NCBI GenBank assembly: GCA_019915135.1
Contig: JAHLMK010000014.1
Span: 1-64,000, forward strand
DNA: 64,000 nucleotides
Direction of reading: 5' to 3'
Origin: Strobilurus pachycystidiatus
Taxonomy: Eukaryota; Basidiomycota; Agaricomycetes; Agaricales; Physalacriaceae
Both the position numbers and the translations under genes were made by a program. Below, in pieces: positions 1 through 64,000 of the stretch. Each line of letters opens with the position of its first letter. Within the stretch, counting starts at the first letter, position 1. The notes beneath the pieces are model-generated. The model had not been told where the DNA came from. It ran no database searches and saw nothing but the letters and a program-made list of their open reading frames with translations.

Positions 1-270
1 TCATATAGCATGATATCGCCTTCTCACAGGGTCAAGAAAAATCTCATCTTCCATCGAGATTTGAAGCGCCTCGAGTCTCGAGTATTGTGATAGTCAGACA
101 AACCGCCGCCTCTCAATCACTGGCAGGTACAGCATCAGCATGAGCGACTGATATTTGCTGGCACATCCTTTTTTTGGGGGGTGGACGTGGAGTTTATAGT
201 TGTGGCGGTAGCGTAGGTGTACATACTTGACTCTGTCGACACTGGCACATCCTTCGCACTTGCCTACCAT

Positions 271-1908
271 TCACCATCTTAGCTTGTCCATCCAATGCTC
301 CCTCTCAACCACGTTCTCACTGGTCATCTCCGCCTCATTCCCCAGAAGGCTCCCCACCTGTTTTGCCTTAGGCTTCGCCCTCTTCCACACCCTTCTAGGA
401 AATAGGTCTGGCGGTTCATACGTTTCGTACGGTGGCGAAGGCAGAATCACTTTGAATGACACCGTTCTCAGGTTCAGACACCGTTCAAAGAACCTCAGAG
501 CGCATTCTTGCTCATCTAGACCGTCATCTTGCTGATAGTCACGATCAACCGAGAGGATGTCGATGTCGAGCGTGTCAACTGAGGTGTAATGCGTGGCGAG
601 AATATCTGCCACTTCTACCTAGAGAGGACGTTAGTACGATGAAGATTGATTGAGCTCGAGAGAGTGTGCTAACAAATTCTCCAGGGATCTTCTCACCGAA
701 GTAGTGGCGATGGACTATCTGCAAAAACCGGAGAGACATTCCTGCAATCCCGCTCGCTGTTTTCATTTGGGGGATGTCCCAAGTACCACTGAGCCCCAGC
801 GCCTCCAACGACTGACAATTCGAGTAGACCATCGTTCCATTGGAAAGATCAAGCGCACGCAAGCATGCGGGAAAGCAGCTGATGACGTAATACTGCAACG
901 TGAGACACTCGAGCCGGGGAGAGGAAGCTGCAAGGTCAAGCGCCGGGATGGACACACTGCCCAGATAAGATCGGGTAATGAGTTGGAGAGTGGTCACTGC
1001 AGGGAAGCATGAGAGGAGCTTCTGCATGGACGGGTAGGACAGGCTTATGTAGACTGCCAGCCTCGCTACATTCGGGCATACTGGGAATGTGTCCACGTCT
1101 ACGTCGAACTGTGAGTTGAGTTGTAAGTCGACTCCACGCAAGGTTGACGCGCTTCCGTAGATGACCGAGGAGAGTGTAGATGGATGAAGCCAAGCGCCGA
1201 ATGCCAAATTGGTGAGTTGAGGCCACACAATGGACGCGGGCGTTCTAGCAAAGAAGCTGGCGGCGTGTGGCGGTCTACCTTCGTAACATTGGTCTACCTC
1301 AAGCGAGGTGACATTCGGCCAATGCAATGACACAGTCGACATAGCTTGTTGTACGACCATTCGACAGTAGCATGGGGAAGGAGTCTCACCACGCTCGCAG
1401 TCGCAATACGGAATGAAGAATTGAAGGGAGGTGACACCGGTCGCGGAGGACCACCACGACGGCATGGTGAACGATACGCCCTCGGACACGCTGACGATGT
1501 CTGTAAGAAAGATGCGGTGTCGTCGTAGGTGACAACACAGGTCCAAGCGGGTAGCGAAAAGCGCATTGAGGGTCTGTACGCGATTGAATCTGAGGTATGG
1601 CACATCGGCGGGAACAGCTGCAAGGGGATCGAAATACAACAGCGGGATGCCTATGTTCCGCATCCACTTACAGACCTGGACTATGGTCAAATAAGTACGA
1701 GGATGCAGGAAGGAGAATATGTGTATATGGAGTTCCACCGGAAGAAGTTCGAGTGAAATTTTCTCGGCTGAATGAGGGGTCAGAGTCGGAGGGCGGGTGC
1801 TAGATATCTGGTCGGTCAAGACTGTCGATGACCGTTAGAATATGCGCAGTTCACCGTAGGCGTATGTCACTCACGATGCCAAGGGATGCCACTTGCATGC
1901 TCAGTCAT
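271..1908 (-). CDS. F-box/LRR-like protein, copy 1 of a tandem pair
   Basis: Exons (minus strand, 5' to 3') 1875-1908, 674-1821 and 271-618 give 509 aa with frame kept at both introns (53 and 55 bp, the first with a CTAAC branch site). An F-box-like segment lies near residues 30-75 (LELLPVELHIHIFSFL then KWMRNIGIPLLY). It is followed by irregular leucine-rich-repeat-like sequence. F-box proteins usually recruit substrates to SCF ubiquitin ligases; the substrate cannot be told. The tandem neighbour at 2139-4398 has the same exon plan and similar sequence from start to stop. Copy 1 lacks about 209 codons between the start and the F-box that copy 2 has. Start chosen because it is conserved with copy 2 (EHASGIPWH). 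Confidence 0.8.
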
Positions 1909-2138
1909 GACGATTGCGATGGTGAGGGAGAGAGTGGGAGATGACTGTCAAGTGATACTGTTGCTCGGGGTAGGCTACTTTCAAGTTGCTTTTTGAGTTC
2001 AAGAGCCTTCCCAACAAGATTTGATACTCAAAATATGGTGACAGTTGGGGAAACCACTTCTCAATTGATCATGAGGGCCATACGCTTACTTGCAAGTTGT
2101 TTACATTGTACCCCACTGGCACGTCCGTCGCACTTGCC

Positions 2139-4398
2139 CTACAATACCTTATCGAGCTCAGTCCATCCAATGGCCCTTCTCCCATCCGCGCCTCCAATCA
2201 TCTCCACCTCAATCCCAAAACGGCCCTCCCTCACCTTCGTCCACACTCTCCTCGGGAACCGGTCTGGCGGATAACACAGTGGTGGGATCCCATTGAACGA
2301 CACAGTCCTCAGATTTGGACACCGCTCGAAGAACTCTACAGCGCACTCCCGCTGAACCTCATCCAGACCGTCATCTCGCTGGCAGTCCATCCGCCGCGGA
2401 CGCACGGTGAGTGGGCCAACCTCTATGACGAGCGTGTCAACGGAGGGATAGTGCGTTGCGAAGACATCGGCAACTTCGACCTAGACGGGACGTGAGCGTG
2501 ATGACAGTTGAGCTCGAAAGATTACTGACCAGCTCCTCAATGATCTTCAGCTTGAGGAAGTCAATCATTGATGTTACCTGCAAAAACCGGAGAGACCTCC
2601 CAGCAATCCTGCTCGCTGTCTTCAAGTGTGGGATGGACCAACTACCCAGGAGCACGAGGGCCTGCAACGTTTCACAACTTGAAGCGACCTCCGTTCCCAA
2701 GTAGAGACGTAGCGCGCACAATCGTGCTGGAAAGCAGCCCACAACGTAGTGACTCAACGTGAGATACTCGACCCGCGGGGACGAAGCTGCGAGATCAAGC
2801 GGAATGGGCGATTTCTCCTGCCTTCGGTGGGGTATGAGGTGCAGAGAGGTCACAGCAGGGAAGCAGGAGAGGAGCTTTTGCGCGAGCGAGTGAGTAAGCT
2901 GTCCTTGAAATGTCAACTTGGTGACATTGGGGCAGAGTGGGCATATGTCCGTGTATGTGTCGAACTGCGAGCCAATGCTGACTTCACGCAAGGTCGACGT
3001 GCTTCCGTACATCAGTGAGAAGAATACAGACGGACGACGCAGAGCTGCGAACGTCAGATGAGTGAGTCCGTGCCAGACGATGGATGCGGGCAAGTTCTCA
3101 GCGGAGAAGACGGCGTGTAGCGGTCTAGGTTCTGCTTCCCGGTCCACCACAAGCGAAGTAACATTCGGCCAATGCAACGACACAGTTGATAGAGCTTGTT
3201 GTGTGACCTTGAAATGGTGACATGGTGCAGAAGCCTCGCCACGCTCGCATTTGCACGATCCATACATAGATGGACATGTGAATCGGAGGGATGTGACGCT
3301 AGTCGCGGAGGACGACCACGGCGGCATGGTGTACGATGATACGCCCTCGGACACACTGACGATGTCGGTGAGAAAGATGTGGTATCGTCGTAGGTGACGA
3401 CACAGGTCCAAGCGGGTAGTGAAAAAGGCACTGAGGGTCTGTACGCGCTTGGACATAACCTCTAACACCACATCTCCAGCGGCCGCGAGGGGATCGGAAT
3501 ACAACAGTGGGATGCCTACCTGCCGCATCCACTTACAGACCTTGACTTTAGCCAAGAAGGTACGAGGAGGCAGGAAGGAGAAGATGTGCATATGAAGTTC
3601 GAGTGGGAGAAGTTCGAGGGAAAATTTCCCCGCGGGATGGGGAGGCAGAGTCCGAAGGCGGGTGTTAGATGTTGGGGCACGCCATTGGTATGAAAAGATG
3701 CTGTTCTGGTTGCTCAACTGACGCAAGATGATTTTTTCCAAAACCTTGCATCCAAACTGCGGTGGTGGCATCGTGACAGCCTCATCCCTCTTTGAAGCCT
3801 CCTCCAAGACTGCGTACCACAAAACGATGACATTGAAGCACCGTGTCAGGTACGCGTCGAGTGTCGACGAATCTCGCTGGATGCGTCCGTGGACTCCTGT
3901 CCAGAACTCGGAATGAATATTGTCTTCCGCATCATAGTTTCCGCCGCGCGCTACATAATCGAGCCCTTGCGGGCGGAGAATCTCAGTAGTGGTACTCGTG
4001 TAGAGATTGAGAATAATATTGACGTAGAGATAATATCGAAGAGTCGTAGTTGGGAAACGCGAGGCATCGCGATTGTGATCACCAAGCGTCGAGATGAGCG
4101 CGCCGTCGAAGACGCCTACGGCCGCCCATTCCTCTGGTGGTGCGTCGGGTGCGGGGAAAGCTGCGCGCAGACAGGCGGCCGACTCGGCGACTCTGGACGC
4201 GAAGCCTTCTGCGAACTGGGCGAATGACTGCGCGGTGGATGAGGACTTGAGCTGGAGCCCTGAGAGGTCCGACGGAGGCAGCGGGGATGGGTGGGTGATA
4301 TGGTCGGTCAAGACTGTTGATGACAGTGAGAATATGCGCAGTCCGCTGTAGGCGTACCGCTTACAATGCCAAGGTATGCCACTTGCATGCTCAGCCAT
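2139..4398 (-). CDS. F-box/LRR-like protein, copy 2, with extra N-terminal domain
   Basis: Exons 4365-4398, 2530-4313 and 2139-2480 give 719 aa. Introns of 51 and 49 bp sit at the same positions as in copy 1; the first is in frame and stop-free, so it would be read through by a naive translation. Residues about 17-226 have no counterpart in copy 1 and match no family I recognise (mixed helical, one aromatic-rich stretch, no intron). The F-box-like segment follows (LELLPLELHMHIFSFL), then LRR-like sequence and a C-terminal exon conserved with copy 1. Role inferred as an SCF adaptor. The extra domain could be an ancestral part lost from copy 1 or an acquired exon. Confidence 0.78.
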
Positions 4399-5405
4399 GA
4401 TGGTGGTGACAGTGAGAGATGTCAAGTAACACTGTCAATCAGGGAGTGCCTTGCTCATTGAAGCACCCATACTGCAAGTGTCGGGCAACGATGAGGCCTG
4501 AGGCCTAAGGATAAGACCAGAAGACAAGCTCGGTTTCCCAATTGGGCGGTCGTCACCGTTCGTCGTCAACAAGGATCAACAACTTGCCTTTGTTTTCGAC
4601 CAACTACCTAGTACCATGATGATCCGCCTGCTGCACTAGCTAAGGCCGAACGACGATTGTCAAAACCACGAGAATCATACGCAAGTAAACCTCCGAGACG
4701 TCTTCATCTCCGAGTCCAAAATTACGCAACATACTCGATTATCATGAACTAAGGACTGGCTTTTTTCTTCACTTGCCAATGCAATCTGAAAGAGACCCCC
4801 CTCCTCGGCTACATACTCCTTCAACACTAAGCTTTTGCGACTGATTTCGAGACACTGGCTCTGAGAGGAAATATTGTCTTCACCCGCGCTACCTGTCGAA
4901 GCCAAGTTAGATCCGGGGTCTACCTGCCATAAACGAATGTATACGTCTACTCTGCACTGCGTTGATTGCAAACTCAGGCGACAAGAGATCTCCGCTGCTG
5001 AACCTATCCGCCTTCTGTGTCTACGGTCTTCTTCGAGGGCGTGGAGGAATTGGCAGATGATCTGAGCGTTGGAGTGGGCTGCTCTCTGGTCGCTCTATGC
5101 CATGACTGGTGGTTTCCGACTCTCGCGGCTTGTCGCAGCAGCTATCCCTGGATTTGGCCCCAAAGCTCTGACTATTGTGGGGAACAATTTCCAAGCTATC
5201 TCATCGACACTGTTGGTGCCATGAGATAAGTCAATATCGCCTGTACCCTTTCTGATGCCCGGTGTCATGCACATACATCTCATGACCTCTCATGTCTCGA
5301 AGAACATTTGATCATTCGTGAGAACATCTCGTCCTGTCGTTTAACAAGAAGCAGAAACGGTTTGATAACTATTCCGACCGTTCCACTGTGGACATTCACT
5401 CGGCT
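4399..5405. other. Intergenic, divergent F-box / P450 spacer
   Basis: About 1 kb between the start of the F-box gene and the start of the P450, which point away from each other, so both promoters should lie here. I see no convincing reading frame with splice sites, no tRNA and no clear TATA box. Confidence 0.5.
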
Positions 5406-7348
5406 ATGGACGCTCTACCACTCTCCGATTATTCCTTCTCTTACTCGTATCTCAAATTCCTTGGCCTTCTGGTAGCTTTGCGACTAGGCTATCTGATATG
5501 TTCACGACTGTACTTTCATCCGCTCAGGGCTATTCCTGGACCCCGTCTTGCTGCCATTACAGATTTCTACCAAGGCTACTACGAGCTATGGAAGCATGGA
5601 ATGTTCGTCGAGCATCTGAAGGAGCTGCACGCCATCTATGGTGAGTATTCGACTCAAGTCCATTTCTTCATGCACTCAATCTCTTGAAAAGGCCCCGTTG
5701 TCCGTGTGCGACCCAATGAAGTATGTACATCTTATTTCCTCTACACGTACTTACTCACTCGACTACAGTTACATTTCAACACTGCCGAGGCGTATTTTTC
5801 GATCTATCCACCCATGTCTGGTTTCACGAAAGATCCCACCTTCTACGCCGGTTTCGGGAGTAACGAATCGTCATTTGGGCTTATCGATGTACAAGCCCAT
5901 AAAAGACGCAAGGAGATTCTCAGCCCTCTGTTCTCCAGGCGCGCGATTCTAAAGTTGGAGAGCGCCATCCAAGAGAAGGTCAGAAACATCACGATGAAAG
6001 TCATCACTCAACCTGACAGACTTTGACACAAGGTCGACTTGCTCGTAGAACAGCTCGATACCTACTCAGCCACCGCCCAACCGGCTAACCTCTTCCGGGC
6101 ATTCCGCTCCCTCGCCATGGATGTAGTGACCGCCTATTCCTACTCGCACTCCTTCGGCGGTATCACCACGCCTGGATTCGATCATCCACTTCTACGCGCC
6201 TTGGAAAGTTCCATGGCTCTCATGACCGCGAGCAAGCACTTCCCCGTCCTCCATCTCCTGCAAAACCTTCCGGGATGGCTTGGCGCAATGCTGAATCCCG
6301 ATTTAGGCTGCATTGCGCAAATGCGAGCGCATCTGTCCCAGCAAGTTGATGCTATATTAGCGGATCCAGACACATTGAGGCGTTCGGGCACCGGCCAAGA
6401 GACCATCTATGACCACTTGATCACACCGGATCTCATCAAGTCAACAGAGGTACCGTCGAGGAAGGCTTTGGTCGATGAGGTATGGTCACGAAGCCATATA
6501 GCGGGGTGCGCTCGTTACTGATTCGCATTAGGCGATGCTCCTCCTGGTCGCAGGCACCGATACCGTGAGCAACACCATGACGGTTGGCTTTTATCATCTG
6601 CTCTCGGATGAGAGGATCGCGAAGGAGCTTAGGAGAGAGATTTGGGAAGCTTGGCCAGACAGGGATGAGAAATTCTCGTTTGAGAAGGCGGAGAAGCTTC
6701 CTTACCTGGTCGGTCTGCTGTTCTTCTGCAGTGACAGTGGCGCTAAGCATCACTGTGCAGACCGCTGTCATCAAAGAGTCCCTCCGTCTCAGTACAGGCG
6801 TCCCCATACCGCTTTCGCGCATCGTCCACGCGGACACAATCATTGACGGAGTGGCCGTGCCTTCAGGTGTCAGTCTGGATTCTCACTGGTATACCGGCAC
6901 TCATAATCTGACGACTTCTAGACTATTGTCGCGGTTGCCCAGCCTTTCGTACTCAAAGACCCCGCCATCTTCCACGACCCGGACGCCTTCCAGCCCGAGA
7001 GATGGCTCCAGCGCGACTCTCACAAACTTGAGAAGTATCTTGTTGTCTTTTCCAAAGGACCACGAAGCTGCTTGGGTATGAAGTATGTCGACTTTGTTTG
7101 CGATAGGCATTTGCGGTGACTGATTCGCCTTCAGCATGGCGTGGTGTCAGCTGTACTTGACGTTTTCGCACTTGATACGGAAGTTTGACATGGAGCTCTA
7201 CGACACTAGGTGTGTACTGAACCTTGTATGACCGGCGCTACCATCTCACTTGCCCTCCAGTCGAGAAGATATGGTCTTCCGAGACTTTATGACGCCCGTA
7301 TGGGTTGGGAAGCCTCTCAAAGCGCAGCTGAAAACACGGTCCATTTAG
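5406..7348 (+). CDS. Cytochrome P450 monooxygenase
   Basis: Nine exons (5406-5640, 5692-5720, 5769-5978, 6033-6479, 6532-6708, 6761-6868, 6922-7082, 7135-7209, 7261-7348) give 509 aa, the normal length for a microsomal P450. An N-terminal membrane anchor (about residues 12-32) is followed by a proline-rich hinge (IPGPR). The I-helix motif AGTDT is at about 313-317, ExxR (ESLR) at about 372-375, PERW at about 427-430 and the haem loop FSKGPRSCLG with ligand Cys at about 452. All catalytic landmarks are present. Substrate unknown; the family resembles fungal secondary-metabolism/xenobiotic P450s. The last exon and its downstream sequence are duplicated near 9645. Confidence 0.93.
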
Positions 7349-7797
7349 TGAATAATGATACGCGAAGATTTCATACAACCTCTATCTCATGCACCGATAG
7401 TCAAAGAATGCTGTGAGCTTATTGAAATGACGAACAACAGAACAGTCGCAGATGAGAAGGGCGGGCGTCCAGATCAGAGGTCTCAGGAATATATGGGCCG
7501 TGTAGTAAGATGCCAATCCAAGGGGATATAGAAATACGGTGAATCTGCGCTGTTGGGAGCGCAATGGAGAGGGGCCAGAGGGCGGGTTCATGAGGCGGGG
7601 TCATGACGCCGGCATCTCGGGCCGAGATAGCTCACGCGCCGAAATCGAAATTTGTCGTCGAGCTGGACCTGAGCTGGACACAGCTTGACACAGGCCTGTG
7701 TAGGCCAGCAAAGTCTTCGGGTACACTTCCAAGGCTCGATGCTGCGTGACGCCCAAGAAGGCGCTAATCGCAGCGCCCAACTATATCCCAGCGTCTT
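7272..7797 (+). repeat. Segmental duplication, copy A (P450 last exon plus 3' flank)
   Basis: From within the last P450 exon, through its stop codon and about 450 bp of 3' flank, this sequence recurs at 9645-10103 as a direct repeat with scattered substitutions and indels. The two copies bracket the intronless gene at 7824-9365. Confidence 0.85.
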
Positions 7798-7823
7798 CTA
7801 CCACGTAGCTCGGAACGACACCA

Positions 7824-9365
7824 ATGAATCTCAACGATCCCGGCATCCCGTCGCTCGTCGAGGCCGCGCACTACTACTACGGCCTCCCGTCCGAGCCAGT
7901 CCTCGTTGCGCGTTCCAGCGCTGAGCTTTGGCTCGAGCCCACGGGAGCCGAGGCCTACCTCACCGCGAAGGAGCTCAGGCCTGTCGGTCCCCACGACCTG
8001 GACCGCGTCTGGGAGCCCGTCGTCGCTTCCGCTATCGAGGAGTACCTGGGGAACCAGAAGGTGGCCTGGACGAGCTTGGACCCGGCGCGCATCGGGTACG
8101 CTGGCGGCGAGTCTTTTCCCGTCATCCTCTGGGTTGGAGTCGTCCCTGGCTCTCTCTCGGGCGCGGAGGGTGTCGACATCGCTCTCGGCTGCCGCGCCAT
8201 CTTGACGCGCAACGGCGTCTCTGACGTCCACGTTGAGATTCGTTCGTCGGAGATGACCCTCCAGGCGATGCTATGCAAGCCCGTGCGGACTATCAATCCC
8301 ACCGCCGAGGTCATCGAGCCGTTCGCCACCAGCCTCGGCCTGCCCATCTGCAGCGCCAACACGCCCCACGTGGAGGGCACCGGCGGCTTCTTCTTTACCG
8401 ACAGCAATCACCGCGGCAAGCTCTTCCTCGTCACCGCTCGTCACGTCCTTTTCCATCCCGATCTCACTCCCAACGAGAATCACGCCCCGCGCGTCTTCCT
8501 ATTCGGCGACACCGCCCTCGAGGAGCGCATCGAGGCCATCAAGTCGGAGATTGGTGGCAAGGACATCTTTCTCACGCAGCTCGCGGCGAGGAAGCAGGCG
8601 GTTGAGGGCCAGGACGACGACGAGGCCGAGGAGGAGAGGGCGGAGGTCGAGCACCTGGAGGACAAGGCCAGGAAGGCCAAGACTGCTCTCGACAGGCTTC
8701 TCAGCCAAGTCACTCGCGACTGGGTCTCTCCGGCCGACCGGACCATCGGCCACGTCGTTCTCTCCCCGCCTCTCGCTTTCGGCGTCGGGCCGCATCAGTA
8801 CACCGACGATTGGGCCGTCGTCGAGATCAACCGCTCTTGCGTCGACAAGACCAACTTTGTCGGCAACCACATTGACCTCGGCACCTCCGTCGACGTCGAC
8901 AAGTTCACCTCGTGGATGTCGACCTCGTTCAAGTACCCCGGCAACCGCCTCCTCAAGCTCTCCGGCACCATCCCGGACCAGCAGATGGGCAATCCCGACA
9001 ACAAGATGCTAGACCACCCCGCCATCATGGTGATCAAACGTGGTGGCGCCTCTGGCTTGACGGTCGGACGCCTCAACTCTATCCGTTCCGTCATCCGGTG
9101 CTACTTCCAGGGCAAGCCGCGTCAGTCGTCGAGGGAGGTTGCCGTCTACCCTCGCAGCTCCAAGTCAGGCGCCTTCTCCGAGCCAGGCGATTCGGGGTCT
9201 GTCGTTATCGACGGCATGGGCAGGGTCGCGGGCATCCTCAATGGCGGTGCTGGCGCCACCAAAGTGTCGGACTGCACCTACGTGACCTCTATCAACTTCC
9301 TCATCGAGCGTCTCAAGGCAAGCGGCTACCAGCCCAACATCTTCCCCGTCGCCGAAGATGTCTAA
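7824..9365 (+). CDS. Trypsin-fold serine-protease-like protein, intronless
   Basis: Single-exon 513-aa frame, clearly GC-richer than its neighbours. An N-terminal domain of about 185 residues is unrecognised. It is followed by a chymotrypsin/trypsin-like fold with a plausible triad: His207 in VTARHVLF, Asp328 or Asp329 in YTDDWAVVEI and Ser457 in EPGDSGSVV. The stretch ASGLTVGRLN (about 409-418) precedes the serine. A charged probable coiled coil (about 229-295, rich in Glu, Asp, Lys, Ala) lies between His and Asp, an unusual insertion. No signal peptide, so intracellular action is likely. Such proteins are usually annotated as hypothetical in Agaricomycetes; an immunity or regulated-proteolysis role would be inference. 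Flanked by direct copies of P450-tail sequence. Confidence 0.8.
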   Translation: MNLNDPGIPSLVEAAHYYYGLPSEPVLVARSSAELWLEPTGAEAYLTAKELRPVGPHDLDRVWEPVVASAIEEYLGNQKVAWTSLDPARIGYAGGESFPVILWVGVVPGSLSGAEGVDIALGCRAILTRNGVSDVHVEIRSSEMTLQAMLCKPVRTINPTAEVIEPFATSLGLPICSANTPHVEGTGGFFFTDSNHRGKLFLVTARHVLFHPDLTPNENHAPRVFLFGDTALEERIEAIKSEIGGKDIFLTQLAARKQAVEGQDDDEAEEERAEVEHLEDKARKAKTALDRLLSQVTRDWVSPADRTIGHVVLSPPLAFGVGPHQYTDDWAVVEINRSCVDKTNFVGNHIDLGTSVDVDKFTSWMSTSFKYPGNRLLKLSGTIPDQQMGNPDNKMLDHPAIMVIKRGGASGLTVGRLNSIRSVIRCYFQGKPRQSSREVAVYPRSSKSGAFSEPGDSGSVVIDGMGRVAGILNGGAGATKVSDCTYVTSINFLIERLKASGYQPNIFPVAEDV

Positions 9366-9481
9366 ACGCTGCATATCCTCCTCTCAGTCTCCGTCCGCCG
9401 ATCGTGAAAGGTATCGTACGGAGGATTGCAAGGTATGGACGGCGCCCTTTCAACCCTCGCATAATCTAAAGTAGCTCACAG

Positions 9482-9715
9482 ATGCCACAGAAGGTCACTG
9501 CGTACCACTGGAAAGTCTATGACTTGATAAAGACTATCCCGCGTCGTCGTGTGATGACCGTCTGCCAGGCCATGGGTGGTTCCCCTCGGTCTGGTATATA
9601 TTACGCCGCCGCTAAGTATATTGACGAAGCTCTTATAGTTGTCTTCCGAGACTTCATGACGCCCGTATGTGTTGGGAAGCCTCTCAAAGCGCAGTCGAAA
9701 ACACGGTTCATTTAG
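9482..9715 (+). pseudogene. Chimeric fragment: alkyltransferase-like start fused to P450 tail
   Basis: A 77-codon frame. Residues 1-30 (VTAYHWKVYDLIKTIP then RRRV) look like the beginning of an MGMT/alkyltransferase-like DNA-binding (ATL) protein. The helix-turn-helix part that should follow is only partly recognisable (GGSPRSG). The last 25 or so residues (VVFRDFMTPV... to the stop) are the duplicated C-terminus of the P450 at 7261-7348, in frame. It therefore looks like a truncated ATL gene joined to a P450 tail by segmental duplication. It could be expressed as a short chimera, but the rest of ATL is missing, so I call it a remnant. Confidence 0.45.
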
Positions 9716-10103
9716 TGAATAATGATACGCGAAGATTTCATCTAATCTCCATCTCATGCACCGATTGCCTCAGTGACGAACAACAGAACAATGACAGATG
9801 AGGGGAAGGGCGGGCGTCCAGATCACAGGTCTCAGTACTATGTGCGTCGCGTAGTAAGATGGCATTCAAATGGGATGTACAAGTACGGCGATTCTGCGCT
9901 GTTGGGAGCGTGATGAAGAAGGCGGGTTCATGAGGCGGGGGTGATGAAGCAGGCATATAGCCCCCGCGCCGAAATCGTCGGGCTCGACACAGCTTGACAC
10001 AGGCCAGCGAAGTCTTCGGGTCCAACAATTCCAGTGCCAGGGAAGACTCGATGTTGCGGAACGTCCAAGAAGGCGCTGATCGCAGCCCCAACTATATTCT
10101 AGC
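9645..10103 (+). repeat. Segmental duplication, copy B
   Basis: Direct repeat of 7272-7797 (same order: P450 C-terminus, stop, 3' flank), shortened by several deletions. It ends near 10103, where similarity to the sequence before 7800 stops. Confidence 0.82.
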
Positions 10104-10590
10104 TTTGGTTCCGATCTGCTTCACCTCTCTGTTCGAGTGAATGGATCGGCGTACGCGTATCATCTTTGGTCGTGTCTTGGTAAGATGCTATTTCAGCTCT
10201 ATTCACTCACTGCGAGTCACTGATCCATGTGTGTATAGCCATACGGATCATAGCGCCTGGCCGTGTACGACGGAGTCACAGATTGCACGCGTTGCAGCTC
10301 GGCGCACTCAATCTCATGCGATGGGAGGTACATTTCGAAGGCACGACTGAGCCTCTTAGACTGAAAGGACGAGACTTCGGGCACCCACATTTCCACTTCG
10401 TAAGGGATCGCGGGCACGGACGGCTGCTTATTGTGACACGGCCACAAACAGCGCTTTCTTTCCATCATCCCATCTCGTACCCATCATCCTTCCATCAACA
10501 CGCTTTTAGGATCTGAGTACAACAGGTGCCATGTATATAAGAAGGTCAGTACCTCAAAAATCTCATCGTCAGTTCTTTCTTCGTTCTCAG
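10104..10590 (+). promoter_or_regulatory. Upstream region of GNAT gene 1 with TATA-like box
   Basis: No coding sequence supported. TATATAAG at 10534-10541 lies about 50 bp before the GNAT start codon and is a reasonable TATA box. Confidence 0.45.
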
Positions 10591-11427
10591 ATGACCGTGA
10601 AACAGAACATTCGGATTCGTCCATTTCGCCAAGAAGACCTGAAGGAGGTCCAGGACCTCGTCTTCAATTCTGCAATCCAAGGGGGTAAGTGTCTCTCCCA
10701 GCTTCTCCCTAAGTACCTGTACCTAACTTCTCTCCAGAGGAGTCACCATACCGAGGAACAGTAAAAGCCCTACTCCTTCATCCCATAACCTTCGTCACTT
10801 GCATCGCACTCGTCAGCGATATCCTCCTCCTCGTGCCCAAACACCCTCTCGCTGGTGTAGTTGTCGCCGCCGTGATTGTCGCTCTATACATCCATTTATG
10901 GAGATCGACTACAGCGCCTCTAATGAACTTCATTTCCGAGGCTCTGCAAACGGATCTGGGCGATATCTCAAAATATTATCAGAGCGGGACGGATGGAGAT
11001 GGATGGGCGGGAGAGTTCTGGGTGGCCGAAGTAGAGTCGACGAGTCGTCCGGGTACCTACGAGATTGGTGGGTGCGTTGGCCTGGGTAAGTCCCCTTGAT
11101 ACCTAATAATCCGGAACGCTAAATGCGGTCGCAGAACATTTGCGTGCGGAGACACAGGGCCATATGCGCAGGATGTTCGTGTCGCGCAATCACCGGCAGA
11201 AGGGCATAGCGAAGATGCTGTCGAATACGCTGTTAAACCACGCGAAATCACACGGCCTGACAAGCCTCTATCTGGGAACTACGATGGCGCAGCCAGCGGC
11301 TATGTCTTTCTATGAGAAGACGGGATGGAAAAGGATCCTCAATCCACCGGGTTCACCGTACGCGACCCATCACGGGACATGGATGGTGAAGGTACCGGTG
11401 TTACTCTATACGTTGCAACTCGGATAG
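10591..11427 (+). CDS. Membrane-anchored GNAT N-acetyltransferase, copy 1
   Basis: Exons 10591-10684, 10738-11085 and 11135-11427 give 244 aa. The start (RIRPFRQEDLKEVQDL) is typical of the GNAT N-terminal strand/helix. Two closely spaced hydrophobic segments (about residues 42-85) follow, like the NAT8-type family whose catalytic part faces one side of a membrane. The acetyl-CoA site is the C-terminal RNHRQKGIAKML, fitting the R/Q-x-x-G-x-G/A consensus, and the C-terminal FYEKTGW is typical. Acceptor unknown. A close paralogue with the same intron positions follows at 11765-14062. Confidence 0.85.
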
Positions 11428-11764
11428 TAGAGCTTGTTGCGGCATATGTATGATACTTTATACTTCTCCATAATCCGAGCATCACCTCACCGCAGTACTT
11501 ACTTCTGTAGACACAACACTAGTTTATGACCGACGCGGCAACGCGCTTAGTTATTTCCTCTATTTCACCATGTAACCCGGCGAGGCAATCGGTATATATC
11601 ACTCAGCTCGGCGATGTCAAGCTCGCGCTTCACCGCGGCCAATTTGAATAGCGGCCTGATACGGCCTGCGCCTGAGTCACAGGCGATTTATATCAAACAC
11701 GAAAATAATTTGTAGCGAGTCAGACGCAGCTTCGCCCACAACTCTCGTTTCGCAGCAGGCATCA
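11428..11764. other. Intergenic between GNAT paralogues
   Basis: 337 bp with the promoter of GNAT gene 2. An AT-rich run lies about 60-90 bp before the start codon; nothing else recognised. Confidence 0.4.
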
Positions 11765-11959
11765 ATGGACTCCCGCTTGACTATCCGTCCATTCAAGAGC
11801 GAGGACCTCGAAGATGTTCGAAAACTTATTTACGCGTCTTTGATGGAAGGACGTACGCGCTTTCATGTCTACCTCCAACTACGATTCTGACACCTTCCAG
11901 CCGAGTCACCTTATCGAGGCATCCTCAACGCGTATCTGTCTAATCCCATCATGATTCTC

Positions 11960-12692
11960 TATGGGTCACTAAGTGCACTTTTATTCCGATCACCCGCGTA
12001 CCTGCAAGTCACCCGCGTATTCACTCGATGGCACATCTCCTGTCTCCAGCTGGCTCACGGGTGATACATACAATGCTTCTTATATGTCGGTTCATCTTTA
12101 GATTGCTTTGCCCGTCTCACCTATTGCATCTGCACTTGTAAGCTGACACCCCCGCTACCACTGCGCACGCGTACAAGTTCTCTCCGGGCCCGGAGCTGAC
12201 CCTCAATTGATGTCCGACTTCTTGCAATTGCTAAATAGCCTTAGAGACAATGTGGGAATCATGCTAACGGTTCATACTAGTCATAATGTCGGTAATGTGT
12301 GGCGGCCGCACTTGCTGGTGTCAAGGCACGGTCAACCCGGAAGTATCAATTATGCTTGAGCTCGTATCGACTTCTTCGTGGACGTGGTTACTAAACTGTG
12401 GAATCCAAACAAGAAGGTAAGTGCAGTATTAGGCTTGTCCAACTGCCGTGAAGACCCTGCTCTCATGGCGATGTCACTGTGCCACACTTCCAATTCTGCT
12501 CAGTGAGCGGAACATCTATTGTGGAGTCATGCCTTGGATATTTATTCATACATATACAGTAATACTAATTGGCTAGTACTGACTGGCGAGAGAACCGGAG
12601 CACCTTGTGTTTGGCGCGTCGTTCCAGAGCGGCGCGGCATCACCCTGTCAGACGCGGCACGATCGGAATAAATGTGCACTTGGCGACCCATA
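11960..12692 (+). mobile_element. 733-bp TIR element, insertion 1
   Basis: Begins TATGGGTCAC and ends with the imperfect inverted match GGCGACCCATA. The terminal inverted repeats are about 31 bp with about three mismatches. Flanked by the 6-bp direct repeat ATTCTC (11954-11959 and 12693-12698). No long reading frame inside, so a non-autonomous DNA-transposon-like (MITE-class) element. Identical base for base, in inverted orientation, to 12807-13539. Confidence 0.92.
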
Positions 12693-12806
12693 ATTCTCGC
12701 ATACGCAGCATTGGTGGGCGATGCAGTCTTGGTTGCACCCAAGAGCCTCACCGTCGCGTTGACCGTCGCCGGCGCAATCATCGCGCCTTTGGCCTATCAA
12801 TGGCTG

Positions 12807-13539
12807 TATGGGTCGCCAAGTGCACATTTATTCCGATCGTGCCGCGTCTGACAGGGTGATGCCGCGCCGCTCTGGAACGACGCGCCAAACACAAGGTGCT
12901 CCGGTTCTCTCGCCAGTCAGTACTAGCCAATTAGTATTACTGTATATGTATGAATAAATATCCAAGGCATGACTCCACAATAGATGTTCCGCTCACTGAG
13001 CAGAATTGGAAGTGTGGCACAGTGACATCGCCATGAGAGCAGGGTCTTCACGGCAGTTGGACAAGCCTAATACTGCACTTACCTTCTTGTTTGGATTCCA
13101 CAGTTTAGTAACCACGTCCACGAAGAAGTCGATACGAGCTCAAGCATAATTGATACTTCCGGGTTGACCGTGCCTTGACACCAGCAAGTGCGGCCGCCAC
13201 ACATTACCGACATTATGACTAGTATGAACCGTTAGCATGATTCCCACATTGTCTCTAAGGCTATTTAGCAATTGCAAGAAGTCGGACATCAATTGAGGGT
13301 CAGCTCCGGGCCCGGAGAGAACTTGTACGCGTGCGCAGTGGTAGCGGGGGTGTCAGCTTACAAGTGCAGATGCAATAGGTGAGACGGGCAAAGCAATCTA
13401 AAGATGAACCGACATATAAGAAGCATTGTATGTATCACCCGTGAGCCAGCTGGAGACAGGAGATGTGCCATCGAGTGAATACGCGGGTGACTTGCAGGTA
13501 CGCGGGTGATCGGAATAAAAGTGCACTTAGTGACCCATA
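12807..13539 (-). mobile_element. 733-bp TIR element, insertion 2 (inverted)
   Basis: Same element as 11960-12692 in opposite orientation; I compared the two throughout and found no difference. Flanked by a different 6-bp direct repeat, TGGCTG (12801-12806 and 13540-13545), so it is a separate insertion. With the first copy it forms an inverted repeat with 733-bp arms and a 114-bp spacer. Confidence 0.92.
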
Positions 13540-14273
13540 TGGCTGGGCCTCATGGCTGTCATTGCTCAGTTCGTCAAAGAGGGAACGGAAGGCGATCTCC
13601 GAGACGTGGCGAAGCACTATCAGAGCGGGAAAGATGAAACATCAGAGGGGTGGGCAGGCGAGTTTTGGGTCGTAGAGGCCGCCTCGACGCGTAAGCCAGG
13701 CACGACTGAACTCGTCGGCTGTGTTGGGCTTGGTAAGTCGTTCCACGGCGCGTCCTGCAAAGCTCAAAACGCAAATAGAACACCGGGACGCGAAACCCCA
13801 GGGAGAGTTGCGTAGACTATTTGTGTCTTCGCACCATAGACATCGTGGTATCGCGAGTCTGCTATTGCGGACGTTGGTGGAACATGCCAAAGCACAAGGA
13901 TTGTCGAGTCTCCATTTGGGGACGTCGAAAGTCCAGCCAGCTGCAATCACGTTTTACGAAAAGAATGGATGGACAAGACTTCCGATCCCAGCAGGGAGAC
14001 CGACGTACTTCGGTATCGGTGTCGTGAGGGTGGGATTCGTCGTGTATGGCTTGGAACTATGATATCAACGCGTGGCTGGATTGCCATTCCACCCGAGTCT
14101 GACAGCACATGTCCACATTTACGGCTCTTGTGCACATCTGCTTCACTTTCGACTATTGAAATAAAAATGTCCACCAATTGCGACGGCGGCGCATCCATTT
14201 GGGAGAGATACCCTCAAGCACCCATAGAACGTTCAATGTTGCTATATGCGACACAATCAGTTCTTTGCTCTAA

Positions 14274-15122
14274 CTACATCCGTGCTGACTTACACATTGG
14301 TTGCGCTCTTGTATCCGCCACTGATCCATTGGATGTCAGTGACCCATCAAACGGCGCGTACTCTTGCATCTGGACGACAGCCTCGTAAATGTCATGTTCT
14401 CCAGAGTGCACTGCTGGTGCATGTTCAGGGAGGTCCATGTCCGAGCCAGAAAGCATGGGAGTGACTCTTCTAAACTGATCATAACAAACACCAAGGAAAG
14501 CCATTGCTGCTTGTCCGACCAATGGCGCCTCGTAGCCGAAGATCCACTTGCCCCGCCGTTCGGATGTTACACCGACAGATGGGTGATCGAGGAACATTTG
14601 GAGGATACTGTGACAGGGAATGTCGACGGGGCACGAGGAATTCGTTCCGTCCGGGTATCTGAGAAGGACGAGGTTTAGGTACTTGGCGTTGGGGAAGCAG
14701 GTCCGAAAGACCGCACAGCAAGGGTAGGTGGCAAAGGCAAGGTATATCTGATCCTCGGAATGGTCGAGGCCGCGCGAAGAAACGACGGAGCAGCAGGTTA
14801 TTGTGCGAGTAGCTTCGGGTTCAAAGTGTCCACCGGCATAGATCACAGACCTCTGCTTGCGGAGGAGCTTGCATATGTAGATGAGATAGTCAGCGGATGG
14901 GAGGTAAAGATCTTTTGCTGAGATTTCAGCATACACCGCACGCCAAGCTCGGCTGACGAGGCAGAGACGCTGCATGAGGAGGATGCGCTCCTTGTTTGAT
15001 CTCATCCTGGAGTGCCACACAGTGTGGATGATGATATGTACTAGTTCCGGAGGGAACTCGTGACGCTCTTCAGTGTCGGATGAGAGTCTGGCGAGCGCAG
15101 AGGTGAGATGAACACGCACCAT
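14274..15122 (-). CDS. F-box-like protein
   Basis: Start taken at 15122 (MVRVHLTSALARL), giving an intronless frame of 282 aa. Residues about 15-70 (EFPPELVHIIIHTVW ... RLCLVSRAWRAVYAE) have the F-box pattern: L/P-P-E-L, hydrophobic helix, then C-x-V-S-x-x-W. The remainder is unrecognised and lacks clear repeats. Likely an SCF adaptor. The last 20 residues are low in conservation signals, so an unseen 3' intron is possible. A longer frame extends upstream to 15161 but lacks an ATG. Confidence 0.6.
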   Translation of the reverse strand: MVRVHLTSALARLSSDTEERHEFPPELVHIIIHTVWHSRMRSNKERILLMQRLCLVSRAWRAVYAEISAKDLYLPSADYLIYICKLLRKQRSVIYAGGHFEPEATRTITCCSVVSSRGLDHSEDQIYLAFATYPCCAVFRTCFPNAKYLNLVLLRYPDGTNSSCPVDIPCHSILQMFLDHPSVGVTSERRGKWIFGYEAPLVGQAAMAFLGVCYDQFRRVTPMLSGSDMDLPEHAPAVHSGEHDIYEAVVQMQEYAPFDGSLTSNGSVADTRAQPMCKSARM

Positions 15123-15458
15123 GATTGACAGTGCTGAGTGCCGGTCTAGGCGACTGCGCAACGAACAGCTGGTTCAACAGCTGGAAGACCATGATAGTAG
15201 GGATATGGGCCCGTTGGCTCAGATATCCAAAGACAACGCTTAAGTACTGTCATTTCACTGATGGATATCATTGTGTGATCTCCCTGCAGGAGCGCGCGCG
15301 CAAGCTGCGGCAGTGGAAAGGGAGCGCAACGGCAGTTGTGGTTTCGATGCTACTGTACCACTGGCATGAGCGAGGTGGTACCGGCGAATTCAGCGGTCAC
15401 TTCCGTGTAGCGCATTGGCGTTATGATAGCGGATAGACGCGTACGGCTCACCTCATTC
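15123..15458. other. Intergenic
   Basis: 336 bp between the F-box-like gene and the 3' end of the FMO-like gene, which are both on the minus strand. No supported feature. Confidence 0.4.
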
Positions 15459-16924
15459 TCAAAGCGGTGAAGTGGTGGTATCTAAGCCTCTTTGTAAAAC
15501 CCTGTCCATGAGCTCAACCCAGTCTCTTTGACCAGAACACCCAACGCCTCGGAGCCATTCGGTTGCCAACTTATGAGAGACGAGGTCATTCCATCCATGC
15601 CGCAGCTCAACCTTGAACTGCCACATCTTCTTTTCCCATTCCTGCACGCGTAGATCGGAACCCGCAAACGTGTACAGCTCGTCCCGATAGTCAAATGCCT
15701 GTAACTCTGTAGGTTTGTGCCACATCTTGGCAGTGGTGATCGTATCTGCGCCATCTTCCTCCGCGCCGCGTTTGAGCAACAGCTCTGTTTCGGAAGCTAC
15801 GTCGAGGCTGTTTGGATTTCGGATCACTTCAAGGACAGCTTGGGCTTGGGCATCGAATAGAGAGAACGGAGTTCCTCGTAAGAGAAGACCCATGAAGGCG
15901 ATGGAACTCCTGTTGAAGTTGCCGCGAAGAGGAAACATGTGTTTGGCCAAAGGAAAGACGTCGTAGGAAGAGTTGTGTAGTGTTATAGATAGCTCTTTCC
16001 GAGAAGGCGGAAAGGATGATTGGAGTATTCGCGAGGGGAGAAATGGGAATGACACCTCGTACCCCGTCGCAAGAATGCACGAGTCGACATTCTGAACTTG
16101 GGAGCCGTCTTCGAACAAAATGCATCCGTCGTTCTTCAATTCCGCTATACGGTGTTGTGGTGTGGAATTGATAACGGTGCATCCAGCCCTCTGCAAGTCA
16201 GCCGAGATGTCCAAACCGCTGGGTCCGAACCCGACAACAACGACCGTGGCTTGACGTGGGAGCAGAGATGGGTTCCTATACCAAGCAGAATGGATAGCTC
16301 TGCCAGACCTGCGCCAACCGTCTAGTCCTGTAATAGACGGATAGCGCGGAACGCGGAAGTGTCCATTGGCCACGACGAGGAAGTGGAATGAGAGGATGGA
16401 TGCGTTTGGCAAAGTGACCAGCCAGACGTTGGCTACGGGATCCCAGTCAACGGCGTCAATACGCGTTGTGAGATGGATGGAGGCTGAAAGCCCGAAGTGA
16501 GATACGTAGGCGTCGAGATATGTCTCGACAGTCTTGGCCGGGGGGAATAGCGATGTCGATGGCGGGAAAGGGAAGTCGGGATAGGCCATTACTATTGATG
16601 GTCACCGTTGAGTACAGGGCAAAGATCTACAGCAGTCAAACTCACCGGGATGGGGAATATTAGTAGTCATCGAGTCGTACAAAGGCGTCAGCGGTGGGTT
16701 GCTGCCAGCGTCCGGCTCTGGATTCCTTCACGGGACGCGTTGGTGAAAGCAGTTGACAGCAGTGGGCGGGACGGCGCTCACCATATTCCGCCCGTCTTCT
16801 GGCGCGCTTCGAATAGTGTCACCTTCCAGCTGCCTTCAGCGACCTCGGGCGTTCCAATGATCGTCTTGAGGGCTGCAAGACCGGCTGGGCCACCTCCAAT
16901 TATACACACAGATTTTGGCTGCAT
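15459..16924 (-). CDS. FMO-like FAD/NAD(P)H monooxygenase, copy 1
   Basis: Exons 16782-16924, 16646-16725 and 15459-16591 give 451 aa. The N-terminus carries the FAD dinucleotide fold (CIIGGGPAGLAAL) ending FEAR, then TGGIW. A second Rossmann motif, VVGFGPSGLDISA, should bind NAD(P)H. The ATGY motif (CILATGYEVSFPFL) is also present. Length and order match class B flavin-containing monooxygenases, which oxidise N or S centres or act as Baeyer-Villiger enzymes; the substrate is unknown. A paralogue at 18801-20231 faces it across an F-box gene. Copy 1 has one more intron, within the conserved PHPVMAY segment, that copy 2 lacks. Confidence 0.9.
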
Positions 16925-17233
16925 AGTTGCCGGATTCTCGCGAGAAAGGACCCGTTGCTGGCACTGTGGACTCCGAGACCATTATAGAGAGAGAAGAAAG
17001 ACCCGGTTACGAAGTGCGCGGATGCGTGATGATGGTAAGAGGACAAGTTTCATTTGTCAACCATCGGACTCTGATCGGTGTTGCGCATTGGACTACCGGA
17101 GACTCGAGAGTGTGTATTTACGAGTACAATTCAATCAAACTCTATCAATCCCGACTCATTGACACCATCCACGCTTTCGTCCACTGACGGCAAAAAGGTC
17201 AGGACTGTTGAAACCCATTGACATCGAGAGAAG
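16925..17233. other. Intergenic
   Basis: About 310 bp upstream of FMO copy 1 and downstream of the F-box gene. No TATA box or coding signal that I can support. Confidence 0.35.
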
Positions 17234-18607
17234 TCACTTACATGTACCCCACCGGATAGTCATCTCCATCGAAACTTTTGGCCATACCCCACGAATCGTC
17301 TTCTCAACGCGCTCAATCTCGTCCTTGTCAAACTGATATTCCATGTGCATGTCGAAGATGATTTCATTCAGCGCGCTACCGCGCTGACCAAGTGCCCGGA
17401 TGAATCCTGGCCAATCAAAGGTAGGCGCAAAGCTGTCGACCATCTCCTCCCAATCTGAGCCATACATCGTTAGCTTCATTCGTGTCAAGGAAGGGGCTAA
17501 TGGGAGTAACATCTCCATTGTCGAATGGATCCAGTTCATACTGAGCTCTGGACGCTCAGTACGGCTCAAATATTTTAACCCAAATGTTATGTACCGAAGT
17601 TTTGGGAGTTTAGTAGGAAGGAACGAAGGAAGACGTCCATTCCACCAGTCCTCTAGGTATCGACATGAAAAATGGCTCGACGAGAATAGAAAAATATGTA
17701 CCGTTAGCATCCACTGGTATTATCAAGCCCGGAGGTGGGCGGAGGGCTAATAGCTCCAATGACTTCGAAAGATTATGGATGAGGCGTCCAAGACCGTGCG
17801 GAGAAAAGGGAATGAGGCCATAGTTGCACACGATCTCGGAGAGGTGGGGACACTTTGTCGCGGTGATTATCCCATCGAGGAGCCAATCCAGGCAAGAGTG
17901 CTGCTCGGAAAGGATCAAGGCTTGAAGCTTCTCCAAAGGCAAGCAAATGGATGGGTGTGGAGTAGGAGGCGTTGGCGAGTGGAAACTGGTGCAGTCCAGC
18001 GAGAGTCTCCTCATGTTGGGAAATACGGTGAACATCTTCTCCAGTTCCACACCAGAGGCAAGTTCGCCGCTGAGAAACAGTACTTCAATAGAAGGGAAGA
18101 GCAACAAGAATTTTTCTGCCGCAACGGCACTGAAAGGTTGTGCTTCTCTTGCGTCCCATTCTATTACTAATCTCCTGACAGATGGTAGGGATGGGAGATT
18201 CAAAGCCGGCGGAAATGTGACCAGCAGGTATTCCGTCTTGCCATTGAAAGTGACACTGTGCGGGTTTCCTTCCGGAGGCGTTTCGGAGGGCTCGTACATA
18301 GCACAAAACGATGCTTCCCGAATGTAATGGGTAACATTCGGTAGAGCCGCCATGATGTTGTTCCAGCGAGTGATGTCCTTTGTTACCCTGATGCTCATTT
18401 TTCTGAACAGGTAACGAAGGGAGAGCACACGCCATGCTTTGGAGACAAGAGAGCCAGCACGTATTGTCTTGATGTCGTCCGCGTTGTCTGCTATGATCTT
18501 GTCCAGCAGCTCCGGTGGGAAGCTGTCGGGTAAGCCTGAACACAATTTCCTGAGGCTCGCAAAAGTTCTAGGAGAAGGTCGCTCGTACCTTTCCGAAGCA
18601 CGCTCAT
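17234..18607 (-). CDS. F-box protein
   Basis: Exons 18589-18607 (19 nt), 17702-18535 and 17234-17652 give 423 aa. The tiny first exon (MSVLRKG) joins through a 53-bp intron to the F-box core (LPDSFPPELLDKIIADN ... SLVSKAWRVLSLRYLF, about residues 8-55). A long irregular leucine-rich region follows. The third exon joins in phase at DANE-DWWNG across a 49-bp intron. Probably an SCF substrate adaptor. It starts 193 bp from the divergently transcribed FMO copy 2. A longer unspliced frame extends upstream to 18782 but would run through the start-proximal intron, so I prefer the spliced start. Confidence 0.78.
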
Positions 18608-18800
18608 GACGGTTCAATTCTCGCCTGCTCAAAGTCGTTGCCTGCCGGGAGCGCGTCAATGCCGACTGAGTGATCGGCCCGGAGGCGCCTTGCTTCCTCC
18701 TTCCACTCCAGATAGCCAAAAGGTCCGAGTCGTGGCGCGCGATAGGTTTGTTGCTGCGATGTCTTATAGGCTCAGCTCTCACTGGACTCTTTCCCTGAAG

Positions 18801-20231
18801 ATGAAGACAATATGTATCATCGGAGCTGGTCCGGCGGGACTAGCTGCTCTTAAAACGATTTTGGATACGCCGGAATTCAAGGATGGAAATTGGAAGCCAA
18901 TGGCCTTCGAAGCCCGGGAAAGAGTAGGCGGCGTTTGGTAAGCGTGGGTCGCCTCTAACACCTTGCATATGAGCTGATCAAGGACCATCATAACGAGGTT
19001 ACCTGCTAAACCCGTCGACGATCCCCCGCTTACTCCGATGTACGACTCGTTAACCACGAACTTACCTCACCCGATAATGGCATATACTGGCTTTCTGTTT
19101 CCACCCTCCACGCCAGTCTTTCCCAAAGCTTCTTTCGTCGAGGATTACCTGGAAGCCTACTCTTCACACTTTGGTCTCGATGCCTACATACGACTGCAGA
19201 CCTCTGTCGAGAGCGCTGTATACTCTGACTCGAAGTGGCATGTGGGTCTGTCGTCTGGGGAATCCCTCGTCTTTGACTCCATCATTGTCTGCAACGGGCA
19301 CTATCGCAAGCCTCGTTTTCCCGACGCTCCTGGATTGTCAGCATGGCTGGACCAAGAGAAGGCGTCACACTCCGCTTGGTACAGACGTCCGTCAGATATA
19401 GGACAAACCGTCATGGTCGTCGGAGGTGGGCCGAGCGGTCTTGATATCTCGGCTGAGATGCGCACTTGCGCCAAATCGGTGATACTATCCATCGCAGGAG
19501 CGAAGGCGGAAGATGATGGCAACCTCAGATTGCGAGGACGCGTCGTACAATTCAACGAGAACTGCTCGGTTGTCTTCGAGGATGGTACGACGGAGACTGG
19601 TATAGACCATTGCATTCTGGCCACAGGTTACCAGATGTCATTCCCGTTCCTGGAGCAGGGCTCGATGATCCTCGATCTCCCTCCCTCTATACCGCCAATG
19701 CCAAAAGATCTACACAACTCGACACATCATGTCTTCCCCCTTGCGAAGCACATCTTCCCATTACAATCCCACTTCCCACCTTCAAGTCTTGCATTTCTCG
19801 GTCTACCTATCCGTGTTGTTCCGTTCCCACTCGTCCAAGCACAGGCAGCTGCCGTCGTGCACGCATACCGTAATCCACTAGACATTGAGCAGGAGACAGC
19901 AGAGGTCATAGCGCGTCACGAACGCCTACAGCAGAAATCGAACAATGCCTTGGATATAGCACACGCGTGGCATGTCTTTTCCGGACAAGAACAGTTCGAC
20001 TATCGCGATGCTTTGTACAGTTACGCAGGCGGGGACATTGTCGTTCCCGAGTGGGAGAAAGAGATGTACGATAATAAAGGTGCGTTGAGGAAAATTTGGG
20101 TCGAGCTGGAGAAGGCGGGGGACGCAGAAGAGTGGGTGAAAGGTGTCGGGAAGAATGGCTTGCAGGATTGGATTGACCTGCTGAGGAGACTCTTAGCGAA
20201 GGCAGATGGCCCTCAAGATCAGCGATTATAG
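18801..20231 (+). CDS. FMO-like FAD/NAD(P)H monooxygenase, copy 2
   Basis: Exons 18801-18937 and 18983-20231 give 461 aa. FAD motif CIIGAGPAGLAAL at residues 5-17, then RVGGVW. NAD(P)H motif VMVVGGGPSGLD at about 189-200, ATGY at CILATGYQMSFPFL. The segment PPLTPMYDSL before PHPIMAY is shared with copy 1 and typical of fungal FMOs. The two copies are clearly homologous throughout. Function as for copy 1: oxygenation of an unknown nucleophilic substrate in the cytosol or at the ER surface. Confidence 0.92.
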
Positions 20232-20611
20232 TGTAGTGCAGCGCGTACGTATACAGCACTTTTGTATTCGACTGCCACTTCGTGCCATTCTAGAATATAG
20301 CGGCTATGCATTTGTACGTAGACTCGGGCTTGGTTCTGATGTTCAGGGCTGAGCAACCCATGCAATTTCTCGCCTCGCTGAACGACTTCGTGAGTAAGTA
20401 AGCGAATGAATGTGAAAGTTCTCGTAGAAGTTGAACGCCATAATCGTCGGCTGCAGCTGGGAGAAATTTCAAAATTGTAAAGTGATTGAGATAAGATTGT
20501 GTTGCCGAGGACCTCGGTCCGCTGTTCCAGGCGTCCATCGTTTCCCTGAGGCATGTTGATGGCAATCACACTCTGTGTTGTTCTTCCAGTCGCTTTCCTT
20601 CGGGGAGGCTC
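20232..20611. other. Intergenic or 5' region of next gene
   Basis: 380 bp between FMO copy 2 and the first in-frame ATG of the next gene. No separate gene supported. Confidence 0.35.
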
Positions 20612-23600
20612 ATGACATTACTCCAGCGGCTCCTAGAGGTGCTTGCGCGCTTTCTCACGTCTCAGCGTGTCCACATTCGGCGGTTATTAGCTTTGTGGAC
20701 CGTCCTACGGCGCTGTTTTGTTGCAAACGACAAGCGCTCTCCCAAAAGCCAGAAGCCACCACACGACTACTCACGACCTCACGAACTCACGAATTCATCG
20801 GATGATGCCGTCGTAATCTGCTCCAGCATTGTACCGTACCACCTCTCGCCTTCCAACGTCTCCCACTCTTCTCATGATTTGCCCTTGGAACGCTCTTCTC
20901 GTGGACTCCATCCAGGCTCTGCTGCGAACGCCCGGCGTTCCAGAAGTCAAACACCGTCAAGCAGGAATTCGAGGGCGTCGTCTCCCGTCGGAATCATCAC
21001 TTCCTCTGTAATGGAACCTTCCCCCATCGAGGAAGAGTCCCCACCACGAGCATTCATACCCTCCGCTTCGGCCATAGACCTAAATGACTTCGATCATTTG
21101 GATCTCCCGGTAAGGGACTTGCCGCCTCGAGCTTACACCCCTTCGAGTCGCCCACCATCCATCCGAACTAATTGGGCACCATCCATCCGCGCGCCCTCGT
21201 CCCTGCGAGCGCCTTCCCCGTCCTTTCGTGCACCGTCGCCCTCCCTTCGCGTCCAATCTCCGTCGTTTCGGGGCTCGTTTCGAGGTTCGTCCCACTCGAT
21301 TCGCGGTGTATCCCCGGCTCCGTCATCTCGTCGCTTCGTTGCCCCATCCGTTCGTGCTGCTTCGCCTGTTCCAGCCAGCCACTGCAGTGTAGAGCCAGGA
21401 GACGTACCGGAGGCAGAACTCGCCAGCACATATTCCGAGTTCTATCCCATCGCACCCGAATGGCTAGAACGTTACGAGCGCAGAATCTATGTGTAAGTAC
21501 TGGGAAAATTCGAGCTCCACCAAATTGAAACTTTCCCCACAGGCCCAACGAAGAGACACAGTATACAGTACTACAAATGACGACATCATTCAAAATGTAA
21601 TATGCTCGTTACGCAGACACGAACACCCTACTGACCTTGCTCGTTCGAAAGAGTTCGCGATCTAGAGGATGTCTGGGACTTGCATGTACACCCTGAAGGT
21701 GCTCGTTATTTCGCGCACAAAACGAGGGTTGGTCGACTTCGCGCTGGAACTTGGATCTTACTAAAGTATCGACAGAGGATTTATACCGATGCAGACATGT
21801 GCGACCCGGACATCACCACTGTAGTGACTTCCTTTATCGAGAAGATAGATGATTTCGTTCGAGTCCGAAACGTCACCATACCGCCAACTGCGGACTTGGT
21901 GTTCGACATCCTCCGGAGCGAGGACCTTGGCAAGATTTATTGTGCTTACTACTTCGCGGACCACTCTACAAAAACAATCTTCTGGCTCGATAGCTACTCA
22001 GCTGCCCACTTCACTGAGTGGCCTGAAGTAAAAGGCGTCACCTCCTCGAGTCATGTTGGTTAGTTATGCGACACTGAAACTACGCGATCTAAGTCAATTT
22101 AGGTCATATCGTCGAATCTCAGTACTGGTGAGTTCGCACCACAACGGTGGAGCTCTGCGCTCAAATGACTACAGGTACCACTGTCAACTCTTTCCGAACT
22201 GCATCCCATTGACCTCAGATCTGGTGGACGGTATGCGCGATCTCCTGATCTTTAGCATTGGGGGTGAGTTATCTCTCATGCGCTAGTGTGATTCGGATGT
22301 GTCCTAAACATCAGTAGACCTCATCTCATCGGCCGTCTCCACATCGCCTTATAACAAAGATGATTTGCTGCAGATCCTCGCTCTGACGAACAACATGAGG
22401 AGTGAGCTCGGTAACTTGACATCTTTCACATCCTGAACTCCTTCGAAGAGAACGTTCGCGGCAACGGTGTAATTGCTCCTGGCTCCGTCGCCTCGTTATG
22501 TGAGTATTCTACCAACCTACTCAGTCGTGGCAGTTCTGACGCGATGACTCGGAATTTCAGGCAGGTTCATGTATGTGTTCGGTGAGTATCTCTTTCGTCT
22601 GTCAACAGCGAACCTCTTCTCAGAAATACAGTTCGACAACGCTTCTTCCATTTCCACGGAGAACCCAGCGCCCGTCTGGAGAGAGATCGCTCGGTTTATG
22701 GCGCCCTGTCTTCGAAAAGAACCCTCCTCATAACATTGCTGTCACCACTGTTATTCTTCGCTCCGGAAGTTCATTTGCGGTCACTGGAGAAGATCTGGGT
22801 CGACAGCATTCTCAACGAAGCAAACTGGGGTTCCTTCATCCACAAACTGACGAGTGAATGGCAGGAGTTCATTCTATATGTACGTTTCTCTGCTCTGTCC
22901 GGGCGTAAGACACCGCCCACTGATTGCTTATCACCAGGCCACGGTATTGCTCAACGCCAACGTTGCGTTCCTCGCTATACAGAGTGTAGACGAGGACAGC
23001 GCCAATCCATCTAGATCCGCCGCCCAAATAACGAGCTACATGTCCGTGATCACTAGTATAGGGAGTATCATACTCGGATTGTTACTCGTCCGACAAAATC
23101 GCTCCAAGGCCAAGGAGACTTCGACGGATGCGGTGAGAGCTCCGGGTAGTAGCTGTCGTTGACGCGCGCTGATGGCAGCACCCACAGCTATCGTTCCTAA
23201 ATGCTCAAAAACACGAAATGCTGGGGCTTGAGACCTTGGCGATCATGTACAGTCTGCCGTATGCGATGTTGATGTGGGGGTACGTGCTTCCGTTGATGTT
23301 TGGAATCAAAAGATTGCTAATGAGACGAGCAGGATGGTGTCTTTCCTAGCGGCGTTTAGCCTTTTGTGTCTGGTTGCATCCGACGTCAAAGTACGTGTAC
23401 TAGTAGGATGCGCGTGGGCAGCTGTTGGAGGTGCCGTGATGTGGTGCATCTCAATCTCGTGGGAGGCGAAGGACAAGAACCGGTGGTACATGTGGCTTTT
23501 CCGTTTCGGTCAACTGCTGTGGCAGAAACTCGTAGAAAGCTCTGCACCACCCATAGTCCGGACATTGAAGAGGATACCGACCCCGTGGCGTCGTGCCTCG

Positions 23601-23627
23601 GTCGATTCTGGACAAACCGTTGTATGA
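20612..23627 (+). CDS. WW-like/multi-span membrane protein, copy A
   Basis: Thirteen exons: 20612-21492, 21543-21596, 21652-21727, 21776-22058, 22103-22127, 22175-22263, 22318-22401, 22449-22499, 22561-22581, 22632-22879, 22938-23132, 23179-23279, 23333-23627. All phases agree; about 800 aa from the 20612 ATG, about 667 from the next in-frame ATG at 21011. The long N-terminus is Ser/Pro/Arg-rich and disordered, with repeated RAPSP-type units (about residues 185-220). Then comes a WW-like stretch (VWDLHVHPEGARYFAHKT) and a conserved region YYFADHSTKTIFWL. The C-terminal half has several hydrophobic spans (for example VLLNANVAFLAI and SIILGLLLV). It is an uncharacterised Agaricomycete family; a membrane scaffold role is inference. 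Paralogue at 26106-27969. Confidence 0.75.
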
Positions 23628-23782
23628 TCTATCTGTACCCTTCATCCTTGTTGTAGAGAGTTGGTGTATCTGATGAAACAAAAATGTATCAATAGTCCAT
23701 GAAATTGTACAGTATTTGTTAGGATTTGGCATCTGGTGGAACTTGTTACTATGAAAATAACATTTTAAACGTATATACTCAC

Positions 23783-24427
23783 CCTTCGCCTTTATGGGGC
23801 GCCGAAGGGAGCCAGAGGCAGTTTCATTTCCCCCCGTCGTCGTGGCTCCTTGCTTGCTTGCATTCTTCGCGTCTTTCTTCTTCTTGTCTGCCTCTACTTT
23901 ACGAGAGTCCGCCGTCGAATGCTGCCCCTGCCCGTCTCCCTTTGGAACAAGGCTAGGTTGGATGAGATGAGATAAGAGAAATTGAAACCAGAGGTAACTC
24001 GGATGCTTACGAGTCGTCGGTGTCGCTCCTGTTACGCAACAGTTAGGGGGCGCACCACGAAGGTATCAAAACTTACCTTTGAACAACCTGATCAAGTTCC
24101 TTGTTCTTGGGGCGCCGATAGGAGCCAGAGGCAGTTTGCGCGGCCCCTTCCTTGCTTTCATTCTTCGGGTCTTTCTTCTTCTTGTCCGCCTCCACTTGAC
24201 GAGAGTCCGCCGTCGATTGGTGCCCCTGGCCGTCTCCCTTTGGGAAAAGGCTAGGTTGAATGAAGTGAGAGAGCTTGAGACCACAAGAGACTCAGATGCT
24301 TACGAGTCATCAGTGTCGCTCCTGTTGTGCAACAGTTAGAGGGCGCACCGCAAAAGGTGTCAAAACTTACCTTTGAACGATCTGATCAAGTTCCTTGGAC
24401 TTGAGGTCGGTCTGATTAATGTAAGCC
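23783..24427 (-). CDS. Lys-rich protein exons with tandem exon-pair duplication (partial model)
   Basis: Minus-strand exons 24371-24427, 24304-24321, 24077-24250, 24011-24028 and 23783-23952 are joined by GT-AG introns in consistent phases. A short 18-nt exon (SDTDDS) and a long exon (PKGDGQG, STADSR, VEADKKKK, ASGS, RRP) form a 192-nt, 64-codon coding module present twice. The ELDQ[IV]VQR ending also recurs. Neither the true start (upstream of 24427) nor the last exon (below 23783) could be fixed. Very hydrophilic, probably disordered and nucleic-acid binding or nuclear; no family recognised. It may belong to the same transcript as the acidic exons at 25289-25709. Confidence 0.5.
23796..24405. 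repeat. Tandem duplication, two units of about 300 bp
   Basis: Unit 1 about 23796-24108 and unit 2 about 24109-24405 share exon and intron sequence with a 313-bp offset. Unit 2 is about 27 bp shorter in the Lys-rich exon. Divergence is modest and both keep splice sites and frame. Confidence 0.8.
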
Positions 24428-24452
24428 CTGTAATTACATTTAGTATCAGTGA

Positions 24453-25141
24453 GATGTCGATACGAACAAGCCCACCGGGCCTCCAAGACGACGACTTTGA
24501 CAAATTGTTTGAGTCTTGTAAACATGTCTGGTGTAAGTTCTTTCTGCTACAGGGAATTTCTGAAGAGGCCTTGTATAAGTACCTCGTCGCACTGCGCAGC
24601 TATGCATCCAGCTATCAAATCATGATAGCTATAACTTGCGATGAACATGAACACGGAATGGCACTGTCGACGGTCGATGATTCTGTACCGCAAACGTAGC
24701 TGGTAATAGCTATGAAACGATCCTTTTGCGATGAGATTGATTGTCAATCCTTGAGACGGCGTTCCTATCAAAAGAGGGTATTGAGCGGGCAATTCCTATG
24801 ATGGTACGAGAGAGGACTCATCGAGGATAGCCTTACCCGAAAGCGGCCATGCGAGAACTGTCTTGCACGAGGAAACCTTATTCATTGGCGATGTCCTAGT
24901 TGCTGTCAATAGCTGGAAGACTGAACCGCCTAGGGATAGCACACATTTGTATGCCGTTGACACGAGCGTCTAAATTTTTTGGTGATCTCCGTATACAATT
25001 CTTACAAAGATTCAGATATTCGTTTCAAGGAACAACGAGTCTCAATTACCTGGAGACGCTTGACCGGAACCTTGCATACCAAATCGGATATTGCCACAGA
25101 CCGATTCATCAAAGAACTGATATCGAGGCAATTTCATAGAA
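24453..25141 (+). other. Coding-like remnant of unknown gene
   Basis: Several plus-strand stretches look protein-coding but do not join cleanly. They are 24453-24540 (ATG, then TSPPGLQDDDFDKLFESC), a frame near 24790-24990 (LPESGHARTVLHEETLFIGD, VLVAVNSWKTEPP, ending TSV-stop) and 24985-25141 (FRYSFQGTTSLNYLETLD ... EAIS-stop). The second and third overlap in different frames without room for an intron. A decayed gene or one I failed to splice; no family recognised. Confidence 0.3.
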
Positions 25142-25288
25142 AGTCAAGACTTGTGTGCGGTGCTGAAGAGGATAGAGACGTCGGGATTGTTGCGACGGAC
25201 ACTAGTAGCTGTATGAAGATTCACGGTGGGACACGGAAACATGACATGGTTGTCACCACGAAGTTGAAGGAAACTTGTGTCAGTCTCT

Positions 25289-25709
25289 TTATCTTGGACC
25301 AGGACGACCTCCATGGCCACTGCTGCCTCCTCCTCCTCCCCCTCCCCCAGTGGGCTTGTTGACACGTCCTCTGGGTTGTCCAAACCTAAGATAAAGTAGG
25401 TCAGTCGAGTCGCGCACCATGATGCCCAAGAACGTACGGCGCTTCCTCCTCTTCTTCTTCCTCTTCCTCCTCCTCCTCTTCCTCGTCTCCTTCACTTGTA
25501 ACTTCAGGTTCCTCACTATCAACAACAGGCTCTTTTGTGGGCTCCTCCGCATCAGCGGGTTCGATCGGCTGTTCTTCCTTCTTCTCTTGTGGGGACACCG
25601 ACGCCGATTCCTTCTCGATCGACGCGTTTCTAAAAAACATCCGAACCCATTAGCTGATCGACCCTTGCTTCAACAGCGTTTAGACTTACTTGTCTTCTGT
25701 CGAGCTCAT
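25289..25709 (-). CDS. Small acidic protein with Glu run and Gly-rich tail
   Basis: Exons 25690-25709, 25438-25629 and 25289-25385 give 102 aa. It starts MSSTEDK, has an acidic Pro/Glu-rich middle, a run of about 14 Glu, then RGRVNKP, eight Gly in a row and GGRPGPR. Phases agree and introns are 60 and 52 bp. Low complexity makes the model uncertain: the third exon could be spliced differently to continue into the Lys-rich exons further downstream. The RG/Gly-rich tail suggests RNA or protein interaction; that is inference only. Confidence 0.4.
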
Positions 25710-26105
25710 TGTGGGAGATACAGCGCTTAACTAGGGCGTCTGGTGGTGGTTCGACGATAAGTGGGATAACCTTTGGCGCGCGCCATCTCGAATGTGATAT
25801 CAATCAGCAGGTCCGAACCTGGATCCCCGGCAAGGGCCGGCGCGGATTATCGTCATCTCCGTTATCCGTGACTGCGCGTGACGCAACATCAAAGTATGAA
25901 CGGCATCCCGGCATTGCGGAGGCGATGATGAGGCACTGTGCTGTTCCAGTGCCGCATAGGTACGAGCCTGTGATTGGCATATGTGGTTGTTACGTGCCTA
26001 GGGTTGGCCTAATAGGGCGGTGTTTCGCCTATCCCACCCGCCCCCATCACTCCGTCACCAAATATAAAAGAGTCGCAGCGCTAGCATTGCTGCCCAGAAC
26101 ACGCG
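25710..26105 (+). promoter_or_regulatory. Divergent promoter region with TATA box
   Basis: 396 bp between the minus-strand acidic protein and the plus-strand membrane-protein gene. A TATA box (ATATAAAAG, 26062-26070) lies about 40 bp before the ATG at 26106. Confidence 0.55.
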
Positions 26106-27969
26106 ATGGATTCCCCCTCCCTTTCCGAGAAAGTCTCTACAACCTCTCCCTCGGATGATCTGCTTGCCTCTCTGCAGGAGGGTCACATGTACCCTCTCAC
26201 CTCGAGGGAAACTTGCCGCTACAGCAGGGCTACGACACGACCGTAAGTTGGGACATTCTCCGAGCCACTTGTAACCTTGGCCTCAAACAATATCCCAGAA
26301 TAGGTACCTTCAGCTCTGTAATGCCTCCAAAGAGCAGCAAGACCACAGAAGCAGACCCCAAGTCAGTTGCGCCACTTCAGAGGCCGACTTTTTGTTGACA
26401 TCGTTCCTTCAGGCTTCCGCGCTACCTCCCTCCTGGTTGGTCTCAATATATTCAGCCTGAAGGACAGTCGTACTTCGTGCGGGCAATGCCAGACACTCTG
26501 CGCGTTGTCACCGACAACGATCTCTATGATTCCGAGATTAGGACCAAGGTGACATATTGGGCACCACGCATTGAGGAGACCCTCGTGGAGAAGGGCATGA
26601 CCTGGTCGCCTGACTGGGAACTCTATGTCAAAGTCCAGGATAACTACTGCTTCTACTACTTCGTGGACTACGCCACCCGGACTCAATTCTGGCTTGAGGA
26701 GGTCGATCTGACTGAATATGACTTTGCTCCCGCTGTCTCGCCGTCACATCTCGAGTTTGCTCTCCAATATTTGTATTGGATGCACGTGGAATACTTCCCA
26801 ATGCACTTTGGTGGCCTCAGCCGTCAATGCGTCGAGGAACTGATTTCCATGTTCAGTCACGGATATGTTGGTGCGTTCGAGCTATCTTGGCGAAGTGGCA
26901 TACATCATAACGTTTGTGACAGATCAACTTACGTCTCTGGGCTCGACGTTCCCTTACGATAAAGAGGACTGTAAAGAATTCTTGAAGATCTTGACGAGGA
27001 GCCGAGGAGGTGAGAGCTCTTCATTCTAGCCGCTCCCACTCCGCTCACTCTTGTCAAAGGTCACCAAGTCGATGGATATCAGACCTGTCTTGCAGGTGAG
27101 CTCGGATGACATCCGGCGGCGATGGGGATGCTGACAAGTATCCAGCTCGTATGTACGCCGAAATCGCCAGTACCCGCTACAGCATCGGCTACGGAGAGCG
27201 ACACTGCCGCCTTAGCAGGGACAAGCTCGACTCCAGATCGGAGCCCAAAGAAAACGCACGGATCTCGTCTGCGATATCCAGGCTCACTTTCGGACTCGCA
27301 AACCAACACGCCGAGCAGCTTAACATCATCTACCTCGACGATATCGTATACAAGCAGCAGTGGCGAGCTTTCATTTCCCCTCGGCTGCAAGAATGGAGGG
27401 ATACATTCCTCTTCGTGCGTATCTGATCTCTGTGATACAGATTACTCCGTACTCAATTCTCCGAATCCACAGACATCAATGACATCTCTCTTCCATATCG
27501 TGTTGCTGTTCGCACCGGGATTTCCCATCCTGACCATGATCTCCGTAATGCTGTTCATGAGCAGCGCCCTGACTGCTCTCGCCCTCATTCACCGATACCG
27601 ACCGCTTGAAAAGTGTTCCGCCTACCAAGCAGTACGTCAACTCCGTTCCGGAACATCTCCGCAGTACTAACCTTTCCCAAGATGACCTATATCCAGGCTG
27701 TACGATCACCATCGAACCACTTCCTCTTCGTGGCGTTAACTTATACCCTTCCGTCCATCTTCCATCTTTGGGGCATCTGCATTCTCGTCATCAACTGTAT
27801 CTCTAGTATCTTCCTGCATTTTGGATTCATACCCGCTGTCGTCTCTGCATGCTTTGTCGCTGTTGTTTCTCTCTCACTTACTGTACTCTTCCCATCCGTT
27901 ACGTTACGCATCCCAGTCCCGTCCCCTTTTCTCTGGCGCAAGAAGGAAAAGGTGGAAGAGATGGTATAG
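26106..27969 (+). CDS. WW-like/multi-span membrane protein, copy B
   Basis: Exons 26106-26242, 26299-26361, 26413-26870, 26923-27009, 27101-27414, 27473-27631 and 27682-27969 give 501 aa with all phases consistent. A WW-like motif (LPPGWSQYIQPEGQSYFVRA) at about residues 70-90 is closer to the consensus than in copy A. It is followed by YYFVDYATRTQFWLEE and the conserved block ending FPYDKEDCKEFLKILTR. The C-terminal third has three to five hydrophobic segments (LFHIVLLFAPGFPIL, VMLFMSSALTALAL, FVALTYTLPSIFHLW and others). Aligns with copy A from the WW-like domain onward but lacks the long RAPSP region. Function unknown; WW domains usually bind proline-rich ligands, and copy A has such a region. 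Confidence 0.82.
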
Positions 27970-29490
27970 CTACATGCATTCGTTATTTCGATACACGTAC
28001 ACGTACACGTACTCGCTTGTATCGAATCCACGCGTTCATGTCCATAAAGCTCCAGCGAGACTCAAGAATAATACCCTCCATACCCGAGAAGCTTCAAAGG
28101 TAAGCCCAGACCGTTTTGACCATACCCATCCTCTCACATATATTGTGACTTAGCATACAAGCTCGGACTAGTACTAGTAGACTCCTCTCTCAGAGTACTT
28201 CCAACATCTTCCCTCCAGCATGATTAGCTATCCCTGGTACGCGTGTATGTCCACTTCTAGGGTTTGACCAAGGTAAGCGGTATCATCATTATGACCTTGG
28301 AAGGCTGTCGGAAGGCGCATCTGGTTCAATGTTTGACCTCAAGAACGGTGGATATGCATGGGCTACATACCGAAATGCATTGGCCACAGATATCCAGCCT
28401 CTCACATGCAGTCAGTGAGTTCCATCAGCACCTGCGGCGGGAACCTTCATCAGCGGCAAATCCTATGTAGCACATCGGGTTACGTACTTCCGTGTATGCT
28501 GCGACTGAGTGGCGTTGCATAAACCTCTTGAGGGTCGTTATGCGACTGTCGGGGAACTTTGTCAAGCGGCAGGACACGTAGCGAACATCGGCTACGCGTA
28601 CTGAGACGAGAATTAAGAGATGAGAGCCTGGAACGCTGATCAGCGGGGACGACGACGACGACCACATAATGTTTGGCTCACAAAAAGTCTAGAGGCCCTA
28701 GCTACATACGCTGTGAGAGGATGGGAACGATGAAGAGAAGGCAGTCTTTTGCGGGCTGCTTTAGTACTGCTCATTTGAGGCCGAAAAGGGCGGGTGCTGT
28801 TGATTTGCCAATTGTCACGAGAGGTCATTTATCAGATATATTATAGCGCGTCGGTTGGCTGGTCATTCAGCGAGCGATCGTGGATGGATGCGGGCAGCAG
28901 CGGTTGGGGGCCTGAGCGAAGTCGCCGAGGACGTTTTGAGCGAGGGACATCAACGGGCACGTCTATCCAGTGACAGTTCATAGTCCATACAGGCGTTCAT
29001 AGTTCATGGAAACGAATGGAATGAGCCATCCTCGCAGAAGAGCGCAAAGGTCGAAGGCGGGTCATCGTTTGTGGCAGACACAGCAACAGTACGCAGAGGA
29101 GGGAAAAGTCCGTCGAAGTTTTTTCGCAGGTGCCCAGGCTCTGATGACAATTTTCGTCGACATGTCGACGAGGGGATATTACTACAGGCTGTCAATCGCG
29201 AACTCGAGAAGCATTGTAGCTATAGATTATCCGGTTGAGACAACAAAAAGACTATAGCGGTGGATAACAGATTCAGGCCTTCGGTGAGATGCATAGCTGA
29301 GCCGAACGAAACCCCCTAGATAATTACAGGAGGCTCCCTCTAGCGAACAACACGCGTAGTCCCGAGGTGGCGGTGGTCAAGTTGAAGATGCCGGCCGGCA
29401 TGTTGAGGGCCGCGGCACACCTGCACCGCCACCACATCATTTCTGAACTCAACGCTCGCTTGAACCCGTCCTCCGAATTTGACGTTCGCA
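27970..29490. other. Long intergenic region, possible small spliced frame on minus strand
   Basis: About 1.5 kb. On the minus strand between about 28430 and 28830 there is an ATG frame (MSSTKAARKRLPSLHRSHPL) with a plausible donor and further open sequence, but I could not settle exons or recognise a product. The rest shows no supported gene and no tRNA. Confidence 0.3.
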
Positions 29491-29901
29491 ATGCAAGCCA
29501 TGGACGAGAATGAGGTTCTTTTTCAGAAGATCCTTCGTCGTCTTGTACAGACAGGGGAATGGGAACGGTTCGTCTTCATTTACCGTCTCCATCGGGCAAG
29601 TTCAACTGTTCATGATGCATGTGTTCTCTAGCTTGAAGGTTCAGTTGACATCGGCGCTAGATGAGAGCGGATGGTCGGGGGAGGTGCAGCAGAGCTGTCG
29701 CGACTTTGCGACGTCCCAGACGGACATGCTGCAAATTCACATGCTGTCAGAGGGTGTGTCCGTGAAGGCTCACAGTATGGTCTCCGTGCTTGGACACCCG
29801 TCTGTCATTGACACTTCACAGAAATATTGACCCCTGACATACGGACGCGCATTAATGGAATTCTGAGGGAGTGCATACAGAGGCATTACGACAGTCTATG
29901 A
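29491..29901 (+). CDS. SUS1: Sus1/ENY2, SAGA deubiquitinase and TREX-2 subunit
   Basis: Exons 29491-29567, 29632-29774 and 29822-29901 give 99 aa, the normal Sus1/ENY2 size. The pattern matches the family: LFQKILRRLVQTGEWERLK, then LDESGWSGEVQQSCRD and a C-terminal helix LTPDIRTRINGILRECIQR. Sus1 is a small all-helical protein shared by the SAGA H2B-deubiquitinase module and the nuclear-pore TREX-2 complex, coupling transcription to mRNA export. The second intron is taken with donor GTATGG because that gives SVKAHKILTPD, aligning with the family; a donor further upstream also keeps frame. An alternative start is Met at 29500. Confidence 0.85.
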
Positions 29902-30530
29902 TAGGAGGGTTCAATATGTCCTTCCTGTATGCTTGCTATCAATTTATTTACGGGACTCGGAAGTGATCATGACATGTGTGCAGCTAAGTAGTGTGGCGCA
30001 CGTTGAGCAAGTTGCTGTAGGGTGACATGTGCCATCCGTATTTCAAATGCAGTCAACAATACGTCTTGACTTGAGTGCTTCTTGTGCTAGCTCTAGTTCC
30101 AGTAGCACGGAATCACAAGAGCATTGAGCCATTGACGATAAGCCGAAACCACTGGGGATGGCATGGCATGTGTGGCGCAGGGCGCCGACTAAGTTGAGCC
30201 GCCACAGACAGCGGGCCATGCATGCGACGGCCTCCTGTTTCACAGAGCTTTCACCGCCAAGCAGCATGCTTGCGATTGGCGGGTCGGAATTTGGAAAACT
30301 AATTAAATTTGACTCAGCAAAGACTTACGTGGGAACAAGGTTTGACAGGCACCCATCTCTTTCCTCAACGTCGACGGCGACGAGTGATGTTGATTGACGA
30401 CCTCGCGCCTGTTCTGTATCACGCATAAGGCGAGCGCGACGCTGCCGACGACGCGGACGCCGGCTGAACGACATTGACAGACACTGTTCTTTGATATCAT
30501 CACCCATCCACGCCGCGATACCCTCACGCC
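29902..30530. other. Intergenic upstream of G-alpha gene
   Basis: 629 bp. Pyrimidine-rich and GC-rich near the start codon; no TATA box or separate gene seen. Confidence 0.4.
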
Positions 30531-32009
30531 ATGGGCAACTGCGCGTCACAGACGGACAAGGACGAAAAGGCCCGCTCGGACCTGATAGACAAGCAGCTCG
30601 AGGACGACAGCAAGAAGTTCAAGAAGGAGTGCAAGATCCTCCTGCTCGGTGCGTCTTTCACGGTGCGCGCGCTGCGTGTGCTCACGCCCGCCGCCACAAA
30701 CAGGCTCGGGAGAGTCGGGCAAGTCGACCATTGTCAAGCAGATGAAGATCATCCACCAGGGCGGCTTCACGCCCGCCGAGCTCGACTCGTATCGCGGCAC
30801 CGTGTACAAGAACGTGCTCGAGTCCGCGCAGGCGATAGTGCAGGCGATGCGCAAAATAGGCGTCGATTGCGCCAACTATTCCAACCGGGTGAGTCGCAGC
30901 CGGCGTTGCCAGCGCCATCCAGCAATCTGCCCAAATTGGGCATGCTTGTGCTGCATGAATGATGCGCTGACTCGGCAACCAGGTCCTTGCTGAACAGATT
31001 CTCGATTATCGCCTTGACGATTCGACCGCCTTCACCCTCTCCCCCGACATCGCAGACGCCATACACCAGCTATGGCAGGACCCCATTATCCCCGTCATGA
31101 TGGACGAGCACTCCAGCGACTTTTACCTGATGGACAGTGCCTCATAGTGCGTCCACCGCCACCGAAATTATCCTCGCACTTGCTCAATCTCCCTTCACAG
31201 CTTTTTCACCGAAGTCTTGCGCATTGGATCCCCCGGCTATCAGCCCACAGAAACAGACGTACTACGGGCTCGAGCCAAAACCACCGGGATTACAGAAACG
31301 AGGTTTACCATGGGCCAGCTTCAGTACGTCCGCCGAAGCGATGACGCTTTCCGCGATGATCTGACAGCTTCCAGAATACACATGTTCGATGTTGGCGGCC
31401 AACGCTCCGAGCGACGAAAGTGGATACATTGCTTTGAGAGCGTGACAAGCATAATATTTTGCACCGCTCTGAGTGAGTATGACCAGGTGCTGTTGGAGGA
31501 ACGAAATCAGGTCGGTCCCATTTCTTTTCCCGTTTCATACTCTTGGCTGATGTCTTGACAGAACCGCATGGCCGAATCTCTTGTCCTCTTCGAGAGTGTG
31601 ATAAATTCACGGTGGTTCCTGCGCACATCGATAATATTATTCTTGAATAAGATCGACGTATTCAAGAACAAAGTGCCAAAGGTATGTTAGCTATCCTAGC
31701 TGTAGCAGTCAGCCAGCTCACACAGGGCTTCAGGTACCACTAGAACGATACTTCCCTGAATACACCGGCGGCAATGATATCAACAAGGCGGCCAAATATA
31801 TCTTATGGCGATTTATGCAGGCGAATCGCGCACGACTAAGCGTATATCCACAGTGAGCTCTATCTCTCCTCGACTTCTAGGTTCTCCTCTGACAACGTTT
31901 ACTCTCCAGTCTTACTCAAGCTACTGACACAACCAACGTCCGGCTTGTCTTCGCCGCCGTAAAGGAGACGATACTACAGAATGCTCTCAAGGATTCGGGG
32001 ATCCTATGA
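30531..32009 (+). CDS. Heterotrimeric G protein alpha subunit
   Basis: Eight exons (30531-30648, 30704-30888, 30983-31146, 31201-31323, 31375-31510, 31562-31681, 31734-31852, 31910-32009) give 354 aa, the canonical G-alpha length. MGNCAS is a myristoylation/palmitoylation signal. P-loop GSGESGKST at about 40-48, switch I with [10 protein letters not shown], switch [18 protein letters not shown] and TQAT for guanine recognition. The GTPase-essential Arg and Gln are present. The C-terminus is KDSGIL, lacking the Cys four from the end found in G-alpha-i-type proteins. It should couple a membrane receptor to cAMP or MAP-kinase signalling; which receptor cannot be told. Confidence 0.97.
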
Positions 32010-32423
32010 TTGGCTTCCGTCTTGACGCTTCTTCAGACTTCTACCTCCGCCCCGCCACTGATCTATCTATTGCTATCTCGCACGCCGCACATGCTATCTA
32101 TATCCTTCCTACACTTCATATAGGACTTGTTTGTTTAATTTCGCTGCACTGTATTAGTATGTAAGTAGTTGTGCTGAAACCGGAAGTTTTCTTGTCGATT
32201 TGAGAGCAGCAAATCTTCTCGGTGCAGGTGGCCAGATCCTGGTTCGAGACCGTCTCGACAACGATTGACAGGTTCTCTGGCCAATGCTTGTATGGAGTAT
32301 GAGTCTACGTCGCTCTGGCTTTGCGATAGATTCAAAATGAATGTCAATGTTCCTGTACATAAGGACAGTGCACTTGACATGGCTGTCAACGGTTCAATTT
32401 TGGCTGAACTCTACTAGCAATGG
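32010..32423. other. Convergent 3' region
   Basis: 414 bp between the stop of the G-alpha gene and the stop of the minus-strand CoA-transferase gene; both 3' UTRs should lie here. Nothing else supported. Confidence 0.4.
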
Positions 32424-34338
32424 CTACGGCCACTCGGCTGGATTTTCACCATTCTGCGTTGGCGGGCGTTCATACCCCACCTCAAGACCACCCGTATATC
32501 CGCATACCGCCCTCGGAACTCGTACGACACCTCCATAGCTCGGCGCGTCAATTTCTTGCCAGAAGCTGGGATTGTCGAACACGTCGGGACGCGCCTTGAT
32601 GAGGCCAGGGACGATAGCGCGGAGCATCATGACCATGTCCATATAGTGGCGCAGCGAAATCTGGGGTCGAATGACCTGCCACACGTCGTCGGGGTACAGC
32701 CCTAGTGTCTTCAGCCAGATATTATAGTACGAGAGCGACACGTCCACGCCATATGACCCGCCCTATATCAATATGAATGGGATGGGATCAGATAACCGAC
32801 TGACTATCCTTACCTCAATGGAACGCAGATACAGAGCGTGCATGACAGCAATGCACCCAATGGCGCCAGTGCCAAAGTCCGCGTTGGGGAAGATGGGCAC
32901 GACAGGCTCCTCGAGGCCGAGGTGCTCCCCAAACGTCCAGGACAGGCCAGTGAAGCAGTCTGCGATCTGCTGCCAGCCAGAGCGGTGTTTCCACGGACCG
33001 TGGAAGCCATAAGTGTTCTCCCGGACGTAAACGAGGCCTCTATCTTTGCGATGACTCTCAGCGATCATCGCTTCGACAGCTTCTTGTCCGAATCCTAGAC
33101 GTTCAAGGCAACCAGGACGATACCTTCAAGAAGGTTGAGGAATGCGATTACTACAAAGAACCTTCCATACCCGTCAATAAAGACGTCTGCGTCAAGCACA
33201 AGCACTCTGCATCTCTTCTTACCTTCCTCCGTCTTCAGGTCCAGGAACGCGTTCAGCTTCCCACTGGAAAGGTCCACGTTCAGAGGGTGGAAATCTGGGT
33301 TGTTCGGACTCGTGATCCGAAGCACTGTGGCGCCATTTTCGGCTAATGAGCGTCCCACAGCTGGGCCGGCGATGATTCGTGTGAATTCGAGGACTTTGAT
33401 TCCGGATAGGCACTTGTTGGAAGTGTGGGCAGGCCAAAGACAAGGCGCAGAAGACGACGACGGAAGATGCAGTTCGTAAATTGGGCAATCCTTGATTGCT
33501 TGGTACTGCGCAATGTTTTCCAGGTCTGGAGAGTTTCAACGCGATGCTGAAACAACGCCAAGTATGCAGTACCTTCATCCTTGTAACATATGACCCCTGC
33601 TTGACGATACGTGTCGTTGGCAAGGCTCTGGATAACATCCGCATCAAACCGACCGACGGCGTCGTTGTACAAGTCCTTGATTTCCATCTCGTCCGTGATG
33701 TCGATGCGTCCATGATCCATACCAACCATATCTTGCGTGGGTTTCGCATTCAAGCTACCGTGTAGATGAAAGTAACGTCCGTCCTTGGTCTTGTAGATGT
33801 TTGTAGCCATCTGGCGACTACAGAGCATCCCGCGTCAGAATGATAGAGATAGCGTCTGGAGAGCTCGGCGTACTAGCGATGTTTGAGACTATCGTGTATA
33901 TCCCAGTCTCGAAGCTTTGAGACGAAGGCTGGAGAAGGCGGTTTTCCATCAACGGTGGTGGTGAAGGCAGAGAAAACGAAGAGTGCGGCATGGTTTGTGT
34001 CTATCTCGACTGTTCCGGCGCGTACAGAAGGACCAAAACGACGCGCTGCTATTGCTGCCGCGAACGCGCCTTCAAGACCTTTCAGAGCGGATATGGCTTC
34101 GGTGAATTTGAAAGGTACAGCTAAAGTGTGATTGCCAGATGAGTGTTACGAGCGAAAGCAACAAGAATGAGATTGACTCACGGAGGTAAGGCAGTTCACC
34201 ACCAGTGTATCTCACATCCCTGGCGAAGGCGACGACATCCTGAGGTAGTGATAGCCTTGAATCGTCGAGAAGCCGCTGGAGGACTGCCTTGGAGTGGGTG
34301 GGAACGGAATACATCGCGGTTGCTGAACGCTGAGGCAT
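32424..34338 (-). CDS. CoA-transferase family III (CaiB/BaiF-like) protein, copy 1
   Basis: Exons 34182-34338, 33874-34120, 33573-33817, 33171-33525, 32814-33123 and 32424-32762 give 550 aa. Family features: GIKVLEFTRIIAGPAVGRSL and ENGATVLRIT (CoA-binding fold), NVDLSSGKLNAFLDLKTEEG, DGYRPGCLERLGFG, and NADFGTGAIG, whose Asp is the likely catalytic residue that forms the acyl intermediate. These enzymes move CoA between carboxylic acids (or act as racemases) with an intertwined dimer. Substrate unknown. A paralogue on the other strand (47401) has the same six exons, three of identical length. Copy 1 looks intact to its C-terminus (PPTQNGENPAEWP). Confidence 0.93.
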
Positions 34339-35535
34339 GACACTAGTTGCCAGCGCATGTCGATTGACCTCTTATTCGCACGCAAAGTGGCTTTAGATTT
34401 CGAAATGGAAACAAAACAAGCAAAGCTGAGGGAGACATCAGTGGGCGTCCACGTCGCGTCGGAAGACCCTTGCATTAGGACACGGCGGAGGCGCAAGAGA
34501 TACAGCGAGAATGCTCGAGGCAGGCTCGAGGGGAAGCGGTGGTACTCGGACCGATGGGCCGCACCGTAATGTTTGCCGGATTTGCCGCGCCAAGGCTTGA
34601 ACACGTTCACTCAACTTGTGATAAAATTGGGCCTGTCCTTTGCTTTCTTCTACTCCATTGTCAGCGAACCAGAACAGCACTCAAAGCTTCCTAGTGCTAC
34701 CTTCACAGATCGACCGCGGCTATTATGTCAAACTGGCGCTCTACGTGCCCAGCTCTGAATCGATGCAGGCGAGCGCTTCGGGAACGTTCATTCCTTCTCA
34801 GTCCTCCGAAAGGAGCCCACATACGCAATGCACTGTCACATTCAGTCTCATGCTCAAAAGCGCAGGGCTGAACATGGGTACACTTCAAACGTTGTTACTT
34901 TCATTGATCCCTATGCTTCATGAGTATCTGTGCGCGTCGTCATCCTTGACCACCCGTAGTAGCCTGTGGCGAAGAACTGACGCTGTTCGATCAGACTATC
35001 ATGCTAGTGGCTGGCCTGACAGTGACTCGGATGTCGATGGATTACTCGACTTTTGTTCCTTGGTTGTGCTGTTCCGAAAGTCCTGTTGGAAAACGCTCAT
35101 GCCCTCCCATGTCTCTGCCTGCCGGAAGCCCGAGTAGGCCGACCTCGATTTGAGGGATCAGGGCAAGACTTTCTAGGACTCTTTAATTTTCGACAATGAC
35201 GCGTCAACTCGGAGGCCAAAAATCTATCCCGTTCCTGCTCCTTTCATTCAACCTATGTCACCCGACTCTTTTGAGTCTCTTCTTGACTCATCATTCTGAC
35301 TTTCAGAACTCGACGCACTTGCAAGTCTCCAGTTTGAAAGGCGGCCTTATTGTTCAACAGGTTTTACGTCCAGGATAGAACTTGTGCCTTTATGCACCAC
35401 CTATTTCGCTAACCCGCAGCCGACCCCCCTTGATCAAATCGTCACGGATCAGGGTCATCCCGAGTCTTGCAATGCTCAAAAGGAAATTCTATGGCTTGGT
35501 AAATGTTGCGTACTCGATTCTCCCTGTCCGGCAGT
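34339..35535. other. Intergenic, 1.2 kb
   Basis: Divergent spacer between the CoA-transferase gene and the FAD oxidase pair. A 165-codon plus-strand frame (34640-35137) shows no family similarity, splice support or coding bias that I trust. Confidence 0.4.
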
Positions 35536-37344
35536 ATGGTCAATCTTCTCCTTGCAAGTCTCGCGCTTGCTTCGCTCGTCAAAGGCTTTCCCCACGGATC
35601 TCGCGACGAAGCTGCATCTACGGCATGTACACAGATTCAGTCAGCACTTGGATCCACCCTCGTCCGTTCCTCCGGTATCAAATACCTCTCTGACGCCTCT
35701 GGGGCTTGGAATCTTCTCAACGACGCCCAGCGCCCAAGCTGCATCGTGTACCCCACCACTAGCGCCCACGTCCAAGTAGCTATGAAAGCTATTTACGCAG
35801 CCAAGGCTCCATATGCCGTTCAATCTGGCGGACATAGTGCTATGCAAGGATGGAACAAGTGAGTGACGCGCAATCAATGCCAGATAGAAGACTGATTTGG
35901 CGCCACAGCGTCGAGAGTGGGGTGCTCATACATTTCTCAAAGATGGCGGATGTTTCGTACAATGCCACTTCGGATACCATTACACTGCAGCCCGGCATCA
36001 GGTGGGGAGATGTCTACGAGACTCTGGAGCCTCAAGGTGTTGCGCCTGTGGGTGGGCGTCAAGCGCAAGTCCAATTCGTCTGTGCCTCTTCAACCAGTCG
36101 CTGATCAAGTTTTGATCAAACAGCGATGTGGGCACAGGCTTACTCCTCGGGGGAGGACTGAGCTTCTTGTCTCCGGCCTACGGCTACCCTTCTGACTCTT
36201 ACAAGGAGCTCGATGTGGTGCTTGTCGACGGGTCACTGGTCACTGCGACAGCGACCAACGCGTATTCTGACTTATTCCGTGCGCTGAAGGGCGGCGGGAA
36301 TCGCTTCGGGATTGTTACACGCTACGAAGTCTACGCTGTTCACACTGGCACCAAGAAGGATAAGAACTGGTATGGCGGGAGCATCATAGTAAGCAAAACT
36401 ACCCTTCTTCTTCGAAAATCTTTTCTAATTAGTTGGAAACTAGTACCCCAATACATCGGCTGAAGCGATAGTTAAGGCGACCGCACATTATGTTCGGGAT
36501 GTCACAGATCCCAACGCAAGTAAGCAATTTGTCTCATCTAGGTCTACCAGCGTTCTAACAGTTCTGTGTCATAGTACTCCTTGTCTCCCTCGTCAACGTG
36601 ATGGCGTTGGGGATCATCACGCCCGTAATCCTGGTGAATCTCTTTTACAAGGGTACAAGCCTTCCCGAAAACATCTTCGGCGAATTCTTGTCTATTCCAC
36701 TCCTCTTGAAAACAGTGTCCCAACAAAGCTACTACGAGGTCACGCAGACCCTCCCAGCAGGCAACGAGGGTGGCTCTACACAGCTATTCGGTGCCTCCGC
36801 TTTGGATTCCACCGAGCAGTCGTACCTCGATGCCCTTCGCCACTGGTCGGATTATAGCGTGTCCGTCAGATTCAATGTTGCGATGACTGCGCTGGCATTC
36901 ACACCTGTATTGAATCCTCAAATACAAGCAGGGAAGGCAAGAAACGGGAATGCCATTGACCCTCCTTTGGGTGGCTACGCTGCTGTTCAGCTTGCCACTC
37001 AACTGATCTCAGGAGTGGCATCTGTCCCCTCCTCTGTGGCGACCGCGAGGTCACTTCTCTTCGAGCAGTATGTCATGCCACAATTCTCGATGTCTAGTAA
37101 CGTGTTAACGTGTCATTCGTAGAGTTCCGCGGGCTGCCGGCCAACCTCTGTTCTTGAACGAATGCGACAAGGACCAGAACGTGTTCGAGTCCTACGGAGA
37201 CTATTCGTGGTTGAAGAGTACTTATGCCAAGTACGATCCGACACGGTGAATTCTCTCGTGGCTTGCCCATGAGCAACAATGCTCATTTCTGTCGGTGATT
37301 GCAGCTTCAATGTGCAATACAGTGACGGTCCTGTCGGTCTCTGA
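35536..37344 (+). CDS. FAD-linked oxidase (berberine-bridge-like), copy 1
   Basis: Seven exons (35536-35858, 35909-36064, 36124-36388, 36444-36519, 36575-37067, 37123-37245, 37305-37344) give 491 aa. An N-terminal signal peptide (LLLASLALASLVKG) predicts secretion. PCMH-type FAD domain: CIVYPTTSAHVQ, QSGGHSAMQGWN with His100 the expected covalent FAD attachment residue, and TGLLLGGGLSFLSPAYG. The C-terminal NVQYSDGPVGL closes the family fold. Such enzymes oxidise sugars, alcohols or specialised metabolites with O2. The intron at 36065 uses a GC donor (GCAAGT). Tandem duplicate of 37593-39389 with identical exon lengths. Confidence 0.92.
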
Positions 37345-37592
37345 GATGCGACCAAGTTTCAAGAGCTGGAATGTGCGGACATTAGTCCCCTACGAGTGTG
37401 ACTTGATGGTCTATATAGTACATGTCAATCATTTAATACACACGGACCATCGTCGGACGCAGCTCAGGGAGACCCAAGTGATCCTTACGACACTTGTTGG
37501 GACCGTTCAAGGACCTCTTGAATACTTTGTTCGGCCATGACATGATTTACATCCCTTGACTTTGTATCCGGCGATTCTCCCTGCCCGGCAGT

Positions 37593-39389
37593 ATGGTTAA
37601 CATTTTCCTTGCAACGCTCGCGCTTGCTTCGCTCGTCAAAGGCTTTCCCCACGGATCTCGCGACGAAGCTGCATCTACGGCATGTACACAGATTCAGTCA
37701 GCACTTGGATCCACCCTCGTCCGTTCCTCCGGTATCAAATACCTCTCTGACGCCTCTGGGGCTTGGAATCTCCTCAACGACGCTCAGCGCCCAAGCTGCA
37801 TCGTGTACCCCACCACTAGCGCCCATGTCCAAGTAGCTATGAAAGCTATCTACGCAGCCAAGGCTCCATATGCCGTTCAATCTGGCGGACATAGTGCTAT
37901 GCAAGGATGGAACAAGTGAGTGACGCGCATTCAATGCCAGATAGAAGACCGATTTGGCGCCACAGCGTCGAGAGTGGGGTGCTCATACATTTCTCGAAGA
38001 TGACGGATGTTTCGTACAATGCCACTACGGATACCATAACACTGCAACCCGGCATCAGGTGGGAAGATGCCTACTTGACTCTGGAGCCTCAAGGTGTTGC
38101 GCCTGTGGGTGGGCGTCAAGGGCAAGTTCAGTCCGTCTGTGCTCGTTCAAACTAGTTACTGATCAAGACCAACCAAACAGCGATGTTGGCACAGGCTTAC
38201 TCCTCGGGGGAGGACTGAGCTTCTTGTCTCCGGCCCATGGCTACGCTTGCGATTCCTACAAGGAGCTCGATGTGGTGCTTGTCGATGGGCAACTGGTTAC
38301 TGCGACAGCGACCAACACGTATTCTGACTTATTCCGTGCGCTCAAGGGCGGCGGGAATCGCTTCGGGATTGTCACGCGCTACGAAGTCTACGCTGTTCAC
38401 ACTGGCACAAATAAGGATAAGAACTGGTATGGCGGGACCATCATAGTAAGCAAAACTACCCTTCATCCTCGATGGTGTGTTGATAAGTTGAGAATAGTAC
38501 CCCAATACCTCGGCTGAAGCGATAGTCAAGGCGACCGCACATTATGTCCGGGATGTTACAGATCCCAACGCAAGTAAGCAATCCGTCCAATTCAAGTCTA
38601 CCGGTGCTTGTCCTAACAGTTTTGTCATAGCCCTACTAGTATCCCTCGTCAATGTTATGGCCTTGGGACTCATCACGCCCGTCATCCTTGTGAATCCCTT
38701 TTACAAGGGTACAAGCCTTCCTGAAGACATCTTCGGCGAATTCTTGTCTATTCCACTCTCCTCGAAAACCTTGTCTCAACAAAGCTACTACGAGGTCACC
38801 CAGACCCTCCCAGCAGGCAACGAGAGTGGCTCTACACAGCTGTTTGGTGCCTCCGCTTTGGACTCCACCGAGCAGTCGTATCTCGATGCCCTTCGACACT
38901 GGTCAGATTACAGCGTGTCCGTCAGATTCAATGTCGCCATGACTGTGCTGGCATTCACGCCTGTCTTAAATCCTCAGATACAAGCAGGGAAGGCGAGGCA
39001 CGGGAATGCAATTGATCCTCCATTGGGTGGCTACGCTGCTGTACAGCTTGCCACTCAACTGACTTCGGGAGTGGCGTCTGTCCCCTCCTCTGTGGCAACT
39101 GCGAGGTCACTTCTCTTCGAGCAGTATGTCATGCTACAATTCTCGACGTCTAGTAACGTCATTTGCAGAGTTCCGCGGTCTGCCGGTCAACCTCTGTTCC
39201 TGAACGAATGCGACAAAGATCAAAACGTGTTCAAGTCCTACGGAGACTATTCGTGGTTGAAGAGTACTTATGCTAAGTACGATCCGAAACGGTGAGTTTT
39301 TTTGTGGTTGCCCGTGAACAACAATGTTCATTGCTGTCTGTCATTGCAGCTTCAATGTGCAATACAGTGACGGTCCTGTGGGTCTCTGA
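37593..39389 (+). CDS. FAD-linked oxidase (berberine-bridge-like), copy 2
   Basis: Exons 37593-37915, 37966-38121, 38181-38445, 38498-38573, 38631-39123, 39169-39291 and 39350-39389 give 491 aa. Every exon has the same length as in copy 1 (323, 156, 265, 76, 493, 123, 40 nt) and the first exon is nearly identical at the nucleotide level, so this is a recent tandem duplication. Same signal peptide, same His100, same GC-AG intron (donor at 38122). Differences lie mostly in exons 3 and 5. Both copies appear functional. Confidence 0.92.
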
Positions 39390-40615
39390 GACGCGACCAA
39401 GACTCAGGAGTGAATGCATCGTATGTAGGACCCAAATGATCCCTACGATGCTTGTCGTTACCGTTCATGGATCTCTTGTATACTTCGTCAAGCTTGATAT
39501 CCCCAAGTCGTGTCTCAAACTTCTATGTGGTCGCCATTCCTCTCGGACCCGCCTTTCAAGGACTTCTGCTTGGCTGTGGCTGTAGGGACCTCACTGACGA
39601 CACTTGATAGTACCCCGATCGCTCAACTGAACCACGGGCAGGACGTGGCATACGCATCTAGGAGGGTTGCTAGTATTTCACTCTTCCAGTTCTCTAGTCG
39701 CTCACTTTGGGAACCCACCGGCTATTTGAGCCATATCTTGCACTGATGCTGTTTCGATTCGCATATACATTGCTGAGTTGATGGAAGCGTCATTCAAACT
39801 TGAAGCATGGCTGATGCAAACAACGTTGCACCTAGGCCGTAGACGGGGATCAAAAACTCAAAGAGATCAACCCAATTGCGTCCCATGAAGGCTGTCGGCA
39901 TAGTACACATTCGCGACTTGGGCTTCCACGGTCATGGTGACGACTGTGTGATTGAGCGTAATGCCATCGACAGTAACTGCGTTTCAGGACACTCATAGTG
40001 AGGGGATTGTATAAGTGATTCTCTATCAGCTACTATCTGTACGAATTGCGCCACACGCTTACAAGCAATTCATAACGCTTCTTCCGCGTCGATATTTTCA
40101 CAGGGACGGAGAGTTGTTTCATCTAGCCTTTGTTTTGATGACCTTGGCCTTCTTGCCGCAATCACACTACAACTACTACAAGGTCTAAGTAGGTCTTGAC
40201 AAGGCCGCTGCTCGGAAAAAGCAGCAAAGGTCCTGAAAAGGAAAGTATGCGATGTGGTGATCAGATATGATGTAATTTCAAATTGTATTGATGAGGAGTG
40301 TGTGCGTGAGCGTCACTTGCTCTCGACATCCAAAAGCAAGGCAAATTCACTCTCCTGGCTGCGATCGGTGACAACGAGGGACATTGTGAAAGGATGTAAC
40401 TCCGGCGGCTCTAGAGTCTAGACTCAGGCCTTTGACCGCTCTTGTCTTTCAGCTAATCAAACTTGGAATGTACAGCGTGGCTCCACCTGTGGAGATTGCT
40501 TTAACCGGACGGTCTGCTTGAGCCTATAAAGCAAGTGGAGACTGCTACCCAGAATCAAAAGCCCATCACCTACCAGTCCCCACACTATCTGCCTCGAGAC
40601 TTCTTCATTGAAACC
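39390..40615 (+). promoter_or_regulatory. Intergenic with TATA box of the next F-box gene
   Basis: 1.2 kb. CTATAAAGC at about 40524-40532 is a good TATA box some 85 bp before the ATG at 40616. The first kilobase holds nothing I can support. Confidence 0.45.
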
Positions 40616-41395
40616 ATGGCCACAGCTACTCGTCCGTTTCCTGACATGCCCATCGATATCCTCCGCGAAATCTTTGACTTTGCGGCAAGTTCTGACAGGA
40701 AATGCGCGCGTGCTTTAACACTCGTCTCGAGCTATGCACGACAATGGACACTCCCCATCTTGTATCGCAACGTCCGCCTCTCTTCGTCGCGTGCCGTGAC
40801 CAGCTTCCTCTCATCCATATCACCCCCTTCGCCCAGTACCTCCACCCTTTCACCACTTACGCCACTGAATTGCCGCGTCAAGAGCCTCGGCATATTCGCC
40901 CTAGGCCCCCTCGACCACATTCACCAAATTCTCGCCAGATGCACAGAAGTGAAGAGCCTAGCATGCGGGTTTCGACCAGATCACCTCCCCATCCCATCAC
41001 CATCCCGCGAACAGCACTTCATTGGCATGGCCTGTCGCGATGGGATACCGTACGCCGCGATACCCATGACTACCACCCACCTCCACGTCCAGCTCTCCCT
41101 CGACGCTCTTCCCTCTGTCGAATGCGTCCACGACGAGCTTCCAGAGCTCACCCACCTCGCGATCAGTGTCCCCATGACTTCCTTCAAGTCAGTCGGGCTT
41201 GTACAGCCTGTCGTGGAGGCCGTTCTCGACAACGCGTCGAGCCTGCAATCAATACATTTGCAAGTGATGGGTTCGAAAAGTAGCGACCTCATTGAGGCCT
41301 TGGAGGAGTGGAAGAAGAGAGATTCTCGCATGTCGATTCGTAAGGCGCCGGCTTCGCTTTCGAGGCAATGGCTCGAGACACCCATCTGGAATTGA
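40616..41395 (+). CDS. F-box-type protein, intronless
   Basis: 259 aa from the ATG at 40616 (MATATRPFPDMPIDILREIF). F-box at residues about 7-50: PDMPIDILREIFDFAA, then RALTLVSSYARQWTLPILY. The rest carries faint leucine-rich-like strands (LTHLAISVPMTSF). Similar short F-box proteins are common in Agaricomycetes. The frame continues upstream without a stop to 40535, but no ATG lies there. Role inferred as SCF adaptor or orphan. Confidence 0.7.
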   Translation: MATATRPFPDMPIDILREIFDFAASSDRKCARALTLVSSYARQWTLPILYRNVRLSSSRAVTSFLSSISPPSPSTSTLSPLTPLNCRVKSLGIFALGPLDHIHQILARCTEVKSLACGFRPDHLPIPSPSREQHFIGMACRDGIPYAAIPMTTTHLHVQLSLDALPSVECVHDELPELTHLAISVPMTSFKSVGLVQPVVEAVLDNASSLQSIHLQVMGSKSSDLIEALEEWKKRDSRMSIRKAPASLSRQWLETPIWN

Positions 41396-41655
41396 TGATA
41401 CCCATTTACTTGTTCGAATGTATTGCCTGCCATGTATACCACCTATCTTAATTACCACCTAGTCTCGGTCAACATTGTTCATTGATTCGGCAAGAAAAGG
41501 GAGCGCCTAGACCAAATTCCCCAGCGAAACTTGTCCGATAACATGGCGATATATAGCGAATAAGCTCGGGGACGAAGGTAGCTGGAAGGGTCTTTCTGAC
41601 ATGTAAAGTTTCGAAAATTAGAGAATTAGATTACCTGGTCTATATTATAGTATAT

Positions 41656-43642
41656 CTACACGTACAACCCTTGAGTGGTCAAGTCCGGCTCGGCTCCAGA
41701 GCTCGGGTCGTCACTAAAGAAGTTCCCACTCAACGCCTCTGCATAGTCCCATGTCACCTCGCGCGTCAGATTATACCTCGCCATAATTCTCATCACTCTC
41801 GCTTCATCCTTCTTTCCCTTTGCATCCACCACGGCCTGCGGCACCGGTGGCAAGCTCTGGAACACCGTACGCGCCACATTGACTTCCTCCAGATACGCCT
41901 CCGGCGCGGTGCGCGGCGGGTACTTGGTCTCCTGCTCCACGATACGCTCGATCGTTCCGTACTCCTTGATGAATTTGAGCGCGCGCGCAGGCCCGACGTT
42001 TTTTATGCGCTGCGAAAAGTCCGTCCCAAGTAAAAGCGCAAAGTCCACGAAACTGTCACGCGAGAGCTGCAGACCTGCTCGGACGTCCGGGCCTGAGATG
42101 ATCATGAGCGGAGCCTGGCGGTTCGTGAGGTTGCGTAGGAGGGGCGCATCGTACACTATGACGTCCTGTTGGGAGTTCATAAGCACACCAACGATGCATG
42201 GGGGAAAGCGTTCGTACAGTATCTTCGCTGGCGACATAGTCTGCATAGCCATTGAGAACGAGGGAGGATGCCAGTGCTTCTGCCTCATATGGCCCATCCG
42301 CATCGATACAGGGAACGCCCATGGCAGCGAGAATTTCCTTGCATTCCTGGTATGTCTGTACCGTGGGTGGGCTCGTCCTTCGGGCATAGGAATCGGACAT
42401 GTAGGAACTCTTGTCGTATAACGTCTGGAGGGTCTCTTCGACAGGTACAGTAGTCATAGAGGTCCGGTCTTCCTCGTGTAATAGATCCCATAGACAGCCC
42501 TCGTCGAGTGTGAGTTGGTACTGGGTGCGGCTCATCATATACTCTGTCCGTGTTTCTGGGTCGTCAGACGTCGGTGCTACTGGGGTGGCAGGGATTGACG
42601 CCAATTTTGGAATGCTGTTTCGAAAGTCTTGATATAATGATATTAGTGAATTAGCGATGTCTTCTTCCTCTAGTGGAGGCGTTGATGGCGATGGCGGTGG
42701 TGATACAATGCTTGGCTAAGATTGACGGTATGGGCTTAGACCAGCAAAACGCCGTAAACTAAGCACTCACAGTTGGTGATACATAGTGTTGTGTTTCGTA
42801 TGGCGCGCCATCTACGTAAGAGTCAATTTTGGAGACAGGCACTTCTTTCTCTTTCATGATATCGTCGACGGATATGTATGAAGCTGTTGCTCCGGGCACG
42901 TCGTTGGAGTGAATGACATCAATGTCCCAGCTATCAACAGGAGAGTCATCTGGTATTGAACTGTCTGCTCAAGTTCAGGACAAATTTCGACACAAAAGAC
43001 TCAGACCGACCTGGGGGCACGAATATAGGTTCGGACGGCAATGTGGGTAGGGTTTCGTCCTTTGGCACGGAGTCCCGCATTAGTTGCGCAATTCTGCTCT
43101 GATTTGATGTGTCGAGGGCGCGAAATGAATTGAGAAGTCGCCCGAGATTTCTGAGCCGTTGTAGGCGATCATTTTCGATAATTTCCCTTGCACTGGTAAG
43201 ACGTCTCGCTTCCTGTCGCCGCAAAGCCTGTGAAGCATTAAGCAAGAGTGACATGGAGCGTAATTTGACGCGCACCTCTTTGGCTTTGGCAATATTCCGT
43301 TCCTTGCCGTCAAATACACATATAGCCGAGACGTTGTGTTCTTGCAGTTCTTTGACGAGTCTGTACCAGCCCAAAACATGTCGGTAAGGATTCGGCAAAG
43401 CAACAAAGTGAAGGCGCTGTGTTATCAAGGTTCCATCACTGTAGCGGGATGAGGTCGAATGAAAGAAGAGCAACTTTATGGCGTACATGACGATTCTGCT
43501 CCCGGCGAGGCTCTTTAAGCGCTCGGGTAAGGATTTAATGACTCCTGGGCTATGTTCGCGCGTTGTTGAGTATTTTACGGCAGGTAAAATGAGCCAAATA
43601 CCATGTTTTTTGCAGAAAGGGCGTCAGACCCAGTACGCCCAT
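41656..43642 (-). CDS. XPG/FEN1-superfamily structure-specific nuclease
   Basis: Exons 43602-43642, 43487-43549, 43276-43438, 43011-43227, 42771-42964, 42218-42715 and 41656-42165 give 561 aa. The N domain starts MGVLGLTPFLQKT, with acidic residues in SRIVIDGT (Asp36) and CVFDGKE. The I domain has DADGPYEAEA and ASEDTD, followed by LLGTDFSQRIKNVGPARALKF (metal Asp plus helix-hairpin-helix). All metal-binding acids of the superfamily are present. A disordered Ser/Pro/Asp-rich linker of about 120 residues separates N and I domains. It is not Rad27 or Exo1 by length and linker; it fits the PIN-domain-like nuclease group of basidiomycetes. Likely acts on flap or bubble DNA in the nucleus. Confidence 0.9.
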
Positions 43643-43799
43643 GAACGTCTGGATGAAAGGTAGTTCCTTCCCACGGTCGTTCCTCCGTTTGTTTTCGATC
43701 GACTGTTAGAACAAATCCAAGACGGGTTGTATATCTCAACAATATGGTAAGTAATGACATTGCTAGTACACATGCTGATAGTAAAATAATGCCGTCTTA

Positions 43800-46700
43800 T
43801 TAGCTGGTCAATGGCGCTTCCAATTCCGCCAAAGACGCTTCGAGACGCAAAGCAACTCGTGGTTCTTCGAGGATTTTCTGCAACGCACTGTCCAAGTCGA
43901 CAGTACCGTCGGCTAGCTGTAACGTCTTTCCCTCGAAGAGCCCATCCAATGGAAATACGTGAAGACTGGAATCTTGTCGAGCCTGGTCTTCAAGTTGGCA
44001 CCAGATGAGAAGGTCTCTCATCTTCTGGTGGCTCTCGGCCCATGACGGATGATGCGACCATGATTCGCGCAACCTCGGCAACACTCCGTAAGATGGTTGT
44101 TGCGTAGCCAATGCCGTCAAAGCAAGTGTGAACTGGCGATGGGGAAAGAGGACCTCAAGTGGTTCGGATCTTGGATGATTGAGTATGAATTGGATAAAAG
44201 CTTCGATGAGGCGATGAACCACAGGGTCAGATGTCGCAACCCAGAGTTCCAAAACTGCAGTGACCCAGTTGTCACTGACAAAGATTTGATATGCCTCCTC
44301 CCGTCCCCGATCGAGAGCTTCAGACATCATGTAGAAGTTCACAGGGACATGTCGTAGAGGATAGCCAGAATTGATCATTAACTCGCTGGAAATGCAGCTA
44401 GCTATCGGCACCCGTAACAAGCGAGAGAAGAATGGCAATGGACACATTGTTTCAGAATCCACAATATATGTTGCCATATACACATGAGCAATCGACCTGC
44501 ACAGATACCGAAGATCCAAGTCTAGGGGAGGAAAGATCGGCGAAGGCTCGTATATATCCAATATTGCCTCCAGTAGCTGACAGCAATATTGTTTGAATTC
44601 TGGATCTGGCTGAGTTCCTGAGAATGATAACTGAAACATGGTCAAACCCAGCAGCCAGATGAATGACTCGCTATCCGAGTGATGCGCAATTCTATCGAGC
44701 TTTCGAGCATGATGGAGAGCACATCGTCCTGCTGCTACGACGAGACGGAGCTCAGGGCTCCATGAGGTCTCGAAATCAAAAGGAGCCAGCATTGGTATGC
44801 CCAGCAGAGTGTCAACTGTCATCCGACATTGTGAATTTGTAAACAAAGCCGGTGCCACCGAGCATGGTATAGCAGACCAGACAGGCTCCTTTGAAGGCAA
44901 CAGTTTCTGGAGAACATCTGCATATATCTTGTTGAATTTCCCATCTTTCAGTTTGAAGGCGCCAGAGTGTGTAGCAATGCTGAAAAGCCGCTTCCACACT
45001 AGGGGATGTAGCTCGGCCCGGGCTTGAAGGATTTGCGAGAACAAATGCAATAAATGAGGGCCTCGACTCTGCAACTGCAATAAATGAGGGCCTTGACTTC
45101 GCAAGTTGTAGGTAGATGGATGACGGAGTGACAGCCAAGCAGCAGATACTTGGCGTGGCTCTTGCACGGTATAGTCAAGGACATCAGGGGAGAGTCCGAG
45201 AGCTCCGGGTCGGGAATGAAAACATGGGACCGCCACAGGCGTTCGAAGGTTGTTTCACAACCGGGCTTAGGTATGCGGGAATGTGAAGAGGACAAAGGAT
45301 CGCACTGTAAGACTGGGTCCAAGAATGCAATGCTATGTTTGTATAATGCATCGTTGCCAGCCCAAATTGTGTGCGCATGTTTCTCGGACTCGATTGGAAG
45401 GCCTCCGATGGCTTGGATAGCAATACTTCGCACCGACGGATTCGAAGACATATGGAATAGCCAGTCGAGCGCGTCCACAGAGAGCGTGGAACATGTGGAG
45501 GCAACAGCGCGAGCCTCGGCAGCAACTCGAGCTCCGGTACGAGCTGGAGGTGAGATACTACTGGGCTGTGGAGTTCGGGAAGAGGAGGAGGATGGGCGGA
45601 GTCTCTGAAATGCACGATACCAGGCCTGGTTGATGACATGACATGTCACGACGATAGACTGATATATGAGGTGAAGAAAGTCGGTCAAGGGCGTCTGGTA
45701 CGGACACTGAGGAAAAATCACGGGCAGCGCATTGCTGAGCGAATAGAGGACACAGACAACGACAGTGATTCCACCAATCGTCCATGCCAGAGACGTGCGT
45801 AGAGGAACATAGAAGAGGATCAGACCCGAGAAGAAGAGCGTCAGCGAAATGTGCATGGTTATGGGCAGCATTCCGATGATGACACGGACGCGCCAGCACT
45901 CAAGGCCCATGTACCGGAATTGGCGGGTGTGACTGCGAAGTCGAGGAGTACCGGAGGGGAGTGACATATAATGATGAAGCCATTGCTTCACCAGGACGGC
46001 AGCGAGAGCAACGACCAGACTGGCGGCGAGGCTAACGGACCAAAGTCCGTTCACCCAGACGTCGGTTGTTGCCGGTTTGAATACCGAGGACGGATTGACG
46101 GAAGGTACTGTGATGTTCGGAAGGGCACCGCCCTCCGACATCGACAACTGAATGGCGACAAGATCGTAGAGTAGCAGCGCAGTCATCTCCGTAAAGTCCG
46201 CTTGGAGATTCTGCGACGCTTGGACAAGGAAGGAGGTTACCACAGCCGAGAAAAGACCAGCCTATTGACTGTCGTAAGTGGTGGAGATTTCCCAGGAGAC
46301 ATGATTGCTTACTTACAAACACTAGCATCACGTCAAGACCATCTCGAGACTCGCTGGTCAACATCCTGTCGAATTCGGCTGCTTCGTCAACATAGACACG
46401 CCAGACTCTAGCGTTGGGTGCCGTTTCGGCGCAGTACGCGTCCTCGGGGAGCCGCTTCTCGTAGTCGTCGGGGAATATGGTCTGGCGAGTGTTGTCCTGC
46501 TGGAGCCCGAACAAGTGCCTTGGCGGCTGGGCGGTCGTGTACGGTCCTGAGATAATGGTCTGGGGTTCTGCATTTTGTGGATCTGAAGGTGGTAATGGTT
46601 CCAGTGTGGGCCCTCTTGGTACAGCGGAGTCATCCGGCACAATGTTTGCGCTCGGAAGGGCTGGTTTATCGGATATGTTGGAAGGTGGACTGGGAATCTG

Positions 46701-46820
46701 ATCCTTTGGGAATGTTACAGCCTCAGATATCAAAGCGTCGTCGGTCGGGATGTTTTCGGTCAGCGCTGTTACGGGGCCTTCGACAAGTCCTGCTGGCCCA
46801 GTCGCGTCAGGAATGGACAT
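43800..46820 (-). CDS. DUF6535 membrane protein
   Basis: Exons 46317-46820, 45168-46261 and 43800-45096 give 964 aa. A disordered Pro-rich N-terminus leads into the DUF6535 signature (RVYVDEAAEFDRMLTSES, DGLDVMLVFAGLFSAVVTSF, LQADFTEMTALLLYDLVAIQ). Membrane spans follow (LAASLVVALAAVLVKQWL, MLPITMHISLTLFFSGLILF, GGITVVVCVLYSL), then a long helical cytosolic region. The family is expanded in Agaricomycetes and has no known function. A 30-bp in-frame tandem duplication (GPHLL repeated) sits at the start of exon 3. Confidence 0.88.
45046..45105 (-). repeat. 30-bp tandem duplication in the DUF6535 gene
   Basis: TGCAATAAATGAGGGCCT recurs with a 30-bp period (starts at 45046 and 45076). It adds ten residues (GPHLL twice) immediately after the second intron's acceptor. 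Confidence 0.75.
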
Positions 46821-47400
46821 GGCCGAACAGCTGTAACAGTTGGGATTACGGTTAAAAGAGATGAAGGATCTCGGTCTTACCAGATTCAAAATGAAGAGGC
46901 TCGATATAATCCACTTGTTCGATCGCCAGTGAGTCGTGACGGTATTGAAGCAAGCTGATTGCTGTACGTCGTGAGAAATTGAGAATGTACGCTCACTTAC
47001 CTACTTTCCTCCAACGGGCCGACGTTCCGGTCTTTGTATTGATACCGCCACCAACGACGGAACTAAAGGATACACTGAGAGCACGGCATGCGTTCTTCCC
47101 AGGATATGTCTCGAATCACTCTGGACTTGTGTGCTACAGCTCTGTGACTGTCGTGATCCCACTCAAGATCCATGTGTATTTAAATTTGAATGCGCAATAC
47201 GCAACGGAGCAACATCTTACTACTACCAAATTGTAGATCCGAAGGCGTCCCGGTAGATGCAAGTCCCGCTGCCTCGCAAACGCCATCTAATGACTCTGAA
47301 CCGGCTAGTCCTTTATACAGTAGCCAGCTGATCACAGTCACTGGCAAGACTTAAAAAGACGAGCTACGGTCGACCTCAGGTATGTAAGCGCCTCACCTCG
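46821..47400. promoter_or_regulatory. Divergent promoter region
   Basis: 580 bp between the DUF6535 gene (minus) and CoA-transferase copy 2 (plus). No strong TATA box; the sequence CTTTATACAG at about 47311 is the only candidate. Confidence 0.35.
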
Positions 47401-49305
47401 ATGTGGTCCACTCCCATCGAATCTCGGGTGGCTCTCCAAGGTCTCCTCGAAGATCCCAGACTCTGTATACCACAGGAAGTTGCGGCCTTCGTCAAGAATG
47501 TTGTTTACACCGGCGGACAATTTCCCTATCTTCGTCAGTGTCCATTTCACTCAGGTTTCATGGTTCTCATTATCAACGTAGCCGTGCCCTTCAAAATTGC
47601 AGAAGCGGTATCTGCTCTGAAAGGGCTAGAAGCTTGCTTCGCTTCCGCTATAGCGGCGCGTCGATTCGACTCATCCGTTCGTGCTGGAAATGTCGAGATT
47701 GATACGGATCATGCTGCCCTCTTCGTTCTCTCCTCATTTATTGCTACGGTCGATGGGAAACCGCCCATACGTTCCTTTCTTCCCAGAATGCGGGACTGGG
47801 ATATACACGACAGCTTCAAGTACCGATAGTAAGTTCATATCATTTGTTCTGTGTTCTTGACTTACATTGCGGGTTGACAGTCGCCAGCTGGCCACAAATA
47901 TCTATAAGACCAAGGACGGACGGTACTTCTTTATTCATGGAGGTCTAAATGCAACGCCGACGCAGGCTATGATTGGTTTGAACCCCGACCGGATAGACAT
48001 CACCGACGAAACGGAGATCAAGAACTTATACGACGAAGCTGTCAGCCACTTTGATGCAGACGAGCTTGATAGCATAGCCAATGATGTCTACCGGGAGGCT
48101 GGGGTAATATGTTATCGAGACGAAGGTACTAGTTGACATCATATCCATTCTTGTTTGATTTAGGATTGACATCGAGATAGAACTTGGGCATATTCCTCAA
48201 GCCCAAGCTATCAAAGATTGTCCAATCTACGAGCTTCGCTCTCCGTCCGCTCAGTATCCACCCTGTCCATGGCCGAAGCCTACTTCCAACAAATGTCTCT
48301 CTGGCATCAAGGTCCTTGAATTTACGCGTTCCATCGCCGCTCCCGTTGTCGGTCGCACACTCGCTGAAAATGGTGCGACCGTCCTCCGAATCACGTCTGC
48401 CAACCTTCCTGATTTTGAGTTCCTGAACGTCGATTTGTCCTGTGGTAAGCTGAACGCGTTTCTGGATCTAAAAACGGAGGAGGGCAAGAAGAAGTGTAAG
48501 GAGCTCATTCTTGACGCGGATGTGATTATCGATGGGTAAGATCTTCCTCTGAATTGTTTTCAAATATTCATGAGGATACAGGTATCGTCCCGGATGTCTC
48601 GAGCGTTTAGGATTCGGACGAGAGGCTGTTGAAGAGATGGTAGCCCATCGTGAAGCCAGAGGGATCATTTATTTTCGTCTCAATACCTATGGATTTCACG
48701 GACCATGGAGACATCGTTCTGGTTGGCAGCAGATCGCAGACTGCTTCACTGGCATTTCATGGACTTTCGGGCGGAGTCTTGGTTTAGACGAACCTGTTGA
48801 ACCCATTTTTCCAAGCGCTGACTATGGAGCTGGCGCTGTTGGATCTATTGCTGTCATGCATGCCCTATACCTCCGCTCTATCGAGGTAGGTTCCCTTTCC
48901 ATCCACAGATCTATTAATTCTGGCTGATAACTATTCTAGGGCGGTTCATACGGCGTCGATGTTGCACTGTCATACTACAACAACTGGTTGAGGTCGCTTG
49001 GACTGTATCCCGATGGGGTGTGGCATCCCCCACCGATACCGCTGCGATACAATGTGGACATCTTCACTATGCTGCGTCTCATTGTCCCTCAGATCGTCAA
49101 GAAGCGTCGGGATCTCTTTGTCAATGACGACTTCTGGCAAGAGATCGAGGCGCCGAGCTATGGAGGAACACTGCGAGCTCTAAGAGCTATTATCAAATAT
49201 ATGGGTGCGCTGGAGGTCGGCTTTGAGCTAGTCTCCCTAGTCAGCCCAAAATACCAACTTTTTTTTTTGAGAGACGGAGGGAAAAAATTTGGATATATGG
49301 TCTGA
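47401..49305 (+). CDS. CoA-transferase family III protein, copy 2, C-terminus altered by an insertion
   Basis: Exons 47401-47533, 47582-47828, 47881-48125, 48181-48535, 48582-48885 and 48940-49305 give 549 aa. Exons 2-4 have exactly the lengths of copy 1 (247, 245, 355 nt). GIKVLEFTRSIAAPVVGRTL, ENGATVLRIT, DGYRPGCLERLGFG and NADFGTGAIG's equivalent SADYGAGAVG are kept. A 580-bp element inserted after EVGFE replaces the native last 14 residues (PPTQNGEDPAQWS, encoded at 49818-49861) with about 25 residues read from the element (LVSLVSPKYQ onward) and a new stop. The catalytic core is complete, so activity could persist, but stability and the 3' UTR are changed. Confidence 0.88.
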
Positions 49306-49808
49306 TTTTGATCGCGCATAGAAAGCCGTAGGTCTCCCTTCGGGCATCTCGGTTCTGAATTAGGCAGTTGGCTCGATGGGGATGGCACTCAAACTGTGCA
49401 TTTCTGGCAGCAGGTCGTTTTCTCGATACAACAGCAAGCATCTCCCGCACGCCAAGCCTGTCAAAAACCCTCAGATATGTGCTTGGCTACTAGACAGAAC
49501 ATTTACTGTCATGGAACAACACAAAACATAGTAGGGAGCGACGAGTCGACGACCCAAACAGACCTCCCCCAAATATACAACAAGTGGTGGTAAGGCAAAT
49601 ATTGTACATGTAGAATTGTTTTGAAAGACGCCCATGCCATTTTACATTGGCTTAGATCCATCACAGGTACCAAATCGTACCACAGCACGTTCAACAGCTC
49701 AGCAAACACACAATCGTCGCGTCAGTGGGAGCAAATCCAACATCACGTGGGACGTCCGAATTGGGAAGGGAGACCTACGGTTCCGAGTTGACAATAAAAT
49801 ACAGACTA
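49229..49808 (+). mobile_element. 580-bp MITE-like element in CoA-transferase copy 2
   Basis: Starts TAGTCTCCCT and ends AATACAGACTA, giving a 6-bp terminal inverted repeat (TAGTCT). Flanked by the 9-bp direct repeat GCTTTGAGC (49220-49228 and 49809-49817). Inside, CCGTAGGTCTCCCTTC (about 49326-49341) has its exact reverse complement near 49766-49781, a 16-bp subterminal inverted repeat. No coding capacity. Distinct from the 733-bp family. The 9-bp duplication is in the range of Mutator-like elements, which is suggestive only. Confidence 0.85.
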
Positions 49809-49861
49809 GCTTTGAGCGCCCTCCGACACAAAATGGGGAAGATCCTGCTCAGTGGTCGTGA

Positions 49862-50328
49862 GGGTGTGGGTCATCTATGCTGAACCGAGGGAATAAGATT
49901 TCGCTCTACTTAGTCTCTATCTACGCCAAACGTCTATAGTCTGAGTCTCCTCTGTAACGTAGAGATTGTGAATACGAATTGGAACGTTGACATGGTTCGC
50001 CATATTCGAACGTTGGGCGGCGGCTGGTCGGGCCGCAAGTCCAATACAGCCATATACAGCTTGCCGCCGCTCTGCCTCCTACCAGCTCTCCCTCTTCGAC
50101 CACCCACATCTGCACAAGCTCACCGACACACGTACGATGGCCCAAGTTGGGATGAAGAACTTCCATTTGGGGCCTATTGGGCACCTGTCCAGCGCCAATC
50201 TTATTGTTCGCCCGATCTGCGAGCACAAAACAAGAACAAAAAAGAAACAAGAGATATAACAAATTGACAACGGACTGGCGCGCGCCGCAAATTCAGCACC
50301 TTGATATCTGACTCTCACCATCACAAAC
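49862..50328. other. Intergenic
   Basis: 467 bp between the original stop of the CoA-transferase gene and the acidic-protein gene. No supported feature. Confidence 0.35.
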
Positions 50329-52998
50329 ATGGACGAAGAGACGAATAGAACCCTTACGAAAAAGCAATTCCGCAAAGCTTTAGGAACAGCCGAGGAGGCA
50401 GTAGTCTGGGCGATTGCTGAGGTATGCCTTCATTAGTTGTTATCCTCCTTTCGAGCTAACAGTTGTAGTGGAACACTCTTCCGCGGCTGCGCTGCGTGGA
50501 CGGTACACCGGACTTGAACGAGTATGTGCGGATTCTCTTCCCGCCACAGTCCAGGCACCTACGCCCCCACGATGATCCGAAGACTATCACATTGCCCTCG
50601 CTCTTCTTCACTCCGACGGGCGAGTTGAAAAAGGGCCATGAACTCGGCCAGCAGTCCCAGCAACCGCTGAAGGGTGATCTGGAGCCCTTTCCCGATGAGC
50701 CTCCGAGCGACGCAGAATCAGAGGAGGTCGACTATGCCAGTATGAGCCTCCGAGACCGCCTGTACAGCCATCCTAAGCCCAAGGCTCCCCCTCCCGACAA
50801 AGAGTCCGACATCAACGATTCGCTGGGCCCAATACCTGACATCGACGATTCGACAACTTTCGCACAAATGAAGGAAATCATCGACAATGAGCAGGCCTTG
50901 TTGAAGCTCGAGTATGATGAGCTGCAGCAAATGATGCAGGGGCTGGCACAGAGAACGGCGGCTGTGAGTTGGGAGGTGGGGAAGAGGGTGGATGCAATGG
51001 AAGATGAGGATAGTGACGACGAAGATGATGCCGCAGGCGGAGACGAGGGCGGCGGGGACGGCGGGGATCTAAGCGGGTATGAAGGGCATGACTTCCACGG
51101 TCGTGAGAGTGACGATGCGGAGGACAATGGCGAAGATGATGAAGACAATGGAGGCGGGATGGATGAGGATGGTCGGCGGGCCGATGACGACGAGATCGAA
51201 TATGCGGACGACTCTCCTACTGGAGGTCATCAAGCCGCCGAGGCTGCCAGTGACGAGGAACTTGCACCAATGCGACAAATCGACGAAGATTATGACAATG
51301 ACCTTCATGTGGTCGAATCACCAGCTCAACCTGCTCAAGTGAGCAGTGCTCTTGATCCTATGTCTACCTATGCCCATATAGCTGAAGAGGACGACAACAT
51401 TGACGATCTTTACGCCGATTCTCCTCCTGCCATTGGACCCAGGCCGGGAAGCGTCAACATCCTTTCATCTGACCCCGATGAGCATGTCGACGATGTTGCG
51501 GATGGCAATGACGAGGACAACCAAGGTGGGAGGGTTAGGGATGCCGCGCTGGACGAGGGCAACGAGATCGAATATGTGGACGCCTCCCCGACTCATGTTG
51601 CTGCTGCTCGTGACCAGACGGCTGTCACTGAGGAGGAACTTGCACCACTGCAGCAAATCGACGAGGGTCTCGATGATGATGTGGGCAACTCTTCATCTCA
51701 ACTCATTGCAGTGAACGGCAGCCTCAGTCACATTCCTGCGCATGTCGATGATGTTGAGGACGATGGTGATCTTCAAGCGGATGGTTTCCCAGTAGTAGAC
51801 ACCCCCAGCGGCGTTTCACTTGGCCCCGAAGAGCAACCAGAACTCAACAAAGTGGCAGAGAAGATCACTCTGAATCGGATGGCGTATGTTTCGTGGTTCA
51901 TCCATCGAATATTAATTGACCGATTACTCTCAAAGATTTTTCCCGTCCTCGCAGAAAAGAACCTATGAAGGTCTGGACGACGAGGAGCGCTATTTGAAAA
52001 GGCTTCGACCTTCGCCTTCTCCGCCTGTGGCAGGTCCCTCAAACATCAATAGTGAACAACTAACTCGCAAGCGCCCTCGGGAGGAAGATGATGATGACGA
52101 GGAGGCCGATCGTGGCAGGACTAAGCGTCCATGGCTCCTGCAACGGACGATCAATCGGTTGTCTTCCTCGGTGTCTTCTTCCACTGCTGCTCTCTTCGGG
52201 CTGTGGCGCGGCCCCAGCGATAGCGAGGTCATGACGTCTGGATATAACGAGGTTGCTTCCTCTGTGTCTGCGCCAGCGTATTCTCCATCTGTTGCCTCCA
52301 CCTTGCCACATCATAGCGCATCGGTGGGCGGGTTCACTGCGCCTATTGCTGCGCCTGTACCTAGGTATCCATCACCGCCGCTGCGCACCACCATTCATCC
52401 ACCCTTGCTGCTCTATTGGTGGCCTTCTTTCTTGACTGGGGCCGGTGCATATCCATTCTTTCCTCCTGAGGCATTCGAGCCTGAGCAACGTGACTCTTAC
52501 GGTAAACTCTTCCGTGCAGCCACCCCGATCCCTCTAGCCTCACGGCATGCTCTCGCTCATCCATGCCTGCACCCACCCCTTCCTGAAGGCCAACCGTGGA
52601 TTCCACCCAAGTATACGATCCGCAACAAATGGATATATCACCAGGTTGGGATCATGGCTGCAGAATTAGCCAGGAAGACGCCCTTTAGGAGAATTGATGA
52701 CGACCCTCGTATTCCTCCCATCCAGTCGTCAAACAAGCATTATGGGAAGCAGTATTACTGTCCAGTGCCGCTGGAAATGCGTCGTATCAAGGGCTTTGCG
52801 GATCCTCGGTACGAGCGTTCTCCTAGCCATCCAACGACACCAGAATCCAGTTCTGCGTCGCACTCGCCGTCGCCGTCACCACCGCCGACCGCCACTGTGG
52901 ACACAACTGCTTGGCTTGACGAAGTGAAGGCATACTCACCTGATGCTCCCATGTTTCAGGAGGAGAAAAATTTTCCTGTGCGTCGGCGGCGGTTCTGA
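50329..52998 (+). CDS. Large acidic, disordered protein of unknown function
   Basis: Exons 50329-50421, 50469-51883 and 51936-52998 give 856 aa. The first about 100 residues are ordered (KKQFRKALGTAEEAVVWAI, NEYVRILFPP). Residues about 180-470 are extremely Asp/Glu-rich and contain an internal repeat: EIEYADDSPT ... EELAPMRQIDE and EIEYVDASPT ... EELAPLQQIDE, some 120 residues apart. After the second intron there is a basic patch (TRKRPREE, GRTKRPWLL) that could be a nuclear localisation signal, then a Pro-rich C-terminus with WIPPKYTIRNKWIY. No family recognised. Acidic tract plus basic patch is common in chromatin and nucleolar proteins; that is inference. Confidence 0.75.
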
Positions 52999-53498
52999 CG
53001 GCAAAGTGTTCCTCATTCTGTAACTTATAATATATGACTACTGTAGTGTCCAAGATTATAAAGGTACAGTGAATCAGTGTAGTGTCTGATCGTATCAACC
53101 GATTTTCTGACGTTCCGCGCGCGCCAATACTGCAGTCTTTGGAGCTCAATATTCTCATCTGAGAGTTCTTAACCGTAAGTATGAGCAGAGCACTGGCAAA
53201 ATATGATATTAGGCGAGCCCTGTGATACAGCGAACTGTCTTCGCTACTACATAACCTTTCGCAAGCCTATTCCAAAGTGGTTACAGAAACCGTTCATCGT
53301 TCATGACCTTATTTTTGAGAATGTATGACAACCTGATAGTGATACCATGTGGCGTGAGATGTTGCTGTATCGTGTTGTATGGACTTTACAGAACGCGCCA
53401 CTTTACCGTGATTGGAGATAATCCGTGAATAATCAATATCCATGAGCCGTCGTGTTGGTGAGTAGTAGTACAGCTTGAAAGAGTCTCCCCACTTCTCT
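52999..53498. other. Convergent 3' region
   Basis: 500 bp between convergent genes, AT-richer than the surrounding coding sequence. No supported gene. Confidence 0.4.
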
Positions 53499-55306
53499 CT
53501 AGATCCACAAGTTGTGTACGCGACTGTTCGGGACGAGAGTCCATAGGAGCATCATAAACACCATCATTGCTACAAGTCTGAACACGAGGTTAGTCGATAT
53601 CGACCGGTTAACGGAAGAGAGTTCACGAACAATGGCTGTAGACTAGATATGCCTACTGTGTTTGCCAGCGCGCCGGTGATGAACGGGAACAATGCGCTGC
53701 CAGCCTGCCCAAATCCTGCTATCCAGCCAATGGACCCGATGAGAGTCCAAGGCGGCAAGATGCGACTGGTGTGGTTCATGACTATAGGATACATAGGTCC
53801 AAGTAGGGCGCCGATAATCGATATGGCGACGCCATCTCCTATGAGGGATGGTACATACCAGACGACGAACTCCAGCCTAAAGCATCCGATGATTCCGGGG
53901 CATCTTGCTTTGGGTGCGGGAAACTCACCCGATTGCGATGATGGTGTATAGGAACAGGATTCTTCGCTCTCCCATCTTTCAGAAGGCTCAGCTGACGAAA
54001 CGCTTGGCGAGGTCTGTTTACCTTCTTGTTAGCCCATATCAAAGCAGCTCGACCAACGGTGAGACCTTCAAGGACCGTAGGACCTCCGAGAGATAGAGCA
54101 AAGAAGGTATAACTTACCACCAAAGAACCCAGACGAGATGTATCCAGAAGACTGTCCGCCATGCCGCTTTTGGATAATGTAGGTCACCATCCATCCTACG
54201 TGTCCAATGTGAGCTTTGGCCTCTCGAGTCGTCTTCCTTTCTTACCGCCAATCGTAACTTCGACACCAACATACACCAAGATGAACACCGCGAGAAGATG
54301 GATGGTCTTGTGGCCAAGGATCTTCCTGAACTCGCTATGTTCACTCGTCCCCTTCTCTCCCTCTTGCTGACCAATTTCTGCCAAGCATTCTGACAATGGA
54401 CCGTCAACGGCATGTATCAATATCGAGAAGCTTCAATACGTACGGTCTTGAGTTTTCAGCCTGAACACAGCCGCCAAGAATATGACATTTACGAGAGCAA
54501 TCCCAAGCGATATGAGATAGTGAAACGACCATCGATTCATATACGCAAATTGCGTAGCAGATAGTGGAGAACACAAGGCGCCAACACCTTTTGCGACGTA
54601 GGCATCAATACACACCGATATGAACACGTACCATAAACGGCATGCAGCAAGCTCATCTTAGCCTCCGAATTGTTCTCCAGACCGGCCACGTATCCGTTGG
54701 ATTGCGCATCCTACCCGTCGCACAGCCAATCAATCATTGGAAGTTGGACCCGGGCTCAGGTCCTTACTGACCTGAAGAGCCATTCCCACACCGTTGATCG
54801 TGTACGCAATGACGAATGCAGGAAACGGAGGACTCCGACACCCGCTTGAATAGCGTACGCGACCACCTGGCAGACCGCTCCTAGAACAAGTATCTTCCCA
54901 AAGCCAAGCTTCGGAGACAGTGGGATGTTGATGATCGCGCCAGATATGAATCCCTATCGATCCATGTAAGTTTGATTTTACGAGTAGATGAGAGATAAGC
55001 AGACGGTACGTACCACACAAGCGAGCACAAAGATGAGAGACACGACAGTGTAGTTGACCTACAAGAGTGAGTGTACGGCTGCCACACTGGCGTAGACGCA
55101 CTGACATTATACACGGTCTCCATCCTTGGTAACATCGGCCCAGCAGATGCGTCATTCCACCCAGCCATGAACATGCTCCAGTTCAGAGCAGCCAACTGCA
55201 CGTACTCGCGCCGTGTCTTGCTACCTTTCCTGTCCAAGTCTCCTGCCAGAGTTTCGTGATACTGATCCATGATCTCAGACTTCGTGTTATCTATGGCGGT
55301 GGCCAT
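53499..55306 (-). pseudogene. MFS transporter, copy 1, frameshifted
   Basis: Tandem duplicate of 55735-57542 with the same exon order and splice sites, start at 55306 (MATAIDNTKSEI) and stop at 53499-53501. In the third exon, near 54833-54838, six bases stand where copy 2 has one. The net +5 bp shifts the frame after YAIQAG. Downstream exons (SPLSATQFAY, YVGVEVTIGG, SLIGDGVAISIIG, WIAGFGQAGSALFPFITG) remain well conserved, so the lesion is recent or the gene is rescued by a splice I cannot see. Product, if intact, would be a 12-span permease. Confidence 0.75.
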
Positions 55307-55734
55307 TGTTATGGAGGCGATGTGTAAGGAAACAGTGTCCTCATCCGACACATAGACCTCAAGTGCTTATATGGCCGAAACCTTCTCGGAGGCGCTAAGT
55401 GTGAACTCATACTAACGTTTGTGGCACGCAGAAGACGTCGGGTCCAGATGACACGTATGAATGGGAGAAAGACGATGTGAGGAAAGCTAAGTTTCAACCA
55501 CGCGCTGATGAAGATGGGAAGAACCTCGGAAAATATGACTCCTGCTCATGGATGTGCTCATTGCTCAGCCCAGCGCTCAGAAGGCGCTCAACGTTCGATG
55601 GCAGGCAGTCTTCAGGTCCTCCAACGCCCCATCCAGATTCACTTTCTTCTTCAACTGATCTGGATGAGCCATCAGCAGATAACAGAACGAAGTAACTATG
55701 CAAAGCCTCCCCGCCAGACTTCCCTCTACATCCG

Positions 55735-57542
55735 CTAGACTTGAACGCGACTGTTCGGGACGAGAGCCCATAGGAACATCATAAAAACCATCATTGCTAC
55801 AAGTCTGAACACGAGGTTAGCCGATTCACAGCCCAACAGAGAATGAATCACGAACAACGGCTGTAGACTAGATATGCCTACTTTGTTCGCCAGCGCGCCG
55901 GTTATGAACGGGAACAACGCGCTGCCAGCCTGCCCGAAACCTGCTATCCAGCCAATGGATCCGGTGAGAGTCCAGGGCGGCAAGATGCGACCAGTGTGGT
56001 TCATGACTATAGGATACATGGGTCCAAGTAGGACGCCAATGATTGATATGGCGACGCCATTTCCGACGAGCGATGGTACAAACCAAACGACGAACTCCAG
56101 TCTAAGGCATTTGATGACTTTGGGGAATCTTGGCATGGGTGCGGAAAACTCACCCGATTGCGATGATGGTGTAAAGGAACAGAACTCTTCGCTCTCCAAT
56201 CTTTCAGGAGGGGTCAGCTAACGAGACGCTTCGCGAGGTCTCTTTACCTTCTTGTTGACCCATATTAAAGCAACTCGACCCACGGTGAGACCTTCAAGAT
56301 CCTTAGGACCTCCGAGAGATAAAGCGAAGAAGGCATAACTTACCACCAAAGAACCCAGACGAGATGTATCCAGAAGACTGTCCGCCATGCCGCTTTGTGA
56401 TGATGTAGGTCACCATCCATCCTACGTGTCCAATGTGAGCTTTGGCGCCTCGAATCGTCTTCCTTGCTTACCGCCAATCGTAACTTCGACACCGACATAC
56501 ACCAAGATGAACACCGCGAGAAGATGAACGGTCTTGTGGCCAAGGATCTTCCGGAACTCGCCATGTTCACTCGTGCCCTTCTCTCCCTCTTCTTGACCGA
56601 TTTGTGCCAAGCATTCTGTCAATGGACCGTCAATGGCATGTAGCAATATCGAGAATTTTCAATACGTACGGTCTTGAGTTTTTAGCCTGAACACAGCCGC
56701 CAGGAAGATGACATTTACGAGAGCAATCCCAAGCGATATGAGATAGTGAAACGACCATCGATCCATATAAGCAAATTGCGTAGCAGATAGTGGAGAACAC
56801 AAGGCGCCGACACCTATTGCGACGTAGGCATCATCGTTGCTTATTGGTACGAGAACACGTACCATAAGCGGCATGCAGCAAACCCATCTTAGTCTCTGAA
56901 TTGTTCTCCAGACTCGCCACATATCCGTTAGATTGCGCATCCTACCCGTCGCACAATCAATATTTGATGCTCAGGCTGTGCCGGGCTCAAGAACGCACTT
57001 ACCTGGAGAGCCATGCCCACGCCGTTGATCGTGTACGCAATGACGAATGCAGGAAACGGAGGAGCACCCGCTTGAATAGCGTACGCGACCACCTGGCAGA
57101 CCGCTCCCAGGACGAGCATCTTCCCAAAGCCAAGCTTCGGCGACAGTGGGATATTGATGATCGCGCCAGATATGAATCCCTATCGACCCATGTAAGTTTA
57201 AATGAGAGAGAAGCAGACAGTACCCACCACGCAGGCGAGCACAAAGATAAGAGACACAACAGTGTAATTGACCTGAACGAGTGAGTATACAATCGCCACA
57301 CCAGTGCTGGATGCACTTACATTGTACACGGTCTCCATCCTCGGTAACATCGGCCCAGCAGACCCATCATTCCACCCAGCCATGAACATACACCAGTACA
57401 GAGCAGCCAACTGCACGTACTCGCGCCGTGTAGTGCTATCTTTCCCGTCCAAAGGTCCTGCCAGAGTTTCGCGATCCTGATCCACAATCTCAGACTTCAT
57501 GTTTCCCGACTCCGGCTCTTTCTCTTCCATGACTGTAGACAT
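55735..57542 (-). CDS. MFS transporter, copy 2
   Basis: Eleven exons (57321-57542, 57228-57272, 57003-57179, 56863-56941, 56670-56813, 56472-56615, 56344-56421, 56248-56291, 56154-56200, 55856-56128, 55735-55804) give 440 aa with all phases consistent. Starts MSTVMEEKEPES with a cytosolic tail, then REYVQLAALYWCMFMAGWND, typical of the fungal general-substrate/FucP-like MFS group. About 11-12 hydrophobic segments, including LGFGKMLVLGAVCQVVAYAI and VGNGVAISIIGVLLGPMYPI and GSIGWIAGFGQAGSALFPF. Substrate unknown (sugar or metabolite). The duplicated block includes about 350 bp of upstream sequence shared with copy 1. Confidence 0.9.
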
Positions 57543-57931
57543 TGTTATGAGGGCGAGGCGTACTAGGGAAAGATCAATTCAATCGTTGCACGCATAGAGC
57601 TCAAGTGCTTTAAATGGCTGAAAGATTCACAGGGTAGCAAGATGCCACGTCCTTGGCATTCACAATATCGGCTCCGAATGACACGTATGAATGTCAACGA
57701 ACCACGAGCAGCAGGAAAGAGACGATGTGGGGAAAGCCAATTTCCGACCTCGCGCCTGTGACATTATAAAGATCGGAGTAACCTCGGATAATATGACTCG
57801 GGTACCTCCAGGCCGAGCTCCAGTTCTCCTCCCTTCCTCAACTGCTCTAAACGAACAATTCACAGATAACAAAACGAAGTATTTATGCATGTCCTAAATA
57901 TAAGAAATTTCAACCTCAAAAGCTCCTCCGT
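57543..57931. other. Intergenic upstream of MFS copy 2
   Basis: 389 bp, partly duplicated (about 57660-57890 resembles about 55494-55703 upstream of copy 1). Contains the MFS promoter and the 3' end of SEC24. Confidence 0.45.
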
Positions 57932-60900
57932 TTAATAACTTCCATTGCCGTTGACCTTGAGAAAAACATCGTCAGCCATTTACTCACAACGAAACCAGCA
58001 ACTGTACGCATACCTTATCTTTCAACGCCGACACAAACTGCTGATAACTCGGCAGCACATCTAACCGGTCTTGTATAAGAGCACTCAACGCCCACAGCCT
58101 CAACGGCGGCTCCCCATCCTCCTTGACCACATATAAGTGTGGGTAATATACTCCCCGACGCATCTCCCGCGTCTTTTGAACGATAGCGTTGACCTTTTCA
58201 GAGAAGGGGTTGTCCAGTTGCGGCAGTGTGTACTGCAAAAAAAGGTTAGTACACAAAAGAAAAAGAGATGGAACGAGAAAAGTCTTGCCTTCCCGCCCCG
58301 GAGTGCCTCGTAGTTGGGCAAGTTGAACACGTCCATGATGAGCTGAGGAACGGCGTCCCGGCCAACCCACAGGAAGATGGTTTGGCCATCCTCGATGAGG
58401 AACAAACCGTGGCGCTCGAGACGTTCGGACGTGAGAGGTAGCGCAGGCGGCAGAATAATGCCTTCCGGTCCAACAGTTCCAGCCTGTTTGATCGTACCAT
58501 TAGCTCACAGACCATCACTAGCCTAAGAAAATCCCCCACCTCTGGTGGCATATTGTGCAAGTTGTAGAACGTCGGGTAGATGTAAGGGATGAGCAACTGC
58601 GAGGGCAACGACGTCAACATGGCCTGCGAGTACGCCCGAATATCGGGTGGTATCTGGGCACTCTGTCGAATTCCGACCTAGAAGAGAGAAGAAGGGATGT
58701 CAGTTCGTAAGGTTTGCCGAACACATTCGACAACCCACATTCTTCAACAACCCAAGGACCAACACAGGCAGCATCTTCATGTTCTCCGAGATGGCTAGCT
58801 GTGCACTCGCTCCTGCCCCACCAGCGGTCATGCTGCTCCTATACGCAATGAGGATGTCGACAAGCCTCTGGTAGACATAGTCGCGGGCATCTTCGAGCTT
58901 GTGCGTCAACGAACGCTCAACAGCCTTGTTGGCAAAGAAAGTCGCGAGCGCAACCTGATCCACGGACGAGAAGATCTCCGATAGACTTGACGTCGTGGGC
59001 AGGGCAAGGGTGACAACACGGATACGGCGTTCACCTGGAAACTCGATGAGGGAAGTTTGGAAGGATAGGCGAAGATATGCGTACCATAGCACGTCGTGTG
59101 TAGAATTGCCGTCTGAAGAACGACGAAGGGCGCTGAGATGGTTTCCTCAATCTGTATCTCAATGGCATACGACTGATCTTGCGGAACAGCAGGCATGGCC
59201 AAGAGATCCGTCGAACGGACGAAGAAGTTTCCGTGGAAAGACGCCATCCGCAGGCCTTGTCATACTTTAGCGCAGACCAAGCGAATCGAGCAGAGACACA
59301 CCTCTTGAGGCGCGAACACGCATAACAGCCTCCAACATGATGGGCATGGCAATCACACCACCAAACTCATGCGCAAACTTGAGAGCATCTTCCGAGCGCG
59401 CGGCATTGAAGGCCGGGTAGTAGTAGGTTTGCCCAGACGTGTAATGCGGGAGGCACGCCAAGCTGGCCACATCCTGGTACGCTGAGCTGAAGAGGAACAT
59501 GTCCACGGAGACCTGCGCCCTCGAGCATTCGATAGCGAACGTCTTGTAGAACGTTGAAGCGGCTTGTAACAATCCGGATTCCTGCAAAAGGGAGTTAGAA
59601 AGGAATCAGATGTACAACAACCCAAATACACCTTGGCGGTTCCTAGCAGTTTGGCGTCCTCGCGGTTCTTCAAGGCGCCAGCACCGAGGCTGGGGAGACT
59701 TGACGATAGAACCGTGATCTTACCACCAATTGGCGACTAGAGGTGACGTTAGTTTGAAGTAATTGAATTAGCCCAAAACGCCTACCATCAACTTGAAACC
59801 AGCTTGGAGAGCAGGCCCCAAGGCGCTACCAATGATGCTGTTCTCCTTGAACATCTCAGGGATGCGACCAAGTAAAGTGGTCAGCGATTCCTTGGACTCG
59901 GCCAGGTTGACACACAGGTCAGTCGGTTTCGGTAAAAACACATCGTCAGTGTCAGACACCACGAGCATAGACGATTCCGAGGAGCCAGGCTAGAAAAAGC
60001 CGAGTCAATGATTGAGTAAACGAAAGAATATTGGTTTGACGAACTGGGAGGGAGAAGAAGTAGAGCGAGACATCATAACAGAGGATCGCGATTTTTGTCC
60101 GTCCATTCTCGTCGGGGATGCGGTCGAGGTTTTCCAATATTGTGCGCGTTGCAGTCGCGACCATGCCAGATTGTACAGCAGTGTGACTGACATCGATCAG
60201 GAAGACATAGACCGCTGGCTGGGGTGGCCGGACCATGTACTCGGTCGGGGCAACGTATTCGACGGTCGCATGGTTGAGCTCTGCACGCGACCAGCGGTCT
60301 CCGGGCTGATTGCGCACCTGGTCCCAGTCGAACATTTGCGGGACCTCGTTCGACATGTTACACATACAACACCGCCAGCGATTGCCTCCGTCGATGAACT
60401 GCACAAAGGGATTTATGTATGTCCTGCACCGCCTGCAACGCGCGATTACGGTGTCGGTGACGACAGGCACAGGCTCTTCGCCCTCGTTGAGTGTCCTGTA
60501 CGGCGTGAGGATCAGAGCAAGGGGCACCTTGGATTTAGACAGTAGGGAAGACGAAGTGGGAATCGCGTTCATCGTACAGCGCTGGTAGGACGGATCGGCA
60601 TTGGCGACGGGCGAGGGAGTAACGCTGGAGTTCGGAGGCAGGCGAATCTCGGGCGGCGGGACGTGCAGTTCACGCGGGTCAGGCGGGGAAGTAAGCAGAT
60701 TCGTCGTGTTCAGCTGGAACGGCCGCTGCGCGCCGCCCATGCCCATCTGCGCAAACTGGCCTGCCATCTGGTCAACGCCCATGTGCGGCTGCTGCTTTTC
60801 GTTGATGTAGCCCGAGGCGCCGTCGGGTGCATAGTATGGCGGCTGGCCGGGTGTGGGTTGCTGGGCTAGGCCGGGAGTGAAGAACTGGCCGCCTGCGGCG

Positions 60901-61067
60901 AGGGGCGGCTGCTGAGGGGCGGCGGCGTATGCGGTGTCGGCTGGGGGCGCGTCGCCGGTGTTGAAATAGGCCTGCGTTTGGCCGGCAGCGTACTGGCGCC
61001 GTTTGTGTCCGTGTCCGTGTCCTGCAGCAGGCGCGGGTGGCGGCGCCTGGTCGGGCATCGCGGGCAT
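57932..61067 (-). CDS. SEC24: Sec24, COPII cargo-binding coat subunit
   Basis: Ten exons (60045-61067, 59786-59989, 59632-59736, 59302-59581, 59085-59255, 58739-59034, 58540-58677, 58289-58483, 58014-58232, 57932-57955) give 884 aa. Order of domains: Pro/Gln/Gly-rich N-terminus; zinc finger [14 protein letters not shown] ... WRCCMC; trunk ([17 protein letters not shown]); beta-sandwich and helical parts; C-terminal gelsolin-like domain ([19 protein letters not shown]). Sec24 pairs with Sec23 on ER membranes and selects cargo for COPII vesicles. The eighth intron has a GC donor (AAG/GCAAGA). Start at 61067 is the first ATG in frame; an upstream exon is possible. Shares a 412-bp divergent promoter with the gene at 61480. 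Confidence 0.95.
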
Positions 61068-61479
61068 CGTCGGCTCCTCCCACTGCCTGTGTCCTGTCGT
61101 CGTGTCTGGGATGCTCAAATGAGCGGGACACGCTTAAAGAGGGAAAAACGGCGCTCACCCGTGAACAGGTATCGCTGGTTGGACGCATCCCTGGTTTTGT
61201 TATTGATATTGTGCTATATTGGCAGGGAAAGAGGGCGCACCAGTCAGCGGTCCAGCCTGCAGGCAGCTGTTGAGATGGCGAGGCCATATCGTCGTGATAG
61301 TAGGTGATGAAGAGGTGTGCCTATGTCGGCCACGTCGACGTAACAGAGACAAACAGTCGCCTCTTGCCAAACAACCCTTCTCTTCTGATACTTGGTCTCA
61401 CACGTCCTCTACACGTTATCCGTACGTATCTCTTTATTTCTTTTGGGAGATGAAACTCACATGGAAAGTCAGATACAAA
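61068..61479. promoter_or_regulatory. Bidirectional promoter of SEC24 and NDUFAF2-like gene
   Basis: 412 bp between two divergent housekeeping start codons. No TATA box seen, as is usual for such genes. Confidence 0.45.
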
Positions 61480-62157
61480 ATGTCCTTTTTGACGCGTCTT
61501 TGGAGAACTATCCGTCATCCCGTATGTCCCGCTTAAATGAGCTGGCAATCTTGTCTTGAGTGTCTCTCAGACAGGCTTCGCTGGAAGGGATCTCGAAGGT
61601 GCGCCAATCACTCTTCTCTGTCAACCTTTGCTTACTTATATGTAGGAAACCTTTACTTTGAACGACGCAACCCAATACCTGGTCAGCATACCACGTTCCG
61701 CGTATAAGCACGCCCTCACAATTCATCCACAGAGGTCCGACGCCCGAAGCGAACGGTGCAATACGCCAACACGCAGGCTTACTGGGACTACATCGGTGGT
61801 CGACAACGTCTACCAGCTCAATGGTCCGCCTGGCTCTCACATACGCGAATCGATCCACCGTCTATGGAGGTCAGTCGTACGCATAATATCCATCCTCGCC
61901 CTTTCTCATCTGTATTGTAGGAGCTACAAGGAGACTGGGCTCGTCAACAAAAGCTGAAAATGAATGTAGCCATGATCGAACAACGAGACGAGCAAGACCG
62001 CCTTCGCCTGGCTCAAGAGTCTCGACCCCATGAGAGCCTGCCGCAGCCCACACCAAAGGCCCCGTCTACTGCGAAAGATCTTCCCAAGATGGCATCCCAG
62101 CAGGACACCGACGAACCGGAATCTTGGACACCGCGTGCGAGAGTCAGAGGATCATGA
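61480..62157 (+). CDS. NDUFAF2/NDUFA12-family complex I assembly factor
   Basis: Exons 61480-61521, 61571-61598, 61646-61681, 61733-61869 and 61921-62157 give 159 aa. Start MSFLTRLWRTIRHP, then the family core: TGFAGRDLEGNLYFERRNP, RRPKRTVQYA, AYWDYIGGRQRLPAQWSAWL, HTRIDPPSMEEL. The rest is a hydrophilic tail. NDUFAF2 (mimitin) occupies the NDUFA12 site during assembly of mitochondrial complex I and is later replaced. The tail makes NDUFAF2 more likely than the core subunit NDUFA12, though the two are homologous. The very small second and third exons are required for frame. Confidence 0.87.
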
Positions 62158-62231
62158 CACCATTGGCTATTCCTCACGCTGTACTTTTTCTAACGAGTTC
62201 ATCATCATTCATTCTCTACACATGAAGTATT

Positions 62232-63109
62232 CTACCAGTTGCACTCCTGGTCTTCGAACAGTGGATAGTCCTGTGTGGGTCCGTATTCGGCTGCGATCAT
62301 ATTCATCGCTCTCCTACTATCGACATCACGTTGCACCATTGCCCAGAAGTCTGCAGACCCGCGTTGACATCCGTAGCGAGTCTCCATCTTACTCTCCCAA
62401 GATTGAGGCCCGTTCGTCCGCATGAAATGGTCCAAGATGCTATCTCTGTACTTTGCCTCAAGTAGGTCATCAGGCAAATGACGACGGAGCAATGAAAGTA
62501 GTAACTCACCCATCTCACAAAAACGTCGGGCCTGAGATCCTCAGTCATCTCATCAATTGGGTGGCTGACAGTGAGCTCGGCAATCGTACTGATTGCGAAG
62601 CAGTCTGTCTTGCGGTCCATGTATGTGGCGGCGTAGTTGAGGACCTCCCGCGGTCGCCCTGGGGCAAAGGCACTGCGTACATCAACATAAGTTGGCACTT
62701 ATCCCCAACAGACTACGACTCACGCCATCGCGCAATTGCACGTAGGAATCGCGGCTGCGATCTGATACTTGTGGGCCGCCTCAGCGACGTCTCGCAGCAA
62801 CTCAAACCTAGTTCTCTCCAAGCTCAACGGCAGCATAGTCGGATCTATGAACTTGAAGAGAATCCCCAGGACCTCGCCACGTTCCTCTAATTCCGCGATG
62901 CCCGTCATATCCATGTCCATGCCGAAGATATGCGTATGAGTCTTCAGATTAAGGGCGTGCAACTTGAACAGGACAGGCGGATTATCGCTCGAGACAAACG
63001 AGACGTCCGCGTGAGGGTCTGAGACTGTGTACGCGAATGAGACGAGAAATTTACACGTGCGGATGGTAGGATTGGCACTTGCAGACGGGATGTGGCGTAG
63101 CGTTGGCAT
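62232..63109 (-). CDS. BTB/POZ domain protein, copy 1
   Basis: Exons 62724-63109, 62510-62672 and 62232-62456 give 257 aa. BTB pattern: DPHADVSFVSSDNPPVLFKL, then a hydrophobic core LGILFKFIDP and FELLRDVAEAAHKYQI, as in the fungal BTB families with a D-x-D-V start. The second exon continues YAATYMDRKTDCFAISTIAE and ends VFVRW, spliced to AKYRDSILDHF. BTB domains dimerise and can bind Cullin 3. Start at 63109 is tentative, since the first 30 residues are atypical. A paralogue on the same strand follows upstream at the window edge. Confidence 0.72.
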
Positions 63110-63588
63110 TGCGAACGGGACCAGGCATGTAGGCGAACGACGAAGAGAAGGGAGCACAGATTCGGCTCACTTAAAAGCGTCAGAAGACCCAGCGGAACCG
63201 CACCGTTGTGACTAGGTCTCGACACAAGGCAGAGATAGAGCTTCTAAGGCGTTTCTCGCGTCGACGCTGCTCCCAAAGAGGATACTTGTCGTACGCATGC
63301 AGCTGAATGGGGCATGCGTGTCGGTCATAGAGCCAATGCATAGTACCATATGAGAAGGAGGCTGGACGCGTGAGTGAGGTAAACAGACATCCAGGATGAG
63401 GTGTGGCGTAGACATGGAGACAAGAGATGAAAGCCTGATCACCTCTGCGACGATCCGGAAGAAGGTCCCTGCCCCACACGAGGCAGATTGGCGCCTTTCC
63501 TTTGTCTTCTGCAGAATTTTTGCCAGGTAGCTTCCTTGGCCTTACACACAAAGGAGTGCTATCGACACAGATTGAATTATTCTGTAAG
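63110..63588. other. Spacer between the BTB paralogues
   Basis: About 480 bp. A 123-codon minus-strand frame (63180-63551) lies here, but it resembles nothing known and overlaps the expected promoter of BTB copy 1; I do not call it. Confidence 0.35.
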
Positions 63589-64000
63589 CTACACCTCAGG
63601 CTCCTCGACTACAGCAGTCATACAAGCCGTGAAGTCAGTGAATGGCTGCAACCATCCCGTAAAATACTGATCAAACTTGTTGCAGTCCCATTCAGAAAGA
63701 ACACGCTCCTGGATAGACTCATAGAACTCTTGAACATCGCCCTTCCGTATATCCAGCTCACAGCCTGAATCACAGCCATGGCCATTCAGGAACTCGTTCA
63801 AAATCATGTTTCTGTAACGGCACTACAGATATGTGTTGTTGGGTCAATGATCATTAGGCTAGTGATCTTTGTATGCACAATACGTACCCACTTGACAAAG
63901 ACGGTAGCTTCGAGTTTATTGGCCATCTCCTCCATTGGCTGTGATATCGTGTTGCGCGCGACTGAGTTGATGGCCTCAGAGTCCTCTTCCATGTCCATGT
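63589..64000 (-). CDS. BTB/POZ domain protein, copy 2 (partial, cut by window end)
   Basis: Only the last two exons are inside the window: 63888-64000 (open at its 5' side) and 63589-63822. The junction VFVKW-CRYRNMILNEF aligns with VFVRW-AKYRDSILDHF of copy 1, with the intron at the same place. The BTB domain itself would lie beyond 64000, so assignment rests on the paralogue. Confidence 0.6.

Follow-up and report, generated by a model that had tools for sequence, protein, structure and literature searches.

We analysed a window of 64,000 nucleotides of Strobilurus pachycystidiatus DNA, which forms the start of contig C14 (JAHLMK010000014.1) in an assembly of 51.8 Mb and 61 contigs (GCA_019915135.1). 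This window contains two paralogous genes of the GNAT type. The upstream paralogue, at 10.5-11.4 kb, has a PF00583 match (2.8e-13) in the frame 11110-11424, and its uninterrupted frame at 10713..11096 (+ strand) was used as a yardstick for its neighbour. The neighbour, which appears to have introns and whose PF00583 (GNAT) match (6e-13) lies in the frame 13676-14059, carries two insertions, both located within a single exon that they split in codon phase. Three pieces of this exon are found on the + strand: 11891..11959 (with an arbitrary start, as the start of the exon is not fixed), which is open up to the first insertion; 12699..12806, which corresponds to the 36 codons lying between the insertions; and 13546..13734. 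All three are open, follow one continuing codon phase, and correspond one after another, when aligned, to residues 8-25, 32-63, and 68-125 in the exon of the paralogue (10713-11096). The alignment score of each piece was reached by none of 500 shuffles, with a narrow margin for the middle piece (score of 56 versus a shuffle maximum of 50).

The inserted sequences are two elements of 733 bp each: element 1 at 11960..12692 (+ strand) and element 2, the same sequence inverted, at 12807..13539 (- strand). Their arms are 100% complementary over 733 nt (733/733) and are separated by a spacer of 114 nt. Element 1 is flanked by two copies of the target duplication ATTCTC (11954..11959 and 12693..12698), and element 2 by two copies of TGGCTG (12801..12806 and 13540..13545). 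Both elements end in terminal inverted repeats (TIRs) of 32 bp, 29 of the 32 positions being alike. For element 1, the left TIR (11960..11991, + strand) starts with TATGGGTCACTAAGTG, and the right one (12661..12692) reads TATGGGTCGCCAAGTG... on the - strand; those of element 2 are located at 12807..12838 (+ strand) and 13508..13539 (- strand). When the window was searched with a 32-nt TIR pattern derived from these very ends (up to 3 mismatches), exactly four matches were obtained, namely the four twin ends, against a mean of 0.00 in 100 shuffles. The first-pass annotation of this DNA had described such a twin pair, interrupting a GNAT gene that can be aligned with its neighbour, and both descriptions are borne out, the pair to the base in its arms, TIRs, and duplications, and the gene through the phase and ordered alignment of its exon pieces.

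Coding capacity was checked for element 1 alone, in which the longest stop-free run is 70 codons; this element is non-autonomous and must thus be moved by a transposase supplied from elsewhere. Stops at 12062 and 12849 end the frames that enter element 1 and element 2, respectively, so that loss of the full GNAT protein is predicted if the elements are neither removed nor spliced out.

Other repeats in the window correspond to local duplicated stretches, at 35515-39410, 53491-57503, 716-3609, 7274-9922, and 32811-33911/47791-48888; these comprise direct repeats that share 74-96% identity and lie about 2 kb from each other, as well as one inverted pair with 70-82% identity at a distance of about 14-16 kb.

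Relatives in the assembly and classification

Relatives were sought by BLAST with the whole element and by end-pattern searches, so that copy counts are lower bounds. At least six further two-ended relatives were found, which together with the twins make eight copies, in two subfamilies, distributed among six contigs. The closest among those found (C7:2534260-2535031) shows a BLAST identity of 88% with the twins, and 683 of 731 ungapped columns are shared with element 1. The second subfamily comprises C19:875800-876525, C16:93123-93849, C7:825455-826174 (hereafter C7a), C3:2974274-2975007, and C4:2095134-2095274, the last of which lacks an interior; its four long members are 70-74% alike to element 1 (ungapped columns). 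Two-ended copies are 720-772 bp long, except for the C4 copy of 141 bp. All 16 of their ends begin with TATGGGTC, and their TIRs are 32 bp long with 27-30 of 32 positions alike. Exact 6-bp duplications, all different from one another, flank seven of the eight copies. The eighth, the C19 copy, carries five extra bases ahead of its AACTTA repeat, which is hence offset by 5 bases and does not form an exact duplication.

These copies bear on several earlier claims. Exact element boundaries, a 6-bp duplication rule, and two separate insertion events had been put forward from the twins alone, on the understanding that the genome would hold other copies and that their flank duplications would be consistent. 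Six further two-ended copies do exist, and with seven of the eight duplications exact, the genome copies uphold the boundaries, the 6-bp rule, and the two events.

Three single ends, each lacking a partner, were also detected. One lies at C20:510285. At C13:608318, a 52-bp left remnant is followed by one base and then by a repeat of the flanking GACGCA, an arrangement that a one-sided deletion or a failed excision might leave. The third, at C10:1063904, belongs to a further relative: it reads TATGGGTATCTATTTGCACATTTATTCCGATC and, with the next two bases, is 29/34 like element 1. The sequence adjoining it is unlike the twins and no right end lies within 1 kb, and it may mark where a larger element, perhaps a coding one, terminates.

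Regarding classification, the rust-fungal IS3EU elements that carry TET genes are described, in excerpts of the report, as having 6-bp target site duplications (TSDs), TIRs longer than 30 bp, and TAYGG..CCRTA ends (Kojima 2025, PMC12730594). According to excerpts of another study (PMC10045372), TA..TA ends are a constant feature of complete IS3EU families and 6-bp TSDs a usual one, and 17 of the 45 Repbase IS3EU families are autonomous; non-autonomous IS3EU families are thus already known as a kind. The twin family shows 6-bp TSDs, TAYGG..CCRTA-type termini, and TIRs longer than 30 bp. No IS3-like DDE integrase-core transposase lies inside the element, and none is required of an element that is non-autonomous. 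Its TSD length would also fit hAT6; its termini fit published IS3EU elements. Being shorter than about 1 kb and non-coding (as checked for element 1), with TIRs, TSDs, and dispersed copies, the twins also have the features of a MITE. We conclude that they are likely to represent a non-autonomous family of the known superfamily IS3EU that has moved lately. This family looks new, its kind being already known, and no description of it was found in the titles and abstract openings of the literature on non-autonomous IS3EU elements or basidiomycete 6-bp MITEs. The earlier suggestion of a possibly undescribed family therefore stands at the family level, as far as those titles and abstract openings go; at the superfamily level, termini and TSD fit a described group, IS3EU, which is one of the two it had named as candidates (the other being Dada).

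Candidate mobilising machinery

The integrase-core domain PF24764 (rva_4), which we take to cover IS3EU/GingerRoot transposases, has 34 matches in the genome, grouped by hand into 18 loci. Both ends could be fixed at three of these loci; four loci belong to a separate lineage described below, five were inspected without their ends being fixed, and six lie outside the end analysis. The three elements with fixed ends have TATGGGAG ends and are located at C14:1019648-1063673 (span of 44 kb), C14:1066972-1080284 (- strand, 13 kb), and C10:675371-765026 (- strand, 90 kb). A fourth TATGGGAG-ended element, of 2.8 kb, at C14:1063766-1066570, has no rva_4 match inside. Exact 6-bp duplications flank all four (TGATTC, GAAAGG, TATACG, and, for the fourth, CCTTTT), rva_4 matches being present in three of the four spans, and the TATGGGAG end pattern has eight matches in the genome against none for a reversed-pattern control. 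The combination of these ends, 6-bp duplications, and an integrase-core gene argues for IS3EU-type machinery residing in this genome, with rva_4 as presumably the IS3EU transposase.

The 44- and 90-kb spans might be taken for giant IS3EU elements, a reading that we rejected. A sampled 2.5-kb interior piece of the C10 span proved to be a high-copy repeat with four copies inside the span, so nested insertion explains its size at least partly. The short TATGGGAG-ended element at C14:1063766-1066570 sits between two inverted near-identical rva_4 elements and contains a repeat, 813 bp or longer, that is present at no fewer than 37 other places with 97-99% identity and looks like an LTR.

The right TIR of the rva_4 elements and the TIR of the twins share their first six bases (TATGGG) and then 14 of 26 positions, which is the best among eight end comparisons (range 9 to 14 of 26). 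As for chance, a score of 14 is attained by 259 of 100,000 26-mers drawn at random from the window, which makes about 1% over four ends. A shared-core pattern of both kinds of TIR has 31 matches, against 9 in the control. Twenty-five of these 31, including all 16 perfect matches, are ends of these two groups or the C10:1063904 end, and the six remaining matches carry 3 mismatches; as the pattern was derived from these very ends, perfect matches are expected and do not constitute an independent test. The resemblance between the TIRs suggests common descent. It is too distant to show that rva_4 elements mobilise the twins. The two groups thus have in common their first six bases, a 6-bp TSD, a partial in-register likeness of TIRs, and an inverted near-identical neighbour pair, but about half of the other TIR positions differ, the rva_4 elements span 13-90 kb versus 733 bp for the twins, and they may not be the actual mobiliser.

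A larger relative with the same ends and a transposase gene, which the first-pass annotation had proposed to look for, was sought throughout the assembly, and neither whole-element BLAST, nor a 19-base end pattern, nor the shared-core pattern revealed a transposase-bearing element with the twins' own TIR. The 19-base pattern (up to 3 mismatches) has 38 matches versus 35 in a reversed control, its weak matches being at chance level. When the sequence rightward of four further rva_4 genes and of C11 was read, the best likeness was 15/32 to the twins' TIR and 18/32 to the rva_4 TIR, both in C11. The second rva_4 lineage (C3, C9, C1, and C26) starts with TATGAGGG instead of TAYGG; for its four loci the left end was read in place in three and the right end was not found. 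The fourth, the rva_4 element at C1:446827-450857, has its left tip 33 kb off, at C1:483520-483557, and is apparently split by a large insertion. Elsewhere on this contig, at C1:5062884-5097384, two rva_4 loci and the repeats beside them reappear with a uniform offset of 19,318 bp, suggestive of a tandemly duplicated segment of about 19 kb.

Two other gene families were considered. The alpha-kinase, a partner gene of TET-bearing IS3EU elements, has 13 matches in the genome, none of which lies inside the three rva_4 spans. DUF6589 (PF20231), with 71 matches over about 30 loci, many with internal stops, was a guess for an IS3EU transposase that the end scan did not support: among 46 loci, 30 of them DUF6589 loci of 2.8-4.5 kb, a TAYGG..CCRTA pair with a 6-bp TSD was present in only three, all of them known short elements, in a scan that longer elements would have escaped. 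DUF6589 has the appearance of a gene family in many copies that may be carried by transposons.

Origin of the inverted pair

On the whole, we consider it quite probable that the twins are non-autonomous elements with TATGGG..CCCATA ends, moved in trans by an IS3EU-type transposase, and that one of them arose from the other through a short local hop. In such a process, the transposase would bind the TIRs, cut at the TATGGG/CCCATA tips, and join the element to target DNA with a 6-bp stagger, the gap being filled by host repair to leave the 6-bp duplication. The donor copy would have survived, via either repair or a copying route, and the GNAT gene would have lost its full protein from the first stop in element 1 onwards.

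Four lines of evidence make local re-transposition the best reading. The first is the identity of the twins: if substitution rates of 1e-8 or 1e-9 per site per year are assumed, 0 differences in 733 bp place the age of the pair below about 0.2 or about 2 million years, respectively (95% bound). Secondly, C7a and the C3 copy, which is 14 bases longer, are identical at 720 of 720 aligned positions; the two differ in contig, flanks, and TSD, and recent mobility is thus common to the wider group. As these two copies are on different contigs, local hopping is not the rule. Thirdly, the two C14 rva_4 elements are inverted relative to each other, with right ends 3.3 kb apart and different duplications, and show 100% identity over 3674 bp (a rounded figure; by bit score, perhaps two differences), a picture that resembles that of the twins. 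Finally, there is a precedent in Styx, an IS3EU-like element of Zymoseptoria: the excerpted report gives 8 of 18 new same-chromosome insertions at 150 kb or less from the parental copy, mentions tandem-inverted copies, and traces one donor, on another chromosome than the new copy, that was retained (PMC10853768). The authors interpret this retention, in the same excerpts, as the outcome of movement that is not replicative, copy number being increased through repair (PMC10853768). No literature on IS3EU was found under the term 'local transposition', and the Styx report, as excerpted, describes such a pattern in other words. That one twin is a recent local re-transposition of the other, as the first-pass annotation had proposed, is therefore likely, judging from sequence comparison.

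Alternatively, the pair could be older and have been homogenised by gene conversion, in which case the second insertion need be neither recent nor derived from the first. Close inverted repeats are a setting in which gene conversion is easy, the arms are inverted and only 114 bp apart, and no copy found beyond the twins is closer to element 1 than 683/731. We nevertheless deem this unlikely, as the interrupted exon pieces are still open and in phase, as expected of a young disruption, and as the C7a and C3 copies reached identity on different contigs with unlike flanks, so that identity is accounted for without invoking conversion between neighbours.

Attributing the twins to another superfamily with 6-bp duplications (hAT6 or Dada-like), their TATGGG likeness to IS3EU being coincidental, seems clearly improbable. 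Dada elements are known for targeting one gene; the TSDs of the eight copies differ. The lack of a coding partner with the twins' TIR in the assembly fits such an attribution, as does the existence of hAT6 elements with 6-bp TSDs in excerpts of the rust-fungal study (PMC12730594); against it, the twins agree with the published rust-fungal IS3EU elements in the five terminal bases and in the lengths of TIR and TSD, and TATGGG-ended elements that carry a transposase and are flanked by 6-bp TSDs occur in this genome.

Another reading is that the elements supply splice sites and serve as newly gained introns, with no damage to the GNAT protein, in the manner of introners (elements creating introns by insertion into genes), which an excerpted survey reports in 5% of the species searched (PMC9860276). 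We hold this to be very improbable, since by eye the TATGGGTC..GACCCATA ends and 6-bp TSDs give no GT..AG pair at the boundaries, an element plus one duplication is 739 bp, which is not a multiple of three, and the entering frames meet the stops given above. Finally, that an assembler duplicated a single element in inverted orientation is extremely improbable: perfect 733-bp inverted repeats are hard for short reads, but an element copied by mistake should carry its flanks along, and here each element has its own 6-bp duplication and is bordered on either side by gene pieces that differ and continue one gene in phase.

Hairpin potential and comparison with known systems

A transcript running across both elements is predicted to form a stem of 733 perfect pairs. 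Its inner 221 nt fold at -152 kcal/mol, versus a mean of -75.6 for 200 shuffles, none of which is as low; this low energy is due to the inverted repeat itself. The Piwi domain (PF02171) has 21 matches in the genome. In maize, according to the excerpted account (PMC3440606), MuDR is silenced by Mu killer, an inverted duplication for which transcription from a flanking gene has been proposed. Speculatively, and with little probability in our estimation, IS3EU elements might spread by short, inverted, donor-retaining hops, any hop into a transcribed gene producing a perfect hairpin; read-through from the GNAT gene would then yield a 733-bp stem feeding RNAi against the family, a counterpart of Mu killer made by transposition itself, and the inverted pair could also move as a composite unit.

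Taken by itself, the finding otherwise belongs to ordinary transposon biology. It provides a base-exact case of a lately mobile non-autonomous family with IS3EU ends and, beside Styx, a further example of neighbouring copies in inverted orientation. If local, donor-retaining movement were general, it would bear on the choice between cut-and-paste with repair and a copying route for eukaryotic IS3-like elements, and close inverted pairs would be ready-made sources of hairpins.

Among known systems, excerpts of the Styx report (PMC10853768) show the likenesses of a 6-bp TSD, a similar TIR length (36 bp in Styx), clustered re-insertion, a retained donor, tandem-inverted copies, and solo TIRs; Styx is about 7.9 kb long and coding, which sets it apart from the short non-coding twins with their spacer of 114 bp. 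The rust-fungal TET-bearing IS3EU elements, in the excerpts available (PMC12730594), share with the twins TAYGG..CCRTA ends, TIRs longer than 30 bp, and 6-bp duplications, but code for a transposase, TET/JBP, and alpha-kinase, whereas the twins are 733 bp long and carry no transposase. The non-autonomous IS3EU families implied by the Repbase counts, as excerpted (PMC10045372), are by description of the same kind as the twins, with IS3EU ends and no complete transposase.
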